From Deltaproteobacteria bacterium (lineage in GTDB: Bacteria > Desulfobacterota > Desulfobacteria > Desulfobacterales > SpSt-501): a DNA stretch of 64,000 nucleotides. The notes under the pieces are model-generated. The model searched no databases, had not been told where the DNA came from, and worked only from the letters and a program-made list of their open reading frames with translations. A program made the position numbers and the translations under genes. Location: the NCBI GenBank assembly GCA_016219005.1, contig JACRCN010000041.1, forward strand, positions 1 to 64,000. The letters run 5' to 3'. Below are positions 1 through 64,000 of this stretch, one piece after another (within the stretch, counting starts at the first letter, position 1; each line of letters starts with the position of its first letter).

Positions 1-45
1 ACCGACACCGAGGCCATGAGATGGATTGAAAACCTGTACGCCTAA
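1..45 (+). CDS. 3' end of an unidentified gene
   Basis: An open frame enters from the left edge and ends in TAA at 43-45, leaving only 14 residues (ending IENLYA). The residues look like an ordinary protein C-terminus and a GC-rich hairpin follows, which is why I list it. No family can be assigned from so little sequence. Confidence 0.35.
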   Translation, partial: TDTEAMRWIENLYA

Positions 46-53
46 AATGAAAC

Positions 54-80
54 GGGGTGGTCCTGTTCCGGGGCCACCCC
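54..80 (+). terminator. GC-rich hairpin after the left-edge gene
   Basis: GGGGTGG at 54-60 pairs with CCACCCC at 74-80, nine bases after the stop of the left-edge gene. No T-run follows, so if it ends transcription it is not a classical intrinsic terminator. The AT-richer stretch from 81 to 434 contains no gene that I can support. Confidence 0.3.
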
Positions 81-434
81 ATATCGTCGGTGATTGAGGC
101 ATTCAATCTTACGTTTTCAGAAACAAGATATGGTGCCAGTCTGCTGTCAGTACCGCCTAAACGGGAGGATCATTTTTCGTTAGATATATCTCGAAGGCGC
201 AATCTATCATGGCTCGTTCCTCTCAGGATCATACCCACACTTTGCTGGAGAACAATTTGTTTGGGATTACTTGACCTAAACCATCGAAATTTCATTTACT
301 TACAAAGATTCTATATAATCGCCGATATACGTATTACAAGCTGGGTTAATATAGTTATGGATAACACTTGCAACATGGGCGAAACGCGGAAAGAAGTATG
401 CTTTCACTATCGCCAGCTTTAACCTATACTTTAG

Positions 435-2144
435 TTACTGGCTCGGGTGGACCTGCGCCTTCTTGAGCTGCTCCATGACCTGCGCCAGGTTGTAGCTCGC
501 CGGATCCTGAAGGGGGGGGAACTTGATGTAGGTCTCGAGCTCCTTGAGCCACAGCGCCTGGCCGATGGGCAGCAGGTTCCAGTCGTATATGTAAGCCGTG
601 ACCGGCCCGGCGAGCGCGCCGCTGAACCAGAAATTCGCCTTTTTCCACTCGCCCATCCCCATCTCGAATGGATCGCGCTTGAGGTTTACCATGCCGGCGG
701 CGAACTGGGTCTGGACTCCCGGGACATTCCAGCCCGTCGAGGTTTCGGGCGCGATCGCGAAATACATCTTCCAATTCTTGTAGCGCACCGCGGACGGGTG
801 CGCGCTGGAATAGTAGAAGAAGGTATCGCGCGCGGACTTCTCGGTCTTTCCCTCCAGGTAGTCGCGCTGATCGACGCCGTCGAGCGTCGTCTTGACGATC
901 CCGGGATAGCTGCCGGCCTCGATCTGCTTCTTGAGGCCGTCGCCCTTGGGGCCACCGGCGATGTTCACGAGCGTGGGCAGCCAGTCGAGCGAGGCGAAGA
1001 TCTCGTTCTTCACCGTGCCCGGCTTGATGACGCCCGGCCAGCGGATGACCATCGGCGCGCGCATGCCGCCTTCCCAGGTGGTCATCTTCGAGCCCTTGAA
1101 AGGCGTGGTGCCGCCGTCGGGGAAGGTGAAGGTCTCGGCGCCGTTGTCGGTGGTGAAGGTTACGATGGTGTTGTCGAGCTGGCCCATCTCTTCCAGCTTC
1201 TTCAGGACGTAGCCGATGTTGTCGTCCATCTGCTTCATGCCGGCTTCGTTGACGCCCCAATCCTTGCCGCCGGGCTCGCCGACCATGGCCATGTACTTGT
1301 CGTTCAGCACGGTCGTGACGTGCATGCGCGCCGGGTTGTACCAGACGAAGAAGGGCTTGTTGGTTTTCTTCGGGTCGTTGCGGTCCAGGAAGTCGATGAC
1401 CTTGGCCGAAATCTCCTCGTCCACCCCCTTCGAACGCTCGAGGGTCAGCGGGCCCTGGTCTTGGCACTTCTGCGTCTTCGACGAGCCATCGCCCTTGCAC
1501 CAGAGGACGTTGCGCGGCGGCGTCAGGCAGACGGTCGTCTTCGGATCGACGGCCCCGGGAACCTCGGGGAGACCGGGGATCGGGGTGTTCTTGCACGGCG
1601 GCGCGACGGTCTGCTGGGTGGGGGTCTTGTTGATGTCGGGGAAGCTCACGCCCTGCATCGCATCCAGGTGGTACAGATAGCCCCAGAACTCCTGGAACCC
1701 GTGCGCCGTCGGCAGCGCGTCGGTGTGATCGCCCAGGTGGTTCTTGCCGAACTCGCCGGTGTTGTAGCCGAGGTCGAGTAGGAACTTCGCGAGCGCCGGC
1801 GTTCCGGGTCGCAGGTAGCTCGGGCTGCCAGGAAGCTGCGGCGGGATCATGCCCGTGCGCAACGGGTTCATACCGGTGAAGAAGGCGTTGCGCCCCGCAG
1901 TGCAGCTTTGCTCCGCGTAGTAGTGCATGAAGATCGCACCCTCGTTCCCGATGCGGTCGATGTTGGGCGTCTCGCCGACCATCAGCCCGCGGTGGTAGAT
2001 GCTGGGCTGCATCCACCCGATGTCGTCGCCCATGATGAACAGGATGTTGGGCTTCTTGTCGACTGCGCCGGCCTGTCCTGCGACTATTGCCAGCACAGCG
2101 GCCACGGCAAACGATATAGTCACTGCTTTTAGGATAGGTTTCAT
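435..2144 (-). CDS. secreted sulfatase (arylsulfatase-type)
   Basis: Predicted hydrolase of sulfate esters, exported to the periplasm; 569 residues. I start it at the ATG at 2144 because a GGAG ribosome site precedes it and because the protein then opens with a clean signal peptide (MKPILKAVTI, hydrophobic core, cleavage near AGA-VD at residue 27). The alkaline-phosphatase-fold core begins with PNILFIMGDD, whose Asp pair at 40-41 binds metal. The formylglycine-type motif follows at 81-85 as CTAGR, with Ala where Pro is usual (CxPxR). A second metal motif TTDNGAE lies mid-protein. Family membership is secure but the substrate is unknown. It stands alone on the minus strand, between an unidentified gene end and an IS remnant. 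Confidence 0.88.
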   Translation of the reverse strand: MKPILKAVTISFAVAAVLAIVAGQAGAVDKKPNILFIMGDDIGWMQPSIYHRGLMVGETPNIDRIGNEGAIFMHYYAEQSCTAGRNAFFTGMNPLRTGMIPPQLPGSPSYLRPGTPALAKFLLDLGYNTGEFGKNHLGDHTDALPTAHGFQEFWGYLYHLDAMQGVSFPDINKTPTQQTVAPPCKNTPIPGLPEVPGAVDPKTTVCLTPPRNVLWCKGDGSSKTQKCQDQGPLTLERSKGVDEEISAKVIDFLDRNDPKKTNKPFFVWYNPARMHVTTVLNDKYMAMVGEPGGKDWGVNEAGMKQMDDNIGYVLKKLEEMGQLDNTIVTFTTDNGAETFTFPDGGTTPFKGSKMTTWEGGMRAPMVIRWPGVIKPGTVKNEIFASLDWLPTLVNIAGGPKGDGLKKQIEAGSYPGIVKTTLDGVDQRDYLEGKTEKSARDTFFYYSSAHPSAVRYKNWKMYFAIAPETSTGWNVPGVQTQFAAGMVNLKRDPFEMGMGEWKKANFWFSGALAGPVTAYIYDWNLLPIGQALWLKELETYIKFPPLQDPASYNLAQVMEQLKKAQVHPSQ

Positions 2145-2289
2145 TTTCTGTCTCCTTTGGCAGTTTGCGCGGCAAACTGCTTGCTTTTGTTTGACCACAG
2201 CGTTTCCTGCGATGGGCATGAAGTATTATCACGACATTACGTCACCTCGGGAGCAGCGCCGTTGCCAGGCTACCGTATTCGTGACGGCC

Positions 2290-2306
2290 GTTTGACCAGG
2301 TCAAAC
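2290..2306. promoter_or_regulatory. 17-bp perfect palindrome upstream of the sulfatase gene
   Basis: GTTTGACC-A-GGTCAAAC is a perfect inverted repeat about 150 bp upstream of the sulfatase start. It suits a dimeric repressor or activator, but no obvious regulator gene is adjacent. The rest of 2145-2526 carries no gene that I can support. Confidence 0.4.
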
Positions 2307-2526
2307 TCGGCAAACGGAGGTTAACGGAAAGAACGGTAGTACTGGTGGGTGGCATTCAATATGGCTTGGTTGCCTGCCTGGCAATGGGGTGAATTATGTA
2401 TTTTTCATCGGAAACCTAAGATCGGCCCAGCGAGGCAAAGAGGCTAAAGCGATAGGGCTACAAAATTCTTGTGTTTAGAGGGAATCCCAATTGATCAATG
2501 GAAATGCGGAAAATTCTTCTAACAGC

Positions 2527-3498
2527 TCAGGATTGGTTTCCGTAACGGTAATCCCACAGATGCCGAAGGTTCTCCTTGATCGCCCAGGCACGGCAAACCT
2601 TCAGATCCAGGGACCGCAACGCCTCAAACTGCCCCTGGCGCCAGGCAGGCAGGTTCTCCCGACTCCACAGCCACAAATACTTGGTGCCCTTCAGGGTCTG
2701 TTCGCCGCGTTCCGAAAGCTGCCGGTGCTCGCTTTTGCGGACCTTGTCCACCGCATCCAATACATGGCGCATCACGTGAAACCGATCAAAGACAATCTTC
2801 TTCTCCGCCCGTGGTACATATTGCTTGGTGGCCGCGATGTAAGGATCCCACATGTCCATGGCCACCGCTTCCACCCCGGCAAGTTCCTCGCGACTAAATT
2901 GCCGGTAATAGCTCTCCAGGCTCTCTTGGCCCCGGTCATCCCAAACAAACTCAACGGTTCCCGCATCAATGTCGTAAACCAACGACTCGTATTTGTGACC
3001 CCGGGCTATCGACTTCTCGTCCACCCCGATGCGGCGGGGAACCCGATGCGGTTTGCGGGCTCGGCCGCGCTCAACCGCACGCTGCAGGCCGTTCCAGCTC
3101 TGATCCCAGCTCAACCCACAAAGGCGCGCCGTTGCTTCGATACTGCATTCTTGGGCCACGCGGATCATAAAGCTCTCAAAACTGAAGGTCATCTCCGAGC
3201 CGTTCTCACCAAACTCCGAACCAATCTGCTTGACCCCATGATGTGGGCAGTTCACGCGCGGCGGGCGCACATGAATGAAAGTCTGCATCTGACAGGTGTT
3301 CAGATGGCGATAGACGCGCTCCGGCGCATGATCATAAAGCCCGTAAAGTTCATCGCACACTGGGCATCGAACTCGAATGTCGGGTTCGTGGTCCACGTAA
3401 ATGTCCACTCGCTGCGATTGGTCATCAACAACAACCTGTTTGATGAACCAGGGCGGCCGAAGTCCGAGGATCTTGAAGAAAAGAGCTTTATCGTCCAT
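2527..3498 (-). pseudogene. ISL3-family transposase, C-terminally truncated
   Basis: The 323-residue product begins with the zinc-finger region of ISL3 transposases (CPVCDELYG, then a further CP-H pair) and continues into the DDE domain (RIGVDEKSIARGHKY, then AVAMDMWDPY). These stretches carry the first two catalytic Asp residues. Family members usually run to about 400-430 residues. Here the frame stops directly after HLWDYRYGNQS, so the final catalytic Glu and the C-terminal part are missing. The protein is therefore probably inactive. Its neighbours, a sulfatase and an Sm-like protein, appear unrelated to it. Confidence 0.75.
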
Positions 3499-3565
3499 AG
3501 GCTCAGCATACTCAAACCACTACATCTTGTATAGACCCATTAAAAACCCGGATGCGCCATAATTA
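2527..3565 (-). mobile_element. truncated ISL3-family insertion sequence
   Basis: This is the remnant of an insertion sequence consisting of a 3'-shortened transposase gene and its upstream end. The upstream boundary probably lies in the GC-rich stretch at 3546-3562 (on the minus strand it begins GGCGCATCCGGGTTTT). No inverted copy of that end is seen on the other side (2233-2526), so the distal end appears to be lost. The exact boundaries are uncertain. Confidence 0.55.
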
Positions 3566-3627
3566 TTTAAGATTAATTTTTAATATATGGAGAACGGTTC
3601 TCATGAGTGGCCCAATCCACCTTCGAC

Positions 3628-3975
3628 TTATTTCATGTCACGGAACTTTCCTTCAATAGCGGTGATGTCCTCTATTCTTATAAGGGCATCATAAAAATCT
3701 TTACCGGCAAGCTTCTCCATATGGAGAAGGCCGTTTCCAACGGACTTGACATAGCCCTGTATGGTTTTTCCCGATCTAAGGTGGACAAACACATCTTTAC
3801 CGACAAATGCCTTGATGTTATCTGCTAATGACGCGCCAGTGTCGAAATTGACCCCTTCCAAGGAGGTCACTTTTTTCTGCTGCGCTTGCACCTTCGCATC
3901 GAAAAAGAGGGGCGTCACCCAATAGAGGGTTATCATCACAACAATCAATGAAGCAAAATGAGCTTTTCCTTTCAT
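3628..3975 (-). CDS. small exported protein with an Sm-like (LSm/Hfq-fold) domain
   Basis: 115 residues from an ATG with a strong GGAGG site; a longer in-frame start upstream lacks one. The N-terminus has a hydrophobic segment (residues about 7-25) ending near VQAQQ, which looks like a signal peptide or anchor. The C-terminal 60 residues resemble an Sm fold, with a strand pair VFVHLRSGKTIQGYVKSV, a turn, and then IRIEDITAIEG as the Sm2-like strand. Cytoplasmic Sm proteins bind RNA; an exported one would need another role. It lies alone between an IS remnant and a lipoprotein gene. The function is unknown and the fold call is by eye. Confidence 0.6.
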   Translation of the reverse strand: MKGKAHFASLIVVMITLYWVTPLFFDAKVQAQQKKVTSLEGVNFDTGASLADNIKAFVGKDVFVHLRSGKTIQGYVKSVGNGLLHMEKLAGKDFYDALIRIEDITAIEGKFRDMK

Positions 3976-4073
3976 GATTGCCTCCTTAATAGTTCCATAG
4001 TGTTGCAATAGGAGCATATCACAGCTCTGGCGGTTCGGTTATACGTCGGATGATATCTTCCAAGTGGCCGCAT

Positions 4074-4113
4074 AAAAAAACCCGGGCCAACAGCTTTGCT
4101 ATTAGTGCCCAGG
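4074..4113 (-). terminator. intrinsic terminator downstream of the lipoprotein gene
   Basis: Read on the minus strand, CCTGGGC (4113-4107) pairs with GCCCGGG (4087-4081), one pair being G-T, across a 19-base loop. Seven T residues follow (4080-4074). It sits about 140 bases beyond the stop of the lipoprotein gene and upstream of the Sm-like gene. Confidence 0.5.
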
Positions 4114-4249
4114 CTCAGATCATGCAGTCCCTCTTAGTTCAGGGCATAAAGAGAATACCAAGTCCCTCGATATTGGTCAAACCGCCACCAAAAATTAAAG
4201 CGGGATTTTTACCAGACTTATTGATTTAGTGATATATTTTTCCTAATCT

Positions 4250-4867
4250 CTACATGCCGGCCTGCTTGAACAGCAGCGCCACATCCAGCTTGTTGATCGT
4301 GTCGCTCACCAGTTCTCCGACCACTTTGTCCGCATCGCTCTTGCCCATCAGAAAGGTGCGCTCCGCACTGCCGTTGATGGTTTGCTGGCTGGCCATCGTT
4401 GCATTTCTGAAAAGCTGAGTAGTGTAGGCGACGGCGGCACTCCATTTGCGGTCCCCGAAATCCAGCTGAAACTCCCTCAGCACCAGTTTCAGTTCCACAT
4501 CGGTCTTCGTGCCGGGGGGGACCACCTTCACACCGGCGTTCTCCAGGCGGTAGCGCAGCACTTCCTTGAACAGCGTGTCGACCGGGTAGGCCCCCTTCAG
4601 TTCGCCGCTGCTGCCGGGTCTCGTAACCGTCAGGGCGTAGACGCCGGTAAACCCCTCCAGTTCGTTCCGGGCGCTCGGGGTGAGAAACGCATCTGTCCTG
4701 CGGTCATCCACGAAAGTGATGGCTATGCTGCGTGCGAAGGTCTCGCCGGACGGCGGGGGCAGCTGATATTTGATGCTCAGCACGTTCGAAGACGCACAGG
4801 CGGCGGCCAAGGTGAGGATCAGCGCCCCTTTCAGAAACCAGCGATTCGCGACATGATATTTATTCAT
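4250..4867 (-). CDS. YajG/LptE-like outer-membrane lipoprotein of unknown function
   Basis: 205 residues. A basic N-terminus and hydrophobic stretch end in the lipobox LAAAC with Cys24 as the lipidation site, so the mature protein should be membrane anchored and periplasmic. The body alternates strands and helices, for example ARSIAITFVDDRRTD, then a segment about forming subunits (VDTLFKEVLRYRLENAGVKVV), then DVELKLVLREFQLDF. This is the pattern of YajG-type lipoproteins and the ABC/LPS-associated auxiliary lipoprotein fold. It is a single gene followed by an intrinsic terminator. Lipoprotein status is fairly certain; the subfamily is an inference. Confidence 0.7.
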   Translation of the reverse strand: MNKYHVANRWFLKGALILTLAAACASSNVLSIKYQLPPPSGETFARSIAITFVDDRRTDAFLTPSARNELEGFTGVYALTVTRPGSSGELKGAYPVDTLFKEVLRYRLENAGVKVVPPGTKTDVELKLVLREFQLDFGDRKWSAAVAYTTQLFRNATMASQQTINGSAERTFLMGKSDADKVVGELVSDTINKLDVALLFKQAGM

Positions 4868-5047
4868 TATTTTTGCCCTTTCTTTTGCGACCGTTGCGCC
4901 TGCGGCCCATACTGGCGTTGACGAGCAGCAATCCCTGTTTCACGGACCGTGGTGGTATCAGCAGTATGGCGAAAAGCGCTGTGTGTGTCAAGGAAAAGGG
5001 GCGACAATAGTAGTAATTCGGAAGATATGGAGAAAACCGGGTTGGAA

Positions 5048-5902
5048 TCAGCGCAGGTTCATGACTTCGATGATCCCTTCCATGAGGTCGGCCACCAGCA
5101 GCTTGTGGCGCAGGAGGCTGCCTTTTTTCAGGATGACCTTGACCACCTCCGCGCACTCCAGGGTCGCCAGGAAGACGACAGCATAGGGCAGGGTGCCCAG
5201 GGCCGTTTCGGCGCCTTTGGGGGGCAACTGCCCGGGTTCGCCATAGATCAGGCGCAGTCCCGTATCTTCGGGGAAAATGGTGGTGACGTGGCCGGATGAG
5301 CCCGCCACCGCCGCGGAGACCAGCGGGCAGCCGAGCCTGCGGCAGGCGTCCTCCACCTGGAAGCGAGTGCGCAGGTTGTCGAGGCAGTCGACGACGACAT
5401 CGCAGCCCTCGAGCACAGCCCCCGCATTTTCCGCCGTCACAAACTCGGCAAGGGCGGTGACATCCACCGACGGGTTGATCCGGCCGACCCGCGCCCGGGC
5501 AGCTTCGGACTTGAGCTGGTCTAAACCATCGACGGTGCTCAGCATCTGCCGGTTGAGGTTGCTGTCCTCGAACCGGTCCCCGTCGACCAGCCTCAGGCGG
5601 CCCACGCCCATCCGCGCCAGCACCTCGACCACGGTGCCGCCCAGGCCGCCGAGACCGACGACGCCGACGTGTGCCTGGAGCAGGGCGGTCTGGTCTGCAA
5701 GAGAGAAACTGCGCATATTGCGCGTGTAGCGTTCGGGGACGATACCGTTTTCCAGAGCGGCCATTTCGACCTCCCGGCCGCTCGCGCCCGACCGGCCGGC
5801 AAGACGCAGGGTGTTCGCGACGGAAAGGCTCTTGTAGGGAGCCTTGTCCGGAAAGGTTTTGGCCTCGCTCAGTTGTTCCAATTCATGGGGGGCAGGTTTC
5901 AT
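5048..5902 (-). CDS. HesA/MoeB/ThiF-family adenylyltransferase
   Basis: A 284-residue E1-like enzyme that would adenylate the C-terminal Gly-Gly of a MoaD/ThiS-type protein. An N-terminal extension of about 70 residues precedes the Rossmann nucleotide site VGVVGLGGLGG. The conserved DxNLNRQ-type stretch (EDSNLNRQ) and the DCLDN turn follow. The paired CxxC zinc motifs of MoeB are absent. I start it at the ATG at 5902 (GGGA spaced upstream) rather than at a GTG 21 bases earlier. HesA-like enzymes commonly accompany tungsten aldehyde oxidoreductases. This window holds such an enzyme (48456-50342) and two MoaD-like proteins ending in Gly-Gly (48229, 59457), which are plausible partners, but the link is inferred. 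Confidence 0.82.
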   Translation of the reverse strand: MKPAPHELEQLSEAKTFPDKAPYKSLSVANTLRLAGRSGASGREVEMAALENGIVPERYTRNMRSFSLADQTALLQAHVGVVGLGGLGGTVVEVLARMGVGRLRLVDGDRFEDSNLNRQMLSTVDGLDQLKSEAARARVGRINPSVDVTALAEFVTAENAGAVLEGCDVVVDCLDNLRTRFQVEDACRRLGCPLVSAAVAGSSGHVTTIFPEDTGLRLIYGEPGQLPPKGAETALGTLPYAVVFLATLECAEVVKVILKKGSLLRHKLLVADLMEGIIEVMNLR

Positions 5903-6080
5903 GAAGTCCCATCCGTAGTTCACGCGTCAAACAGAAAACCACGAACGGCTCATAATAACAAGCCATTTCGCCCACGGCAACGGGACGTTAGGGCCTGCAC
6001 GGGTTGCCGCGTTTATCGTTGCCAATTTTCCGTTTGACTTTTGGTTCGACTCGGGGTAAAAATAGTTCAATATATAAAAC

Positions 6081-6104
6081 CAAGTTCCATATATGGACCA
6101 CTTG
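6081..6104. promoter_or_regulatory. palindromic operator candidate before the first IclR regulator
   Basis: CAAGT-TCCATATATGGA-CC-ACTTG is a nested inverted repeat with a perfect 12-bp core (6086-6097). It lies just before the regulator gene and overlaps an alternative ATG at 6093, which argues that translation starts further down. It fits autoregulation by an IclR dimer and may also control the hexuronate genes. Confidence 0.5.
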
Positions 6105-6128
6105 AACCTTTTCGGCGGGATGATCCCG

Positions 6129-6896
6129 ATGAGTTCTTCCGAGCGCATCATCCGGGTGATCGAAACCGTGGTCTCTCATCAGCACACCGGCATCCGGTTC
6201 GCTGAAATTGTGGAAGAGACGGGGATCGCGAAGGCCACTGTTCATCGGCTTCTCGGCGAGTTGACCGAATTAGGGGTCTTATCCTTCAGCCCCGACAGCA
6301 AGCGTTATCGGGCAACGCTTAAGCTCGCTTCGCTGGGAGCGGGGGTCATTGCCAACTTTGACCTCCGTAACCACGTGCACCACCAACTCGTCAAACTGCA
6401 CCAGGAAACCAAGCACACCTGCAACATGGGAATCAAGCAGGGAGACGTGGGCATTTACACGGACAAGATCGAGTCCCACGATTACGGTATCAAGCTCTTT
6501 TCGGAAGTCGGCAAAACATTCCCACTTTACTGCACCGCGCTGGGCAAAGTCCTGCTCGCCTATGGCCCGGCGGCCGAAAGAAAGCGGGTCCTCTCACTGC
6601 CCATGAAGCCCTTCACGCCCAAAACCATCACCGATGCCCGGCGGGTGATGCAGCAGCTGGCAGCCGTCCACGTCCAAGGCTACGCGTTGGATTCTGAAGA
6701 GATCACCCGCGGGATCATCTGCGTTGCCGCACCGGTATTCGGGCCTCAGGAAGACATTATCTGCGCTATCAGCATCACCTTTCCGGCCTATCTTGCCGAA
6801 GAACGCGGCATTGAATCGGATATCGAGGCCATCAAACGACATGCCGCGGCCATTTCGGGCGTGACGGCCAATGCCGGGCAGGCCCACACGAATTGA
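6129..6896 (+). CDS. IclR-family transcriptional regulator (KdgR-like role proposed)
   Basis: About 255 residues from the ATG at 6129; an in-frame ATG at 6093 lies inside a palindromic operator. The N-terminal winged helix (EIVEETGIAKATVHRLL) is followed by the IclR effector domain, including YCTALGKVLLAY, the helix beginning ITRGIICVAAPVFG, and the C-terminal conserved FPAYL. IclR proteins bind small acids; KdgR, which controls pectin and hexuronate genes, is a member. The gene lies immediately upstream of a TRAP transporter and uronate enzymes on the same strand, so control of that cluster by a uronate or KDG-like effector is likely. Confidence 0.87.
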   Translation: MSSSERIIRVIETVVSHQHTGIRFAEIVEETGIAKATVHRLLGELTELGVLSFSPDSKRYRATLKLASLGAGVIANFDLRNHVHHQLVKLHQETKHTCNMGIKQGDVGIYTDKIESHDYGIKLFSEVGKTFPLYCTALGKVLLAYGPAAERKRVLSLPMKPFTPKTITDARRVMQQLAAVHVQGYALDSEEITRGIICVAAPVFGPQEDIICAISITFPAYLAEERGIESDIEAIKRHAAAISGVTANAGQAHTN

Positions 6897-7033
6897 GAGG
6901 GGAGGTGATCGATTCCAAGCATTGACGACCAATGGCCCTGGGGGAAGTGCCGAAGGCAGCCGAGGGATTAGGTGTTGAAACTATCGAATTTGCTTTCCAG
7001 AAACCGTTGCCATTAAGGGAAGGGAGGACCTCT

Positions 7034-8029
7034 ATGAAACATTCCAGGCATGTGGTTCGTTTGGCAGTGATGTGCGTGATGGCCCTCGTGTTCTGCATCG
7101 GCTTGACCGCGCAGGCTCAGATGGTGCTCAAGCTGTCTGAGATCCACCCGCAGGGCTACCCCACCGAGTTGGCAGACGAAGAGTTCGCCCGCCTCGTCAA
7201 CCTTTACACCAAGGGGGGGATCAAGGTGGACGTCTTCCCCGGTGGACAGATATCCGGCGACGAGAAGGTCGTCATCGAGCAGGTCAAGATCGGCGCGATC
7301 GCCATCGCCCGCGTCAGCTCCGGAGCGCTCGGCTCCTTCAATGCCCAGCTCAACGTTTTCAGCCTCCCCTTCCTCTTCGATTCGAAGGAGCACATGTGGG
7401 CCTTCCTGAACAGCCCCGCCGGCCAGAAGATGCTTGCCGACCTCGCGCCCTCAGGCTTCGTCGGCCTCTGCTGGTACGACGGCGGAGCCCGTTCCTTTTA
7501 CGCCAACTACCCGATCAACAAGATCGAGGATCTCAAAGGCAAGAAGTACCGTGTCATGCCCAACAACCTCCTCGTCAAGATGGTCGAAGCGATGGGAGCC
7601 TCGGCGGTCCCCATGGCCGCCGGCCAGGTCTTCAGCGCGATACAGACCGGCGTTATTGACGGCGCCGAAAACAACCCGCCTTCCCTGATCTCATTCAATC
7701 ATTATCAGGTCGCGAAACACTATCTCCTCGACGAACACCTGCGCTTGCCCGAGGTCCTCTTCATGAGCAAGATCGTGTGGGACAAGCTCAGCAAGGATCA
7801 GCAGGACGCCCTGCGCAAGGCCGCCGCGGAGACCGTCGCTTTCCAGCGCCAGAAGTGGGATGCCTACGAGATCGAGGCTCTCAACAAGATCAAGGCCGAG
7901 GGCGAGATCATCATCCCGGTCGCGGACAAGACGCCCTTCAAGAACGCGGTCAAACAGCTGATCGCCGAAGAGTCGCCCAAGTTCGCCGAAACCCTCAAGG
8001 CCATCGATACCCTCCGGCCCAAAAAGTGA
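7034..8029 (+). CDS. dctP: TRAP transporter solute-binding protein, DctP family
   Basis: 331 residues. The start at 7034 has an AGGGAGG site and gives a signal peptide (MKHSRHVVRLAVMCVMALVF, cleaved near AQA-QM). The mature part has the DctP fold: binding of acid substrates through the conserved Arg region (KGKKYRVMPNNLLVKMVEA), followed by AGQVFSAIQTGVIDGAENNP. It would deliver a substrate, probably a uronate, to the DctQ-DctM permease encoded just downstream. The gap to dctQ holds a stable hairpin, which could keep the binding protein in excess over the permease. Confidence 0.9.
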   Translation: MKHSRHVVRLAVMCVMALVFCIGLTAQAQMVLKLSEIHPQGYPTELADEEFARLVNLYTKGGIKVDVFPGGQISGDEKVVIEQVKIGAIAIARVSSGALGSFNAQLNVFSLPFLFDSKEHMWAFLNSPAGQKMLADLAPSGFVGLCWYDGGARSFYANYPINKIEDLKGKKYRVMPNNLLVKMVEAMGASAVPMAAGQVFSAIQTGVIDGAENNPPSLISFNHYQVAKHYLLDEHLRLPEVLFMSKIVWDKLSKDQQDALRKAAAETVAFQRQKWDAYEIEALNKIKAEGEIIIPVADKTPFKNAVKQLIAEESPKFAETLKAIDTLRPKK

Positions 8030-8048
8030 GAATCTGTCTGGAGGATAA

Positions 8049-8079
8049 GGCGGAGTTCCTTAGGGGCTCCGCCCCTTTT
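8049..8079 (+). terminator. hairpin plus T-run between dctP and dctQ (attenuator)
   Basis: GGCGGAG (8049-8055) pairs with CTCCGCC (8067-8073), followed by CC and TTTT. The operon continues downstream, so this is best read as a partial terminator or 3' mRNA stabiliser that lowers permease expression relative to the binding protein. The second TRAP operon has an analogous hairpin. Confidence 0.55.
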
Positions 8080-8190
8080 CGTTCCGCCTCTGATGGGCGC
8101 TTATCGCGCTGGCACGCGGGTCAGCTCGCACATCGCCGAGGCTTGGCTTATTAAACTGCCAGCGTAATCCTACCACAGGGGAGAATCCAC

Positions 8191-8709
8191 GTGCCCGAAA
8201 AGAAAGGCAGCCTGCGGAAGGTTTTCCTGATGGTCGACAAGATCATCGAGGCATTCGCCATCACCCTTTTGGTCGCCATGATTCTGATTGTCTTCGTGGC
8301 GGTCGTTACCCGCAAAGTCTTCGGTTTCGTCTTCGCTTGGTCCGAGGAGATCACCCTCCTGTGTCTGACATGGTTCACCTTCATGGGCATCGCCATCGGC
8401 TTTCGCGAGCGGCTCCACCTCGGCATGGACCTCTTCGAGAAGTTGCCCAGGAAGGTGCTCGATGCGTCCGACAAACTGGTCGACTTCGTCACCTTTCTCT
8501 TCGGCCTCTACCTCGTCGCCTACGGATGGGACTTCAGCATGATGATGAAGGGGTCCTTCCTCGCCGCGACCCAGCTCCCGAACATGGTACAGTACATCGT
8601 GATGCCCATCACGGGCGTGCTGACCTGCGTGTATTCGGGCCTCCAGCTTTTCGGCAGGGACCTGCGCCGCTACCACGTCATCGAAGAGGAGATCAAGCGC
8701 GATGCCTGA
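8191..8709 (+). CDS. dctQ: TRAP transporter small permease subunit, DctQ
   Basis: 172 residues from a GTG preceded by GGGGAGA. Four hydrophobic segments are visible (about residues 22-45, 55-75, 95-115, 130-150), with the typical EEITLLCLTWFTFMGIAIGFRER stretch between the second and third. DctQ forms the membrane complex with DctM. Its last codons overlap the dctM start by 8 bases, indicating translational coupling. Confidence 0.88.
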   Translation: MPEKKGSLRKVFLMVDKIIEAFAITLLVAMILIVFVAVVTRKVFGFVFAWSEEITLLCLTWFTFMGIAIGFRERLHLGMDLFEKLPRKVLDASDKLVDFVTFLFGLYLVAYGWDFSMMMKGSFLAATQLPNMVQYIVMPITGVLTCVYSGLQLFGRDLRRYHVIEEEIKRDA

Positions 8710-10006
8710 CAACACGGTGGCCATCTGGATACTCTGCGTGAGCTTCACCGTCTTTCTCTTCCTGCGGTTCCCGGTCGCTCTCGTTTTGGCGCTCTCCTCC
8801 CTCGCGACGCTCTGGTATCTCCAGATGCCCATCGTGGTGGTGGCCCAGCAGATCCTCCAGGGGATCAACGCCTTTTCCCTCCTCGCGATCCCCTTCTTCA
8901 TCATGACAGGGCAGCTTCTCGGTGCGGGAGGGCTGGCGAACCGCATCGTCGCTTTTGCCAATGTCTTTGTCGGACGACTCCCCGGGGGGCTTTCCATCGT
9001 CAACTCGGTAGCCTGCATGTTCTTCGGAAACCTCTCCGGATCTGCCGTCGCGGACACCTCCGCCATCGGGTCGGTCATGATCCCGATCATGAAGAACAAG
9101 GGCTATTCGGCCGAGTACGCGGTGGGTGTCACGATTTCTTCGGCGATCCAGGGCGTCGTGGTTCCTCCGAGCCATAACCTCATTCTCTACTCGATCGTGG
9201 CGACGGGAGTCGTGGGCGGTCTCTCCGTCGGGAAGCTTTTCATGGCCGGCATCGTGCCCGGGCTCTTGCTCCTGCTCACCCTCTGCGTCGTGGGCGTTAT
9301 CATCAGCATCCGGCGCGACTACCCGAAGGGAGACCCGGTCGAACGCAGCAAGATTCCTTCGATCCTGCTCCACGGCTTTCTCTCGCTGACGCCGGCATTC
9401 CTCATCCTCGGTTCCATCATCGGCGGCCTCGCTACCGCCACCGAGGCGGGCGCCCTCGCTGTCGTTTATTCTTTCTGCCTGGGCTTCTTTGGATATCACG
9501 AGCTCAGGCCCAAGCATCTCTGGCCGGTTCTGGTGAGGACCTTCCGTACCGTCCTGATGGTCTTCTTCCTCATCGGGGCCTCGGGCGCCTTCGGGTATGC
9601 CATGACGATTCTCCGCCTGCCCGACCTCATCACACAGGGTTTCCTTCAGATATCCCAAACGCCCTGGGTTATTCTTCTGATGATCAACATTCTTCTGCTC
9701 ATCCTGGGCGGGCCGATGGACATGGCCCCGATGATCGTCATCCTGACGCCCATCCTCCTGCCCGTCTGCGTTAAGCTCGGCATGTCGCCCATCCAGTTTG
9801 GCCTCGTCTTGATCTTCAACGCAGGCATGGGGTTGCTGACGCCGCCGGTCGGCACGGTCCTCTTCGTGGGTTGCGCCATCGGCAAGGTGAATGTAAACGC
9901 CGGAACGAAGGCGATGATGCCCTTCTTCCTGGCCATGATGGTCGTGCTGTTCCTGATCACCTACTACCCTCCTTTCACCATGTGGCTTCCAGGATTCGTG
10001 AAGTGA
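8702..10006 (+). CDS. dctM: TRAP transporter large permease subunit, DctM
   Basis: 434 residues, highly hydrophobic with about 12 membrane segments. Typical DctM features include PFFIMTGQLLGAGGLANRIV, the GNLSGSAVADTSAIGSVM loop that lines the sodium and substrate path, and the C-terminal LLTPPVGTVLFVGCAIG. It is the sodium-coupled permease partner of the DctPQ genes upstream. A cupin gene and uronate enzymes follow, so the substrate is probably a uronate or its oligomer. Confidence 0.91.
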   Translation: MPDNTVAIWILCVSFTVFLFLRFPVALVLALSSLATLWYLQMPIVVVAQQILQGINAFSLLAIPFFIMTGQLLGAGGLANRIVAFANVFVGRLPGGLSIVNSVACMFFGNLSGSAVADTSAIGSVMIPIMKNKGYSAEYAVGVTISSAIQGVVVPPSHNLILYSIVATGVVGGLSVGKLFMAGIVPGLLLLLTLCVVGVIISIRRDYPKGDPVERSKIPSILLHGFLSLTPAFLILGSIIGGLATATEAGALAVVYSFCLGFFGYHELRPKHLWPVLVRTFRTVLMVFFLIGASGAFGYAMTILRLPDLITQGFLQISQTPWVILLMINILLLILGGPMDMAPMIVILTPILLPVCVKLGMSPIQFGLVLIFNAGMGLLTPPVGTVLFVGCAIGKVNVNAGTKAMMPFFLAMMVVLFLITYYPPFTMWLPGFVK

Positions 10007-10177
10007 GGCCAGAGGGTCGAGGTGAACGTCATTTCGGTTAGCTTCAGCGCGAGGTTTTCTGGGGTGGAGGGGATTTCAAAGGGGATGCGCATGCCGGAGT
10101 TTCCGTTCCCGAGCAGGGCCGGCGAGGTCGGACCTCACCATCCCCTAAATCGTCCAACTGCATGAGGAGACAGGACC

Positions 10178-10516
10178 ATGGGCATAGTGAAGTCATCCGA
10201 GGTTGCCGTTACTCCCATCAGCGCGGGTCGCTCGCGCTATCTCGCCCACACCGATCACCTCATGGCGGTAGTGGTCGACTTTAACGACGGGCCGGCGTCG
10301 ATCCCCGACCCTCCGCACTCGCACCCGCACGAGCAGGTGTCATACGTGGTCGCGGGTGAACTCATCCTGGTCATGGGCGAAGAAAAAACACGCCTGTCGG
10401 CGGGCGACCTGTACACGGTTCCCGCCAATGTTCCGCATGCCGTTCAGACGCTCAGCCCTCACGTACGTTTGATCGATGCATTCAACCCGATCCGCGAGGA
10501 TTTCCTAAAACGGTGA
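10178..10516 (+). CDS. kdgF: KdgF-like cupin protein
   Basis: A 112-residue single-domain cupin. The metal motif HSHPHEQ (about residues 46-52) and the second cupin box ending VPANVPHAV are both complete. KdgF proteins have this length and promote ring opening of unsaturated uronates from pectin or alginate breakdown to a linear ketouronate. The position between a TRAP transporter and UxaE/UxaC supports that role, but small cupins are a wide family. An AGGAGA site precedes the ATG. Confidence 0.72.
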   Translation: MGIVKSSEVAVTPISAGRSRYLAHTDHLMAVVVDFNDGPASIPDPPHSHPHEQVSYVVAGELILVMGEEKTRLSAGDLYTVPANVPHAVQTLSPHVRLIDAFNPIREDFLKR

Positions 10517-10611
10517 AGTTGACAGAGTGCAGCGAATAGCATAGAAATTTTCCATTCATTTTCTCTGTTGAAATCTTGCAGGACATGCATCGTTTCGGAG
10601 AGGAGACCGGC

Positions 10612-12162
10612 ATGAAAGATTTTCTGCAGCAGTGTTTTGGCGCCGCGGAATCGGCAGCGGTGCTGCCCGAAGCCAAGCGGGGGAGGCTGGCGGATTTGCT
10701 GGGCACATTCTGCCGTGCGAAGGTCCATCCTGCTTCCATCACCCTCCTCAGACGGTCTCTGATCTTTCTGTGTACGAAGGATGAGGTTAAGCGGCTCGGG
10801 ATCGCTTCATCTGCCGCCGGGCTTATTGACGAACCGGAGGGGCCCGAGGATCAACTCCTCCTGGAGGGAGTTCGGGTCCGGATGCGGACCGTTCAAACGA
10901 CCGCCCGCAGTGCTGCCTGGCTGCGCGAGATTCTTCCGTACCTGAATGCACGGCCGCTCGGACTGAAGCGGTCGGCCGGGTTCGGCGACCGCCTGGGGCT
11001 GGCCACGCCGGGTCACGTCCGAGCCGTCCGCAAAACAAACCTGGCGCCCATCTTCGCCCAGCAGTCGGTTCGCGAGAACGAACGCACGGGCCGTTCACCT
11101 CAAGAGGTGCTGGACGACGCCATGTGGGGCGCCTTCCAGGAAGGGTGGATCGATGGTTTTGGGGCGGATGCGGATCACCTCAAGAATGCAGAACATGTTT
11201 CTGCTTTCGCAGCCGCCGGGTACTCGTTTTTTACCATCGATCCTGGGGAGTATGTCGACAACGATGCGTCGCAGGTACCGGCGCCCATTCTCGAGCAAAA
11301 GCTTCAGGCACTGCCCTGGGGTGAGCTGGAAACCACGTCCTTGGATCTTCAGCGAACGCTGGCGGAGAAGCCGATCGACCTGGGGTTATTGAAAGCCACC
11401 TTCACCCGGGAAGACATTCGGCGCGCTGCGGCCAAGTACGGCAAGGCCGTTGCCCACACGGTGCGCATGTACCGCCACCTGGAGCAAGTCACCGCAGGAA
11501 GACCGTTTGAATTCGAGATGAGCGTCGACGAAACCGACAGCCCTACCACCCTTGCCGAGCATGTCTACATCGCGAGCGAATTGAAGCGATTGAAAGTCAA
11601 ATGCGTTAGCCTCGCCCCCCGCTACGTCGGTGCATTCGAAAAGGGTGTCGATTACATCGGCGGCCTCGCCGAGTTTGAAAGCTGCTTTGCCGAGCATGTG
11701 GCGGTTGCCAAGGCGTACGGGCCCTATAAGTTGAGCCTCCATTCGGGGTCCGATAAATTCAGCATCTACCCCATTGCAGCCCGTCTGGCCGGGGACCTGG
11801 TTCATCTCAAGACGGCCGGGACCAGCTACCTCGAAGCCCTGCGGGCCATCGGCCAATGCAACCCGCGGCTGTTCAGGGAGATCTTCGGGTTTGCCGTGGA
11901 ACGCTACCCGACGGATCGGGCCTCCTACCACGTTTCGGCGGAAATCGCGCGCATGCCCGATGCCGCTGCTTTAAACGATGAAGAGCTGCCGGGCCTGCTG
12001 GAAGACTTTCACGCCCGGGAAGTGCTGCACGTCACGTATGGGTCGGTGCTGAACGAGGCTCGTTTCCGGGCGCGCTTTTTCGAATCGTTGCGGCGGCACG
12101 AGGATGACTACACCCGAATCGTGGAGGCGCACTTCGACCGGCACCTCTCCCGGTTCCAATAA
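10612..12162 (+). CDS. uxaE: tagaturonate epimerase family protein, UxaE
   Basis: About 516 residues from the ATG at 10612, chosen for its AGGAG site; a TTG 36 bases earlier is in frame but poorly preceded. UxaE interconverts D-tagaturonate and D-fructuronate and was first described in Thermotoga. This lets galacturonate and glucuronate share one downstream route and makes a separate tagaturonate reductase unnecessary. Family features include DGFGADADHLKN, EMSVDETDSPTT and, near residues 373-385, SLHSGSDKFSIYP. The gene lies just ahead of uxaC, and no UxaB-type reductase is seen in the cluster, which fits the epimerase route. Confidence 0.85.
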   Translation: MKDFLQQCFGAAESAAVLPEAKRGRLADLLGTFCRAKVHPASITLLRRSLIFLCTKDEVKRLGIASSAAGLIDEPEGPEDQLLLEGVRVRMRTVQTTARSAAWLREILPYLNARPLGLKRSAGFGDRLGLATPGHVRAVRKTNLAPIFAQQSVRENERTGRSPQEVLDDAMWGAFQEGWIDGFGADADHLKNAEHVSAFAAAGYSFFTIDPGEYVDNDASQVPAPILEQKLQALPWGELETTSLDLQRTLAEKPIDLGLLKATFTREDIRRAAAKYGKAVAHTVRMYRHLEQVTAGRPFEFEMSVDETDSPTTLAEHVYIASELKRLKVKCVSLAPRYVGAFEKGVDYIGGLAEFESCFAEHVAVAKAYGPYKLSLHSGSDKFSIYPIAARLAGDLVHLKTAGTSYLEALRAIGQCNPRLFREIFGFAVERYPTDRASYHVSAEIARMPDAAALNDEELPGLLEDFHAREVLHVTYGSVLNEARFRARFFESLRRHEDDYTRIVEAHFDRHLSRFQ

Positions 12163-12321
12163 GCGCGGCACAGGACTCATATGCGTGGACTTCCGACGTG
12201 TCGAACTGGCTGCTGGACCCTCATTTCTGCGGAATCATCAAAGAACGGGGGATTCTGTTCGGGGACCGCGCTGGCGAGGATCCTCCACCGCCTGGGACGG
12301 CCCATGTCAAAGGAGTGACCC

Positions 12322-13737
12322 ATGAGACCCTTTCTTACCGAAGATTTTCTGCTGCAGACACAGACCGCCCGCACGCTCTTTCACGATTTCGCCGAAAACA
12401 TGCCCATCTTCGACTACCATTGCCACCTGCCGGTCGCGGAAATCGTCGCTGACAAAAACTTCGAGAACCTCACCGACATCTGGCTGCGGGGCGATCACTA
12501 CAAGTGGCGGGCCATGCGCGCCAACGGCATCGCCGAGCGGCTGATCACCGGGGATGCGAGCGACCTTGAAAAATTCCAGGCCTGGGCCGCCACCGTGCCC
12601 AAGACCCTGCGCAACCCGCTCTACCACTGGACCCATCTGGAGTTGAAGCGGTACTTTGGCGTTGCGGGAAAGCTCCTGAATCCTGAGACCGCTATAGACA
12701 TCTATGACACCTGCACCCGCATGCTGCAGACTTCCGATTTCAGTACGCGGAGCATTCTCAAGCGCATGAACGTCCGCGTCGTGTGCACCACCGACGATCC
12801 CGCCGACAGCCTCGAACACCACCTCAAGCTTAAAGCCGAGAGGGGGTTCACCGTAAAAGTCTTGCCGGCCTTCCGCCCGGACAAGGCGTTGGGCGTGGAA
12901 TCCCCCCGGGATTTCAATAAATGGGTCGGGCGGCTGGAGGCCTCCGCCGGGCTCTCCATCAAAAGTTTCGATTCGTTCCTGGAGGCTATCCGGCGCCGGC
13001 ACGACTTCTTCCACCAGTCAGGGTGCCGGCTTTCGGACCACGGAATCGAGCACCCCTTCGCCATAGACTACACCGCGAAGGATGTTAACAAAGCTTTCCA
13101 GAAGGCACGCCAAGGAAAAAGGCCGACGCCTGCTGAAGCGTTGAAATACAAGTCGGCTGTAATGCTCGAATTGGCGCGGCTGGATGCCGAGAAGGGCTGG
13201 ACCCAGCAGTTCCACTTCGGAGCGTTGCGAAGCATCAACACCAAGGCCATGGCGGCCCTGGGACCCGACACCGGTTACGACACCATCGGCGATTTTGAAT
13301 TGGCCCGGAACCTCGCCCGGTTCCTGGACTCTCTGGAGCGCGAAGGTCGTCTCGCCAAAACCATCCTGTACGTAATGAACCCGCGCGACAACGAAGTGAT
13401 CGCCGCCGCGATCGGCTGTTTCCAGGACGGGAGCCTGCCCGGCAAGATGCAGTTCGGGTCGGCCTGGTGGTTCAACGACCAGAAGGACGGCATCGAGCGG
13501 CAGATGAACACGCTTTCCAGCATGGGGCTGTTGAGCCGGTTCGTAGGCATGCTGACCGACTCGCGCAGTTTCCTGTCCTATCCGCGGCACGAATACTTCC
13601 GGCGGGTGCTGTGCAACTTGTTTGGCCATGACGTGGAGAATGGAGAGCTGCCGGACGACATGCAGTTGCTCGGGAACATGATCAAGGATATATGCTTCCG
13701 TAATGCGAAGGCATACTTCGGCATCGAGGCCGGGTGA
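12322..13737 (+). CDS. uxaC: glucuronate/galacturonate isomerase UxaC
   Basis: 471 residues, the usual UxaC length. UxaC converts D-galacturonate to D-tagaturonate and D-glucuronate to D-fructuronate. Evidence includes the N-terminal metal motif FDYHCHLP (amidohydrolase-like HxH), then WLRGDHYKWRAMRANG, VVCTTDDPAD, and the C-terminal LTDSRSFLSYPRHEYFRR. AAAGGAGTGACCC precedes the ATG. With the upstream epimerase and the downstream SDR it forms a hexuronate-to-mannonate route. Confidence 0.95.
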   Translation: MRPFLTEDFLLQTQTARTLFHDFAENMPIFDYHCHLPVAEIVADKNFENLTDIWLRGDHYKWRAMRANGIAERLITGDASDLEKFQAWAATVPKTLRNPLYHWTHLELKRYFGVAGKLLNPETAIDIYDTCTRMLQTSDFSTRSILKRMNVRVVCTTDDPADSLEHHLKLKAERGFTVKVLPAFRPDKALGVESPRDFNKWVGRLEASAGLSIKSFDSFLEAIRRRHDFFHQSGCRLSDHGIEHPFAIDYTAKDVNKAFQKARQGKRPTPAEALKYKSAVMLELARLDAEKGWTQQFHFGALRSINTKAMAALGPDTGYDTIGDFELARNLARFLDSLEREGRLAKTILYVMNPRDNEVIAAAIGCFQDGSLPGKMQFGSAWWFNDQKDGIERQMNTLSSMGLLSRFVGMLTDSRSFLSYPRHEYFRRVLCNLFGHDVENGELPDDMQLLGNMIKDICFRNAKAYFGIEAG

Positions 13738-13789
13738 AATACAGCCGAAAAGATCCTTCGGTAACCGCTTCAATCAGCGATCATCGTCA

Positions 13790-14812
13790 ATGACAGACAG
13801 GATACAGCTAAACCAGGCGGATCCCAGTGCATGTCGCGTGCTGGTGACCTCTACGACGTTCGGGATCCAAGACCCCACGCTGCGATCCGAGCTCGAGCAA
13901 GCGGTCGGCGGCGTCCGCTACAGCCCTGAAAAACGGCCTCTCGCCGCGCCGGAGTTGACGAGTCTAATCAAGGGCGTCGACGGCTGGATTGCAGGCCTTG
14001 ACGAAATCGATGCTTCCGTCATTGCGGCGTCCGACCGGTTGAAGGTGATCGCCCGCTATGGGGTCGGTTTTGACCGTGTGGATGTGGCGGCGGCGACCCG
14101 GCGCGGAATTGTGGTCACCAACACGCCGGGTGCAAACTCGGCCGCCGTAGCCGAACTGACGATCGGATTGATGCTGGCGCTCGCGCGCCAGATCTGCCGG
14201 GCGAACCAGACCATGCGATGCGGCCAGTGGCCGCGTTACTCGGGAGTGGGTCTGGCGGGAAAAACCGTGGGACTGGTTGGGTTCGGGTCCATCGGCCGCG
14301 AGGTGGCCCGTCGGCTGTCGGCCTTCGGGTGCCAGGTTCTTGTCGCGGACCCCTATTTGAGTCCGGAGGCCGTTTCCGGATGCGGAGCCGGCCTCCTGCC
14401 TCTCGATGAGCTGCTTCCGGTTTCCGATTTTTTAAGCCTGCACGCGGCAGCCACCCCGCTGACCGCAGGCATGGTGAACGAGTCGTTTCTCCGAAAACTG
14501 AAATCCGGCGCCTTTTTGGTCAACACGGCCCGTGGGGAATTGATCGACGAGGCAGCCCTCGCGCATGCGGTTGAAAGCGGGCGGCTGCGAGGAGTTGCAC
14601 TGGATTGCTTCCGCAACGAGCCTCCCGGAACAGATCACCCGCTGCTTCAGCTGCCGCAGGTGATTGTCACCCCCCACACCGGCGCCCATACGGATGAAGC
14701 CGTGAATGCCATGGGCAGGATGGCGCTCGACGCCTGCCTGGCGGTTCTGCGCGGGAGAAGACCGGCGCATGTCGTTAACCCCGATGTCTACACGGGCATG
14801 GAAGGCGTATGA
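13790..14812 (+). CDS. D-isomer-specific 2-hydroxyacid dehydrogenase
   Basis: 340 residues from the ATG at 13790. The two-domain fold carries the Rossmann motif VGLVGFGSIGRE (about residue 160) and all three catalytic positions: Arg in NTARGELID, Glu in FRNEPPG and His in VTPHTGAH. The family includes phosphoglycerate, glyoxylate and 2-ketoacid reductases. The uronate context suggests action on a sugar-acid keto intermediate or on tartronate/glyoxylate-type products, but this is not proven. Its TGA overlaps the next gene's ATG (ATGA), indicating coupled translation with the kinase. Confidence 0.85.
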   Translation: MTDRIQLNQADPSACRVLVTSTTFGIQDPTLRSELEQAVGGVRYSPEKRPLAAPELTSLIKGVDGWIAGLDEIDASVIAASDRLKVIARYGVGFDRVDVAAATRRGIVVTNTPGANSAAVAELTIGLMLALARQICRANQTMRCGQWPRYSGVGLAGKTVGLVGFGSIGREVARRLSAFGCQVLVADPYLSPEAVSGCGAGLLPLDELLPVSDFLSLHAAATPLTAGMVNESFLRKLKSGAFLVNTARGELIDEAALAHAVESGRLRGVALDCFRNEPPGTDHPLLQLPQVIVTPHTGAHTDEAVNAMGRMALDACLAVLRGRRPAHVVNPDVYTGMEGV

Positions 14813-16374
14813 AGAGTTCTTCCTGGTTTCTCGGCATAGACCTTGGGACCGGTAGCTGCAAAACGGCCGCAGTGGGTGAGGACGGCAAGGTTCTCGGTTT
14901 CGGGGTGGGCGAGTACTCGGGCGCCGAGGCCCAGGACCGCTGGCAGGAGCAGGACCCGCGGGAATTGCTGAAGGCGGCGATCGCCTCTGTTGGCCAGGCC
15001 GTGGCGCGGGCCGGCGCAAGCCCGGAAAGTTGCGGCGGTATGAGCATCGGCGGCGCTCTGCACAGTGTGATGGCCGTCGACGGCCATGGCGAACCTTTGA
15101 CGGGTGTCATTACCTGGGCGGACGGCCGGGCCGTTGAACCGGCCAGGGCCGTCGCCGGAACGCCGGCCGGCGACAATCTCTACCGGGAAACCGGCTGCCC
15201 CGCGCACGGGATGTATCCGCTTTACAAGATCATCTGGCTCCGCGAGAATCGACCGGAGGTTTTTCAACATGCCCGGCGTTATGTCTCCGCAAAGGAATAT
15301 GTCGGCTTCCGTTTGACCGGTACCTGGCAGGTCGATTACGCGCTCGCCGCGGGGTCCGGTTTCCTGAACACCGACACGCTCAAATGGAGCGATCCGGCCA
15401 TCGACCTGGCCGGCATCCGCAAAGACCAGCTTTCCCCCCTGGCTGCGCCCGTCGCCCTGCTCGGCAAGCTGCAGCCGGCAATCGCCGCCCGGATGGGGGT
15501 CCCCGCGAACACGCCGGTCGTGATGGGATCCTCCGATGCGGTCAACTCGAGCATCGGCGCCGGTGCCGTGGCTCCCACGCAGGCCACTTTAATGGTTGGG
15601 ACCAGCGGCGCGCTGCGGGTGGTATCCCCGCGGCCGGTGTTGGACCCCAAGGCCCGCAGCTGGTGCTATGCCATCGATGAAAGACACTGGCTGGTAGGGG
15701 GTGCGATCAACAACGGAGGCGTAGCCCTGTCCTGGCTGCGGGACTGCCTGAATCAAGCCCATGGGGGGCCGCCGCTGACCTTCGAAGACGTTCTCGCGCT
15801 TGCCAGCCGCGCCTCCGCCGGTTCCAGGGGCTTGGTCTGCCTTCCGTTTTTCGCGGGGGAACGCAGCCCCAACTGGAACCTGAATGCCCGGGCCGCTTTC
15901 TTCGGAATGAGCCTCGAGCACGAACTGCGACACGTGGCCCGGGCGCTGCTGGAGGGAATCGGGTTCCGCTTCAAAAACCTGGTGGAGGTCCTCCGTGAAA
16001 TCGGCCTGGATGTAAAGCAGATCGTCGCCTCGGGGGGCTTCATCAAGTCCGAGCTCTGGCTCCAGGTCATGGCCGATGTCCTGGGGCGGGACTTGAACGT
16101 TCCGGCCTGGGGCGAGACGTCGGCGCTGGCGGCAGCCTTCTGGGCGGCGCTGGCCGCCGGGTGCGCCGGTTCCATGGAAGACATCCGGAGCTGGGTTCGC
16201 CACGGCCACGCATGCCGGCCGGTTCCCGAGAACACAGCCGTCTACGAGCGGGTCTATCCTTTGTACACGAAACTCTATCAGGCGGCTGCCGGTTCTTTTG
16301 ATGATATCGTCCGGCTTCAGAACGACCTGGCCGCGGCCAAGGATGAAAGAGGCAAGCGCAATGGAACACGATGA
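14809..16374 (+). CDS. FGGY-family carbohydrate kinase (xylulokinase/gluconokinase-like)
   Basis: 521 residues. The phosphate-1 motif at the N-terminus (LGIDLGTGSCKTAAV), the ITWADGRA substrate segment, the GTSGALRV phosphate-2 loop and the adenosine region FIKSELWLQVMADVLG are all present. FGGY kinases phosphorylate pentuloses, gluconate and similar sugars. In the comparable Thermotoga hexuronate cluster the FGGY enzyme acts as gluconate kinase, so that is one candidate role. ATGA overlaps upstream and a 14-base overlap downstream show that it is part of one operon. Confidence 0.85.
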   Translation: MKSSSWFLGIDLGTGSCKTAAVGEDGKVLGFGVGEYSGAEAQDRWQEQDPRELLKAAIASVGQAVARAGASPESCGGMSIGGALHSVMAVDGHGEPLTGVITWADGRAVEPARAVAGTPAGDNLYRETGCPAHGMYPLYKIIWLRENRPEVFQHARRYVSAKEYVGFRLTGTWQVDYALAAGSGFLNTDTLKWSDPAIDLAGIRKDQLSPLAAPVALLGKLQPAIAARMGVPANTPVVMGSSDAVNSSIGAGAVAPTQATLMVGTSGALRVVSPRPVLDPKARSWCYAIDERHWLVGGAINNGGVALSWLRDCLNQAHGGPPLTFEDVLALASRASAGSRGLVCLPFFAGERSPNWNLNARAAFFGMSLEHELRHVARALLEGIGFRFKNLVEVLREIGLDVKQIVASGGFIKSELWLQVMADVLGRDLNVPAWGETSALAAAFWAALAAGCAGSMEDIRSWVRHGHACRPVPENTAVYERVYPLYTKLYQAAAGSFDDIVRLQNDLAAAKDERGKRNGTR

Positions 16375-17194
16375 TCGGCGGAAAGGGTATGATTTCAGTG
16401 GGCGTACCGTGGTCATGACCGGAGGCACCGGCGTTCTGGGCTCCGAAATGGCAGTGGCCCTTGTGCGCGCCGGGGCCGGCGTGGTGATCCTGGCACGCGA
16501 TCCATCGCGGGCCGGCGAGCTGAAAGCGCGTCTTGCGGAAGGGCCTGGAAGCGGGACCCTGGTTCATGCGGACGTCCTTGTGAAGGAGTCCCTTGCGAAG
16601 GCGGCGAAAGAGATCCAGAGCCGCTTCGGCCGGGTTCACGCTCTGATCAACGCCGCCGGCGGCAACGTCCCCGGAGCGACGACCAACCCAAGCCAGCGTT
16701 TCTTCGACCTGCCGGAGGATGCATTAAAACAGGTGGTGGACCTCAACTTGCTCGGCACCATCATTCCCTGCCAGGTGTTGGGCCGCTTGATGGCGGAGCA
16801 GGGGGATGGGAACATCATCAACATCGCATCCATGGCCGGCTTCCGGCCGCTGACCCGCACGATTGCTTATAGCGCCGCCAAGGCGGGCGTCAGCAATTTC
16901 ACGCAATGGCTGGCGGTTCACATGGCGCAGGAGTACTCCCCGGGAATCCGGGTCAACGCCATTGCACCGGGGTTCTTTCACACGCGCCAGAACCACTTTC
17001 TGCTATACGACGAGAAGACCGGTGAACTGACGCCGCGCGGCCGGTCCATCATCGATCACACCCCCATGCGGCGGTTTGGAGACCCTGAAGACCTGCTCGG
17101 CGCTCTGTTTTGGCTTTTGTCTCCCGGTGCGGATTTCGTAACCGGCACGGTGGTTGTCGTAGACGGAGGATTCTCCGCCTTCAGTGGCGTTTGA
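16361..17194 (+). CDS. SDR-family fructuronate reductase (D-mannonate oxidoreductase) candidate
   Basis: 277 residues from the ATG at 16361, which overlaps the kinase gene by 14 bases. Classical SDR features are the cofactor loop TGGTGVLGSE, NAAGG, and the catalytic Tyr-Lys in YSAAK. The long insertion with FHTRQNHFLLYDEKTG and the following GRSIIDHTPMRRFG is characteristic, in my recollection, of mannonate-oxidoreductase-type SDRs found beside UxaE and UxuA. It would reduce fructuronate to mannonate, completing the route from UxaC and UxaE. A mannonate dehydratase is not seen in the window. Exact substrate remains inferred. Confidence 0.78.
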   Translation: MEHDDRRKGYDFSGRTVVMTGGTGVLGSEMAVALVRAGAGVVILARDPSRAGELKARLAEGPGSGTLVHADVLVKESLAKAAKEIQSRFGRVHALINAAGGNVPGATTNPSQRFFDLPEDALKQVVDLNLLGTIIPCQVLGRLMAEQGDGNIINIASMAGFRPLTRTIAYSAAKAGVSNFTQWLAVHMAQEYSPGIRVNAIAPGFFHTRQNHFLLYDEKTGELTPRGRSIIDHTPMRRFGDPEDLLGALFWLLSPGADFVTGTVVVVDGGFSAFSGV

Positions 17195-17480
17195 GGACAA
17201 CCGCCCAAAAGTTGGAGCTCAAAGCTGAAAGCAAATTTTTTGTATTGGAAATGGGATCACAGAATTACGGGGTTTTTGCATTAACGGTTTCAGGCTGACG
17301 AACCTCTTCCAGCAAGGCGAAGTCCAACCGCTGAGCCTCGTGATAGTTGTTAGCTTTTCAGGATTCAAGTTTGATCGGTTTTCTGATACCATTAGGAATT
17401 GCGGCCGGCTTGTATCATCGCTGGGCCACCTGTTCAACCATCGACTGAAAAGCGGAATTGGTTCCACACCGAGGCGGACG

Positions 17481-18050
17481 ATGAACGACGAATCTTTTGA
17501 CGACTACTACGAAGATCTGCAGGCGAGCCCGAACGCCGACCAGGAAACCATCGAACGCGTATATCGGATGCTCGCCAAGCGCTACCACCCCGACAACGGC
17601 TGCACCGGATGCGTGGACAAGTTCGACGTGGTGACCAAGGCCTACCAAGTGCTGTCCGACCCGGCCAAGCGCGCGGCCTATGACATCCGCCATGAGCAAA
17701 TCAAGCATCGCAGGTGGAAATTGGCTTCAGCCGTGGTGCCATCCTCGCCCGCGAATGGCAACAGCGATCAGGAAATTCGGAATGCGGTGCTCTCGGTCCT
17801 TTACATCGAACGGCGCAACGACCCGTCCGCAGCCTCCGTCGGACTGTGGCAATTGGAGAAAATATTGGGATGGCCGGAAAAAATTCTGGAATTTCACACC
17901 TGGTATCTCAAGGAAAAAGGCTGGATTCAGCGCACAGATTCGGGCGGGTATGCCATCACGGTGGCCGGCGCCGATGTGATTGAAGAAACCGGAAGACTGA
18001 AAGACAAGGACCTGTTGCTGCCAGAACGAAGTGTTGTTCCTGAAAAATAG
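17481..18050 (+). CDS. J-domain (DnaJ-like) protein with a C-terminal winged-helix-like region
   Basis: 189 residues from the ATG at 17481. Residues 4-65 form a J-domain with the diagnostic HPD tripeptide (KRYHPDNGCTG) and the helix ending LSDPAKRAAYD. It should stimulate a DnaK ATPase. The G/F and zinc regions of DnaJ are absent. The C-terminal half (NAVLSVLYIERRNDP to WYLKEKGWIQRTDSG) reads like a small winged helix. It stands alone after the uronate operon; 17195-17480 contains no gene that I can support. The client or regulatory role is unknown. Confidence 0.8.
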   Translation: MNDESFDDYYEDLQASPNADQETIERVYRMLAKRYHPDNGCTGCVDKFDVVTKAYQVLSDPAKRAAYDIRHEQIKHRRWKLASAVVPSSPANGNSDQEIRNAVLSVLYIERRNDPSAASVGLWQLEKILGWPEKILEFHTWYLKEKGWIQRTDSGGYAITVAGADVIEETGRLKDKDLLLPERSVVPEK

Positions 18051-18128
18051 GCTGTTACATTAGTTTCTGGGCGAAAAAGCCGTCAATGACGGTTAGACTG
18101 GAAGCCGTTCAAAGTCGACCTGGATCGT

Positions 18129-19232
18129 TCACTCCACCCGAAACCTGTGTATAATCTCCTCAGGGATTTCCAGACCCAACCCCGGTTTTTGTGGCGGTAT
18201 CATATGACCATCTTTTATATGAGCAGGTTCCGCAAAAGCCCCAGCGACCCATGGCATGTACTCTATTGGACCGGATCCCATTACTCCGCACGCGACGTGA
18301 ATCGTGCTTTCCATCATATGATGGGGTGCCACGGGTAACTGGGCAACATCAGCCATGGTGACCACTTTGACCATTTCGGTAATGCCACCGACGCGAACAA
18401 TATCCGGTTGAAGAATATCGACCGCATTAGCGCGTAGATAAGCGTCGAACTCGAAGCGCGACCCCAATGTTTCTCCCATAGCGATGGGAATATCCAATGC
18501 AGCCGCGAGCTTGGCATGGCCGGGAATATCCTCGCATAATAATGGTTCCTCGAACCATGCAACACCAAGCTGTTCAAGCTCACGCCCCACCCGCATAGCG
18601 GTCGGGAAATCCCATTTCTGGTTGGCGTCGACTGCGATCCAGATATCCTTGCCCAAGGCCTTGCGGACCTCGCTGACTCGTTTGATGTCGACCTTGGGAT
18701 CTTCGTGGCCGATCTTCATTTTAACGCCCATCATTCCCTGCTTAAGGTAACCCTCGAACGCTACCAGCATCTCAGAAACGCTCATGTACAGCCAGCCGCC
18801 ATCGGAGCCATAGACCGGTGCACTTTCCCGGCAGCCGCCCAAAAGCTTGTAAACCGGCAAGCCGGCAATTTTACCTTTTATATCCCACAAGGCCAAATCC
18901 ACCGCTGCCTGAGCTTGGGTAACCAGTCCATGGCGGCCGACCGACTGCAATCGTTTGTAAAGCTTGCGCCACAGACGCTCGTGGTCGAGTGCATCTTCGT
19001 CGAGTAGCAGCGGCGCAAAATCGTCCTTAAGCACACAGCGGGTCGCCGTGGCGCCACCCAACAGGCTCCACGCGTACCCGATCCCTCGAGTCCCGTCTTC
19101 AGTGGTGATGAAAACAACCGGCAGGTTGATGTGGCTCACGGGCCCGCCCTTTTTGCCGCTCGATGACCCCGATTGCATCGGGCGTGGCAGCGGCATACGT
19201 AACAACTCGGTCCTTATTTCGGTAATACGCAT
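18129..19232 (-). CDS. enolase-superfamily (mandelate racemase/muconate lactonizing) protein
   Basis: About 367 residues from the ATG at 19232; a GTG seven codons earlier is possible. Mandelate-racemase-type catalytic features are seen in order: VKMKIG (KxK), the metal ligands in AVDANQKWD, FEEPL and MGETLG, then QPDIVRVGG and the PHHMM histidine. Such enzymes dehydrate or epimerise sugar acids and hydroxyacids. It is the last gene of the sigma-54-driven TTT/aconitase-type operon, and convergent with the J-domain gene. The substrate is unknown; an acid dehydratase is the default expectation. Confidence 0.85.
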   Translation of the reverse strand: MRITEIRTELLRMPLPRPMQSGSSSGKKGGPVSHINLPVVFITTEDGTRGIGYAWSLLGGATATRCVLKDDFAPLLLDEDALDHERLWRKLYKRLQSVGRHGLVTQAQAAVDLALWDIKGKIAGLPVYKLLGGCRESAPVYGSDGGWLYMSVSEMLVAFEGYLKQGMMGVKMKIGHEDPKVDIKRVSEVRKALGKDIWIAVDANQKWDFPTAMRVGRELEQLGVAWFEEPLLCEDIPGHAKLAAALDIPIAMGETLGSRFEFDAYLRANAVDILQPDIVRVGGITEMVKVVTMADVAQLPVAPHHMMESTIHVACGVMGSGPIEYMPWVAGAFAEPAHIKDGHMIPPQKPGLGLEIPEEIIHRFRVE

Positions 19233-19353
19233 GACGAATATTTCCCTTTTCACGTTCGTATGTTAGTAATTGGTTTTCACAATATCAGTTTGATCATATC
19301 GGCCCCGTCGGCGAAAGACAGGGGCCGATATTATGTTCAGTAAATTACCCCGG

Positions 19354-20319
19354 CTATTTAAGCCGCCCCAATTCCTTCATTATGACTTCGTATTCGACCA
19401 TCTTCTTCTTCACAAGCGCCAGGGAGGCCTCCGGCCCCATGTACTCGGTCTTGAAGCCGTTCTGATCCATCTTTTTCTTGACCTCGGGGTCCTTCATGAC
19501 CTTGTCGAAGGCATCCGCAAGATATTTAATGATATCATCCGGCGTTCCCGGAGGAGCGGCGACTCCCCGATAGGCACCCTCTACAATGTCATACCCCAGT
19601 TCTCTGAAGGTCGGCACGTCCGGGAGGACTTCCATTCGCTGCTCTGAGGCGATGGCAAGGATCCGGAACTTCGTTTTGTATTGGATTGCAACAGGGGTAT
19701 ATGTCATGAGTGCCGTGACATGGCCTCCCAGAAGAGCAGGTACGGCTGAACCGGTCCCACCGAAGGGGATGTAGGTCAACTTGATGCCAGCAGTCTTGTT
19801 GAGCATGGCCGTCCCCAGATCGTTGGCAGACGAGGTTCCGCTGCCGCCGATCGTGACGACACCAGGAGGGTTGGTCTTGGCGTATTCGACGAAATCCTTA
19901 AGGGTTTTATAAGGGCTGTCGTTCCGGACAGCCAGTACATTCGGGGTGCTCTCGAACATATAAATATTCTTGAGCTCCAGCGCCTTGTACCCGGCGTTAC
20001 CCATTTCCATGGGCTGAAGAACGATATGGGGTAGATTGTGACCGGCGATGGTGTAGCCGTCGGGAGGGCTCTGGACCAGGTCCGCCCAGCAAAGGGCTCC
20101 GCCGCCGCCGATCTTGTAGTTGATAACAACATCCTGGCCGTAAAATTTCTTCAGCGGTTGTTCCTGGAACCGTGCGGTAATGTCGGACTCACCACCCGGG
20201 TTGAAGCAGATGTTGTAGGTGAGTCGTTTAGCGGGGTAATCCGCCGCAGCAACGGCACCGGCCCCAACCAAGGCAAGGATGGAAATGAGGGCGATAAAAC
20301 TGATTGCTTTTTTTTTCAT
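19354..20319 (-). CDS. tctC: TTT substrate-binding protein, TctC/Bug family (system 1)
   Basis: 321 residues from the ATG at 20319 behind AGGAGG. Signal peptide MKKKAISFIALISILALVGA, cleaved near VAA-AD. Bug-fold features are the PGGESD loop that grips a carboxylate, GGGGALCW, and later GGSGTSSANDLG and GTGSAVPALLGGHV. Delivers a di- or tricarboxylate to TctAB. It is unusual in being separated from tctAB by the leuC- and leuD-like genes, which suggests that import and hydration of one substrate are linked. Its sequence is closer to the TctC at 58267 than to the one at 30846. Confidence 0.9.
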   Translation of the reverse strand: MKKKAISFIALISILALVGAGAVAAADYPAKRLTYNICFNPGGESDITARFQEQPLKKFYGQDVVINYKIGGGGALCWADLVQSPPDGYTIAGHNLPHIVLQPMEMGNAGYKALELKNIYMFESTPNVLAVRNDSPYKTLKDFVEYAKTNPPGVVTIGGSGTSSANDLGTAMLNKTAGIKLTYIPFGGTGSAVPALLGGHVTALMTYTPVAIQYKTKFRILAIASEQRMEVLPDVPTFRELGYDIVEGAYRGVAAPPGTPDDIIKYLADAFDKVMKDPEVKKKMDQNGFKTEYMGPEASLALVKKKMVEYEVIMKELGRLK

Positions 20320-20421
20320 GTCTTTCCTCCTGAAAATGGTTCGCGGTTTCAATATTTCCGATGTTCTGCGCGCTGCAGAAACCCGGCATAACCTCGCCCG
20401 TCGTTAGATGGGCAGCGCCCA

Positions 20422-20934
20422 CTATCGCGGACAATGGAGCCCATGTTGCTTCTTGATCATTGGCTTTATGCCGCCGTTTTCCAAAATGGCGATGACATAT
20501 TCGGAGAGCGGCTGAGCCACAGCGACGGTGCCGGTGGTCTGGTTGGTGACCTTGCCCTCCGAAAAGTCCACGCTCAGCAAATCTCCTTTCTTCACCCGTT
20601 TTGCAATGCCGGGGCACACGAGCAAGGGCAGGCCCAAATTGATTGCATTGCGATAGAAAATGCGGGCAAAGGATTCTGCGAGCACGGCAGCGATACCGGA
20701 TGCCTTTAACGCAACCGCAGCATGCTCACGGCTGGAACCGCATCCGAAGTTGGCGGCTGCAACGATGATGTCTCCGGCCTTGACTTCTTTAACGAATTCC
20801 GGGTCAACCCTCTCCATTGCGTGTTGAGCAACTTTGTCCGGGTCGGTAAGGTCGAGATAGCCGCCTGGATAAATCTGATCCGTATCAACATTTGCACCAT
20901 ATACGAAGGCGTTGCCCGTAATAAGACCTTTCAT
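20422..20934 (-). CDS. aconitase-family small subunit (LeuD/DmdB-like)
   Basis: 170 residues, the usual size of free-standing swivel-domain subunits. The signature GCGSSREHA contributes the mobile-loop residues, and NVDTDQIYPGGYL is the typical N-terminal substrate region. With the large subunit encoded 12 bases upstream it should form an Fe-S hydro-lyase acting on a 2- or 3-hydroxy di- or tricarboxylate. The flanking TTT transporter and PrpR-like regulator argue for a catabolic role (for example dimethylmalate- or methylcitrate-like) rather than leucine synthesis, for which no other genes are near. Confidence 0.88.
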   Translation of the reverse strand: MKGLITGNAFVYGANVDTDQIYPGGYLDLTDPDKVAQHAMERVDPEFVKEVKAGDIIVAAANFGCGSSREHAAVALKASGIAAVLAESFARIFYRNAINLGLPLLVCPGIAKRVKKGDLLSVDFSEGKVTNQTTGTVAVAQPLSEYVIAILENGGIKPMIKKQHGLHCPR

Positions 20935-20946
20935 TTCATTCCACCT

Positions 20947-22197
20947 CTACAGGTATTTTGCCGGGTCGGCAATTATCCCCTCCATAGCCGCAGCAGCCAC
21001 CGACGCCGGGGAAGCAACGAATATCTCGGCACTGGCATGTCCCATTCGGCCTGGGAAGTTGCGGCTCGAAGCAGTGATACATGTTTCACCCGGGGCCAAT
21101 ATACCCTGATGCGTTCCCAGACAGGCTGCACAGCTTGGAGTGACCAAAGTGGCCCCAGCCTCGACCAGGGTCTGAATATACCCTCTCGCCATTGCCTCCA
21201 GAAGTACACCCTTTGAGGCCGGTACGACCACAAACCGTGTGCGGGAGCTGACGTGCCTGCCTTTCAAAATGCGGGCGGCAACCGCGAGGTCGTCAACCCT
21301 GCCGCCGGTACAGGTGCCGAGGAACGCCTGATGAACCGGTTTGCCGAGGTATTCGGCGATATCATGCACGTTGTCAACGCTATGGGGCGCGGCCACCTGC
21401 GGATTAAGGCTCGTTATATCAAAGGTATGTTCCTGGGCATACAGGTAGCCTGGGTCGGTTGCCACGACGGCATACTTTTGCCTGGCTTTGCCTTGCAGGA
21501 AATCAAGAGTGACTTCATCAGGTTGAATGTAAGCCGTCTTGGCGCCCATTTCCGTCGTCATGTTGCATAGAACCATTCGCTCCGACACGCTCAGGCGCGC
21601 TAAGAGCGGGCCTGTGAACTCCACCGCTCGATACACGCCGTAATCGGCGCCAAGGGCCCCGATGACTTTAAGAATGACGTCTTTGGCATATACCCCTTGG
21701 CCCAATCTGCCTTCCAGATGGATGCGGATTACCTCGGGCACCCTAAACCATAATTGCCCGGTCATTAGGACAATGGCCAGATCGGTGGCCCCCACGCCGG
21801 TGCTAAAAGCTCCAAAGGCTCCGTGAGTGGTAGTATGGGAGTCGGTGACCACCACCAACATGCCGGGGCAGACCAAGCCTTTGTCCGCAAGGATTTGGTG
21901 ACAAACACCTTCGTTAATATCCATCAACAACTCGATGCCTTGCGCTCTGCAGAATTCACGGAATTGCTTTTGGTTGTCGGCCTGCATGATCGTTGATGCC
22001 GGCGCATAGTGGTCCAGAAACATCACGACCTTCTGGGGATCATGCACTTTCTTGCCGCCCATCTCGTAGAACGAACGGAGCGTCTGAAGGTACAGATCAT
22101 TTATGCCTGCAAGATCCACCTTACAGTTGATGATCTCACCGGTTCTCAGTTCATTTTTGCCGGCGGCTCGTGCGATAATTTTTTCAACGGCGTGCAC
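20947..22197 (-). CDS. aconitase-family large subunit (LeuC/DmdA-like)
   Basis: 416 residues from a GTG at 22197, chosen because AGGAGC precedes it and because the product then begins MHAVEKIIARAAG, as in the family; an upstream TTG gives a longer frame. Fe-S cluster cysteines are present in FLGTCTGGR and PSCAACLG, and the substrate loop DSHTTTHGAFGAF is intact. Pairs with the small subunit downstream. The tctA gene lies about 80 bases upstream on the same strand, so transporter and hydro-lyase are co-transcribed. Confidence 0.9.
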   Translation of the reverse strand: MHAVEKIIARAAGKNELRTGEIINCKVDLAGINDLYLQTLRSFYEMGGKKVHDPQKVVMFLDHYAPASTIMQADNQKQFREFCRAQGIELLMDINEGVCHQILADKGLVCPGMLVVVTDSHTTTHGAFGAFSTGVGATDLAIVLMTGQLWFRVPEVIRIHLEGRLGQGVYAKDVILKVIGALGADYGVYRAVEFTGPLLARLSVSERMVLCNMTTEMGAKTAYIQPDEVTLDFLQGKARQKYAVVATDPGYLYAQEHTFDITSLNPQVAAPHSVDNVHDIAEYLGKPVHQAFLGTCTGGRVDDLAVAARILKGRHVSSRTRFVVVPASKGVLLEAMARGYIQTLVEAGATLVTPSCAACLGTHQGILAPGETCITASSRNFPGRMGHASAEIFVASPASVAAAAMEGIIADPAKYL

Positions 22198-22275
22198 TGT
22201 TTTTGCTCCTGGTCGACAATTCCATTTTCGATTAACCCCTTGCAAGAAAGGGGAATTCGCAAGTCCTGAAAACCC

Positions 22276-23784
22276 TTAATCCGGTTCATCCATGGCCACT
22301 TCAGGCGCCTGCGAACGCATCTGCAGCCAGAACCCGCGTCCGATGGAGAGCAGACCGAGCCCCATGAAGACTGCTGCGATTGGCTTTGTGAAAAAGATAA
22401 GGGGTGATCCCTGCGACATGAGCAGCGCCTGCCCCAAAGATGTCTCCAGCATCTGCGCGAGGACGGTTGCGAGCACCATGGGAGCAACCGGCCATCCGAA
22501 TTTGCGCATGAAATACCCGATCACCCCGAACAAGAGCATGACCCATACGTCGAACGCCTGGAACCGGATGCTGTATGTCCCCACAACCGAGCAGAAAACA
22601 ATGATCGGCCCGAGGATATAGAAAGGGATCACGACAATTCTGGCCCACATTCCGACAAGTGGCAGGTTGAGGACCAGCAGCATGACATTTCCAATATACA
22701 TGCTGGCGATTACCGCCCAGACAAAGTCAGGATTTGTTGCGAAGAGCATCGGTCCGGGCTGAAGTCCGTACATCATCAACCCCCCTAGGAGAACCGCCAT
22801 CGAGGGTGCCGTGGGAAGTCCGAACGAGAAGAGTGGAATGAACCCGGCCGTGGATGTGGCGTTGTTGGCTCCTTCGGCCGCGGCGACCCCTTCGATTGCG
22901 CCTTTACCAAACCGCTCAGGATGCTTGGACACCCGTTTTTCGAGGTCATAGGCCACGAACGTGGTGACCGAAGGAGCACACCCTGGGAGAAGTCCCAGGA
23001 AGAAACCGACCCCTGTACAGCGGACCATTGTCCACAGGCACTGCTTGATATCGGCCCAGGTCGGCAGCCAACTGCCTATATCAATACGACTGATAGTTGA
23101 AATTCTCTGCTCCACATTGATCATCACCTCGCTGATCGCAAAAAGCCCTACGATCACGCTGATGAAGTCTACTCCGGCCGTAAGAATTGCCGTCCCGAAT
23201 GTAAGCCGTGCAGCTCCGGTCAGAGGATCTTGACCGATCAAAGACACCATGAGCCCGATGGCCATCGAAGCAATTCCTTTAAGAAGTGCCCGGCCGGAAA
23301 GACTGATGATCAGGCTCAGCCCCATGAACATCAGGGCGAAATACTCCGGGGGACCGAAAACCAGCGCAAAATCGGCCAGGAGTGGTGCAAAGAAGGTAAG
23401 GCCGACAAGGCTGAGCGTTCCTGCAATAAAGGAGGAGATGGCGGAAATGGATAGGGCCGGGCCGGCTTTCCCCTGTTTAGCCATCTCGTACCCATCCAAG
23501 GCCGTGCAAACAGAAGACGCCTCGCCGGGGATGTTCACGGCTATGGCGGTGGTCGATCCCCCATACATGGCGCCATAATAGATGGCAGCCATCATGATGA
23601 TCGCCGAAGTCGGGGGCAGCACTGTGGTCAGGGGCAGCAGGATCGCAATACCCGAGGCGGGACCGATGCCGGGCAACACTCCAACAAGAGTCCCGATGAG
23701 AGAACCCACCAGCGCCCAAAAGAGATTCTGGAAAGACAGGGCCGTCACGAACCCTTGAAAGAGGTAGTCCCAGGAAAAACCCAT
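22276..23784 (-). CDS. tctA: TTT large membrane subunit TctA (system 1)
   Basis: 502 residues with about 11-12 hydrophobic segments. The glycine-rich motif GVLPGIGPASG and the YYGAMYGGSTTAIAVN loop identify TctA. An internal repeat of the glycine motif (FLGLLPGCAPSVTTF) is also present, as in the family. It forms the sodium- or proton-coupled permease with TctB. The tctB stop codon overlaps the GGAGG site of this gene, indicating tight coupling. Confidence 0.93.
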   Translation of the reverse strand: MGFSWDYLFQGFVTALSFQNLFWALVGSLIGTLVGVLPGIGPASGIAILLPLTTVLPPTSAIIMMAAIYYGAMYGGSTTAIAVNIPGEASSVCTALDGYEMAKQGKAGPALSISAISSFIAGTLSLVGLTFFAPLLADFALVFGPPEYFALMFMGLSLIISLSGRALLKGIASMAIGLMVSLIGQDPLTGAARLTFGTAILTAGVDFISVIVGLFAISEVMINVEQRISTISRIDIGSWLPTWADIKQCLWTMVRCTGVGFFLGLLPGCAPSVTTFVAYDLEKRVSKHPERFGKGAIEGVAAAEGANNATSTAGFIPLFSFGLPTAPSMAVLLGGLMMYGLQPGPMLFATNPDFVWAVIASMYIGNVMLLVLNLPLVGMWARIVVIPFYILGPIIVFCSVVGTYSIRFQAFDVWVMLLFGVIGYFMRKFGWPVAPMVLATVLAQMLETSLGQALLMSQGSPLIFFTKPIAAVFMGLGLLSIGRGFWLQMRSQAPEVAMDEPD

Positions 23785-23793
23785 TCTGTCCTC

Positions 23794-24261
23794 CTAACCC
23801 TTGAAAAAGAATCCCTCCGGGAATGAAAGCCCAAGTAGGCGGATGAACAAATAGTACGATGCTATTCCGCAGATCAGGCCGGTTAGCAGGGCCGTTAACC
23901 ATTTCGCCCGATTCAGATACCAGATGGAAAATGTAATGTAGAGAAACGTAGCGAGGGGCAGCCCGAGCAGGTTCATGAAGGCGTTGTAAAATCCTATACT
24001 GGCCAGGCTGACGGTGATAATCTTGATTCCGACCCCATCGGGCCATTTGATTTCGGGATCAGGCCCGCGAAATCTCCATGCCTTTACCGCTATCCCGATT
24101 CCACAAAATAAAACCAAGAGACCGACAGCATAGGGAAGGGCTCGAGGGGACAGGCGATGCTCCATTGTCGTCGTTATTGTGGACGACGCCCACAGAGTCA
24201 GAAGACCGAGCATGGCGAGGAGAAACCCAGTGGCTATATCGGCCGATCTTAGTGTCTTCAC
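23794..24261 (-). CDS. tctB: TTT small membrane subunit TctB (system 1)
   Basis: 155 residues from a GTG at 24261 directly behind GGAGG; upstream in-frame ATGs lack a site and would cross the promoter region. Four hydrophobic segments and a charged loop fit TctB. First gene of the operon driven by the sigma-54 promoter at 24342-24357. Divergent from the PrpR-like regulator gene. Confidence 0.87.
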   Translation of the reverse strand: MKTLRSADIATGFLLAMLGLLTLWASSTITTTMEHRLSPRALPYAVGLLVLFCGIGIAVKAWRFRGPDPEIKWPDGVGIKIITVSLASIGFYNAFMNLLGLPLATFLYITFSIWYLNRAKWLTALLTGLICGIASYYLFIRLLGLSFPEGFFFKG

Positions 24262-24341
24262 AACCACCTCCGAATGACTGAGTGGTAAGATAGTCGCGGA
24301 AAGAAACAGACTCGAAATCGTTGCAAATCTCTTAATCGACA

Positions 24342-24357
24342 GCAAGGACAATGCCAG
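24342..24357 (-). promoter_or_regulatory. sigma-54 (-24/-12) promoter of the tctBA-leuCD-like operon
   Basis: The minus strand reads TGGCATTGTCCTTGCT. It matches the RpoN consensus TGGCACRNNNNTTGCW at every fixed position except one (T for C), with exact GG-to-GC spacing. Transcription would begin about 70 bases before the tctB GTG. The divergent gene encodes a sigma-54 activator. Confidence 0.75.
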
Positions 24358-24393
24358 CGGCAAAATCCTTTAAAAACAGGCTATTCAGAAATT

Positions 24394-24413
24394 TTGTGGT
24401 TGCCTTGCCACAA
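24394..24413. promoter_or_regulatory. inverted-repeat activator site (UAS) for the PrpR-like regulator
   Basis: TTGTGG (24394-24399), eight bases, then CCACAA (24408-24413). It lies about 54 bases upstream of the -24/-12 element and about 60 bases before the regulator gene, the expected place for an enhancer site. A 10-base direct repeat TCATTTTGTT (24432-24451) lies between it and the regulator start. Confidence 0.5.
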
Positions 24414-24464
24414 TAATTGTATAAAATGGTATCATTTTGTTTCATTTTGTTTCAGGAGATCGTC

Positions 24465-26345
24465 ATGCCGCTCATCGCTTTTCTCGCGCCGGATGAAGAA
24501 ATGCTGACTGCTGCTAAAGCCACGCTCGCGGAAGCCCATTCTGACGTCCTCGTTGATAAGGGACTGCTGAGCGCAGGCGTGCGCAAGGCCCGGGAACTGG
24601 TCCGTGAAGGGGTGGAAATCGTCATCGCGCGCGGAGGAACAGCCGTTGCCATCAACAAGGCTCAACTGGGACTGACCGTTGTAGAAGTACCGATCACCGG
24701 CTTTGAAATGATCCGCGCTTTAGGAGAGGCCATGCACTACGGCCGCCGCATTGCGGTCGTTGCCTTTCCATCCATGATCATGGGCATCGACTGCCTGGGT
24801 CCGATCCTAGATATTAATCTAACATACTACAGCATAGAGAGTGAATTCAAGGTCGAATCGCGCGTGCTACAGGCCATTCAGGAAGGAGCGGATGTCATCA
24901 TCGGCGGCGTGATCACCGTAGAAGCCAGCAGCAAGCATCATCTCCCCTGCGTCCTGATCCGCAGCGGTGCTGAGGGAATTATCCAAGCGACCCTGGAGGC
25001 CAAGCGCATCGCCGAAGCAAGGCGCATCGAAAAAGTCAAAAGCACCTTGTTCCAGACAGTGCTGGATTACGCTTATGAGGGCATCATCTCCACAGATCAG
25101 AACAACCGTGTCGTCATATTCAATCCGGTAGCTGAGAAGATCACCAAAGTCGATGGAAAACGCGCGATAGGCCGGAACGTGCAGGATGCCTTTCCCCAAC
25201 TGGAACTTGGGCGCCTTTTGCAGACCGGTAGAGACGAACTCGGTCAAATCATTGATGTAGGAAGCACTCAAATACTGTGCAACAAGGTACCTATCCAAGT
25301 GCATGGTGCTCCCATCGGCGCCGTCGCGACCTTTCAAGACATTGGCAAGATCCAGCAATGGGAAGCGAACATCCGCAAGAAGATCTATGCGGAAGAACAT
25401 ACCGCTGTGTTCACGTTTGCGGACGTAATCGGATCCAGCCGCCAGATGAGGAACAGCGTGGCAATAGCCGAACAGTTTGCGGCGGCGGATGCTTCCGTCC
25501 TGATTTCGGGCGAAACCGGCACTGGAAAGGAGGTTTTCGCTCAAAGCATACACAACGCCAGCGGGCGGGGGCAAAAACCGTTCGTCGCGATCAACTGCGC
25601 CGCGCTTCCGGCCCAGATCCTGGAAAGCGAACTGTTTGGTTATGTCGGCGGCGCATTCACTGGCGCCGATAAGAAAGGGAAACCCGGGCTCCTGGAAATC
25701 GCGCACGGGGGCACTCTGTTCCTGGACGAGATCGCCGAAATGGACTACTCCCTCCAGAGCAAGCTGCTGCGGGTGATTCAGGAAAAGAAAGTCATGCGCC
25801 TTGGCAGCGACAGGATTCTGCCGGTCGACATCCGTATCATCGCCGCCACCAACAAGAATCTTAAACAACTGGTTACCAGCAACCGGTTCAGAGCCGACCT
25901 TTACTATCGACTCAATGTGCTGCGTCTCCATCTCCCGCCGTTGCGGGAAAGATCGGAGGATGTTGAACTGTGCGCTAAAACCTTTCTGGAAAGACACGCA
26001 ACCCTTCTTTGTCGACGAATGCGACTCAGTAAGCCCGCCATTCAGGCCTTCATCCGACACTCTTGGCCAGGCAATGTCCGCGAGTTGCAGAACACCATCG
26101 AAAGGATCGTGGCCATCTGCAAACATGAAACTGTTCAGGCGGACATGGTCTTCCAGATGATGCGCGAAGATGAATTGAACGAGCCCTTAACAATCAACGC
26201 TGGTGTGCCCTGGACGGAGACGATCAGGCAGGCGCTTGTCACAGCACGCGGCCGCCATACAGAAGCTGCCAAAATACTCGGCATAAGCCGTTCGACGCTG
26301 TGGCGCAGGATGAAAAGCCTGGGGCTATATTCAACTCATCGATGA
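24465..26345 (+). CDS. sigma-54-dependent activator with PrpR-type sensor, PAS and AAA+ domains
   Basis: 626 residues from the ATG at 24465 (CAGGAGATCGTC before it). Residues 1-190 form a PrpR_N-type ligand domain (VIARGGTAVAINKA, VVEVPITGFEMIRAL). A PAS domain follows at about 205-310 (DYAYEGIISTDQNNRVVIFN). The AAA+ domain has Walker A GETGTGKE, the sigma-54 contact loop GAFTGA and Walker B LFLDEIAE. The C-terminus is a Fis-type helix-turn-helix (AAKILGISRSTLWRRM). In PrpR the N-terminal domain senses 2-methylcitrate, so a related tricarboxylate is a plausible effector here. It very likely drives the divergent tctB operon. Confidence 0.92.
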   Translation: MPLIAFLAPDEEMLTAAKATLAEAHSDVLVDKGLLSAGVRKARELVREGVEIVIARGGTAVAINKAQLGLTVVEVPITGFEMIRALGEAMHYGRRIAVVAFPSMIMGIDCLGPILDINLTYYSIESEFKVESRVLQAIQEGADVIIGGVITVEASSKHHLPCVLIRSGAEGIIQATLEAKRIAEARRIEKVKSTLFQTVLDYAYEGIISTDQNNRVVIFNPVAEKITKVDGKRAIGRNVQDAFPQLELGRLLQTGRDELGQIIDVGSTQILCNKVPIQVHGAPIGAVATFQDIGKIQQWEANIRKKIYAEEHTAVFTFADVIGSSRQMRNSVAIAEQFAAADASVLISGETGTGKEVFAQSIHNASGRGQKPFVAINCAALPAQILESELFGYVGGAFTGADKKGKPGLLEIAHGGTLFLDEIAEMDYSLQSKLLRVIQEKKVMRLGSDRILPVDIRIIAATNKNLKQLVTSNRFRADLYYRLNVLRLHLPPLRERSEDVELCAKTFLERHATLLCRRMRLSKPAIQAFIRHSWPGNVRELQNTIERIVAICKHETVQADMVFQMMREDELNEPLTINAGVPWTETIRQALVTARGRHTEAAKILGISRSTLWRRMKSLGLYSTHR

Positions 26346-26458
26346 CTGATTCCTATTATTTTAGTCAAGCCCGAACATTTTCGATAGTTGAACCATATCC
26401 CAATGGACTTTTGTCAGGTTTGATCAGATCTCTAATTATCACCTCTGGTTTTTGATCT

Positions 26459-27656
26459 CTATCCGAGGGTCGGGTCGAGCGGTACCTCCACCTCTTGGCC
26501 TTTGCGTTCGGCCGAGACATAGGCGGCGTAGAGCGCGGCGACAGTGTCGCCGGCGAGCCGCATGCCCGATTTCGGCTGCCGATCCGCTGTGATGGCCTCC
26601 ATGAAATCCTGGATCTCCTGGGGATAGCCGAAGGTGGAGTATTCGTCGGGCGCGGGGTTGGACCAGCCCTGCTTGGTACCGAGCTTTTCCATGAGATAGA
26701 CGTCGTCCACCTGATCCTCCCGCGGGTTATACAACTCCATGGCATTGCTGGGGCTCAGGTTACAGCGGGCCCGGTGGTTGTTGGCAAAGATATCCAGCCA
26801 GTTGTGCACCCCTCCCATGACGATCTCCGAGGCGAAGATGTCGGCGACCATCCCGTCTTCGAAGGTGAGATGGATCTGGCAGTAGTCTTCGATGTCCGTG
26901 TAGTCGGTTCGCAGGAACCCCTTGCTCACGAAGGCCGGGGCACGGGTGATCTCGTGGGTGCGGGCGCTGACGGTGCAGGGCCGGATGGGCTTTCCGTAAA
27001 GCGTGGCGCCTTCAATCTGCTTGAGGTATAGAAGTGTGCTCAGGGGATGGCAGCTCTTGCCCACCACCGAGCCGCCGCCGGAGAGTCTCCATACCCCGTA
27101 GGCCGGGGAGGGGCTGCCGGAATGCGACTGCCCTCCTATCGCCCAGAGGATCTGGCCCTTGCTTTTTGCGAGGATCTCGGCCTCTTTTTGGACAGCGGGA
27201 GCATAGATCCAGTTTTCGGCATAGCACAGCTTTCTGCGGCTTTTCAGGGCGGCGGCGATCACGCGTCGCGAACTGGAAAGCGCTTCGGCGAGCATGGTTT
27301 CCTTCGGGAAGCGGTTTCCGGCAAACCCGTCGTTACCGGGCGGCCCGTAATACCCGGTGAACGGCTTTTCGACGATCACGTGTTTTCCGGCTTCAAAGGC
27401 CGCAATGGAAACAGGTTCGTGGGCGTATCCCGGCGTGCAGTTGTCGACGACGTCCACTTCGGACAGCAGATCCGCCAGCGAATCAAAAGCCCGGATGCCG
27501 CGCCGGACGGCAAACTCCTCACGCCGCGATTTCTGCAGAGAGGTGACCCCCACCACCTCCACCGGGATGCCGGTCACCCGCTGAAACGACGCGTAATGAA
27601 AGACGGCCGCGTTTCCGCATCCTGCAATTCCTACCCGAATCGGCTTCTGCATCATG
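26459..27656 (-). CDS. Gfo/Idh/MocA-family oxidoreductase
   Basis: About 399 residues from the ATG pair at 27651-27656, preceded by GGGAGG. The N-terminal Rossmann domain shows VGIAGCGNAAVFH and the conserved EKPF motif (HVIVEKPFTG) with the catalytic Lys. The C-terminal sheet domain follows. These NAD(P)-dependent enzymes oxidise or reduce sugars, inositols and sugar acids. An insertion of about 20 residues after EKPF (YYGPPGNDGFAGNRFP) is unusual. Divergent from the FadR-type regulator, which may control it. Substrate unknown. Confidence 0.86.
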
Positions 27657-27814
27657 ACGTCCTCCCTGTCTTGGACACGCAAAATTTCTTGACAGCCGAA
27701 ATTAGGTCTGATAGCTGATGGCCAAGTGGTCCGTCCAGTTCATCCGATCCTATTGCAATCCTGGTAAAAAGTAAACAAGCGAACCGGTTTTCGATCCGCA
27801 AAGGAGAATCCAGG

Positions 27815-28588
27815 ATGAAGTCTTCCAGCAAACCGCAGAATCTGTTTTCCACGGTCACACCCCGAAAAATACCGGATGTCGTCTACAAGCAGTTGGTCTC
27901 CCTGATCGCCAACGGCCGGTTGAAGCCAGGAGAAAGACTGCCCTCCGAGCGGGACATGGCCGCGGACATGGGAGTCAGCCGGCAGTCCATCCGCGAGGCC
28001 ATCAACAAAGCCCGCACCGTGGGCCTCATCGATGTCAGGCAGGGCGGCGGAACCATCGTGGTGTCATCGGTCAAAGAACACCTGAAAACACCGCTTGCCA
28101 TCATCCTGGAGGAGCAGGCTGAGAAAATTTTAGGGTTTCTCGACATCCGTAAACTGTTTGAAACCTGGTGTGCCGAGAAAGCCGCCGTTGCTGCCAAACC
28201 CGCCGACTTGCGCGCGATGCTGGATCTGCTGCAAAGAATGGAAAAGCTTCAGCCCGGGGAGGCCGCCTGGGAAAAAGCGGATTTGAGCTTCCACTCCGCC
28301 ATTGCCGCGGCTTCGCACAATGTGATTGCGATTCATATCATGGAAGCGCTCAGAGCCAGTTTCAACAGCTATTTCAAAGCCAAAAAATTCGCCTTGGGAC
28401 CGGAACGCAAGGATTTGCTGCACCGGCAGCACCAAGGCATTTTCATGGCGATCAAACAGAAAAGCCAGCAGGCGGCTAAGACCCGGATGATGGAACACCT
28501 GGAATACGTGGAAGACGTGATTCGTCGAGACTTCTTGAAGCCCAGACGCAAACGCAGTCATCCTTCGGCTGCCGTTGCATCGAAATGA
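27815..28588 (+). CDS. GntR-family regulator, FadR subfamily (FCD domain)
   Basis: 257 residues. An N-terminal winged helix (GERLPSERDMAADMGVSRQSIREAI, DVRQGGGTIV) is followed by an all-helical FCD effector domain. Its likely metal and ligand His residues lie in LSFHSAIAAASHN and HRQHQGIF. FadR-subfamily proteins respond to hydroxyacids and sugar acids. It heads the second TTT operon (30 bases to tctB) and faces the Gfo/Idh/MocA gene; it probably represses both until the substrate is present. No clear operator could be fixed in 27657-27814. Confidence 0.88.
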   Translation: MKSSSKPQNLFSTVTPRKIPDVVYKQLVSLIANGRLKPGERLPSERDMAADMGVSRQSIREAINKARTVGLIDVRQGGGTIVVSSVKEHLKTPLAIILEEQAEKILGFLDIRKLFETWCAEKAAVAAKPADLRAMLDLLQRMEKLQPGEAAWEKADLSFHSAIAAASHNVIAIHIMEALRASFNSYFKAKKFALGPERKDLLHRQHQGIFMAIKQKSQQAAKTRMMEHLEYVEDVIRRDFLKPRRKRSHPSAAVASK

Positions 28589-28617
28589 GCTGACCCTGCG
28601 TTCAAGGGTGACAGGCC

Positions 28618-29082
28618 GTGTATAGAAACGATGCCTTGGGCGGGGCCCTCATCTTTCTTTTTGGCGCTCTGACCGTTTATCTCTCCCTGAAGATGCCCCT
28701 CGGTACGTTCCGGGCGGCCGGCCCCGGCCTGTTTCCTTTGTGTCTGGGGATTCTCCTGTTGGTGCTTTCATCGATTTTCACACTCGCGACGGGGTTGCGT
28801 CTTCGCCAAGACGAAAGGCGGGAGGGAAAACCTGCGGAGGGCACAGGTTCGGTAAAACCGGTGCTCGGCTTCATGGCGGTTATCGCTTTTGCAGCCGGTT
28901 TCCTGGAACACCTGGGTTACGCGCCGACGGCATCCATAGTGGTCATGGCGCTTCTGCAAATCCTGGGCGGCTCCTACTGGCGCCGTAATCTGGTCATCTC
29001 GCTGGCGGCCGGCGCGGTTTCCCACTTTCTTTTCGTGCGGTGGCTGCAGATCCCGTTTCCACAGGGGGTGCTGGGCTTGTAG
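28618..29082 (+). CDS. tctB: TTT small membrane subunit TctB (system 2)
   Basis: 154 residues from a GTG. Four hydrophobic segments are visible, with the typical PGLFPLCLGILLLVLS stretch after the first and a polar linker around residues 60-80. Follows the FadR-type gene and precedes tctA. The 167-base gap to tctA is filled by a MITE-like inverted repeat, unusual for an operon in which these two genes are normally adjacent. Confidence 0.85.
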   Translation: MYRNDALGGALIFLFGALTVYLSLKMPLGTFRAAGPGLFPLCLGILLLVLSSIFTLATGLRLRQDERREGKPAEGTGSVKPVLGFMAVIAFAAGFLEHLGYAPTASIVVMALLQILGGSYWRRNLVISLAAGAVSHFLFVRWLQIPFPQGVLGL

Positions 29083-29083
29083 G

Positions 29084-29210
29084 GGATGACTTCGTAGGAA
29101 GCCCAATTTCGGCGTTGCGCTTCACCCCGCAGTCGCTGCGGCGTACTGAGAGTACGCCTCGCTTCGCGAGATTCGCGCGCCTTGAACTTGGGCTTCCTAT
29201 GAAGTCATCC
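29084..29210. repeat. MITE-like inverted repeat element between tctB and tctA
   Basis: Two 23-base arms, 29084-29106 and 29188-29210, are inverted copies differing at one position. Inside them, GGCGTACT-GAG-AGTACGCC (29140-29158) forms a perfect hairpin. The interior includes CGCTTCGCGAGATTCGCGCG-like palindromic DNA. The element encodes nothing and has the size and symmetry of a non-autonomous mobile repeat. In RNA it would form a long hairpin between two co-transcribed genes. Confidence 0.8.
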
Positions 29211-29249
29211 GATCAGGCTTTTTGTTGCGGGATCATCATGGAGTAGCTC

Positions 29250-30782
29250 ATGCTGGAATCGCTCCAACAGCTTGCCGGCGGGTTCGGGATCGCAACAACG
29301 CTCCCCAACCTTTTTTATTGCCTGACAGGAGCCATCGTGGGCACCTTGATCGGCGTTCTGCCGGGGATCGGCCCGATTGCCGGGATTGCCCTGCTGATTC
29401 CCGCGACTTTCAGCCTGAACCCGACCTCGGCGATTATCATGCTGGCCGGGATCTACTACGGGGCGATGTACGGTGGGTCCACCACCTCCATCCTCCTTAA
29501 TGTGCCCGGCGAGACGGCTTCGGTCATCACCTGCATCGACGGGTACCGCATGGCCCAGAAGGGCCGGGCCGGGCCGGCGCTGGCGATCTGTGCCATCGGC
29601 TCCTTCATTGCAGGCAGCATCGGGCTCCTCGGCCTGGTGGCGTTCGCCCCCCCCTTGGCCCGGGCGGCGCTGGCCTTCGGTCCGGCGGAATACTTCTCCC
29701 TCATGGTGTTCGGTTTTATCGTCCTGAGCAATGTGACCGGGGCCTCTCTGCTCAAATCGCTGATGATGGCACTGATCGGCTTGATTATCGGCACGATCGG
29801 CCTCGATCCGGTCAAGGGCGATGCCCGCTTCACCTTCGGCTCCATGTCGCTTTTGAGCGGAATTGAGTTCGTGGCCGTGGCCATCGGGCTCTTTGGCATC
29901 GGGGAGGTCCTCTCCAACGTTGAGAAAACCGCGGTACTGCTCGATGGAAAGGTGCTGGTTCCGAGGTTGCGGGAGCTTTTCCCCAGCTTGGAGGATCTGC
30001 GGAAATCCATCAAGGCCATGCTGAGGGGAACCTTGATCGGGTTCGGTGTCGGCCTGGTCCCCGGGCCTGCGCCGGTCATCGCCACCTATGCCGCCTACAT
30101 GGCCGAAAAACGGATCTCGAAGCACCCCGAGGAGTTCGGACAAGGGGCGATCGAGGGTGTCGCCGGCCCCGAGTCGGCCAACAACGCCGCCTGCCAAGCG
30201 GCCTTCATCCCGCTTTTCGTCTTGGGCATCCCCTTTGCCCCGCCCACGGCGATCCTGCTCGGTGCTTTGCTCATCCATGGAGTGACCCCCGGTCCCATGA
30301 TGATCAAGGAAAGCCCCGAGCTTTTCTGGGGGGTGATCGCCAGCATGTACATCGGCAACTTCATCCTGCTGCTGCTCAACCTCCCTTTCGTCCCGCTGTT
30401 CGCGAACATTCTGCGCATCCAGAAACGAATACTGCTGCCCCTGGTCATCCTCTTTTGCATCACCGGGATGTATTCCGTGAACAACTCGGTTTTCGACATC
30501 TGGGTGATGCTGCTGTTCGGCGGGATCGGGTTCATGGCCGGCAAGGGGAAGTTCGAGGGGGCACCCCTGCTGCTGGGGTTGGTGCTCGGGCCGCGGATGG
30601 AGGTAGCCTTCCGGCAGTCCCTGATGATCTCGCATGGCGATTTCAGCACCTTCGCGGACCGTCCCATCTCTTTGGCATTTCTCCTGGCGACGGCCCTTTT
30701 TCTCATCATCCCCATTTTTCGACTCGGCCTCAAACGGCCGGGGAAAGGAGGTGCGTCCAAAGGTCCAGCGCCGACAAACTGA
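29250..30782 (+). CDS. tctA: TTT large membrane subunit TctA (system 2)
   Basis: 510 residues, about 11-12 membrane segments. Diagnostic stretches are GVLPGIGPIAGIALLIP, YYGAMYGGSTTSILLN and the second glycine motif FGVGLVPGPAPVIATY. Pairs with TctB upstream and TctC downstream. More divergent from the other two TctA proteins here than they are from each other, suggesting a different substrate. Confidence 0.93.
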   Translation: MLESLQQLAGGFGIATTLPNLFYCLTGAIVGTLIGVLPGIGPIAGIALLIPATFSLNPTSAIIMLAGIYYGAMYGGSTTSILLNVPGETASVITCIDGYRMAQKGRAGPALAICAIGSFIAGSIGLLGLVAFAPPLARAALAFGPAEYFSLMVFGFIVLSNVTGASLLKSLMMALIGLIIGTIGLDPVKGDARFTFGSMSLLSGIEFVAVAIGLFGIGEVLSNVEKTAVLLDGKVLVPRLRELFPSLEDLRKSIKAMLRGTLIGFGVGLVPGPAPVIATYAAYMAEKRISKHPEEFGQGAIEGVAGPESANNAACQAAFIPLFVLGIPFAPPTAILLGALLIHGVTPGPMMIKESPELFWGVIASMYIGNFILLLLNLPFVPLFANILRIQKRILLPLVILFCITGMYSVNNSVFDIWVMLLFGGIGFMAGKGKFEGAPLLLGLVLGPRMEVAFRQSLMISHGDFSTFADRPISLAFLLATALFLIIPIFRLGLKRPGKGGASKGPAPTN

Positions 30783-30845
30783 AAAGCCGTGCCGTGTGCT
30801 GAGAACACTCACCTGTGCGGCGAAACGTTTAATAAGGAGGCCCTT

Positions 30846-31793
30846 ATGCTGAAACGATTGTCAGCCATCCTGTTCGTTTTTTTCGTGGCGGGGAGCATCC
30901 CCGTGCATGCCGCCGACTTTCCGACCAAGGAAGTCCAAGTCATCATCCCCTGGGCGGCCGGCGGTGCGACCGACCTGATTTTCCGGGCCCTGGGGGCTAC
31001 CGCAGGCAAATACCTGAACAAGGCGGTGGTGGTCGTCAACCGGCCGGGCGGCGGCGGCGCGGTGGGCTACACCGACGGCATGAAAGCCAAACCGGACGGC
31101 TACATGCTCACGGCGGCAGTGACACCGCTCTGCATTCTGCCCCACCAGACCGCCACGGCCTTCACCTACAAAGACTTCGAGCCCATCCTGAACGTCGTCA
31201 GCGACCCCTCCATGCTCCTGGTGCGTTCCGACGCCCCTTGGAAAGACCTGCGTGAGTTCGTCGATTACGCCAAAAAAAATCCGGACATGATCACGGTCGG
31301 AAACTCCGGAGCGGGCGGCGGGGTGCACCTGGTGGCGCTGGCCTTTGAGAACGCCGCCGGCATCAAGTTGAACCACATCCCCTTTTCAGGCGGCGGGCCG
31401 TCGGTTACGGCTTTGCTGGGAGGCCACGTCAATGCGGTCTCGGTGACGCCGCCCGAAGGCATTCCTCAGATCAAGGCCGGTCAATTGAAGATCATGGCCC
31501 TTTTTGCAGACAAGCGGCTGGCCATGTTCCCGGATGTGCCGACGGTCAAGGACCAGGGCATCAACTTCAGCATGGGAATGTGGCGGGGGCTCGCCGCGCC
31601 AAAGGGCACGCCGCAGGATGTGATCCGGAAGTTGAATGAAAGTTTCAAGAAAGCCATGGACGACCCCGAATTCCAGGCCAAGGCGAAAGAGATGTCGGTC
31701 ATCCTTTCCTACCTCGGGTCGAAGGACTTCGGCGCATTGATGGCCAAGGACGATGAATTCTTCGGGAAGTTGATCAAAGAAATGAAGAAGTGA
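30846..31793 (+). CDS. tctC: TTT substrate-binding protein TctC (system 2)
   Basis: 315 residues from the ATG at 30846 (AAGGAGG). Signal peptide MLKRLSAILFVFFVAGS, cleaved near VHA-AD. Bug-family features include PWAAGGATDLIFRALG in the carboxylate-binding loop, NRPGGGGAVGY, and LGGHVNAVSVTPPEG. Supplies the TctAB permease encoded just upstream. An orphan TRAP-type binding protein follows 23 bases later, so two binding proteins of different classes share the operon. Confidence 0.92.
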   Translation: MLKRLSAILFVFFVAGSIPVHAADFPTKEVQVIIPWAAGGATDLIFRALGATAGKYLNKAVVVVNRPGGGGAVGYTDGMKAKPDGYMLTAAVTPLCILPHQTATAFTYKDFEPILNVVSDPSMLLVRSDAPWKDLREFVDYAKKNPDMITVGNSGAGGGVHLVALAFENAAGIKLNHIPFSGGGPSVTALLGGHVNAVSVTPPEGIPQIKAGQLKIMALFADKRLAMFPDVPTVKDQGINFSMGMWRGLAAPKGTPQDVIRKLNESFKKAMDDPEFQAKAKEMSVILSYLGSKDFGALMAKDDEFFGKLIKEMKK

Positions 31794-31816
31794 TGTCCAC
31801 CTGAAAGGAGGGCGCC

Positions 31817-32812
31817 ATGAAGAGTTCCAAGATCGTTATTCTGGCGATGCTGGCGGCCGTCTGCAGTTGGGTCTGCGGCTGTGCCGGCACGGGCCCGACG
31901 GCCACGCCGGAAAAAAAGACCACCATCCGCTGGGCGAGCCCCTTCAAACCCGGCCACACCCTCGTTGAAACGGGGAACAAGTTCAAAGAGATCCTCGAAA
32001 AAGGCAGCGGCGGACGCTTGCGGGTGGAAGTTCAGGCCGGCGTGGGGTCCGAGGAGGAGATCAACGACTGGTGCAGCCAGGGGAAGGTGGAGATGCAGGC
32101 GACCGGCGGGCGGCCGCTCGAGGTCTCCGCACCTCAGTATTTTTTCTTTAATGCCCCGTATGTCATGAAAGATTTCGATCACTTCATGCGGGTCTGGCAG
32201 GGTTCCCTGGGCAAGCAGGCCCGTGAGCTCGTCGAGAAGAAAGGCAACCAGAAGTATCTCGGCATCGTTTACCGGGGGCTGCGGCAGACCACTTCCAAGA
32301 AACCGCTCTACACACCGGCCGATTTCTACATGCTGAAGCTGCGACTTCCGACCGTCAAGACCTGGATCGCAGTATGGAAGGAGATCGGCACGGATCCGGT
32401 TCCGATCCCGCTGCCGGACCTCTACGCGTCGCTCAAGGACGGCAAGGCCCAGGCCTCGGAAGGGGATCTGCCGCAGATCGCCTCGTTCAAGCTGAACGAG
32501 GTGCAGAATTACCTGACGATGACCAATCACCTGGTGCAGACCGGCGGAATTCTGATCAACAAGATCTTTTTCGAAGGGCTGCCGAAGGCAGATCAGGATC
32601 TGATCGTGAAAACGGTTGCACAGGCAGCGGACTGGGCCAACGAGGGGATCAAGAAAGAGGAGAAAAAGCTGCTGATCGGGCTCCAGCGCAAGGGGATGCA
32701 GGTGGTGATACCGGATGCGGACTCTCTCCGGGAAAAGGGCAAGCCCGCCGTAGAGCAGCTTTTCAAGACGGAGTGGCCGGTGACGACGTGGGCGGAAGTT
32801 CTGGCCCAGTAG
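31817..32812 (+). CDS. DctP-family (TRAP-type) binding lipoprotein without its own permease
   Basis: 331 residues behind a GAAAGGAGG site. The signal sequence ends in a lipobox-like WVCGC-AG, so lipidation near Cys22 is likely. The body has the DctP fold: IRWASPFKPGHTLVETGNKF, YFFFNAPYVM, the Arg segment MLKLRLPTVKTW and PDLYASLKDGKAQASEGD. No DctQ/DctM genes lie in this operon. It may feed the TTT permease, act as a sensor or scavenger for the M24 protein, or use a permease elsewhere. Confidence 0.83.
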   Translation: MKSSKIVILAMLAAVCSWVCGCAGTGPTATPEKKTTIRWASPFKPGHTLVETGNKFKEILEKGSGGRLRVEVQAGVGSEEEINDWCSQGKVEMQATGGRPLEVSAPQYFFFNAPYVMKDFDHFMRVWQGSLGKQARELVEKKGNQKYLGIVYRGLRQTTSKKPLYTPADFYMLKLRLPTVKTWIAVWKEIGTDPVPIPLPDLYASLKDGKAQASEGDLPQIASFKLNEVQNYLTMTNHLVQTGGILINKIFFEGLPKADQDLIVKTVAQAADWANEGIKKEEKKLLIGLQRKGMQVVIPDADSLREKGKPAVEQLFKTEWPVTTWAEVLAQ

Positions 32813-32822
32813 AGGGGAGCCT

Positions 32823-33929
32823 ATGGCGAGCAGCGATGAAATCCGCGAAAAGGAACGCAGGGTCAGGGAGTTCATGGGGTCAAAGGGCCTGAAGGCACTG
32901 CTCCTCAAGCGGCAGGCCAATTTTTCATGGATGACGGGCGGCGGCCTGAACCTCGTGGGAATCGCCACCGAGATGGGGGTCGCCTCCCTTTTGATCACGG
33001 CGAGCTCAAAATTCGTCGTGTGCAGCAACATCGAGGCTCCGCGCATGGCCAGGGAGGAAAAGCTTGAGGAGCAGGGATATGCGCTCGCCACTTTCCCCTG
33101 GCACGAAGACTCGGAGGCGGTCGTGATCAAGAAACTGGCGGGGAAGGGAAAGATCGGATGCGATGCAGGCTTCCCCGAAGCCGAGGTGTTGGCGGAAGAC
33201 ATTGCGCGGCTGCGCTATTCCCTCACGCCGGAGGAAGTCGAACGCTACCGTTGGCTGGGGGAGCGGGTCTCGATGGGGTTGGAAAAGACGATGCTGGAAG
33301 CCCGCCGCGGGGAAAAGGAGTCGGAAGTTGTCGCCCGGCTCTGCGGCGAGCTCTGGAAAGACCGCATCGATCCGATCACGCTCATGTCCGCCGCCGACGA
33401 CCGGGTGTCGAACTTCCGGCATCCCATCCCCACGGAGCGGCAAGTCGAAAAGTATCTCATGGTCTCGGTGAACGCGCGGAAATGGGGGCTGATCGTCTCC
33501 CTGACGCGATTCCTTTACTTTGGGAAGCTTCCGGACGATCTGAGACAAAAGTATCTGGCCAACGTGCAAATTGACAGCGCCTTCATGGCGGCCACCCGAC
33601 CCGGTGTGCCGGCACGGGACGTTCTCACACAGGGTATCGAGGCCTATCGGGCCCAGGGGTATCCGGACGAATGGAAACTCCACCACCAGGGCGGATCCAT
33701 CGGCTACACCGGCCGGGACTACCGCACGAATTTCCAGACCCCGGACATCATTCAGGATAACCAGGGCTTCACCTGGAACCCCTCCATCACCGGGACGAAA
33801 TCCGAGGACACGATCCTTGCCACCGGGAAGGGGCCGGAGCCGATCACGCGCCCTGTCCTGTATCCTGTCCTGACGGTGGAGGCGGGAGGCAGATCTTTCA
33901 CACGTCCGGCGGTGCTTGAGTTATCCTAG
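32823..33929 (+). CDS. M24 (pita-bread) family protein with a degraded metal site
   Basis: 368 residues. The N-terminal creatinase-type domain (residues 1-130) and C-terminal pita-bread domain are present. Expected metal ligands of aminopeptidase P/prolidase are largely replaced. The VDxG Asp is Asn217 (SVNARK), the SDxTRT Asp is Ser226 (VSLTRF), and the ExG Glu is Asn319 (WNPSIT). His200 (NFRHP), His287-288 (LHHQGGSIGY) and Glu328 remain. Metal-independent creatinase is a precedent for a hydrolase with such losses. It is the last gene of the TTT operon, so it may act on the imported compound. Not a normal Xaa-Pro peptidase. Confidence 0.78.
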   Translation: MASSDEIREKERRVREFMGSKGLKALLLKRQANFSWMTGGGLNLVGIATEMGVASLLITASSKFVVCSNIEAPRMAREEKLEEQGYALATFPWHEDSEAVVIKKLAGKGKIGCDAGFPEAEVLAEDIARLRYSLTPEEVERYRWLGERVSMGLEKTMLEARRGEKESEVVARLCGELWKDRIDPITLMSAADDRVSNFRHPIPTERQVEKYLMVSVNARKWGLIVSLTRFLYFGKLPDDLRQKYLANVQIDSAFMAATRPGVPARDVLTQGIEAYRAQGYPDEWKLHHQGGSIGYTGRDYRTNFQTPDIIQDNQGFTWNPSITGTKSEDTILATGKGPEPITRPVLYPVLTVEAGGRSFTRPAVLELS

Positions 33930-33960
33930 GTTCGCGTCCTAACCGGGGAGGGCAGGAGCT

Positions 33961-33980
33961 AAGCCGGTTTCCACCGGCTT
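33961..33980 (+). terminator. terminator-like hairpin after the second TTT operon
   Basis: AAGCCGGT (33961-33968) and ACCGGCTT (33973-33980) form a perfect 8-bp stem with a TTCC tetraloop, 31 bases after the M24 gene. Only a loose T-rich stretch follows, so termination may be partial. Confidence 0.55.
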
Positions 33981-34026
33981 CATTTCACTTGACTTGTTTT
34001 GTTATTTGAAATAAATAAATGTCAGT

Positions 34027-34043
34027 GTTTCATCTAATGAAAC
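34027..34043. promoter_or_regulatory. IclR-type operator candidate before the second TRAP unit
   Basis: GTTTCAT-CTA-ATGAAAC is a perfect 17-bp palindrome ending 16 bases before the IclR start codon. Another short palindrome, TTATTT-G-AAATAA, lies at 34002-34014. The position suits autoregulation. Confidence 0.5.
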
Positions 34044-34059
34044 TATTTCCTCTGGGCTT

Positions 34060-34890
34060 ATGGATGCCAGCCGCGCCTATCAATCCCTCGAACGCGGGTT
34101 GCGGGTGATCGAAGCCATCGCCGATGCGGATGGATCGGCGACGGTTTCGGCCATCGCACGCAAGACCGGACTGCCTCGGAGCACTGCCCACCATCTCCTG
34201 CGTGCGCTCGTTGAATTTGGCTATTTGGTGCAGGATGAGGGTACGCGTACCTACATGCTCTCGCATAAACTCTTCCGCCTCACGGGGCGTACCTGGACCC
34301 GGGGGCAACTGGCCGAGATCGCAGCGCCTTTTCTGGAGGAGTTGAGCCGCCGCACGGGTGAAGGTACGAGTCTTGCGGTGCTGAGGGATGGTATCGTCAC
34401 CGTCGTGGCGAAGCGCGAGCCCGAAGGCCCCGTGCGCGTGGTCCAGGAGATCGGGGCCCTGCGGCCGGTTTACTGCACGGCCGTCGGCAAGGCCCTCGCG
34501 GCGTGGCTGCCCGCGCGAGAGCTCGAAGGCATCATCCGCCGCAGCGTCTTCACGCGCATGACGCCCAATACCATCACGTCGGCCGCCGCCCTCCGCTTGG
34601 AGTTGGCCCACATCCGCGCAAGCGGCTTTGCCTTTGACAACGAGGAGCACAGCCAGGGCATCCGTTGCCTGGCAACCCCGGTGCGTGATCACTCCGGTGC
34701 CATTCGCGCCTCGCTCTGCGTCGTCGGCCCGAAAAATCATTTGCCCAGGCGGCGTCTGCCGGAACTCCGCCAGGCGCTTGCAGCCGTGGCCTCCGAGTTT
34801 TCAGCGCGTCTTGGGCATACGTCGATCGAAGGACTCAGGTGCAGCTCAACAGAGAAACGAGTCATCGCCGAACCCGCAGCATTGCGTTAA
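34060..34890 (+). CDS. IclR-family transcriptional regulator (second)
   Basis: 276 residues. Winged helix (VSAIARKTGLPRSTAHHLLRALVEFGYLV) and IclR effector domain (PVYCTAVGKALAAWLP, FDNEEHSQGIRCLATPVRD) are complete. Sits 96 bases upstream of a dctP gene on the same strand, so it most likely controls the dctPQM-SDR unit and itself via the palindrome at 34027-34043. Effector unknown. Confidence 0.89.
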   Translation: MDASRAYQSLERGLRVIEAIADADGSATVSAIARKTGLPRSTAHHLLRALVEFGYLVQDEGTRTYMLSHKLFRLTGRTWTRGQLAEIAAPFLEELSRRTGEGTSLAVLRDGIVTVVAKREPEGPVRVVQEIGALRPVYCTAVGKALAAWLPARELEGIIRRSVFTRMTPNTITSAAALRLELAHIRASGFAFDNEEHSQGIRCLATPVRDHSGAIRASLCVVGPKNHLPRRRLPELRQALAAVASEFSARLGHTSIEGLRCSSTEKRVIAEPAALR

Positions 34891-34986
34891 GACGACATGC
34901 AGAAAGGAGGGCAGCAAACGTCACGCAGCCAGCATCAATTTCCCGAATCTCGAGCAAGACGACCATACTTGAAAAGGAGAATTGCC

Positions 34987-35979
34987 ATGAAGACCGCGAA
35001 AAGAGTTCTAATGGCCGCGATGCTGATCCTTTTTTCCTTGGCTTTCATCGCCATCCCGGCGTCGGCGCAAAAGTACGTCTTGAAATTCAACCATGTCCTG
35101 GGGCCTTCGGAGCCCTATCATCAGGGCTTCCTGAATTGGTCCAAGGCCGTCGAGGAAAAGACCAAGGGCGGATTGAAAATCGAGGTTTTCCACAGCGCAC
35201 AACTGGGCGTTGAAGAGGACATCATCGAACAAATCCGCCAGGGAGCCAACATCGGCCAGAACACCGACTCCGCCCGGATGGGCAACTATGTCCCCGGGAT
35301 CGCCATCATGAACGGCCCCTATTTCGCCGAGAATCTCGAGGAAGTCGCCAAGCTTAGGGATGCCCCCACCGTTAAACTATGGCTCGACGAACTGGCCACC
35401 AAGAACGGGATAAAGGTTCTGTCCTTCGGCTGGGTCCAAGGCTACAGGCACTTCTTCACCAACAAGCCGGTCAAGAACCCGGACGATCTGAAAGGACTGC
35501 GCATCCGCACTCCGCCCGCGCCCATCTGGCAGGAATCCGTCCGCGCTCTCGGGGCGACACCAGTGGCGCTTCCCTTCGGTGAAATGTATCCGGCTCTCCA
35601 GCAGAAAGTCATCGACGGCGTTGAACTGGTGTACAACAACATCCCCGGCGGCCGCTTCTACGAGGTGCTCAAGTACGTGTCCGAGACCCGGCACATCATG
35701 CTGATCAATTTCGAGGTCATCAGTGCGAAATATTTCAACAGCCTGCCGCCGGAATACCAGAAGATCCTTGTCGAGGAATGCGACAAGGCCGGCATGGAAA
35801 CCTCGAAAGTGATCTTCGAAAAGGAGAAAGAAGTCAAAAAACTGCTTCTGGAAAAAGGCATGATAGCCGTGGACGGGGTCGACATCGCCGCCTTCAAGAA
35901 AGCCGGTGACAAAGCCTACGACGTCCTGAAAATTTCCGAAGCCAAAGACAAGGTGCACAAGGAAATCGGCAAGAAATAG
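34987..35979 (+). CDS. dctP: TRAP solute-binding protein DctP (second system)
   Basis: 330 residues from the ATG at 34987 with AAAAGGAG. Signal peptide ends near ASA-QK (residue 25). DctP features include LKFNHVLGPSEPYHQGF, the Arg-bearing LKGLRIRTPPAPIWQES, and YPALQQKVIDGVELVYNN. Paired with DctQM downstream. A very stable hairpin immediately after the stop probably protects its mRNA or reduces read-through. Confidence 0.92.
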   Translation: MKTAKRVLMAAMLILFSLAFIAIPASAQKYVLKFNHVLGPSEPYHQGFLNWSKAVEEKTKGGLKIEVFHSAQLGVEEDIIEQIRQGANIGQNTDSARMGNYVPGIAIMNGPYFAENLEEVAKLRDAPTVKLWLDELATKNGIKVLSFGWVQGYRHFFTNKPVKNPDDLKGLRIRTPPAPIWQESVRALGATPVALPFGEMYPALQQKVIDGVELVYNNIPGGRFYEVLKYVSETRHIMLINFEVISAKYFNSLPPEYQKILVEECDKAGMETSKVIFEKEKEVKKLLLEKGMIAVDGVDIAAFKKAGDKAYDVLKISEAKDKVHKEIGKK

Positions 35980-35992
35980 CGAATTCTGCGAT

Positions 35993-36045
35993 CGGTTGGA
36001 ACCGTGGGCCGGCCCATCGGCCGGAATGACCCACGGTTCCAACCG
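35993..36045 (+). terminator. large hairpin between dctP and dctQ of the second TRAP operon
   Basis: CGGTTGGAACCGTGGG (35993-36008) is perfectly complementary to 36030-36045; within the loop CCGGCC-CATC-GGCCGG forms an inner stem. No T-run follows. It starts 14 bases after the dctP stop and is likely an mRNA stabiliser or attenuator giving more binding protein than permease. Confidence 0.65.
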
Positions 36046-36094
36046 GAATTTCTATCGGGTACTCAGCCTGCCCGATCGACCGGGAAAACCGCTG

Positions 36095-36595
36095 ATGAAA
36101 GCTTTCTACGATTACCTCTGCAGAATCGAATCGTTCGTTGCCTGGTCGACTCTCTGGACGATGGTCGCCCTGATATTCGCGGCCGGCATTGCCCGGCTGT
36201 GCCTGTACCCCATCAACTGGGCCATCGATATGAGCACGTGCCTTTTCGCCTGGTCCTGCTTCTTGAGCGCCGACATCGCCTGGCGGCAAGACAAATTGAT
36301 GAACGTCGATATCCTGATCAAGAAATTTCCCGAGAGCGTCAGGCGATATCTGCGGCTCGTCAATTACACCATTCTCTTCGGATTCCTGGCCTACCTCGTG
36401 ATCTTCGGGATCTGGCTTTCCTACACCACCCGCGCCAGGACGTTCCAGGGCATCCCCGGCTTCAGTTACACATGGGTGACGCTCAGCGTGCCGGTGGCCG
36501 CTTTTCTCATGTTTATCAATACCATTATCAAGTTCAAGCGCGACTTCCAATCCGCCGAAGCGCGGGACCGCATGGACATCGACCATCGACCCTGA
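36095..36595 (+). CDS. dctQ: TRAP small permease DctQ (second system)
   Basis: 166 residues from the ATG at 36095; a longer frame begins inside the hairpin and is unlikely to be used. Four membrane segments, with STCLFAWSCFLSADIAWRQDKLMNVD in the conserved central region. Works with DctM. The ribosome site is weak (GGGAAAA), which would add to lower permease expression. Confidence 0.85.
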   Translation: MKAFYDYLCRIESFVAWSTLWTMVALIFAAGIARLCLYPINWAIDMSTCLFAWSCFLSADIAWRQDKLMNVDILIKKFPESVRRYLRLVNYTILFGFLAYLVIFGIWLSYTTRARTFQGIPGFSYTWVTLSVPVAAFLMFINTIIKFKRDFQSAEARDRMDIDHRP

Positions 36596-36658
36596 GGCGC
36601 GCGCACTCTCAGGCAGCGGCGGCCATGTTTCAGTCCGAACCGGGAGGTTTTAATTGAC

Positions 36659-37945
36659 ATGCTGTTAGTCGCCATCGTTTTTCTGATTCTGCTTCTCATC
36701 GGGATGCCCGTCGCCTTTGCGATCGGCATAGGGGGATTGGTGTTTTTCCTGCAGAACCCGAACCTGCCGTTCACCATACCTATTCAACTGTCGATTTCAC
36801 AGACGCAGAATTTTGCGTTGCTGGCAGTACCCATGTTCATACTTGCCGGCAACCTCATGAACGGCGCGGGCATCACGCGGAGGCTCCTGGATCTCTCCAA
36901 CGTGCTGGTCGGCCACATGCGGGGGAGCCTCGCCCAGGTGAACGTCATCCTTTCGACCCTGATGGGAGGCGTCTCGGGGTCCTGCATTGCGGACGCGGCC
37001 ATGGAAACCCGCATGCTGGGACCCGAGATGATCCGGCGGGGTTACTCGAAAGGGTACACGGTCGCCGTGAATGTCTGGACATCGCTGATCACACCCGTCA
37101 TCCCGCCCGGCATCGGATTCATTCTCTACGGCACGGTCGGGCAGGTGTCGATCGGGCGGCTCTTTGCGGGGGGTGTCATTCCGGGGCTCCTGTTGACGGC
37201 CGTATACATGGTGGCGGTGGCGATCGATGCCAGGGTAAAAGGGTTTGAGCCCGGCCGGAAGGGACGTCCCACCGCAGCGGTGGTGATCAAGACCGGCATT
37301 CACAGCTTTTGGGCGCTGTTGTTCCCGGTCGTGCTGCTCTTCGGGTTGCGCATGGGGATCTTTACCCCGTCCGAAATCGGCGCCTTTGCCGTTTTCTATG
37401 CATTTTTCGTCGGGTTATTCGCCCACAAGGATCTCACCGTGGGCGAATTGAAAAACGTTACGCGGACAACGACCGAGGATGTCGGAGCGGTGATGTTCAT
37501 TATCGCTCTTTCCGCGATATTCAGTTACGGCATCGTGTGGGAGAGAATCCCCGAGGTGATCGCCGAATTCCTGCTCGGCGTCAGCGGCAGCAATCCTTAT
37601 GTACTGCTGACAATCATCGTTGTGTTCCTCATCATCGCCGGCATGTTCGTGGACGGCGCCGTGCTGATCCTGATGCTGACCCCGATTTTCCTGCCGATCG
37701 CACTGAAGGCGGGTTTTGATCCCGTTCATTTCGGGCTCATATTCGTGTTGACCATCACCTTGGGCAACATGACTCCCCCGGTCGGGGCGGCCATGTATGC
37801 GGGATGCACGATCCTGGATTGCTCACTGCAGGAGTACGTGCGGGAATCCTTGTCGTTTTTCATCGGCACCGTCGTCACGATTCTAATATTGGTCATTTTT
37901 CCGGAGATCACGCTGTACCTTCCGAATCTCATGTTCGGGAAGTGA
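36659..37945 (+). CDS. dctM: TRAP large permease DctM (second system)
   Basis: 428 residues and about 12 membrane segments. DctM hallmarks are PMFILAGNLMNGAGITRRLLD, GGVSGSCIADAAMETRMLG in the substrate path, PGIGFILYGTVG and the C-terminal NMTPPVGAAMYAGCTI. GGGAGG precedes the ATG by 11 bases. An SDR gene follows 26 bases downstream, suggesting that the imported compound is first oxidised or reduced. Confidence 0.92.
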   Translation: MLLVAIVFLILLLIGMPVAFAIGIGGLVFFLQNPNLPFTIPIQLSISQTQNFALLAVPMFILAGNLMNGAGITRRLLDLSNVLVGHMRGSLAQVNVILSTLMGGVSGSCIADAAMETRMLGPEMIRRGYSKGYTVAVNVWTSLITPVIPPGIGFILYGTVGQVSIGRLFAGGVIPGLLLTAVYMVAVAIDARVKGFEPGRKGRPTAAVVIKTGIHSFWALLFPVVLLFGLRMGIFTPSEIGAFAVFYAFFVGLFAHKDLTVGELKNVTRTTTEDVGAVMFIIALSAIFSYGIVWERIPEVIAEFLLGVSGSNPYVLLTIIVVFLIIAGMFVDGAVLILMLTPIFLPIALKAGFDPVHFGLIFVLTITLGNMTPPVGAAMYAGCTILDCSLQEYVRESLSFFIGTVVTILILVIFPEITLYLPNLMFGK

Positions 37946-37971
37946 AGGACGGCACTTCAGGAGAAAAACCC

Positions 37972-38724
37972 ATGACATTTGAAGGTCGCGTGGCGCTTGT
38001 CACCGGAGCCGCAAGGGGAATCGGCAGGGCGGTCGCCGCCGCCTTGGCCGGGCAAAAAGCCGGCGTCGTTCTCAACGATATCGGCCCGGAAGACAAGCTG
38101 CAGGCGGTTGCGCTGGAGCTTTCGGCCGCGACGGGCGCCAATGTCATCGCGATCGTAGCGGATGTGAAGCGCTACGACGAGGTGCAGGCGATGGTCCGGC
38201 AGGTGGACCGGACCTTCAACCGCCTGGACATCCTGGTCAACAACGCCGGGATCATTCGCCGTGGCAGCATCGAGACGGTCACCGAACAAGACTGGGATGA
38301 CGTCATGGCCGTCAACCTGAAAGGAACGTTCAATTGCTGCAAGGCCGCGACGGGCATCATGATCCGGCAGAAACACGGGAAGATCGTCAATGTGTCGTCC
38401 GTTGCCGGCAAAATCGGCGACATCACCTCCGCGCCGGGCTACGGCCCGTCGAAGGCCGGCATGGACGCCCTGACCAAGACCCTGGCGCGGCAGCTGGCAC
38501 ATTACGGGATCAACGTGAACGCGGTGGCGCCGCATGCCATCGAGACGGAAATGAGCGCCGAATGGCCGCCCGAAAAGCGCAAGGCCATTATCGAAGCCAT
38601 CCCCCTGAAGCGGTTGGGCCGGCCGGAGGACGTCGCCGAAGCCGTCCTGTTCCTGGCATCCGACAAGGCGGCCTTCATCACAGGCGAGATTCTGGACGTC
38701 AACGGCGGTTTCATCATGGACTGA
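37972..38724 (+). CDS. SDR-family oxidoreductase (3-oxoacyl-ACP-reductase-like)
   Basis: 250 residues from the ATG at 37972 (CAGGAG). Cofactor loop TGAARGIGRA, NNAG, catalytic Ser and the YGPSK Tyr-Lys pair, and the C-terminal TGEILDVNGGF are all present. Sequence alone cannot separate fatty-acid reductase from sugar-acid or hydroxyacid dehydrogenase. The position at the end of a TRAP operon favours a catabolic dehydrogenase for the imported acid. Ends ahead of a strong inverted repeat. Confidence 0.85.
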   Translation: MTFEGRVALVTGAARGIGRAVAAALAGQKAGVVLNDIGPEDKLQAVALELSAATGANVIAIVADVKRYDEVQAMVRQVDRTFNRLDILVNNAGIIRRGSIETVTEQDWDDVMAVNLKGTFNCCKAATGIMIRQKHGKIVNVSSVAGKIGDITSAPGYGPSKAGMDALTKTLARQLAHYGINVNAVAPHAIETEMSAEWPPEKRKAIIEAIPLKRLGRPEDVAEAVLFLASDKAAFITGEILDVNGGFIMD

Positions 38725-38808
38725 GTTCCATCTGCTCTATGTCAACAGATAACACCGAAAACGGAGTGGCCCGATAATTGCGGATTATGAATGCGGCTTC
38801 CATATGTT

Positions 38809-38846
38809 GAAGAGCAAACTCTCCAGGAGAGGACAGTTTGCTCTTC
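38809..38846. terminator. bidirectional terminator-like inverted repeat between convergent genes
   Basis: GAAGAGCAAACT (38809-38820) and AGTTTGCTCTTC (38835-38846) form a perfect 12-bp stem. It separates the plus-strand SDR gene from the convergent MatC-like gene, so it can end both transcripts. U-runs are short in both directions. Confidence 0.65.
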
Positions 38847-38858
38847 TTGCATCCGGGT

Positions 38859-40121
38859 TCAGGGAAGTCCAAGGACCGTGAAGGCCAGCCAGCAGACCAC
38901 CGCGCCCACGACGGACATCGACAATCCCCAGATAAGCATGTTGCGAAAGAGTTTCGTCTTGTCTTCTTTGGGCGGGCAATTCGCGATGAAGACCGCGCCA
39001 GTGGTGGACAGGGGGCTCAGGTCCACTACAAAGCCGCAGACGATGATGGATGAAAGCAGGGCCATCAAGTCCGTGCCGCCCACCTGCTGCAAAAGCGGTT
39101 TGGCCATGGGAAGAAATGCCGGCAGAATCACTCCCGTTGTGCTCGCATAAGCCGACACCAGGCCGGACCAGAAACCGGCCACCAGGGTGACGGTGTAGGC
39201 CGTCGACATCTTTGCGATCAAGGCTGCAAAAAGGTCCATCCCACCTACCGTGCTCATCAATTGAACCAGGACCGTCACGCCCGTCACCATGAGGATGGTT
39301 CCCCATGGCATGGCCTTGATGGCTTTGCCTTCGTCAACACACCTGAACAACGAAAGCAGTGCCCCGATCATGAAGCCTCCCATGCCGATATCCAGCTTGA
39401 AGAAGACGGCACCGATGATCAGGACGAAAACGCCGATGATCGTGAAAATCTGGGCCCGGTTGAAGGGTTCCACCTGGAGGCTTCGCAGCGATTCCCGCTG
39501 GCCGGTATCCTTGGTGCGCAGGAGTTTGATCCCGCCAAAGAGGAAATAAGCAAGAATGGAGACAGCCACATGGGTAATGAGCATGTTCATCCAGAGGACC
39601 ATGCCCACATCCGTCAAGCCGATCTTTCCGAGCATCGAGGCCGTGATGATCCCCGGAGGCGCAAGGGGCGACATGGCACCGGCCTGGGCCCCGTTGCCGA
39701 CCACGAGGGCCATCAGGAGGGGTGAGATACCGACCTCGCCCGCAAGCAGCATGGCCGGAGGAGCGAGCAGAGCTGAAATCGTGATCTGGCCCGGTCCCAT
39801 GGCGGAGAGGCCGAAGGCGAGGAAGAAGAGGACAACGGGCAGCATGGCCACATTTCCGCGAACGGCCTTGATGGCGTACTTGGTCACTTTTTCCAGCGTT
39901 CCATTCGTTTGCGCAATGGCGAAAAGGTAAGTGGTTCCAGCCAGCAGGATGAACAGGCTGGTGGGATACCCCTTTATGATGTCCGGAATCTTCACCCCGC
40001 CGATATAATTGCCCACGATCAGCGCTAATCCTATGGCTAGAGTCCCAATGTTCAGAGAGGTCGTCACACTGACGATGATGGCGATCAACAGAGCGATCAA
40101 CGACATTAAGGGAAGATCCAT
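38859..40121 (-). CDS. MatC-like dicarboxylate carrier (ion transporter superfamily)
   Basis: 420 residues from the ATG at 40121 behind AAGGAGG. About 12 hydrophobic segments; the N-terminal half (LNIGTLAIGLALIVGNYIGG, FILLAGTTYLFAIAQTNGT) resembles the MatC_N dicarboxylate carrier family. The two re-entrant-loop-like motifs GAMSPLAPPGIITASML and DLSPLSTTGAVFIA resemble SLC13/ArsB-type carriers. Probably imports a dicarboxylate. Last gene of an operon with an aminotransferase and an aconitase-family subunit, which hints at a hydroxy- or amino-dicarboxylate. Confidence 0.8.
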   Translation of the reverse strand: MDLPLMSLIALLIAIIVSVTTSLNIGTLAIGLALIVGNYIGGVKIPDIIKGYPTSLFILLAGTTYLFAIAQTNGTLEKVTKYAIKAVRGNVAMLPVVLFFLAFGLSAMGPGQITISALLAPPAMLLAGEVGISPLLMALVVGNGAQAGAMSPLAPPGIITASMLGKIGLTDVGMVLWMNMLITHVAVSILAYFLFGGIKLLRTKDTGQRESLRSLQVEPFNRAQIFTIIGVFVLIIGAVFFKLDIGMGGFMIGALLSLFRCVDEGKAIKAMPWGTILMVTGVTVLVQLMSTVGGMDLFAALIAKMSTAYTVTLVAGFWSGLVSAYASTTGVILPAFLPMAKPLLQQVGGTDLMALLSSIIVCGFVVDLSPLSTTGAVFIANCPPKEDKTKLFRNMLIWGLSMSVVGAVVCWLAFTVLGLP

Positions 40122-40190
40122 TGGTTTATTCCTCCTTTCTTTTCGGCGTTCCATGCATGATGGTTTTCTCCTAGATCGGCATTCAAAGTG

Positions 40191-41375
40191 TCAATCGGCA
40201 ACCAAGGCACCCGCGGCCGCTGCCAACCCGGCCGTATAAGGGGAGGCCAGATAAATCTCGGCCTCTGGGGCGCCCATGCGGCCCGGCACGTTGCGGACGC
40301 TCGTTGCGACGGCCCGGTCGCCCGCAGCAAGTATCCCCTGATGGAGCCCCGGGCAAGGCCCGCAGCCCGGAGGGTTGAGCACGGCCCCCGCCTGCCGGAG
40401 AGCACGGGTCAATCCATTGTTCTCCATGGCCGCTGCCACCCCTGCGGAGGCCGGGGTCACAAGAAGGACGGTATCCAGGTGGACCTTACGGCCCCGCATG
40501 GCCTGAACAAGGGCTTTGATGTCATCCAGACGGCCCCCGGTGCAGCCCCCGACGATCACCTGCGTCACCGGCAGACCGGCCACTTCCTTCAGAGGGCGGA
40601 TGTGGGTTGGGTCGGGAGGACAGGCAACAACCGGTACGATCTCCCCGGCCGCGACTGCAATATCCATGGTTTCGTCCCGGCCCGCTCGCTCTTTGGGAAT
40701 GATCAGGCCCGTGACAGCCCCGGTTTCCCCTATCCTGTTGCAAACCGCCATCTTCCCATCCAACGAAAGACCCCAGATTCCCTCACCTGAGATCAACACA
40801 GCCTTGCCCTGCGCACGGCCACGGCCTAATAAACCGGTCAAAAACAGGGCCAGATCGTGGGGGTCTGTCCCAGGTGGTAAACATCCATGGATCTCCACGC
40901 GCAACACCTCGGGAACCACGATCTCCAAAGTCCCGGTGGCCAGGGCCGGGACCATCTCTTCGGGTTTGAGAGAAAAAGCAATTGCGCCGAAGGCGCCCGA
41001 GGTGGAGACATGGCCGTCCGCTCCGGCCATGATCATTCCCGGCCAGGGTGTTTCCTGCTCCGCAACAATCTGGTGAAGAACTCCTTCCCCGTGCCGGTAC
41101 AGTTTGATTCCCTCTTGAGCTGAGAAGTCCTGAAGCTGCTGGTGCAAAGCACGGGCGCCCGCCGTGGGAGCGGGAAACTGGTGGTCCAGAGTAATGACAA
41201 CTTTTTGTCCGTTGAAGACTTTTCGCCGACCTGCTTTTTCCCAGGCCTGAATCAGCTTGCCGCCTGTTCCGTCGTGCGCGAGAAGCAGGTCAACTTTAAG
41301 GTCGATTTTCATCCCTGCGCTGACGTGAGGCAGTCCTGCCGCAGCGGCTATCGACTGATAGAAAAAATTCATCAT
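40191..41375 (-). CDS. aconitase-family large subunit without an adjacent small subunit
   Basis: 394 residues. The Fe-S ligands are kept in VGGCTGGR and PGCGPCPG, and the C-terminal VRNVPGRMGAPEAEIYLASP is typical of LeuC/DmdA proteins. The usual DSHTxT loop is altered to GADGHVSTSGAFGA. No swivel-domain signature (GCGSSRE type) occurs in this protein or in neighbouring genes; the only small subunit in the window is at 20422. It may borrow that subunit, use one elsewhere, or do something different. Fifteen bases separate it from the aminotransferase gene. Confidence 0.82.
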   Translation of the reverse strand: MMNFFYQSIAAAAGLPHVSAGMKIDLKVDLLLAHDGTGGKLIQAWEKAGRRKVFNGQKVVITLDHQFPAPTAGARALHQQLQDFSAQEGIKLYRHGEGVLHQIVAEQETPWPGMIMAGADGHVSTSGAFGAIAFSLKPEEMVPALATGTLEIVVPEVLRVEIHGCLPPGTDPHDLALFLTGLLGRGRAQGKAVLISGEGIWGLSLDGKMAVCNRIGETGAVTGLIIPKERAGRDETMDIAVAAGEIVPVVACPPDPTHIRPLKEVAGLPVTQVIVGGCTGGRLDDIKALVQAMRGRKVHLDTVLLVTPASAGVAAAMENNGLTRALRQAGAVLNPPGCGPCPGLHQGILAAGDRAVATSVRNVPGRMGAPEAEIYLASPYTAGLAAAAGALVAD

Positions 41376-41390
41376 TTTCCTCCTAACGGC

Positions 41391-42557
41391 TCAGCGGCTT
41401 GAAAGGAAGTCCAGAGCCACCGTCACCCCGCCCTTTGAATAAGGGATGCCTGCAAGCGAGAGACCCATCTCTACCCCGCACAGAGTTCCGGCAAGCATTA
41501 AATCATTGAAGTCTCCCAGATGTCCGATGCGAAAGACCTTGCCTTTCAGTTTCCCCAAGCCCGTTCCAAGGGACATGTCAAACCTCTCCAGAACGACTTT
41601 TCGGAGCGCATCCGCATCATGGCCCTCCGGTATCACCACGGTGGTAAGCGCGGGGCTGTATTCGTCCAGGTTTAAACAGAGAATTTCAAGTCCCCACGCC
41701 CGGACCGCACGCCGGGTAGCCTCGGCATGACGGAGGTGCCGGGCGAAAACACGGTCGAGCCCCTCATCGAGGAGCATTCGCAGCGCTTCACGCAGGCCGT
41801 AGAGCAGGTTGGTCGCCGGCGTGTAAGGAAAAAAACCCATTTTGTTATCGCGAATCATCGCCTCCCAATCCCAGTAGGATCTGGGCAGCCTTGCCGATTT
41901 AGAGGCCTCCAAGGCCTTACTGCTGACCGCATTTAAGCCTAAACCCGGCGGCAACATCAGACCTTTCTGGGAACAGCAAACAGTCACATCGACGCCCCAC
42001 TCATCATGCCGATAGTCGATGGAGGCAAGGGAAGAGATCGTATCCACTATCAAGAGCGCCGGATGATTGGCACGGTCGATCGCCTTCCGGACTTCCTGCA
42101 CCCGGCTGGTGGCTCCCGTCGATGTCTCGTTATGGACGACCGTCACCGCCTTGATCTTGCGGTCTCGGTCTGCGGCCAGCTTCTTTTCAACGACCGTCGG
42201 ATCAACCCCATGCCGCCAGTCGCCGGGAACGAAATCGACCTCAAGTCCGAGTTTCAAGGCCACATTGCGCCACAGCGCGGCAAAATACCCGGTTTCAAAC
42301 ATGAGCACCTTGTCTCCGGGAGACAGGGTGTTGACCAGGGATGCTTCCCAGGCACCAGTGCCGGAAGAAGGATAGATGACCACTGTGCCGGTTGTCTTGA
42401 AAATCTTTTGAAGTCCATGGAAAACTTCAAGGGCAAGCTGGGAAAAATCAGGCCCCCGGTGGTCGATAGTGGCTTGACTGATGGCCCGCAGAACCCGGTC
42501 AGGCACATTGGTCGGCCCCGGGATCTGAAGAAAATGACGTCCGCTCTTGTAGCCCAT
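41391..42557 (-). CDS. class V aminotransferase (serine/aspartate-glyoxylate type)
   Basis: 388 residues behind GGAGG. The start FLQIPGPTNVPDRVL, the SSGTGAWEA cofactor loop, VVHNETSTG, VDTISSLASID and the PLP lysine in CCSQKGLMLPPG match serine-glyoxylate and related aspartate-glyoxylate aminotransferases. It would transfer an amino group to glyoxylate or pyruvate. First gene of the operon with the aconitase-like subunit and MatC-like carrier. The combination suggests use of a C4 hydroxy- or amino-acid, but no pathway can be fixed. Confidence 0.88.
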   Translation of the reverse strand: MGYKSGRHFLQIPGPTNVPDRVLRAISQATIDHRGPDFSQLALEVFHGLQKIFKTTGTVVIYPSSGTGAWEASLVNTLSPGDKVLMFETGYFAALWRNVALKLGLEVDFVPGDWRHGVDPTVVEKKLAADRDRKIKAVTVVHNETSTGATSRVQEVRKAIDRANHPALLIVDTISSLASIDYRHDEWGVDVTVCCSQKGLMLPPGLGLNAVSSKALEASKSARLPRSYWDWEAMIRDNKMGFFPYTPATNLLYGLREALRMLLDEGLDRVFARHLRHAEATRRAVRAWGLEILCLNLDEYSPALTTVVIPEGHDADALRKVVLERFDMSLGTGLGKLKGKVFRIGHLGDFNDLMLAGTLCGVEMGLSLAGIPYSKGGVTVALDFLSSR

Positions 42558-42920
42558 TCGGCACCTCCAAGACGAATTAATATGAGAGACCCATTAACGA
42601 TGAAATGATAGCATGAGTGCCATATTGATTACGGCAGGCAACCGCATTCAAATGGAGGGAGACAGATCAATTTCTATGACAAAATCAAGGAGAAGAAATC
42701 TTAGAGCCAATTTACGGCTTTTGCAAGACCGTTCGAACCGAATGCCCTATCGAAGATAAGTGCGCGCAAACAGGTCAGGCTGGGGTATTGCGCAGGCAGA
42801 ATTGGAACGGAAAAATAGTTTGAATCGTCAGGCAATGCTGGCACACGTTTAACCCGAATGGGCATCCGACAAACGAATTCGAATCTCAAGTTCGGGAAGT
42901 GAAAAGCTGCGTTTCAGGAT
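42558..42920. other. 363-base intergenic stretch, no gene
   Basis: Upstream of the aminotransferase gene and downstream of the long ABC/AOR operon. It should carry the promoter of the former and the end of the latter. I see no convincing hairpin with a T-run, no sigma-54 element and no open frame worth calling. Confidence 0.5.
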
Positions 42921-43703
42921 TTACTTGGCCGACCAGCCGCCATCCAGAAAAATGGTCTGTCCGGTGATATACCCGGAGGCCGACGATGATAGGAAGACAG
43001 TCAGGCCATCAAGATCTTCGACGATGCCGTTGCGGCCGATGATGGTCTGACGCGCCAGGGCGTCGATGACCTTGTTGTCTTTGAAAAGCGGCGTGGTCAG
43101 GCCAGTCTTGAAGAACCCCGGGGCGATGGCGTTGCAGGTGATCCCGCTCGCGTTGCCCGACCATGCCTCGGCCATGGAGCGGGTCAATTGGATCAGCCCT
43201 CCTTTTGAGGTGCCGTAGGGAAGTCCGTTGGGAAATGCCCGCACCGACTGCAGAGAGGCGATGTTGATGATCCGGCCCCAGCGCTTCTTCTGCATGTTGG
43301 GGATCAGCAATTTGGCCAGAAAAAAGGGCGTGCCCAGGTTGAGCTCCAGCGTTTGCCGCCAAACCTCTTCGGTGACTTCCTGCCATGGCTTGCGGGGATT
43401 GACGCCGGCGGCGTTGACCAGGATGTCGGGGGGACCGAAAAAAGCGCGGGATGCAGTGACAAGGTCAGGCAGAGCATTGAGCCGGCTCAAATCGCCGACT
43501 GCATAGGCCGCCTGGCCACCGATAGCACACACCTCGGCGACGGCCGCCTTCAATGCATCTTCGCCCCGCGCCACATGGACAACGGAGGCGCCGCCCCGGG
43601 CCAGTGCCAGGGCCATGGCTCGTCCGATGCCGGAGCTGGCGCCGGTGACCATGGCGACTTTGCCCTTGAGGCTGAACAAGTCATCAAGGAAGCTCATTCC
43701 CAT
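42921..43703 (-). CDS. SDR-family oxidoreductase (gluconate-5-dehydrogenase-like)
   Basis: 260 residues; a second ATG two codons in has a GGGA site and is equally possible. TGASSGIGRAM cofactor loop, NAAG, catalytic YGTSKGG and C-terminal TGQTIFLDGGWSAK are intact. Only three bases separate it from the ABC ATPase upstream on the same strand, so it is the distal gene of the long operon. If that operon degrades a sulfonated triol or acid, this enzyme could oxidise a secondary alcohol; that is speculation. Confidence 0.85.
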   Translation of the reverse strand: MGMSFLDDLFSLKGKVAMVTGASSGIGRAMALALARGGASVVHVARGEDALKAAVAEVCAIGGQAAYAVGDLSRLNALPDLVTASRAFFGPPDILVNAAGVNPRKPWQEVTEEVWRQTLELNLGTPFFLAKLLIPNMQKKRWGRIINIASLQSVRAFPNGLPYGTSKGGLIQLTRSMAEAWSGNASGITCNAIAPGFFKTGLTTPLFKDNKVIDALARQTIIGRNGIVEDLDGLTVFLSSSASGYITGQTIFLDGGWSAK

Positions 43704-43706
43704 CGG

Positions 43707-44474
43707 CTACCACCACCGGATGGACTCGGTCACGTGTTCCCTGATCTTGACGAACTCCGGATCGTCGAACTTGCGCGGCCGCGGAAGATCGACGATGATT
43801 TCTTCCTTGATCTTGGCCGGTTTGTTCGACAGCACCAGGATGCGCTGGCCGAGGTACACGGCCTCCTCGATGTTGTGGGTGACGAACAGGACGGTACTCT
43901 TCAATTCGTTCCAGATCCGGATCAGCTCGTCCTCGAGGTAGTAGCGCAGCTTGATGTCCAGCTGACCGTATGGTTCGTCCATCAGCAGCAGGTCCGGGTT
44001 CAATGCGAAATTGCGCGCAATCACAACCCGCTGCTCCATGCTGGAGGACAGCTCCTGAGGAAAATTCCTTCGGAAGGGCTTCAGCCCCACCAATTCGAGC
44101 ATCGTTTCAACCCGGCGCTCGATTTCGTCGGCGGGAAGCCTCTTGATTCTTAGCCCGAAGCGGATGTTGTCTTCCACGCTCAGCCACGGGATGCTGGAGA
44201 CTTCCTGGAAGACGAAGGCGATGTTGTGGCGCCGGGGGTCCGATGGGGTCCCGTCGACCAGGATGTCACCCCGGGTGGCCGGGATGAAGCGCGCCAGGGT
44301 GTTGAGAAAGGTGGTCTTGCCGCACCCGGTGGGACCGACGATGCACAGCATCTCGCCATCATAAATCTCGAAATTGATGTCGTCCAGGACGAGCAGCTCG
44401 TCATAGCACTTGGTGAGATCGGTCACGCCGACCTTGACCTTTTTCCCGCGGGCATACTCTTCTTTGGTGGTCAT
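43707..44474 (-). CDS. NitT/TauT-type ABC transporter ATPase with altered signature motif
   Basis: 255 residues from the ATG at 44474 (GGAGG upstream); the longer open frame upstream is not coding. Walker A GPTGCGKT at 47-54, Walker B LLMDEP around 162-168 and the switch His200 (VTHNIEEA) are normal. The ABC signature, however, reads LSSSM (142-146) instead of LSGGQ/M. In a heterodimer with the ATPase encoded next to it, this loop would face a partner lacking the switch His, giving one degenerate ATP site. Family members import taurine, sulfonates, nitrate or aromatic acids. Confidence 0.88.
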   Translation of the reverse strand: MTTKEEYARGKKVKVGVTDLTKCYDELLVLDDINFEIYDGEMLCIVGPTGCGKTTFLNTLARFIPATRGDILVDGTPSDPRRHNIAFVFQEVSSIPWLSVEDNIRFGLRIKRLPADEIERRVETMLELVGLKPFRRNFPQELSSSMEQRVVIARNFALNPDLLLMDEPYGQLDIKLRYYLEDELIRIWNELKSTVLFVTHNIEEAVYLGQRILVLSNKPAKIKEEIIVDLPRPRKFDDPEFVKIREHVTESIRWW

Positions 44475-44490
44475 TTCCGCAGCAAGCCTC

Positions 44491-45255
44491 CTAGAGCGAA
44501 AGTTCGGTGTCGTTGGATATCTTCCTGCGCATCTCCAGGAATCTGGGGTCCGTGTACTCCCGCGGTTTAGGGATGTCGATCGGGTATTGCGATTTGACGT
44601 GGCCTGGCATGCAGGACATGACGACGACGCGGTCGCCCAGGTAGATGGCCTCCTCGACGTTGTTGGTGACGAAGACCACGGTGCGCTTGTCCTTCTCCCA
44701 GATCGACAGGGTTTCCTTCTCCATGGCGTAGCGGGTCTGCGCATCGAGTGCGCCGAAAGGCTCGTCCATCAGCAGCACATCGGGGCCGTTCGCCCAGGCG
44801 CGGGCAAGCCCCACGCGCTGCTTCATGCCGCCCGAGAGTTGGTGCGGATAGGACTTCTCGAACCCCTGCAGGCCGACGAGGTCGATGTACTTCTGGGCGG
44901 TCTCGTTGCGTTTGGGCTTATCCACGCCCTTGATGTAAAGGCCGAAAGACACGTTATCCATAACCGTCTTCCAAGGGAACAGGGCATACTGCTGGAAGAC
45001 GACCCCCCGGTCAGGGCCGGGCCCCGTCACCTCCCTGCCGTCCATCAAGACTTTCCCCTCGTCGGGCATGATGATGCCGGCCATGCAGTTGAGAAGCGTC
45101 GTCTTGCCGCACTGGCCGGGCCCCAGCACCACCACGAACTCGTTTTTCTGAACCTGCAGCGAGACGTCGTCCAAAACATTGATGGTGTATTGCTCGGTGA
45201 GGAACATCTTGGAGATGTTGCGGCACTCGATTTTTATGTCAGGTCTCTGCGCCAT
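44491..45255 (-). CDS. NitT/TauT-type ABC transporter ATPase lacking the switch histidine
   Basis: 254 residues from the ATG at 45255; the start overlaps the upstream permease gene by 22 bases. Walker A GPGQCGKT (45-52), signature LSGGM (140-144) and Walker B LLMDEP (161-166) are canonical. The H-loop histidine is replaced by Asn198 (VTNNVEEA). It probably pairs with the ATPase at 43707-44474, which has the His but a changed signature. The result would be one consensus and one degenerate composite site. Operon partner of two permeases and a binding protein. Confidence 0.89.
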   Translation of the reverse strand: MAQRPDIKIECRNISKMFLTEQYTINVLDDVSLQVQKNEFVVVLGPGQCGKTTLLNCMAGIIMPDEGKVLMDGREVTGPGPDRGVVFQQYALFPWKTVMDNVSFGLYIKGVDKPKRNETAQKYIDLVGLQGFEKSYPHQLSGGMKQRVGLARAWANGPDVLLMDEPFGALDAQTRYAMEKETLSIWEKDKRTVVFVTNNVEEAIYLGDRVVVMSCMPGHVKSQYPIDIPKPREYTDPRFLEMRRKISNDTELSL

Positions 45256-46019
45256 GGGCAAACCAGCCTTTCGAACCATCTGAGAGTAACCGCCAGCGAT
45301 GCACCGATGATGCCGATGATGATCATGCCCACCATGATCATGGGCGGCTTGTACATGTCCATGCCCTGGATGATCAGGTAGCCGACCCCTTCGCGGGCGC
45401 CCACCAGTTCGGCCGCCAGCACGCACATCCACGACATGCTCAGGGCGTTCTGGACCCCCGCAAACACCGACGGCAGGCTCGCCGGGATGGCGACGTTGAA
45501 GAGTTGCTGCCGCCGCGAGGCGCCGTAGGTGCGGGCCGCGGCGATGAGTAACGGATCGGTGTAGCGCATGCCGGTGTAGGCATTGAGAACGAAGATGACG
45601 AACGCGCCGACGTAGCAAATGAAGATTTTGGGCCCTTCGCCGATGCCCAGCCACAGGATGGCGATCGGTATCCAGGCGATGGGCGGGATCGGCCGCAGGA
45701 CCTCGAAGACGGGTTTGACGACCTTGTCGAAGGTCCGGTTCCAGCCCATGTACATGCCGAGCGGCAGGCCGGTGACGGCTCCCAAGAGGTAAGCGATAAC
45801 GACCCGGCGCAGGCTGTAGTAGATGTGCACCCACACGGTGTTGCCTCCGATTTTCACCGAGAACATCCGCAGACCTTCCTTGAATACCTGATACGGGGAG
45901 GGCAGAAAGTCGCCGCCGATGATCAGGTGCAGCACCTCCCAGATGCTCAGGCAGACGGCCACCGAGAGGAGCGGAAGAAAGAGCTTGGATCCTTTCTTGA
46001 AAAATCCCGATGCAATCAT
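45234..46019 (-). CDS. NitT/TauT-type ABC transporter permease (first of two)
   Basis: 261 residues, about six membrane segments, with the ATPase-contact loop AARTYGASRRQQLFNVAIPASLPSV (EAA-type). PIPPIAWIPIAILWLGIG precedes it as usual in this class. ATG overlaps the stop of the upstream permease gene by four bases, so the two permeases are co-translated and probably form a heterodimer. Confidence 0.9.
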   Translation of the reverse strand: MIASGFFKKGSKLFLPLLSVAVCLSIWEVLHLIIGGDFLPSPYQVFKEGLRMFSVKIGGNTVWVHIYYSLRRVVIAYLLGAVTGLPLGMYMGWNRTFDKVVKPVFEVLRPIPPIAWIPIAILWLGIGEGPKIFICYVGAFVIFVLNAYTGMRYTDPLLIAAARTYGASRRQQLFNVAIPASLPSVFAGVQNALSMSWMCVLAAELVGAREGVGYLIIQGMDMYKPPMIMVGMIIIGIIGASLAVTLRWFERLVCPWRRDLT

Positions 46020-46885
46020 AGTTTGACCCTCTTCGATGAGGCGAAGCGCGCCTCAATTCGGTTCAGGCCCCAGGACATCAGGGCTCCGGTCAGGCCGATG
46101 GTCAGCATGCCGACGATGATGATATCCGGTCGGGACAGCCGCCGTCCCATCTGAATCAGGTAGCCCAGGCCCTGGGAGGCCGCCAGCAGTTCAGCGGCTA
46201 CCAGGGTAGTCCAGGAAGCGTTCAGGGAGAGCTTGAGGCCCGTGAACACCATGGGGATGGCCGAAGGCACGCCGACTTTGTAGAAGGTTTCCCATCGGGA
46301 AGCCCCATAGATTTCAGCGACACGGGTGAGCACCGGGTTGGTGAGCTTGATCCCGGTGTACGAGTTGATCACGCAGGGCACGAAGGCCGCCAGCCAGATG
46401 ATGAACGCCTTGGCCGGCAGCCCGATGCCGAGCCAGATGATGGCGAGCGGTATCCATGCGATGGGGGGGATGGGTCGGATGGCGTCGAACACGGGAGTCA
46501 CCATCAGATCCAGAGGCTTGTACCAGCCCATGAGCAGGCCGAGCGGCACGCCGATGATAACGGCGGCACTAAAGCCGGTCAGCGCCAGCAGGAGGCTCGT
46601 TTCGGTGTGCTCGAACAGAGTACCGCCGTCGGGGTTGGCCTCTGTTAGCTTCATGATGAAGGTGGATACGAGCTGACTGGGCGGCACGAGCTGGTAGGGT
46701 CCGATGATTCCCAGCCGGCAGATGATCTCCCACGCCATGAGAAATGCGATGAAACTGATGAGCGAAATGGTGTTGTCCGCCGCCGATGCCTTCAGCTGCA
46801 GCACATACGGCGTCGGCGTGCGGGGGATCAGCGCTTGCTTGCAGACGTTTTCCATGGGCGTATCGACCTTAAGAGGTGATGTCAT
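46016..46885 (-). CDS. NitT/TauT-type ABC transporter permease (second of two)
   Basis: 289 residues from the ATG at 46885; the frame continues upstream but without coding character. Six membrane segments, RPIPPIAWIPLAIIWLGIG and the EAA-type loop VAEIYGASRWETFYKVGVPS identify the family. Follows the binding-protein gene by about 60 bases. Two different permeases plus two different ATPases make this a fully heteromeric importer, less common than the usual homodimers. Confidence 0.88.
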   Translation of the reverse strand: MTSPLKVDTPMENVCKQALIPRTPTPYVLQLKASAADNTISLISFIAFLMAWEIICRLGIIGPYQLVPPSQLVSTFIMKLTEANPDGGTLFEHTETSLLLALTGFSAAVIIGVPLGLLMGWYKPLDLMVTPVFDAIRPIPPIAWIPLAIIWLGIGLPAKAFIIWLAAFVPCVINSYTGIKLTNPVLTRVAEIYGASRWETFYKVGVPSAIPMVFTGLKLSLNASWTTLVAAELLAASQGLGYLIQMGRRLSRPDIIIVGMLTIGLTGALMSWGLNRIEARFASSKRVKL

Positions 46886-46944
46886 TGCCGGGAGGGTTGA
46901 GCCGTTCTCCCGGCAATGGCGATTGAGCTTCAGCCGCCCGCGGA

Positions 46945-48021
46945 CTATTGCTTCCACTTCGCGGCAACGGACTCCATGAACTTGGGGTCGATGAAGCAAT
47001 TGTTCTTCACATAGCGGTCCATTTCTTCCTTGCTGATGCGGCCCTGGTCCACGAAGAACTGGGCAATGGCCGTCATCCAGGCCTTGGCCTTGGCGGGATC
47101 GGTCAGGAGGGTGACCTGCTCCTTCGGCAGGAATAGCGGCCGCAATTCGAACTCCTTGGCCACCAATTCCTTGGACAATTCCATTCCACAGTAGTCGTTG
47201 AAATACTTGTGCAGGCGCTCGGTGCCCCACGCGTGGTCGCCTTTCATCTTCGCGACCATGTTCATGTAAATCCCCAACCATTGCACCACCTGCTCGGGGT
47301 TCTTTTCAGCATATTCCTTGCGTACGATTATGGCGCCGGGGATCATGGCGCCGGCGCGGGCGCCGGAGGAGACCTTCTTCCAGCCCCGGGATTCGGCGAT
47401 GTAGCTGAACGGGGCCCACATCTGGAGGATGTCGCCCTGGCCGGATGCAAACGCCGCTACCGCCTGGCCCTGCTCGATCTGGATGATCTGGACCTCGTTG
47501 TCCTTGAGGCCCAGGGCCTTCAGCGTGGAGGACAGGGCGTAGTGGCCGGTGGAGACGGTGGTGCACAGGATTTTCTTGCCTTTCCAGTCCGCGGCCGTGC
47601 CGTAAAGGTTGGGGAATTTGGGGTTGGCGCCCTTGGCCTTCAAAAGCGGCGAATCCGGCCGGACCCACAGGTCGTTGGTCTCCGACTCGTCGTTGGAGAT
47701 GCCGATCATCAAGGCTCCGTAACGGATGCTGGCCATCATCATGGGCACGGTGCCGATGGCGCCGACGTCCCATTCACCGGCGGCCATGGCCTCAATCTGA
47801 GGGGGCCCGGAGGGAAACATCATGTATTTCATCTCGACGGGAAGGTTTGTTGGTTTTTGCTCCAGGACCTCCCAGGTGGGCATGCCGTGCAGGCAGGGCT
47901 GCCCGCTGACCCGAACCATGGGTTTGTTTTGAGCCACGGCGCTGGAGAGCCCCACTGCCAGGGAAATGCAGATTATCGCACCGAGAGTTGCCGCAATCGC
48001 GTTAAACCGTTTCATCGTCAT
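46945..48021 (-). CDS. NitT/TauT-type ABC substrate-binding protein
   Basis: 358 residues behind GGAGGG. Signal peptide MTMKRFNAIAATLGAIICIS, cleaved near AVA-QN. Binding-fold features include the early VRVSGQPCLHGMPTWEVLEQ segment, EAMAAGEWDVGAIGTVPMM, and FASGQGDILQMWAPFS. Family members bind taurine, alkanesulfonates, nitrate and similar anions. In this operon a sulfonated C3 acid is an attractive ligand. Located between the MoaD-like gene and the permeases. Confidence 0.88.
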   Translation of the reverse strand: MTMKRFNAIAATLGAIICISLAVGLSSAVAQNKPMVRVSGQPCLHGMPTWEVLEQKPTNLPVEMKYMMFPSGPPQIEAMAAGEWDVGAIGTVPMMMASIRYGALMIGISNDESETNDLWVRPDSPLLKAKGANPKFPNLYGTAADWKGKKILCTTVSTGHYALSSTLKALGLKDNEVQIIQIEQGQAVAAFASGQGDILQMWAPFSYIAESRGWKKVSSGARAGAMIPGAIIVRKEYAEKNPEQVVQWLGIYMNMVAKMKGDHAWGTERLHKYFNDYCGMELSKELVAKEFELRPLFLPKEQVTLLTDPAKAKAWMTAIAQFFVDQGRISKEEMDRYVKNNCFIDPKFMESVAAKWKQ

Positions 48022-48228
48022 TCATCCCTCCTTCACGTTGGTTGAGTCTTAGATTTCGAACTGCCGGGCAACGGCGGATCACACCGGTCGAGGCCCGCTG
48101 CTGAAATGTGCTCTCACCATAATCAATCGGCGACGCTGGCCCTCCTTTCTGGTAGCTGTTTCCATACGGTTTCCACGGCCTTGGAGGCATCTGCCAGGTT
48201 GCCGGGGAGAGATCCCCCAGGCACCCAA

Positions 48229-48459
48229 TCAGCCGCCACCGATCGGCGGAATGAGCGTTATTCTGTCGCCGGGCTGCAACCTCTGCTGAAACGTGCCGCT
48301 GCGGGCGTTCACCATGACGATACCGATATCCTGCAGAGGCAGGTCCAGCTTTTCCCGCAGATCGTTTACGGTGGCGCCCTCCGGCAACTCAACCTCGGCC
48401 TCGGCAAACCGGTCGGTGCGAAGGCCGGAGTAAAGGCTCACCCGGACGCGTATCGTCAT
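48229..48459 (-). CDS. MoaD/ThiS-family small protein ending in Gly-Gly (with AOR)
   Basis: 76 residues from the ATG at 48459, whose ATGA overlaps the AOR stop. A ubiquitin-like fold is expected: MTIRVRVSLYSGLR strand pair, ELPEGATVNDLREKL helix start, and the C-terminal PGDRITLIPPIGGG with a terminal Gly-Gly. Such proteins donate sulfur in Mo/W-pterin synthesis after adenylation by a MoeB/HesA enzyme; the one at 5048 is a candidate. Coupling to an aldehyde oxidoreductase gene is typical of tungsten enzymes. Confidence 0.85.
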   Translation of the reverse strand: MTIRVRVSLYSGLRTDRFAEAEVELPEGATVNDLREKLDLPLQDIGIVMVNARSGTFQQRLQPGDRITLIPPIGGG

Positions 48460-50342
48460 TGCGGCATTTCCGGCTGCAGCCATTCGAGATTCAGTTCGAC
48501 CAGTTTGCCGAACGTCGGCCTGCCGCGCCGGTCCCAGCCGGACAACTCGTAGAAAACCTCGATCGCCCGCCGGAATTCCTGCTCATCGAGCTTCTTGCCC
48601 TTGATCGGTCCGCCCGGCATCGGCTCGTGCCACCGGCGAATCACCTTGTCGTCCTCCGGGCCGAAGCCTTCCCGCAGGTTGAAAATGCGGGACATGACCA
48701 TCGACCGTTCCACGGCCAGCATGATTTCGTAAAGGCTGGTGTCCCAGCCGGTGACGGCTCGCACCGCCTCGACCAGGTTGTGGAAGGTCATGGCGTGGAT
48801 GGCCACCGACGTGAAGTTGCAGATGCTCAGCAGGTTGTTGATGCCCCAGGCCTTCTGGCCCAGGGCAAAAAACCGGACTTTGGCCATGTCGGTTTCCAGG
48901 GGTTCGACCGGGTCCAGCAGCCCCACGGCATGCAGCTTGGCAACGCCGTCGCCCTGAAAGGCGACGTCGTGGGGCGTTTCGATGTGGTCCGCCCCGGTGG
49001 CGGACAGGGCATAGCCCAAGGCCATGCCGGTCTTGCCGCGGCCGTCGTGTAAAGGTAGATCGTTGCCCTTGATGGTGAACGCGAATTGCTCCGAGCCCCG
49101 GCCGATCCGTTCGGACGCCGTTTTCACCCCCTCGGCCAGGATGTCGCCGATTCCCCGGCGCTGGACGACTTCCTCGATCAGCCACAGCATCGCATCGGGA
49201 TCCCCGAAGTTGATTTTGCGACCGCCGGTGTCCTTGTCCGTCAGGATGCCGTTCTCGAAGCATTCCATCACAAAGGCGGTGACGTTTCCCATGGACACGG
49301 TGTCCAACCCGTAGAGGTTGCAAAGCTGGTTGCCCCGACCCACGGCCAGCAGGTTGTCGTTGCCGATCATCGAGCCGAAGGCCGCGATGGTTTCGTACTC
49401 CGGGCCGCCCCACTTTGGATTGAGCGGGTATTTTTCGTCGTCCAGGGCCACGCGGCGCTTGCATTTGACCGCACAGGTCCAGCAGGTGCCGGAGGAGTGC
49501 AGAATGGATGCGTAGGCATCGGCGTTGAGCTTGTCGGCTCCTTCGAAAACCCCTTCCCGGAAGTTGCGGGTCGGCAGGATGCCGGTGGCATTCAGCCCCT
49601 TGACCAGCCCCGGTGTGCCGAAGTTGGTCAGGCCCACGTTGGGCGGGTGGGTCTTGATGCGGGCGTTGTGCCAGCGGGCAATGTCCTTGACCTTTTCAGG
49701 CTCGGCTGATTCCATGCGTTTGGTGCCGCGCACGGCGACGGCCTTGAGGTTCTTGGATCCCAGGACCGCCCCCATGCCGGTGCGGCCGTTGAAGTGCTCG
49801 ACGTCGTTGCTGACGTTGGCAAAGCGGACCAGTCGTTCGCCGGCCGGGCCGATGGAAGCCACCCGCACCCGTTTGTCCCCAACCTCCTCCTGGATGCGCA
49901 GCAGGGCTTTGAAATTGTCCAGGCCCCAGACGTCCTTTGCATCCCGGAACTGGACGTTCCCGTCCTTGATGAAGAGATAGATCGGTTGGGCGGCGCGGCC
50001 CTGGATGACGATGGCGTCGAAACCAGCAAACTTGAGCTCCGGCCCGAAAAACCCGCCGGCTTCGGATTCGCCGAAGGCATGGGTCAGGGGCGACTTGGCG
50101 GCCACGGTGTACCGGTTCCAGCCGGATATGGGCGCCCCGGTCACCACGCTGCAGGCAAACACTAGAACATTTTCAGGGGAAAGCGGGTCGGTGCCGGGCG
50201 TGAGCATCTTGAGGAGGTAATACGAAGCGAACGCCGAACCGCCCATGTAGGTGCGGTACCACTTTTCACCGGGCTCTTCGACGTGCCATTTCTGTTGGGT
50301 CAGATCGATATGAAGTATTTTTCCATTGTAGCCGAAAGGCAT
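48456..50342 (-). CDS. aor: tungsten-type aldehyde:ferredoxin oxidoreductase
   Basis: 628 residues, normal for the AOR family. It oxidises an aldehyde to an acid with ferredoxin as acceptor. The N-terminal tungstopterin-binding domain opens with MPFGYNGKILHIDLT. The Fe4S4 ligands are Cys287, Cys290 and Cys294 (CWTCAVKC) plus Cys508 (SICNF), all present. The pterin contacts around HDGRGKTGMALGYA are seen. Translationally coupled to a MoaD-like protein and lying between a beta-hydroxyacid dehydrogenase and an ABC importer, it may oxidise the aldehyde made by the dehydrogenase, such as sulfolactaldehyde. The substrate is inferred. Confidence 0.93.
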   Translation of the reverse strand: MPFGYNGKILHIDLTQQKWHVEEPGEKWYRTYMGGSAFASYYLLKMLTPGTDPLSPENVLVFACSVVTGAPISGWNRYTVAAKSPLTHAFGESEAGGFFGPELKFAGFDAIVIQGRAAQPIYLFIKDGNVQFRDAKDVWGLDNFKALLRIQEEVGDKRVRVASIGPAGERLVRFANVSNDVEHFNGRTGMGAVLGSKNLKAVAVRGTKRMESAEPEKVKDIARWHNARIKTHPPNVGLTNFGTPGLVKGLNATGILPTRNFREGVFEGADKLNADAYASILHSSGTCWTCAVKCKRRVALDDEKYPLNPKWGGPEYETIAAFGSMIGNDNLLAVGRGNQLCNLYGLDTVSMGNVTAFVMECFENGILTDKDTGGRKINFGDPDAMLWLIEEVVQRRGIGDILAEGVKTASERIGRGSEQFAFTIKGNDLPLHDGRGKTGMALGYALSATGADHIETPHDVAFQGDGVAKLHAVGLLDPVEPLETDMAKVRFFALGQKAWGINNLLSICNFTSVAIHAMTFHNLVEAVRAVTGWDTSLYEIMLAVERSMVMSRIFNLREGFGPEDDKVIRRWHEPMPGGPIKGKKLDEQEFRRAIEVFYELSGWDRRGRPTFGKLVELNLEWLQPEMPQ

Positions 50343-50424
50343 GTTCCCGTTCCTCCCATCGTCGTGTCTCGGGGTCGCGCCGGATGGCCCGTGTCCGCAT
50401 AAGCGCTGCGCCGGGCACCGGACA

Positions 50425-50482
50425 GGATCCGCCCTCGCGAGCCGAATCCCTCAACCGTTGCGCAACCGGATGCGGCGGATCC
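50425..50482. repeat. inverted repeat in the gap between the dehydrogenase and AOR genes
   Basis: GGATCCGCC (50425-50433) and GGCGGATCC (50474-50482) are perfectly complementary across 40 bases. Lies in the 157-base gap of the same-strand gene series and may shape mRNA processing. Confidence 0.4.
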
Positions 50483-50499
50483 GGCTCCCCGCGGTATGG

Positions 50500-51360
50500 C
50501 TACTTGATGACTTTGTACATCGCGTTGCAATCCTCTTTACCATACCCGGCACTGCTGCCGGCTTTCAAATAGCCCAATGCCACCTGCATCGTTTTGGCGT
50601 CGTTGCCCCAGGTCTTGGCCATTTCGCACCCGAGGCGGACATCCTTCAGCGCCAGGTCCAAACCGAAGCGGCTCTTGAAATCGCCGCCGGCGATCCACGG
50701 CCCGCGCACGTCCATCTGGAAGCTTTTCGCGCCGGTGTCGTTGAGCAGCTCCAGCAGGTATTTCGGTTCGATGCCGGCCTTCTCGCCGATGCGGATACCC
50801 TCCGTCAACACCGCCAGGTTCGTCATGCCGATGAGATTGCTGATCAGCTTCAGCGCGCAGGCGGCTTCGACTTCGCCGAGGTAGTAGACGGGCTTGCCGA
50901 TGATGGTGAGGGTGTCCAGCATGCTCTCGTAGACGGCTTTCTTGCCGCCGGCGAAGATGGGTTCTTCGGCTTTCTCGGCCTGCGCCGGGGTCTTGCCGAG
51001 AGGGCACTCCAGGAAGTGGATGCCTTTGGCTTCTGCCGCATCGGAAAGCTTGCGGGCGGTGGCGGGGTCGATGGTGCTGACGTCGATGTAGGTGGAGCCG
51101 GCCTTCATCCGGCTGAGGAGCCCCTTCGGCCCCAGCATGACCGACTCCAGGTGCTGGGGCAGCGGCAGGCTGGTGAACACCACGTCGGCGCCAGCCAGTT
51201 CTTCGATTTTTGCGGCGGCTCGGCCGGTGGTGCCGGCAGCCAGGGTGGTCTTCACAGCCTCGGGGTTGAGATCGAACACCCACACGTTCTTCTTGGCGCG
51301 AATCAGATTGCGGGCAAGCCCGCCACCCATCTGGCCGACGCCGATGAATCCGAATTGCAT
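50500..51360 (-). CDS. beta-hydroxyacid dehydrogenase, YihU-like (sulfolactaldehyde reductase type) candidate
   Basis: 286 residues from the ATG at 51360 (GGAGGGG). Rossmann motif FIGVGQMGGGLARN and catalytic Lys171 (ALKLISN) define the HIBADH/beta-hydroxyacid dehydrogenase family. In most members the substrate loop is DxPVSGG; here it is ECPLGKTPAQA (Gly122-Lys123-Thr124). As I recall it, E. coli sulfolactaldehyde reductase YihU has PVGRTSANA at the same place, where it contacts the sulfonate. The enzyme may therefore interconvert dihydroxypropanesulfonate and sulfolactaldehyde. The paralogue at 62782 keeps the ordinary SGG loop. Confidence 0.85.
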   Translation of the reverse strand: MQFGFIGVGQMGGGLARNLIRAKKNVWVFDLNPEAVKTTLAAGTTGRAAAKIEELAGADVVFTSLPLPQHLESVMLGPKGLLSRMKAGSTYIDVSTIDPATARKLSDAAEAKGIHFLECPLGKTPAQAEKAEEPIFAGGKKAVYESMLDTLTIIGKPVYYLGEVEAACALKLISNLIGMTNLAVLTEGIRIGEKAGIEPKYLLELLNDTGAKSFQMDVRGPWIAGGDFKSRFGLDLALKDVRLGCEMAKTWGNDAKTMQVALGYLKAGSSAGYGKEDCNAMYKVIK

Positions 51361-51467
51361 GACAGCCCCTCCTTGGGTTGAGTCCCGGAGGTGCGGAGCC
51401 GGATGGGCAGGCTCCGGTAGATCACCTGACGTGGACCGTTTTTTTTGAAACCGCAATCGAGCCGCTG

Positions 51468-51503
51468 CCGCCGGGAGAGAGTCTGGCGACCCTCTCCCGG
51501 CGG
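51468..51503. repeat. strong hairpin between the lyase beta-subunit and dehydrogenase genes
   Basis: CCGCCGGGAGAG (51468-51479) pairs perfectly with CTCTCCCGGCGG (51492-51503), starting just past the stop of the SuyB-like gene. On the transcribed strand it is followed by a purine-rich stretch with an A-run, not a U-run, so it is more likely an mRNA-stabilising or processing hairpin than a terminator. Confidence 0.6.
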
Positions 51504-51510
51504 TGCTTCA

Positions 51511-52683
51511 TCAGGCACTCTCGTAGAGCTTGGTCAGCACGAACTCCTCGTGGCCGAGCACTTCCTGGGCCGTGCGTCGTCCGTTGCAGGTGCGGATCAG
51601 CATCTGCAGCAGGTTGTCGCCGGACTGGTCGAGCGTCATCTCGCCCCTGAGAATCGCCGAGCAGTCGTAGTCGACGTGCTCGCTCATGGTCTTGGCCGTG
51701 ATGGGGTTGGCGGTCAGTTTGATGACCGGCTCGATCGGGTTGCCGATGATGTTGCCCTGGCCGGTGGGGAAGAAGTGGGCGACAAAGCCCGCTGCGGCCC
51801 ACAGGGTAACGGCCTCGGCCGCGGCGCTCGAAGTGTCCATGTACCACAGGCCCGGCCCGGTGGGTGCTTCGGCTTTGTCCAGCACATCGACATACTTGGA
51901 TTTTTTGCCGATTTTCTGCAGGTTGCCGAAGGCCTTCTCCTCGATGGTGGTCAGCCCGCCGCGGATGTTGCCCTTGGTCGGCTGCGAGCCTGAGAGGTCA
52001 TCGGTCTTGTGAGATTGAATCATGTCTTCATAGGTCTGCCAGGTTTTCATGAACTTCTCGCCGATTTTAGGGCTGGCGCCGCGTTCCTTGCAGACCATTT
52101 CAGCCCCGGTGATTTCGCTCGTCTCGCCGAAGCAGCAGGTCGCGCCTATCGCCACCAGCTTGTCGATCGCGTTGCCTACGGTCGGGTTGGAGGCCAGGCC
52201 GCTGGTGGTGTCGCTTTCGCCGCACTTCACGCTCACCCATATCTCCTTCAGATCGCATTCTTCGCGGCGCAACTCGCTTGCCCACTGCACATACTCTTTG
52301 GCCTTCCAGCAGGCCATCTCGACGGTCTTGAACTCGCCGAAGCGCTCGATGCTGAAGCCCACCACGGGTTTGCCGGTCTTGGCGATGCCCTTGACGATGA
52401 GGTTGGTCCACTCCGGCTCGATGCCGATCACCACCACCGCGGCCACGTTGGGGTTGGCCCCGGTGCCGATCATGGTGCGAAAGAACAGCTCCAGGTCCTT
52501 GCCGAACTGCAGCCGGCCATAGGCATGCGGGATGGCCTTGGTGCCCTTGACGTTGTAGGCCACCTTCTCGCAGGCCGCATTGCTCAGATCGTCCAGCGGC
52601 AGGATCAGCACGTGGTTGCGGATGCCGACCCGGCCGTTTTCCCGGCGGTAGGCGAACACTTTAGGGGTTTTGGTCTTGGCCAT
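51511..52683 (-). CDS. UxaA/SuyB-like hydro-lyase or sulfo-lyase, large subunit
   Basis: 390 residues from the ATG at 52683 (GAGGAGG). Belongs to the altronate dehydratase C-terminal (UxaA) family: [14 protein letters not shown], then [20 protein letters not shown] and [14 protein letters not shown]. These stretches match, from memory, the beta subunit of (2R)-sulfolactate sulfo-lyase, which splits sulfolactate to pyruvate and sulfite, better than typical altronate dehydratase. The small SAF subunit is encoded just upstream, the same split as SuyAB. Altronate or galactarate dehydration cannot be excluded. Confidence 0.85.
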
Positions 52684-52685
52684 GG

Positions 52686-52964
52686 TTACCACCTCCTCGT
52701 TTTTAGATTGTGAATGTGAACGTGTTCGCCGGTCTTGATATCGGCCACGACGCGGCCGATGTCATGGCCGTATTTGATCACGGCGTCGTCCTTCTTGAAC
52801 TTGGTAAGGGCGATCTTGTGCCCGAGGGGGATGTCCTGCAGGGCCTTGACCTGAACCGGCTTCTGGGAGTCCATGTAGAGCCCCTTGGCTTTCTCGCCCG
52901 ACTTGATGTCGACCGTGGCCACGCCGACGTTGTCGGCTTTTTCGTGAACTAGAAATTGGATCAT
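52686..52964 (-). CDS. UxaA/SuyA-like small (SAF-domain) subunit
   Basis: 92 residues from the second of two close ATGs, whose spacing from AAGGAGG is better. A SAF domain: [38 protein letters not shown] and the C-terminal [14 protein letters not shown], which carries the conserved His pair. In fused UxaA proteins this is the N-terminal domain; here it is a separate gene two bases ahead of the large subunit, as in sulfolactate sulfo-lyase SuyAB. Confidence 0.85.
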
Positions 52965-53010
52965 GCGCATTCCTCCTTGTGTGTTTGGGCGGCTTCGATG
53001 AAACCTGCCC

Positions 53011-53058
53011 GGTGTTTGGGTGCTATCTATTTGGTGTTTGGTGTTGGGTATTTGGGGT
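53011..53058. repeat. GT-rich low-complexity tract between LarA-like and SuyA-like genes
   Basis: A stretch made of degenerate GGTGTTTGG/TTGGTGTT units (for example TTTGGTGTTTGGTGTTGGG). On the transcribed strand it is C/A-rich and unstructured. It lies in a 126-base gap within the operon. Origin unknown; it resembles slippage-generated repeat. Confidence 0.5.
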
Positions 53059-53090
53059 TACCGCTCTGATCTTTCCCTCGAATTCTCCGA

Positions 53091-54386
53091 TCAATTTTTT
53101 GCTTCCAGCTTCGAGTGTCCAGCCGACTCATAGAAATACGTCGTGTTGGCATTCGGTATTATCGCCAGCCGCGGCGTGCCGTCGAAGGCCGAAACCCACT
53201 CGGCGACGATCGTTGCCGGGTCCGCCGCCCGCAAGTGGCATTTGCGCAGCACCCCCGGTTCCAGGTCGGAAAACACGGCCACGTTGTAATTGACAAGGGT
53301 TTGTCCGAAGAGATAGGCCTTGTGCGCGCCCATGCGGAAGCCTGTCGATTTGAAATCCCGGATCACCTCCGCCGGTGTGGTGAACTGGGACACGTAGTCG
53401 AAATAAATGTCATCGCCCACCCCTTGGGGGGAGGCCGCCAGGAGCAGAATGTGGCCGCCGGGCTTGACGGCGTGGGAGGCCAGGTTCAGCCCCTTCTGGG
53501 CCTGGTACAGGCAGATGTCCTTGGGATAGCCGCCGCAGGAGGCCACCACGATGTCGAACTTTTCTGCGATGCCGACCCCGTAGACCTTGGCGCACGTCAC
53601 CGCACAGGACTCCAGCACGGCCATGGGCTTTCCGGCCGCCAGGTGCACGGCCTTCTTATCGGCATCGAGGACCAGGTTGACGGCGAAATCGATGCCGACC
53701 ATTTCCCCGGCCTCGTTCAAATCCTCGCGCACGGGGTTGCCCTTGAGACGACCGACCCGGGCGTCGGCTTCGGACATGAGGCTGTGGTTCTTTTCGATCG
53801 TATCGGCCGAGGCACAGCCGATGACCGCTCCTTTGGATCCTCCGGTGAAACCCACGAACTGGTGGGGGTCCACCTGACCGATGACGATCTTGAAGTCGGC
53901 CATGCCGAAGTCCGCATTGATCCGCACGGGTGTTCCCCGGGACGTGAGGCCGTAGTCCATCATCCGGGCGGTTCGGGCATCATGGGCGACCACCCGGCAG
54001 CCCGCAACGATGTCCGGGGGCAGGAGTCTTTGGATGGTCGCCTGATCGGCCGGGGGGTGCAGCCCCCCTCCGATAACGACCGTGACGGCGGGAGCAGGCC
54101 CTGTCTTCCGATTCGAGCGGATCAGTTCGAGCAGCGGGCCGAGCAGCGCCTTGGAAGGGGTCGGGCGCGTTTCATCCGGGATGGCGATGACCACGGTGCC
54201 GGGCTTGCGCCTTTCTATCAGTTTTGCCAAGGAATCGCTGCCGAGTGGTGAATTCAGGGCGGCCTGCAGCGAATCCTCCAGGGACTCGATGACGGGCAGG
54301 TGCAACGGCTGCAGAATCGAAACGTCGGCCTTCTCCGGGATGGGGATCCGTGCTTTTCCTTCGCCGTATTTCAACTCGAAGTCCAT
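53091..54386 (-). CDS. LarA-family nickel-pincer racemase/epimerase
   Basis: 431 residues. LarA proteins racemise 2-hydroxyacids with a covalently bound nickel pincer nucleotide. All key positions are seen at nearly the numbering of Lactobacillus LarA: DETRPTP at 71-77, His110 (GGLHPP), His175 (DPHQF), Lys185 (TGGSKGAV), which would hold the cofactor, and His201 (EKNHSLM). The LarBCE cofactor genes are not in the window. It is the first gene after the sigma-54 promoter at 54431 and precedes the SuyAB-like lyase, so racemisation of the lyase substrate (for example sulfolactate) is a reasonable hypothesis. Confidence 0.88.
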   Translation of the reverse strand: MDFELKYGEGKARIPIPEKADVSILQPLHLPVIESLEDSLQAALNSPLGSDSLAKLIERRKPGTVVIAIPDETRPTPSKALLGPLLELIRSNRKTGPAPAVTVVIGGGLHPPADQATIQRLLPPDIVAGCRVVAHDARTARMMDYGLTSRGTPVRINADFGMADFKIVIGQVDPHQFVGFTGGSKGAVIGCASADTIEKNHSLMSEADARVGRLKGNPVREDLNEAGEMVGIDFAVNLVLDADKKAVHLAAGKPMAVLESCAVTCAKVYGVGIAEKFDIVVASCGGYPKDICLYQAQKGLNLASHAVKPGGHILLLAASPQGVGDDIYFDYVSQFTTPAEVIRDFKSTGFRMGAHKAYLFGQTLVNYNVAVFSDLEPGVLRKCHLRAADPATIVAEWVSAFDGTPRLAIIPNANTTYFYESAGHSKLEAKN

Positions 54387-54430
54387 GGAAGTTCCTGCCA
54401 GAATAGGGTTTTCAGCCGCTTGTCTCCAAT

Positions 54431-54446
54431 TGCAAAGCCATTGCCA
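54431..54446 (-). promoter_or_regulatory. sigma-54 (-24/-12) promoter of the LarA-lyase-AOR-ABC operon
   Basis: The minus strand reads TGGCAATGGCTTTGCA, matching TGGCACRNNNNTTGCW except for A at position 6 and T at 7, with exact spacing. It lies 45 bases before the larA-like start. The next gene on the other side encodes a sigma-54 activator, and an activator palindrome sits 89 bases upstream (centre to centre). Confidence 0.75.
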
Positions 54447-54520
54447 GGTTGGTTAAAAAAATAACCTACTGCTATCATTATAATTAGAAGCCCATTCGGG
54501 CTTTGCTGCCTAAAAGTTGT

Positions 54521-54534
54521 GCCCAATATTGGGC
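54521..54534. promoter_or_regulatory. activator palindrome GCCCAATATTGGGC, copy 1
   Basis: A perfect 14-bp palindrome within a longer block shared with 59380-59417: TTTGCTGCC precedes both copies by ten bases and GCCGAATT follows both by four to five. It is placed to act as an enhancer for the larA-like operon and possibly for the divergent regulator gene, whose start is 93 bases away. Confidence 0.78.
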
Positions 54535-54626
54535 GCAATGCCGAATTTTGCGCTTGATTTTTCGGCAGAATTGGGGTTTCTGTTCGAGAGGCGCTGCGAC
54601 ATCTGCCTGCAACGAAGGAACCCGAT

Positions 54627-56192
54627 ATGCAATGGAACGCCGAAACACGATATAAAATGCTGCTGGAATTCAATAACGCGGTGGTCACCCGGACCAACCG
54701 CGAAGGCCTTTTCCAGGCCCTGGCCAAGGAACTGCGCAAGCACTTTGCCTACGATCGCATGGCCATCAATCTTTACGACGCCAAAGCCCAGTCCATCAGC
54801 TATTTTGCCGCGGCCGACGGCGTCCAGCCCGGAGGCGTCCTGACCCGGGCCAGCCGCCCGCTGGCCGACGGCGCCATCGCCCGGATGGTGGTGCAGTCGC
54901 GCCAGCCGATCATCATCGACGACCTGCGGCGCTACACCGACCTGACGTCCATCGGGGCGCTCGTCCAGGCCGGCCTGAACGCGACCATGGCGTTTCCGCT
55001 GCTCGTCCGCAATCGTATCCTGGGTTCGATTCACTTCTCGTTCCGAGATGCACCGGATCATGTTTCCGAGTTGACGGAGATCCTCACGGAAGCCTCCCGG
55101 CAGGTGGCCATCGCCGTCGACAACATGCTGGCCTACACCGAGCTGGAAAAGCTGAACAAGAACCTGGAGCGCGAGAAGGAGTTCCTGCTGCGGAGCAGCG
55201 ACCATTATCAGCGGCACGAGTTCCTCTACCAATCGCCGGCCATGACCAAGATCATGCGGCTGGTCGAAAGTGCAGCCGACACGGACGCGACGATCCTGAT
55301 CACCGGCGAGACCGGGACGGGCAAGGACTACCTGGCGCGCTGCATCCACAACCTGAGCTCCCGGCGAAACCATCTGTTCGTGAAAACCAACTGCCCGGCG
55401 CTGGCCTCTTCACTCTTTGAAAGCGAGCTCTTCGGCCATGCCAAGGGCGCCTTCACAGGCGCGAGCGACCGGCGCATCGGGCGCTTCGAGCTGGCGCACG
55501 GCGGGACCATCTTCCTGGACGAAATCGCCGAGCTTCCGATCCAGCTCCAGGCCAAACTGCTGCATATCCTCCAGGACAACCAGTTCGAGCGTGTCGGCGA
55601 CAGCCGTTCCATTCAGATCGACTGCCGGGTGATTGCCGCCACCAACAAGAACCTCGAAGAAGGCATCCGGGCCGGGACATTCCGCCAGGACCTCTACTAT
55701 CGGCTGAACATCGTGTCGATCCATGTGCCGCCGCTGAGAAGCAGAAAGGATGACATCCGGCTGCTGATGGAAAAGCTCACCTCCATGGAGGCCAGGGAGA
55801 TGAACCGGCCGGAGCCGCTTTACTCCGACCGGGCGCTGGACCGGTTGTGCGAGTACGCCTGGCCGGGCAATGTGCGGGAGTTGAAGAACCTGGTCAAACG
55901 GATGATCATCCTGCGTCCGGGGGATGAGATTTCTGCCGATGATGTGGATAAAATTCTCGAATCGGCGCTGCCCCAGGGCCAAGGCATGGACGAAAACCTC
56001 CTCAGCCTCCGGGACTCCGAGAGACAACACATCGTCAAGACACTGGCCCGAACACGGGGGGCCATTGGCGGGTCGAACGGCGCCGCACGCCTGCTGGGCC
56101 TGCCGCGTTCCACCCTCCAGTATCGGATTAAAAAACTCGGTATCCAGCCGAGAGACTACCTCGAAAGAGATCCCGTCCGCAGCAGCAACTGA
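54627..56192 (+). CDS. sigma-54-dependent activator with N-terminal GAF domain
   Basis: 521 residues from the ATG at 54627 (GAAGGA). A GAF domain covers about residues 10-165 (ELRKHFAYDRMAINLYD, AFPLLVRNRILGSIHFS), followed by a short coiled linker (ELEKLNKNLEREKEFL). The AAA+ domain has Walker A GETGTGKD, GAFTGA and Walker B IFLDEIAELP. The C-terminus is a Fis-type helix-turn-helix (NGAARLLGLPRSTLQYRIKK). It lies between two operons, each with a -24/-12 promoter and the same upstream palindrome, and is the obvious activator of both. The GAF ligand is unknown. Confidence 0.93.
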   Translation: MQWNAETRYKMLLEFNNAVVTRTNREGLFQALAKELRKHFAYDRMAINLYDAKAQSISYFAAADGVQPGGVLTRASRPLADGAIARMVVQSRQPIIIDDLRRYTDLTSIGALVQAGLNATMAFPLLVRNRILGSIHFSFRDAPDHVSELTEILTEASRQVAIAVDNMLAYTELEKLNKNLEREKEFLLRSSDHYQRHEFLYQSPAMTKIMRLVESAADTDATILITGETGTGKDYLARCIHNLSSRRNHLFVKTNCPALASSLFESELFGHAKGAFTGASDRRIGRFELAHGGTIFLDEIAELPIQLQAKLLHILQDNQFERVGDSRSIQIDCRVIAATNKNLEEGIRAGTFRQDLYYRLNIVSIHVPPLRSRKDDIRLLMEKLTSMEAREMNRPEPLYSDRALDRLCEYAWPGNVRELKNLVKRMIILRPGDEISADDVDKILESALPQGQGMDENLLSLRDSERQHIVKTLARTRGAIGGSNGAARLLGLPRSTLQYRIKKLGIQPRDYLERDPVRSSN

Positions 56193-56206
56193 ACCCACCG
56201 ATAAAC

Positions 56207-57715
56207 TCAGGAGTCGCTCTCCTCAAGTTCCACCTGCTTGACCTTGGCCTGTCGCCGCAGCCAGATGCCGCTCGCGACCGACAGGAGGGTGAGCAGGATG
56301 AAGGCCGCCGAGATCGGGCGGGTGAAGAAGATGAGGGGTGAGCCCTTGGACATGACCAGCGACTGCATGTACGAGGTCTCCATCAGCTTGGCCAGCACCG
56401 TGGCCAGCACCATAGGTGCCACGGGAAACTCGAATTTGCGCATGAGGTAGCCGATCACGCCGAACAGCAGGCTGATCCACAGGTCGAAGAAGGAATGGCG
56501 CAGGCTGTAAGCCCCGATTAGGGTGCAGACCGCGATGATGGGTCCGAGGATGGGGAACGGGATCAAGGCCATGCGCGCCCAGAGACCCACGAGCGGGAGA
56601 TTTAGAACCAGCAGCATCACATTGCCGATGTACATGCTGGCGATGATCGTCCACAAGAGCGCGGGCTGCTCCTGCATCAGGCGTGGGCCGGGCTGCAGGC
56701 CATACATCAGAAACCCGCCGAGCAGCACGGCCAGCGCCGGGCCCGAGGGAATGCCAAAGGCGAGCAGGGGCACGAACCCGCCGCTTGCCGTGGCATTGTT
56801 CGAGCCCTCGACGGCGGCGACGGCATCAATGGCCCCATGCCCGAATTTCTCGGGGTGCTTGGAAAAGCGTTTCTCGAGGTCGTACACCATGAAGGAGGTG
56901 ACCGCGGGACTGCAGCCCGGGATTAAGCCGGCCAGAAACCCGATGACCCCGGACCGGATCGTGGCGGCCCAGGTGTCCTTGATGTCCTGCCAGGTGGGCA
57001 GCCACTCGATGCGTTTGGCCTCCAGGATGCACTTGGTTTCTTTTTCGGCATTGACCAGGATTTCACTGATGGCGAAAAGCCCCATGATGATGGGCACGAA
57101 ATCGATGCCGGCCATGAGTTCCATGGATCCGAAGGTCAGTCGCGTCACCCCGGTGAGAGGGTCCAGGCCGATCACGGCGGTCAGCAGCCCCACCAGGGCG
57201 GATAGGAGCCCTTTGCCCAGGTCGCGGCCGGAAAGGCTGACCACCAGGCTCACGCCCAGGAAGGTCAGGGCGAAATATTCCGGCGGCCCGAAAGCCAGGG
57301 CCGTCCGGGCGAGCACCGGCGCGAAAAACGTGAGCCCGATCACGCCCATGGTGCCGGCCGCAAACGAGGCGATGGCGGAAATCCCCAGGGCCGGCCCGCC
57401 GCGGCCCTGAAGGTTGAGCTGGTAGCCTTCCATGGCCGTGGGCACCGAGGAGGCTTCACCGGGGATGTTGACGAGGACGGAGGTGGTCGAGCCGCCGTAC
57501 ATGGCCCCGTAGTAGATGGCCGCCATCATGATGATGGCCGGCGCCGGATCCAGGTGAGAGGCCAGCGGCAGCAGCATGGCAATAGCCGCGGTGGGTCCCA
57601 GCCCGGGCAGCACGCCCACCAAGGTCCCGGCAATGCTTCCGATCAGGGCAAACATCAGGTTGTAGGGACTGATGGCCGCCGCAAATCCGCCCATCAGGGA
57701 AGACCACGCTTCCAT
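56207..57715 (-). CDS. tctA: TTT large membrane subunit TctA (system 3)
   Basis: 502 residues, about 11-12 membrane segments. GVLPGLGPTAAIAMLLP and YYGAMYGGSTTSVLVN are the TctA signatures; a second glycine motif FLAGLIPGCSPAVTSF lies near residue 265. It is much closer to the TctA at 22276 than to the one at 29250. Last gene of the tctC-tctB-tctA operon; converges with the regulator gene only 15 bases away. Confidence 0.93.
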   Translation of the reverse strand: MEAWSSLMGGFAAAISPYNLMFALIGSIAGTLVGVLPGLGPTAAIAMLLPLASHLDPAPAIIMMAAIYYGAMYGGSTTSVLVNIPGEASSVPTAMEGYQLNLQGRGGPALGISAIASFAAGTMGVIGLTFFAPVLARTALAFGPPEYFALTFLGVSLVVSLSGRDLGKGLLSALVGLLTAVIGLDPLTGVTRLTFGSMELMAGIDFVPIIMGLFAISEILVNAEKETKCILEAKRIEWLPTWQDIKDTWAATIRSGVIGFLAGLIPGCSPAVTSFMVYDLEKRFSKHPEKFGHGAIDAVAAVEGSNNATASGGFVPLLAFGIPSGPALAVLLGGFLMYGLQPGPRLMQEQPALLWTIIASMYIGNVMLLVLNLPLVGLWARMALIPFPILGPIIAVCTLIGAYSLRHSFFDLWISLLFGVIGYLMRKFEFPVAPMVLATVLAKLMETSYMQSLVMSKGSPLIFFTRPISAAFILLTLLSVASGIWLRRQAKVKQVELEESDS

Positions 57716-57774
57716 TCGTCACACCTTTCCGTGCAGAAAACCAGGCACGCCCCTGCCAGCAGGCCGTGCCCTGT

Positions 57775-58251
57775 TTATGAAAGAAACGCGAGCGGCCCCA
57801 GGGGCAGGGTCAGATCCAACAACCAGATGAAAACGACGTAAACAAAGGCAGCGACACCCAACGCCCAGGCCACGGCCACTATGGGGCTGTACCGGCCAAA
57901 GTACCAGATGAACCCCGCGACGAAGAAAAAGGTGCAGATGAGAAACCCCAGCGGATTGGAGAGCCCCACGTAAAGGACCAGGGCGGCCAGGGCGATGCCC
58001 CAGAACTTCCATCCCCGGCGGTCCGGCCAGCCAATCGCCTTGTTTGCCCCGGTTCTGGCAATCAGCGCGTGAACGGCGAGCCCCGCCCCGCCGATGAAAA
58101 GCAATACTCCCAGGAGGAGCGGGAAGTTGCGGGGGTGCAAATGCCCGCCGGCACCTTCATCGATAGTGGTCGAGGCCCAGGCCGCCGCAAGGCCCAGCAG
58201 GGCCAGGAAGGCCCCGCAGGCGATGTCGCCGGATCGTTGGGTCTTCAGCAC
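57775..58251 (-). CDS. tctB: TTT small membrane subunit TctB (system 3)
   Basis: 158 residues from a GTG behind GGGGGC. Four hydrophobic segments; HPRNFPLLLGVLLFIGGAGLA is the conserved stretch after the first. Fifteen bases downstream of tctC. Resembles the TctB at 23794, including the GDIA start and the GWPDRRG-like loop (KWPDGVG there). Confidence 0.87.
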   Translation of the reverse strand: MLKTQRSGDIACGAFLALLGLAAAWASTTIDEGAGGHLHPRNFPLLLGVLLFIGGAGLAVHALIARTGANKAIGWPDRRGWKFWGIALAALVLYVGLSNPLGFLICTFFFVAGFIWYFGRYSPIVAVAWALGVAAFVYVVFIWLLDLTLPLGPLAFLS

Positions 58252-58266
58252 GGTACAGCCCCCGCT

Positions 58267-59226
58267 CTATTTCTTGATGTCCTTGACGATGTCCTTGTAG
58301 ATCCCCGTCATCTTCTCGATGTAGGCCCTGCTCGCCTGGCTGCCGAGCGCCAAGGGGACGAAGCCCTCTTTTTTCATCTGCTCCTGAATGGCGGGGTCCT
58401 TGGCGATCTGCAGGAAAGCCGCCTCGAGCTTTTTCACGATATAATCGGGTGTTTTGGGGGGCAGACCGATGCCGCGGTCAATGGATTCGACGATGTCGAT
58501 GCCCGACTCCTTGAAGGTGGGGGTTTCCGGAAACCCGAAAAACCTGTTTTCATCGGCCACGGCCAGCACTCGGATGTCGCCCGAGTACTTCACCAGGTCG
58601 TCGGAATTGCCGAAGACGGCGTTGACATGCCCGCCCAGGAAGGCCGTAATCTGGGGCGCGGCGCCCGTGAAGGGCACGTAGTTGAACTTGGTACCGGTCA
58701 TCTTCTGAAACCGCAGCGTGGCCACGTGATGCCCGGAGAACGTGCCGGAGCCGCCGATGCTGATGTCGCTTGGCTTGACCTTGGCCGCCGCGATAAATTC
58801 CTGGATGGTCTTGTAGGGGCTGGTTTTCAGGACGGCGAGGGCGAGCGGCGTGCGCTGGAACAGGGCCACGGGAATGATCTGATCGGTAGTGTAACCGGTT
58901 TGCTGCTGCATGGGCTGCAGAATGATGTGGGGGATGTTGATCCCGGCCATCAGGTAACCGTCCGGCTGGGAACGGACCAACTCACTCCAGCCCAGGGCGC
59001 CGCCGCCGCCGACTTTGTAGTCGACGATGACCTTCTGCCCGAGGCTTTTTTCCAGGAAAGGCTGTTGCCTGCGGGCTTCGCGGTCAGACTGCCCGCCGGG
59101 GTCGAAGGTGACCAGGTAGGTGACGGACTTGGTCGGATAGGGCTTTTCCTGCGCAAGCCCATACCCGGTGAGCAGAGCCAGGCTGACACAAACAATGATG
59201 AACAACGACCATTTTGAGCGGCACAT
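58267..59226 (-). CDS. tctC: TTT substrate-binding protein TctC (system 3)
   Basis: 319 residues behind GGGAGGGG. Signal peptide MCRSKWSLFIIVCVSLALLT, cleaved near GLA-QE. Bug-family features: FDPGGQSDREARRQQ in the binding loop, YKVGGGGALGW, GGSGTFSGHH and FLGGHVNAVFGNSDD. First gene of the operon under the -24/-12 promoter at 59310. TTT importers serve sulfolactate uptake in some marine bacteria, which fits the neighbouring SuyAB-like lyase, but the ligand is not proven. Confidence 0.91.
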   Translation of the reverse strand: MCRSKWSLFIIVCVSLALLTGYGLAQEKPYPTKSVTYLVTFDPGGQSDREARRQQPFLEKSLGQKVIVDYKVGGGGALGWSELVRSQPDGYLMAGINIPHIILQPMQQQTGYTTDQIIPVALFQRTPLALAVLKTSPYKTIQEFIAAAKVKPSDISIGGSGTFSGHHVATLRFQKMTGTKFNYVPFTGAAPQITAFLGGHVNAVFGNSDDLVKYSGDIRVLAVADENRFFGFPETPTFKESGIDIVESIDRGIGLPPKTPDYIVKKLEAAFLQIAKDPAIQEQMKKEGFVPLALGSQASRAYIEKMTGIYKDIVKDIKK

Positions 59227-59309
59227 GTTTTCCCCTCCCTTGGTTTTGAAGATTTGCGAAGACCTCGGTCATCCCGCAGCAAGGCGTTCCCGGTGCGATC
59301 AGTTCAGAA

Positions 59310-59325
59310 AGCAAAATAACTGCCA
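59310..59325 (-). promoter_or_regulatory. sigma-54 (-24/-12) promoter of the third tctCBA operon
   Basis: The minus strand reads TGGCAGTTATTTTGCT, matching TGGCACRNNNNTTGCW except at positions 6 and 7, with exact spacing. It lies 84 bases before the tctC start. The activator palindrome is 88 bases upstream centre to centre, practically the same as at the larA-like operon. Confidence 0.75.
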
Positions 59326-59398
59326 AACCCGTTATAAATATAACTATGAGTAATTATGATAAAAAAGGCGACCAAGATGTTTGCTGCCGAAAAATGAT

Positions 59399-59412
59399 GC
59401 CCAATATTGGGC
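59399..59412. promoter_or_regulatory. activator palindrome GCCCAATATTGGGC, copy 2
   Basis: Identical to the palindrome at 54521-54534 and set in the same flanking block (TTTGCTGCC at 59380-59388, GCCGAATT after it). Positioned as enhancer for tctCBA. The sequence between it and the promoter is AT-rich, as expected for an IHF-bent region. Confidence 0.78.
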
Positions 59413-59456
59413 GTCGCGCCGAATTCCCAGCCACCTGGAGACCCGGCCCGCGTCCT

Positions 59457-59690
59457 TCAGCCGCCGCCGACGGGAGGGAATATCCCCACCCGTTCGCCGC
59501 CCTGCAGCGTGGAGGAAAGATCGGCCTGGGCCCCGTCGATGAAAATCAGCTTGGCTTTTTCCTCCGGGACATTGAGCTTTTCAAGAAGGGCCCGCATGGT
59601 CGTGCCGGGTGCGATGGGATACTCCTCCCCCTCAGGCGGCGTGAACATCTGCAGGGAGGCGTAAAGCTTGAGGTGGATGTGAGAAATCAT
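59457..59690 (-). CDS. MoaD/ThiS-family small protein ending in Gly-Gly (second)
   Basis: 77 residues from the ATG at 59690. Strand pair MISHIHLKLYASLQMF, helix region APGTTMRALLEKLNVPEE, and the C-terminus GERVGIFPPVGGG with the Gly-Gly tail. It is clearly related to the MoaD-like protein beside AOR (IPPIGGG there). It lies 45 bases upstream of the activator palindrome of tctCBA, on the same strand, as a separate small unit. Probably a sulfur carrier for a Mo/W cofactor; a second AOR is not in the window. Confidence 0.78.
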   Translation of the reverse strand: MISHIHLKLYASLQMFTPPEGEEYPIAPGTTMRALLEKLNVPEEKAKLIFIDGAQADLSSTLQGGERVGIFPPVGGG

Positions 59691-59944
59691 CTTTTTTCCA
59701 GCCGCCTTGCCGGGGCGTTGGTAGATGGGGTGCTGCTTTCCCGAAGCCGGGCAAGGAGCATCGTATAGAGGTAAGGGCACAAGCTTGCTTTTATTTTTAA
59801 AGAAAGGTTAGAAGCGTTGCGGAAAAAAGTCAAGGGCCGGTAATCGATGTTGCGCCACAGGGGCAAAGCACACTTCTCGACAGAAAAGAGGATGCAGACA
59901 CGAAACCACTGCAGAGAGGACCAGCGGCGGAAATCCGGTTAGAC

Positions 59945-60081
59945 GCTATCTCAAAAATGCATCTGACAGCGCGCTGGCGGCGTGGCCCGCCTCTGAAAAA
60001 TGCTCACCACCTGACGCGGCTTGCGCTTTTCATCGGCGTGCGTCTTGCCCTCGGCTTATGATCTGCTATTTTTGGGATGGC
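59945..60081. repeat. imperfect inverted-repeat element in a gene-free stretch
   Basis: GCTATCTCAAAAAT (59945-59958) and the inverse of 60068-60081 (GCCATCCCAAAAAT) match at 12 of 14 positions. The interior is GC-rich and palindromic (GCGCGCTGGCGGCG, GGCGTGCGTC). The size and structure suggest a small non-autonomous repeat. It fills most of the 59691-60099 stretch, where I see no gene. Confidence 0.5.
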
Positions 60082-60099
60082 TTCCAGTTTGCCGGTCGT

Positions 60100-60768
60100 C
60101 TACAGGTTTTGCAGGACTCGCCGGCAGGTGGAGCGCAGGTGTTCCTCCATTGCTTCTCTTGCACCTTTAATGGATCGACGTTTAATCATTTCAAACAAGG
60201 CCTCATGCTCCCGTTGAGCCTCGTCTTTTCTCCCGACGGTTCGCAGCGACAAGCCCCCGGCGACATCGCAAAGGTCCCGCACCTGCTGGATGGCTTTCAA
60301 AAGAAACGAGTTGCCGCAGAACTCTGCCAATCGTAGATGAAAAAGCCGGTCGGCCATGATGGAGCGCATCTGTTCGGTGCCGGTATTGGTCTTTCTCCGC
60401 TCCAATAATATTTGTTCAAGTTCTTCGATTCCTTCCAAGGTTATTTTCGGAACCAACCGGCTGACCACGCCTACTTCCAGAACCTCCCGGTAATCGTAGA
60501 GACTGCAAACATCTTCTTCCGTGAGCCGCCGTATTCTGAATCCTCTCCTGGGCTCATGCACCAGGAGACCTCGGGAGGCCAGGTCTATAAGCGCCTCGCG
60601 CACCGGGGTTTTCGAAACACCCAACGTTTTTGCTATGGCAACGTCAGAGTAAAGGTTCTCCGGCTTGAGTTTACGGTCAAATATGGCTTTCTTGATGCTC
60701 TGAACCGCCAGTTCCTTGAGAGAAACCGGTTCCTGCCCGAGTTCGATCTGCAGCGTGCGATCCGACAT
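60100..60768 (-). CDS. GntR-family regulator with FCD domain
   Basis: 222 residues. Winged helix YSDVAIAKTLGVSKTPVREALIDL and LLVHEPRRGFRIRRL, then an FCD domain with DYREVLE, ADRLFHLRLAEFCGN and REHEALFEMI supplying probable metal His residues. It lies 15 bases downstream of an aldolase gene on the same strand and probably responds to the acid that this set degrades. Last gene of the unit. Confidence 0.88.
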   Translation of the reverse strand: MSDRTLQIELGQEPVSLKELAVQSIKKAIFDRKLKPENLYSDVAIAKTLGVSKTPVREALIDLASRGLLVHEPRRGFRIRRLTEEDVCSLYDYREVLEVGVVSRLVPKITLEGIEELEQILLERRKTNTGTEQMRSIMADRLFHLRLAEFCGNSFLLKAIQQVRDLCDVAGGLSLRTVGRKDEAQREHEALFEMIKRRSIKGAREAMEEHLRSTCRRVLQNL

Positions 60769-60783
60769 GGGTCTTCCTTCTTT

Positions 60784-61572
60784 CTATTTCAATTTTTTTG
60801 CCTTGATTTCGGCGATGGCTTTTTCCCAGACGGATTTGAGGATGGTGACGTCATGCCCCAGTTCAATTGCTTGCACGCCCATCTCCATGATGGGGGCGGC
60901 TTTTTCCCATTGCGGAAAGCCGGCACCAAATATGACGAACTTACCGTGGCGTTTGGAAGCCGCAACTACCGTCTTTAAAGCGCTCATCACTTTTGCATGC
61001 CCGGTTTGCAGAGGTACTCCGGCGGAAATGCTGAAATCGGCGGGCCCGAAGAAAACCCCGTCCATTCCCAGCACCGACATGATCTCTTCAATGTGCTCGA
61101 TCGCCTTCACGTCCTCGATCATCGGGATCACCAGGGTTTCACGGTTGCTCCACTCCATCCAGTCCACGCCGGCGTCCACCCCCCATTTGCCGGACAAGCA
61201 GAGTCCACCGTAACCGCGATGCCCGATGGGAGGGAACTTGGCAGCAGCAACAATCGCCTCCACGTCTGCGCGGCTGCACACATGCGGAACGATAACGCCG
61301 CCAGCCCCAATCTCGAAAGCCTTTCTCACCAGGTAGGGATCGTCCCGGTCGATTCGGAGTAGAGGCACGATGCCGGAAAGGGTGGCGGCCCGAATGACGT
61401 TTTCAGCGCTCTCGTCCTGGCGCCATGCGTGCTCGTTGTCGATCCGGCAGAAATCAAGGCCGCAGAAACCCGCCAGTTCCATGAGCGCCGGGCTGAAGGA
61501 ATACAGGCAGGTCCCCAGGGCGATTTCCCCGCGGTTTACTTGCTCTCTCAGGTGATTCTTGGGTCTTTGCAT
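60784..61572 (-). CDS. HpcH/HpaI-family aldolase
   Basis: About 262 residues from the ATG at 61572 (GGAG nine bases before); another ATG lies five codons upstream. A class II (metal) aldolase: GFDFCRIDNEHAWRQ, LRIDRDDPYLVRKAFEIGAGGVIVPHV, the metal Glu in VIPMIEDVKA and the Asp in FFGPADFS. Family members cleave 2-keto-3-deoxy acids to pyruvate and an aldehyde such as tartronate semialdehyde. The HIBADH-type reductase upstream would suit that product (GarL/GarR-like logic). Confidence 0.88.
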   Translation of the reverse strand: MQRPKNHLREQVNRGEIALGTCLYSFSPALMELAGFCGLDFCRIDNEHAWRQDESAENVIRAATLSGIVPLLRIDRDDPYLVRKAFEIGAGGVIVPHVCSRADVEAIVAAAKFPPIGHRGYGGLCLSGKWGVDAGVDWMEWSNRETLVIPMIEDVKAIEHIEEIMSVLGMDGVFFGPADFSISAGVPLQTGHAKVMSALKTVVAASKRHGKFVIFGAGFPQWEKAAPIMEMGVQAIELGHDVTILKSVWEKAIAEIKAKKLK

Positions 61573-61599
61573 GTCCGCATTCTCCATTCCTTAACCGTG

Positions 61600-62670
61600 T
61601 TAAATGAGGGATCCGTCCAACTCGCCGGCGCGCAGGCCTAATTCCCCAGCCATTGCCATCAAGGATGCATAGACGGCTTCGGGGATGGGGATGCCGTTTT
61701 CATTTCTTTGTTTTTCGGTCAGATGCTCGATTTCCCCGGGCAGGTAAATGCGTTCGACACCTTGAGCCCTGGGCGCATTGTGGATTCGGTCCACCAAGTA
61801 GTCCATTCTCTGTTTGAAATAATCGACCTCGACAAATGTGCCTATGTTCAGGGCCAGCATGAAATGGCCCAAGCCCGCCGGTTCGGAGAGGTGCTGGGCC
61901 CAGAAGGGTATCTCGTCAAGTATCCTGGAGCCGGCCAGGACGCCCGCGAGCACCTCCACGATGACGGCCAATCCGTAGCCTTTGATGCCCAGCGGCAACA
62001 GGGAGCCGCCTTTTTCGAATTGGGTCGGATCCTGCGTGGGCACCCCGTTACTGTCGGTTATCCAGTCCGATGGGATGTTTTCACCTTTTTCAGCGGCCAA
62101 ACGCACCTTCCCGCCGGCAACCTTGCTGAGTGCCACGTCATAAACCACAGGCCACGCTTTCAAGCAAGGCACGGCCACGGCAACGGGATTGTTGCCGATG
62201 AAGGCTCCCTTACCGCCCCAAACGGACATCACCGGCGTAACGTTGCTCAGGACGACGCCGATCATCTCTTTTTCCAAGGCCATCATGGCATAATGGGCCG
62301 CCGCACCAAAATGGTCGCTGTTGAACACCGTAACGACCCCGACCCCGGTTGGGCCGGCCAGATGAATGGCCTCCTCCATGGCGCGCTTGGCCACCACCAG
62401 ACCGAAGCCGTTGTCGCCGTCGACGCGAGCGGCGGACGGACTCTTCCGTTCGACCTGGATCCGGGGGTTTGCCTTCATGCCGGCCGCCTGCAGTCGTTTT
62501 ATATACTTGGGCAATCTGACCACCCCATGGGAATCGACACCCCTCAGGTTCGACAGGATCAGGTTGTCGGCTGACGCAGAGGCATTCGCTTCGGTTAGAC
62601 CCGCTCTTAGGAAGGCCGCTTTGCAGAACTCCCTGAGCTTTGCGGCTGAGACCAGCTTGGATTCCTTCAT
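61600..62670 (-). CDS. Ldh2/MDH2-family NAD(P)-dependent 2-hydroxyacid dehydrogenase
   Basis: 356 residues. Family stretches include NLRGVDSHGVVRLPKYIKRL with the catalytic His, RVDGDNGFGLVVAKRAM, FNSDHFGAAAHYAMMALEKEMIG and GNNPVAVAVP. Members oxidise malate, L-lactate, ureidoglycolate, 2,3-diketogulonate or (R)-sulfolactate (ComC). The aldolase lies just downstream. The sulfolactate reading is attractive given the lyase at 51511, but the two gene sets are in different operons. Confidence 0.88.
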   Translation of the reverse strand: MKESKLVSAAKLREFCKAAFLRAGLTEANASASADNLILSNLRGVDSHGVVRLPKYIKRLQAAGMKANPRIQVERKSPSAARVDGDNGFGLVVAKRAMEEAIHLAGPTGVGVVTVFNSDHFGAAAHYAMMALEKEMIGVVLSNVTPVMSVWGGKGAFIGNNPVAVAVPCLKAWPVVYDVALSKVAGGKVRLAAEKGENIPSDWITDSNGVPTQDPTQFEKGGSLLPLGIKGYGLAVIVEVLAGVLAGSRILDEIPFWAQHLSEPAGLGHFMLALNIGTFVEVDYFKQRMDYLVDRIHNAPRAQGVERIYLPGEIEHLTEKQRNENGIPIPEAVYASLMAMAGELGLRAGELDGSLI

Positions 62671-62781
62671 CTTCGTCCTTCCGCCTTTGATGGCATCCTA
62701 AAAAGTCCAATTCCGGCGTTTCACTTCATCCGTCGTTGAACGGCGCTGCTTGAGCAATAAGGTGCCGTGCCGGCTGAGGCA

Positions 62782-63678
62782 TCAGCCTCGAATGCCGGAC
62801 AGTTCTTGTACCAAGAGCCCCAGCGACGCGCTGTCCAAGCCATCTCGGCCCGTGTTGCAGAGCGCACCGAAAAGCTGGACCCCGAGGGCCGTGGCCGGCA
62901 TGAAGACCCCGGCGTCGCGTCCGGCGCTCATTGCCAGCTTCATGTCCTTGTGCATCAGCGCGGCTCGAAATCCAGGAGCCAGGGTCTGGTCCAGGATACG
63001 TTTCGCGTGATTTTCAAGCACGAAGCTGCGCGCCGACCCAGCTAAGAGAGCCTCACGCATTTTTACCGGGTCGACACCGTATTTGCGGCACAACGCAATG
63101 GCTTCGGAGGCTCCCATGAGTGTGGCTGCAATCACCAACTGGTTGCAGGCCTTGACCAACTGCCCGGCCCCGACCGGGCCTAAATGCACAAAGGTCTTGC
63201 CCATTGTCTGCAGCACCGGCATGCAGCCGGCGATGACAGACGCATCCCCGCCCAGCATGCAGGATAGCGTTCCGTCCACGGCCGCTTTGGGCCCGCCGCT
63301 GACCGGCGAATCGACCATGGCCACACCGTGGGTTTTCAGCCGGGCGGCAAACTCGATCGTTGCCGTCGCCGAGATCGAGCTGGTGTCGACGACCACCAGA
63401 TCTTCGTGGGCGCCCTCGGCCACGCCTTGAGGCCCGAAGAGTACTTTCTCGACGTCCGGTGTGTCCGGAAGGCACAGAATGACGATGGCTACGGCCCGGG
63501 CCAGCTCGGCCGGAGTTTCGGCTGCACGGGCCCCATCCTTGACTAGTTCTTCGACTTTACCGCGGCTGCGATTATGCACGGTCAGGGGGAATCCGGCTTT
63601 CAACAGGTTTCGGGCCATGGATTGGCCCATCACTCCCAGTCCAATGAATCCGATTGAGGTTTTTCCGGGTGTGGTCAT
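62782..63678 (-). CDS. beta-hydroxyacid dehydrogenase (GarR/HIBADH type)
   Basis: 298 residues from the ATG at 63678 (GGAGGG). Cofactor loop FIGLGVMGQSMARN, the canonical substrate loop DSPVSGGPKAA and catalytic Lys in LVKACNQ identify the family. Likely a tartronate semialdehyde or 3-hydroxyisobutyrate-type reductase. Lies between a partial tctA and the Ldh2-type gene. The 111-base gap after it contains a possible decayed copy of the 29084 repeat. Confidence 0.88.
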   Translation of the reverse strand: MTTPGKTSIGFIGLGVMGQSMARNLLKAGFPLTVHNRSRGKVEELVKDGARAAETPAELARAVAIVILCLPDTPDVEKVLFGPQGVAEGAHEDLVVVDTSSISATATIEFAARLKTHGVAMVDSPVSGGPKAAVDGTLSCMLGGDASVIAGCMPVLQTMGKTFVHLGPVGAGQLVKACNQLVIAATLMGASEAIALCRKYGVDPVKMREALLAGSARSFVLENHAKRILDQTLAPGFRAALMHKDMKLAMSAGRDAGVFMPATALGVQLFGALCNTGRDGLDSASLGLLVQELSGIRG

Positions 63679-63758
63679 CGCATCGTCCCTCCAGTTATCA
63701 TTCATGTCGATAGCGTCGCTGCTGCAACCGTATGGACGCTCGACCCGTTCTATCATGG

Positions 63759-64000
63759 TCAAGCCGCTGAGGACCTGGACCGCTCGGCCCTCCTTCCTAT
63801 AAGCCACTGGAGGATCGGATACACCAGCACGACGAAGGTGAGGGCCAGCAGGATCCCGGAGATGGGCCTGGTAATGAAGATGGACATTCCGGAGCTGCGC
63901 GCCAGGATGAGCGCTTTGCTCAGGTTGTTCTCCAGCATCGGCCCTAACACATAGGCCAGGATCAACGGTGCGGGTTCCAAGCCGAAGCGCTTCATCAGGT
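63759..64000 (-). CDS. tctA: C-terminal part of a fourth TctA, cut by the window edge
   Basis: About 80 residues are visible, including MKRFGLEPAPLILAYVLGPM and FITRPISGILLALTFV, the typical end of TctA proteins (compare KFGWPVAPMVLATVL at the end of the TctA encoded at 22276). The 5' part lies beyond 64000. It would be a further TTT importer, serving the dehydrogenase/aldolase set downstream. Confidence 0.85.
   Translation of the reverse strand, partial: LMKRFGLEPAPLILAYVLGPMLENNLSKALILARSSGMSIFITRPISGILLALTFVVLVYPILQWLIGRRAERSRSSAA

Follow-up and report, generated by a model that had tools for sequence, protein, structure and literature searches.

The minus-strand gene considered here probably encodes a DhpA-type, NAD-dependent 2,3-dihydroxypropane-1-sulfonate (DHPS) dehydrogenase, a reading to which we assign a probability of about 0.76 on sequence and gene context, with 3-sulfolactaldehyde (SLA) and DHPS as the most likely substrate pair. 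The gene lies in a stretch of 64,000 nucleotides from a Deltaproteobacteria bacterium (GenBank assembly GCA_016219005.1, contig JACRCN010000041.1), referred to here as the window, with aldehyde:ferredoxin oxidoreductase (AFOR) and SsuA-type importer genes downstream and the genes for SuyB, SuyA and LarA upstream (Table 1). Enzymes of the DhpA kind are already known and ours is probably a further member, but the neighbouring nickel-pincer enzyme leads to a second proposal: that suyAB-linked LarAH5 proteins, which are filed as malate racemases, are one-enzyme nickel-pincer sulfolactate racemases. We judge this to have about an even chance of being correct, and found no paper in the open-access literature searched that describes a sulfolactate racemase or links suyAB with larA.

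Table 1. Features in and around the predicted DHPS operon, with positions in the window.
Feature	Position	Strand	Basis or remark
Probable DhpA-type DHPS dehydrogenase, beta-hydroxyacid dehydrogenase family	50500..51360	(-)	PF03446 + PF14833; model pLDDT 95.8; 9k2j_A Z 41.6, 66% identity
Loop PLGKTPAQA, residues 120-128	50977..51003	(-)	Lys123 codon 50992-50994
Lys171 codon	50848..50850	(-)	K171 unchanged in 16-row alignment
AFOR, candidate SLA oxidase	48456..50342	(-)	PF02730 + PF01314
Predicted SuyB, (R)-sulfolactate sulfo-lyase large subunit	51511..52692	(-)	PF04295 + PF20629
Predicted SuyA, sulfo-lyase small subunit	52686..52970	(-)	SAF domain
LarAH5 nickel-pincer racemase, candidate sulfolactate racemase	53091..54386	(-)	NF052595 538.4 bits, cut-off 462
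Sigma-54-dependent activator, divergent from the operon	54627..56192	(+)	Homologue adjoins suyAB in several relatives
SsuA-family substrate-binding protein, candidate DHPS importer	46945..48021	(-)	TIGR01728 103.5 bits, below cut-off 163.5
Other ABC importer parts (permeases, ATPases)	43707..47281	(-)	Overlapping ORFs read by eye; starts unsettled
TctA, TctB, TctC tripartite importer, substrate possibly sulfolactate or malate	56207..59226	(-)	PF03401 (TctC); TctA, TctB by eye

The ORF encodes 286 amino acids between an ATG at 51360 and a stop at 50500, with AAGGAGG shortly 5' of the ATG. Its translation bears out what the earlier note on this DNA had read from the letters, as the loop has G122, K123 and T124 and Lys171, which we take from family knowledge to be the catalytic residue, carries the same number as K171 of the Escherichia coli sulfolactaldehyde reductase YihU. 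The YihU motif quoted in that note was exact (PVGRTSANA with G122, R123, T124 and K171 in the protein from E. coli MG1655, NC_000913.3), and the window's other family member, at 62782, keeps PVSGG as claimed. The beta-hydroxyacid dehydrogenase fold with a catalytic Lys is found by domain content, the predicted model, the fold search and K171 alike.

The further claim that the loop change is specific to the enzyme in the lyase operon fits the homologues found in this genome, where four of the five others (the 62782 gene included) have PVSGG and a shortened loop is seen in L002, but it does not hold more widely. The comparison comprised 21 DhpA-type rows (14 plus 7 more), about 20 of them independent because L013 and L022, with identical matches, are apparently one genome; every row has L-G-K at positions 121–123, and this conservation argues that the PLGKT loop is no chance feature. 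The same three residues are present in 9k2j, the nearest solved structure. Judged from these alignments, the loop characterises a family that spans several phyla and reaches beyond this operon, as homologues also occur without suyAB nearby, for example in Sporomusa. The enzyme also points to enzymes of the DhpA type among Desulfobacterales, Syntrophales and further relatives, with LGK at 121–123 as a motif that can be used for them.

The central suggestion of the earlier note, that this is a YihU-like sulfonate enzyme, survives in part. In its favour are the sulfolactate-lyase operon and a basic residue at the position of R123, and the likeness to YihU extends to the family fold, K171 and a loop of equal length. 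YihU in the narrow sense is not supported, as the identity is 27%, the score against the NCBIfam model for YihU (sulfolactaldehyde reductase, NF012005) is 136.6 bits with a cut-off of 348, and K123, S174 and G178 stand where YihU has R123, N174 and S178, which we take to form its sulfonate pocket. Fold rank also counts against a close relationship. The structure predicted from a 15-row alignment matched 9k2j_A best (rmsd 1.3 over 286 residues; Table 1), an entry titled '3-hydroxyisobutyrate dehydrogenase' for which we found no paper naming it in the open-access literature searched, followed by gamma-hydroxybutyrate and related dehydrogenases at Z of about 36–38, with YihU (6sm7) below the gamma-hydroxybutyrate dehydrogenases at Z 27.3 and rmsd 5.6 over 224 residues; hinge or domain differences may be the cause of this low rank.

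Two other readings of the enzyme have to be weighed against a DHPS dehydrogenase. It might be an ordinary dehydrogenase of an unsulfonated acid (3-hydroxyisobutyrate, tartronate semialdehyde or 4-hydroxybutyrate) with a loop that suits another small substrate, and the title of the nearest structure, the fold rank of the gamma-hydroxybutyrate dehydrogenases and scores slightly above that of the YihU model for tartronate semialdehyde reductase (155.8 bits), 3-hydroxyisobutyrate dehydrogenase (153.1 bits) and L-threonate dehydrogenase (142.0 bits) would all agree with this. We regard it as very unlikely nonetheless, as these scores are well short of the respective cut-offs (397, 291.6 and 350), the PVSGG motif kept in four of the five paralogues is missing, and the homologues co-occur with suyB above background (see below). 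Membership of the 3-hydroxyisobutyrate dehydrogenase or tartronate semialdehyde reductase families was rejected on PLGKT in place of PVSGG together with the scores, and the NCBIfam scan of the enzyme reached no equivalog cut-off at all. The enzyme might alternatively run as YihU does, as an SLA reductase that gets rid of the SLA left by sulfoglycolysis by turning it into DHPS; in principle the reaction can go either way, and the homologue in Sporomusa acidovorans adjoins phosphofructokinase, class II aldolase and TauE-type exporter genes. This too seems unlikely, given the low score against the YihU model, and since importers and a C–S lyase flank the gene and no such sugar kinase or aldolase was seen in the window operon, it is the oxidative direction that fits.

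A scan of a genome collection found DhpA homologues in 13 named relatives, among Syntrophales, Desulfobacterales, Desulfosporosinus, Sporomusa, Opitutales, Desulfovibrio and one Deltaproteobacteria MAG, with AFOR on the same stretch at ten of these loci, suyAB at six, and neither nearby at three (L017, L018 and L019). The S. acidovorans homologue is 61% identical and has no suyAB nearby, suyB being on another contig, and its locus (L017, 5804–9856), where genes for class II aldolase, phosphofructokinase, the DhpA homologue and the TauE exporter follow one another, resembles a cluster for sulfoglycolysis and export of DHPS. A threshold of E<=1e-40 left just two homologues among 72,556 plasmid records, each from Rhodococcus and within about 4 kb of suyB; in Rhodococcus koreensis suyAB is grouped with genes for an aldehyde dehydrogenase, a homologue of 45% identity and two further enzymes, a hydroxyacid dehydrogenase and one of the Ldh family, which served as the SlcC- and ComC-like reference queries. 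In a sample of 297 genomes from the phylum of the window, suyB was found in four of the seven genomes with a DhpA homologue compared with 13 of 297 overall (Fisher p 7e-5), though three of those four represent one genus in which homologue and suyB are not adjacent. The homologues of these three are 48–50% identical, with no suyAB nearby, no adjacent AFOR and suyB elsewhere in each genome; in one there is a 28% identical AFOR-like ORF about 8 kb away.

The AFOR, the nearby SsuA-type importer (with a score below the model cut-off) and suyAB together provide the context known for DhpA. The suyA and suyB genes overlap by 7 bases if a GTG is the suyB start. Of 315 plasmid records that matched SuyB, 13 have proteins 60–69% identical to it; the rest are below 60%, and the next 17 rows listed are at 38–39%. 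These 13 records are annotated as UxaA family, as dehydratase or not at all, and we take them as SuyB on account of a sulfate-exporter neighbour: the best match (69%) is to a Paracoccus protein from a locus with a GntR regulator, two UxaA-family genes and a putative sulfate exporter, which we take to be the arrangement suyR-suyA-suyB-suyZ. Domains and plasmid matches thus place SuyAB as a split enzyme of the galactarate-dehydratase family, in the SuyB clade, and its predicted reaction, (R)-sulfolactate to pyruvate and sulfite, is well supported by homology. No aldehyde dehydrogenase was seen in the window operon, nor was a close SlaB found in this genome: when one suyAB-linked aldehyde dehydrogenase was compared with it, the top match had 33% identity, which makes AFOR the candidate SLA oxidase. 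Homologues of the Tct proteins adjoin suyAB or larA at other loci, and at L011 and L014 the equivalent clusters include TRAP importer genes.

We also note several other features of this genome. It has a second suyAB copy (contig C88, L090 8326–9798) with a SuyB 83% identical to the first, TctC/TctA-like genes and a sigma-54 activator, in a stretch with neither LarA nor SlcC/ComC. The window itself contains a second cluster at 60100–63807 with a GntR-type regulator, an HpcH/HpaI aldolase, the PVSGG-type beta-hydroxyacid dehydrogenase and an Ldh-family dehydrogenase which scores 252 bits against a sulfolactate dehydrogenase cut-off of 500, and a small ThiS-like protein is encoded near the Tct genes at 59457–59780.

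The LarA protein of the window exceeds the cut-off of NF052595 ('malate racemase, LarAH5 family'; Table 1) in an NCBIfam scan that covered it and 20 others among the 66 LarA proteins of our tree. It keeps all eight catalytic and cofactor residues examined (D72, R75, H108, H174, K184, H200, Q295 and K298 in LarA1 numbering); its second catalytic His is followed by Gln, and the GHK motif is present. For the cofactor, LarB is encoded in this genome with a score above cut-off (303.9 bits), and there was no match to LarC1 (TIGR00299) in the assembly of 106 contigs, which is 98.5% complete; this missing LarC1 match speaks against the racemase proposal.

The association of larA with suyB was clearest in a sample of 82 genomes from the class of the Desulfosporosinus genome G304, which we take to be Desulfitobacteriia in GTDB. 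Using thresholds of E<=1e-100 for suyB and E<=1e-60 for larA, we found suyB in 12 genomes, larA in 13 and both in 11 (Fisher p 6.5e-11), and in ten of these 11 the two genes are within 2 kb of each other. The gap is 80–283 bases in nine and 1.9 kb in one, where an aldehyde dehydrogenase gene intervenes, and in G304 itself each of the pair is at the end of a different contig; two genomes have larA but no suyB (G374 and G380), and their larA genes are LarAH6, the Mar2 type, by score. Six of the 11 clusters also contain an Ldh-family dehydrogenase. In the 297-genome sample from the window phylum, suyB was found in 13 genomes, larA in eight and both in four, in all four cases on one contig and within 11 kb (p 1.4e-4, or 1.6e-3 without this genome; two of the four belong to one genus), and in the named Desulfobacterales loci L009–L012 larA is directly before suyA. 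At the 15 suyB places of this sample we found LarAH5 in four, another LarA with catalytic residues in one (L095), SlcC- plus ComC-like genes instead in two, and neither in eight (one a stretch of 3.7 kb). No LarAH5 was found together with an SlcC–ComC pair in the stretches examined, and one LarAH5 away from suyB (L088) occurs with an SlcC-like gene. Within about 10 kb at another locus (L120 916–11106, genome G310) are phosphofructokinase, a class II aldolase on the opposite strand, an Ldh-family dehydrogenase, LarAH5 and suyAB, possibly a sugar-to-sulfite route of the kind expected from a sulfoglycolysis cluster.

Not all LarAH5 genes are placed in this way. In a sample of 398 genomes from the Sporomusa phylum, 19 had a LarAH5 above the cut-off and only three of these (G312, G313 and G433) had suyB in the same stretch, with no suyB in the stretch examined for the other 16 (two on contigs of less than 7 kb). 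A TctA homologue is found in the stretch of eight of the 16, and at one (L185) the neighbours of LarAH5 look, on inspection by eye, like genes for succinate dehydrogenase and fumarase. Four further unlinked cases are L088, L101, L102 (which ends at a contig end) and L103, and their genomes (G307, G167, G047 and G093) had no suyB match at E<=1e-70. Conversely, at two loci with a DhpA homologue, AFOR and suyAB (L014/L087 and L015/L146), suyAB is not accompanied by any LarA that has the catalytic residues. On this distribution the LarAH5 family as a whole is no sulfolactate family, and we limit the racemase proposal to the suyAB-linked members. In Desulfosarcina alkanivorans (L087 9620–10882) a LarA-like protein is encoded directly before suyA, but with K and C at positions 108 and 174 it has lost the catalytic histidines, and for this reason we rejected it as a racemase and left it out of the racemase count.

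In the LarA tree, which retains the L087 row, counted in the linked group of 22, and omits the L014 piece (190 aa) and L134 (the same place as L101), linkage to suyB needs 5 changes compared with 18.7 in shuffles, at least 4 of them forced by starred branches. We make no claim about the number of origins since the deep forks of this tree are open, though the link in the window and in L009–L012 could reflect a single inheritance. A search for residues specific to the two suyB-linked LarAH5 clades gave seven columns against 15 unlinked rows, or five with one more unlinked row, and this provides no evidence because control pairings yielded 6 and 31 columns; Gly at LarA1 position 105 is a lead only, as the linked L191 has Thr and the unlinked L101 and L102 also have Gly. 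It should also be noted that in L180, L182, L183, L184 and L188, TctA and TctC are 66–72% identical to those of the window and lie beside a LarAH5 only 35–37% identical, with no suyB in the stretch, the racemase being less well conserved than the transporter. At L178 (9373–9654) a 55-residue stretch similar to SuyB lies on the other strand, opposite the start of the LarAH5 gene, and may be chance, a remnant or an artefact.

The main competing view is that LarAH5 is a genuine malate racemase, with the suyAB neighbourhood being incidental or serving malate downstream of pyruvate, and we consider this quite possible, if less probable than a role with sulfolactate. It has in its favour the NCBIfam name, the 16 of 19 LarAH5 genomes with no suyB in the stretch, the succinate dehydrogenase and fumarase-like neighbours of one of these, and the four genomes above in which LarAH5 occurs with no suyB match. 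Set against it are the tight linkage in ten of 11 G304-class genomes and the kinetics of Mar1, the LarAH5 enzyme of Desulfitobacterium hafniense. Table 2 of the Mar1 paper, as far as its accessible text goes, gives kcat 140, a Km of 55 mM for L-malate and kcat/Km of 0.39 per mM per s (PMC7583248), values which are mutually inconsistent as kcat and Km would give 2.5; the kcat/Km of Mar2, at 185 per mM per s, is 70 to 470 times higher. The authors themselves considered that malate was perhaps not the native substrate and suggested tartrate or 2-hydroxysuccinamate (PMC7583248), and the word 'sulfolactate' is absent from the main text of both Mar1 papers (PMC7583248, PMC11770544). Sulfolactate as the substrate of the suyAB-linked enzymes would explain the poor affinity of Mar1 for malate.

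We propose the following pathway for the window operon. DHPS would be imported by the SsuA-type importer and oxidised to SLA by the NAD-dependent dehydrogenase in the first step, with Lys171 as the presumed catalytic residue and Lys123 in the substrate loop probably directed toward the sulfonate. SLA might then be converted to sulfolactate by the neighbouring AFOR, a step we put forward tentatively and at slightly less than even odds, and (S)-sulfolactate would be turned into the (R)-form by the LarAH5 nickel enzyme, for which the odds seem even or marginally better. SuyAB would cleave (R)-sulfolactate to pyruvate and sulfite, as homology supports well, and the sulfite is a putative electron acceptor.

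The proposal of such an inversion draws on the stereochemistry reported, in the parts of the literature accessible to us, for the lyase and its substrates. SuyAB acts on (R)-sulfolactate, to which SlcC and ComC convert the (S)-form (PMC10507020, PMC9594981, PMC12421959), or alternatively DHPS is inverted by HpsO and HpsP (PMC9594981, PMC11382572); enzymes of these routes are also named elsewhere (PMC11131964, PMC12330013), and sulfosugars give rise to S-SLA (PMC12421959). Within the open-access text searched, inversion by anything other than the dehydrogenase pairs SlcC/ComC or HpsO/HpsP is not described. If the proposal is true, (S)-sulfolactate from sulfoquinovose would be converted to the (R)-form in one redox-neutral step which replaces SlcC/ComC in anaerobes, and this would close a stereochemical gap in how DHPS and sulfolactate are degraded anaerobically. 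It would be the first nickel-pincer enzyme known to act on a sulfonate, within the open-access literature searched, where the one paper that came up for the nickel-pincer nucleotide and sulfonates concerns prebiotic nickel chemistry, and the database name 'malate racemase' would need correcting for suyAB-linked LarAH5. Sulfoquinovose is abundant, as are its C3 products, and anaerobic degradation of these compounds supplies sulfite to sulfite reducers and so leads to H2S, and it is with the type of enzyme described here that the breakdown of a plant-derived sulfur compound would begin in anaerobic bacteria.

The closest known counterpart of the dehydrogenase is DhpA of Desulfovibrio sp. DF1, and on the accessible text of the DF1 paper this protein belongs to COG2084, shares 27% identity with YihU and uses NAD+ to oxidise DHPS to SLA (Km 36 uM at pH 9.5 and 1.5 mM at pH 7.5), with AFOR and SlaB co-encoded, an SsuA-type importer on the same contig and SuyAB at distant gene numbers (PMC6278857). 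The two enzymes are likened by family (COG2084 for both), context and their identity to YihU (27% in both cases), not by direct alignment, with AFOR and an SsuA-type importer nearby and suyAB in the genome of each. They differ in that DF1 has an NAD-dependent SlaB co-encoded with dhpA and suyAB at distant gene numbers, whereas in the window no close SlaB was found, suyAB adjoins the gene and a LarAH5 racemase is added. Recombinant AFOR from DF1 had no activity with SLA in vitro, which weighs against AFOR as the SLA oxidase, and the words 'enantiomer' and 'chiral' are absent from the DF1 paper (PMC6278857). YihU itself belongs to a sulfoglycolytic setting, while that of our gene is oxidative.

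For the racemase, Mar1 of D. hafniense is the nearest relative, with the same NCBIfam family and the features described for group 5, Gln after the catalytic His and GHK, though its reported activity is on malate with promiscuous epimerisation of tartrate (PMC7583248, PMC11770544, as accessible to us). The Mar2/LarAH6 malate racemase (6d6z) shares the LarA family, the catalytic residues and the GHK motif but has Tyr-Lys in the substrate loop where LarAH5 has Gln-Phe. Racemisation of sulfolactate by the two dehydrogenases SlcC and ComC through sulfopyruvate was reportedly described by Denger and Cook in 2010. That system and the one proposed here would share the step from (S)- to (R)-sulfolactate ahead of SuyAB, with two dehydrogenases in the one case and a single nickel-pincer enzyme in the other.
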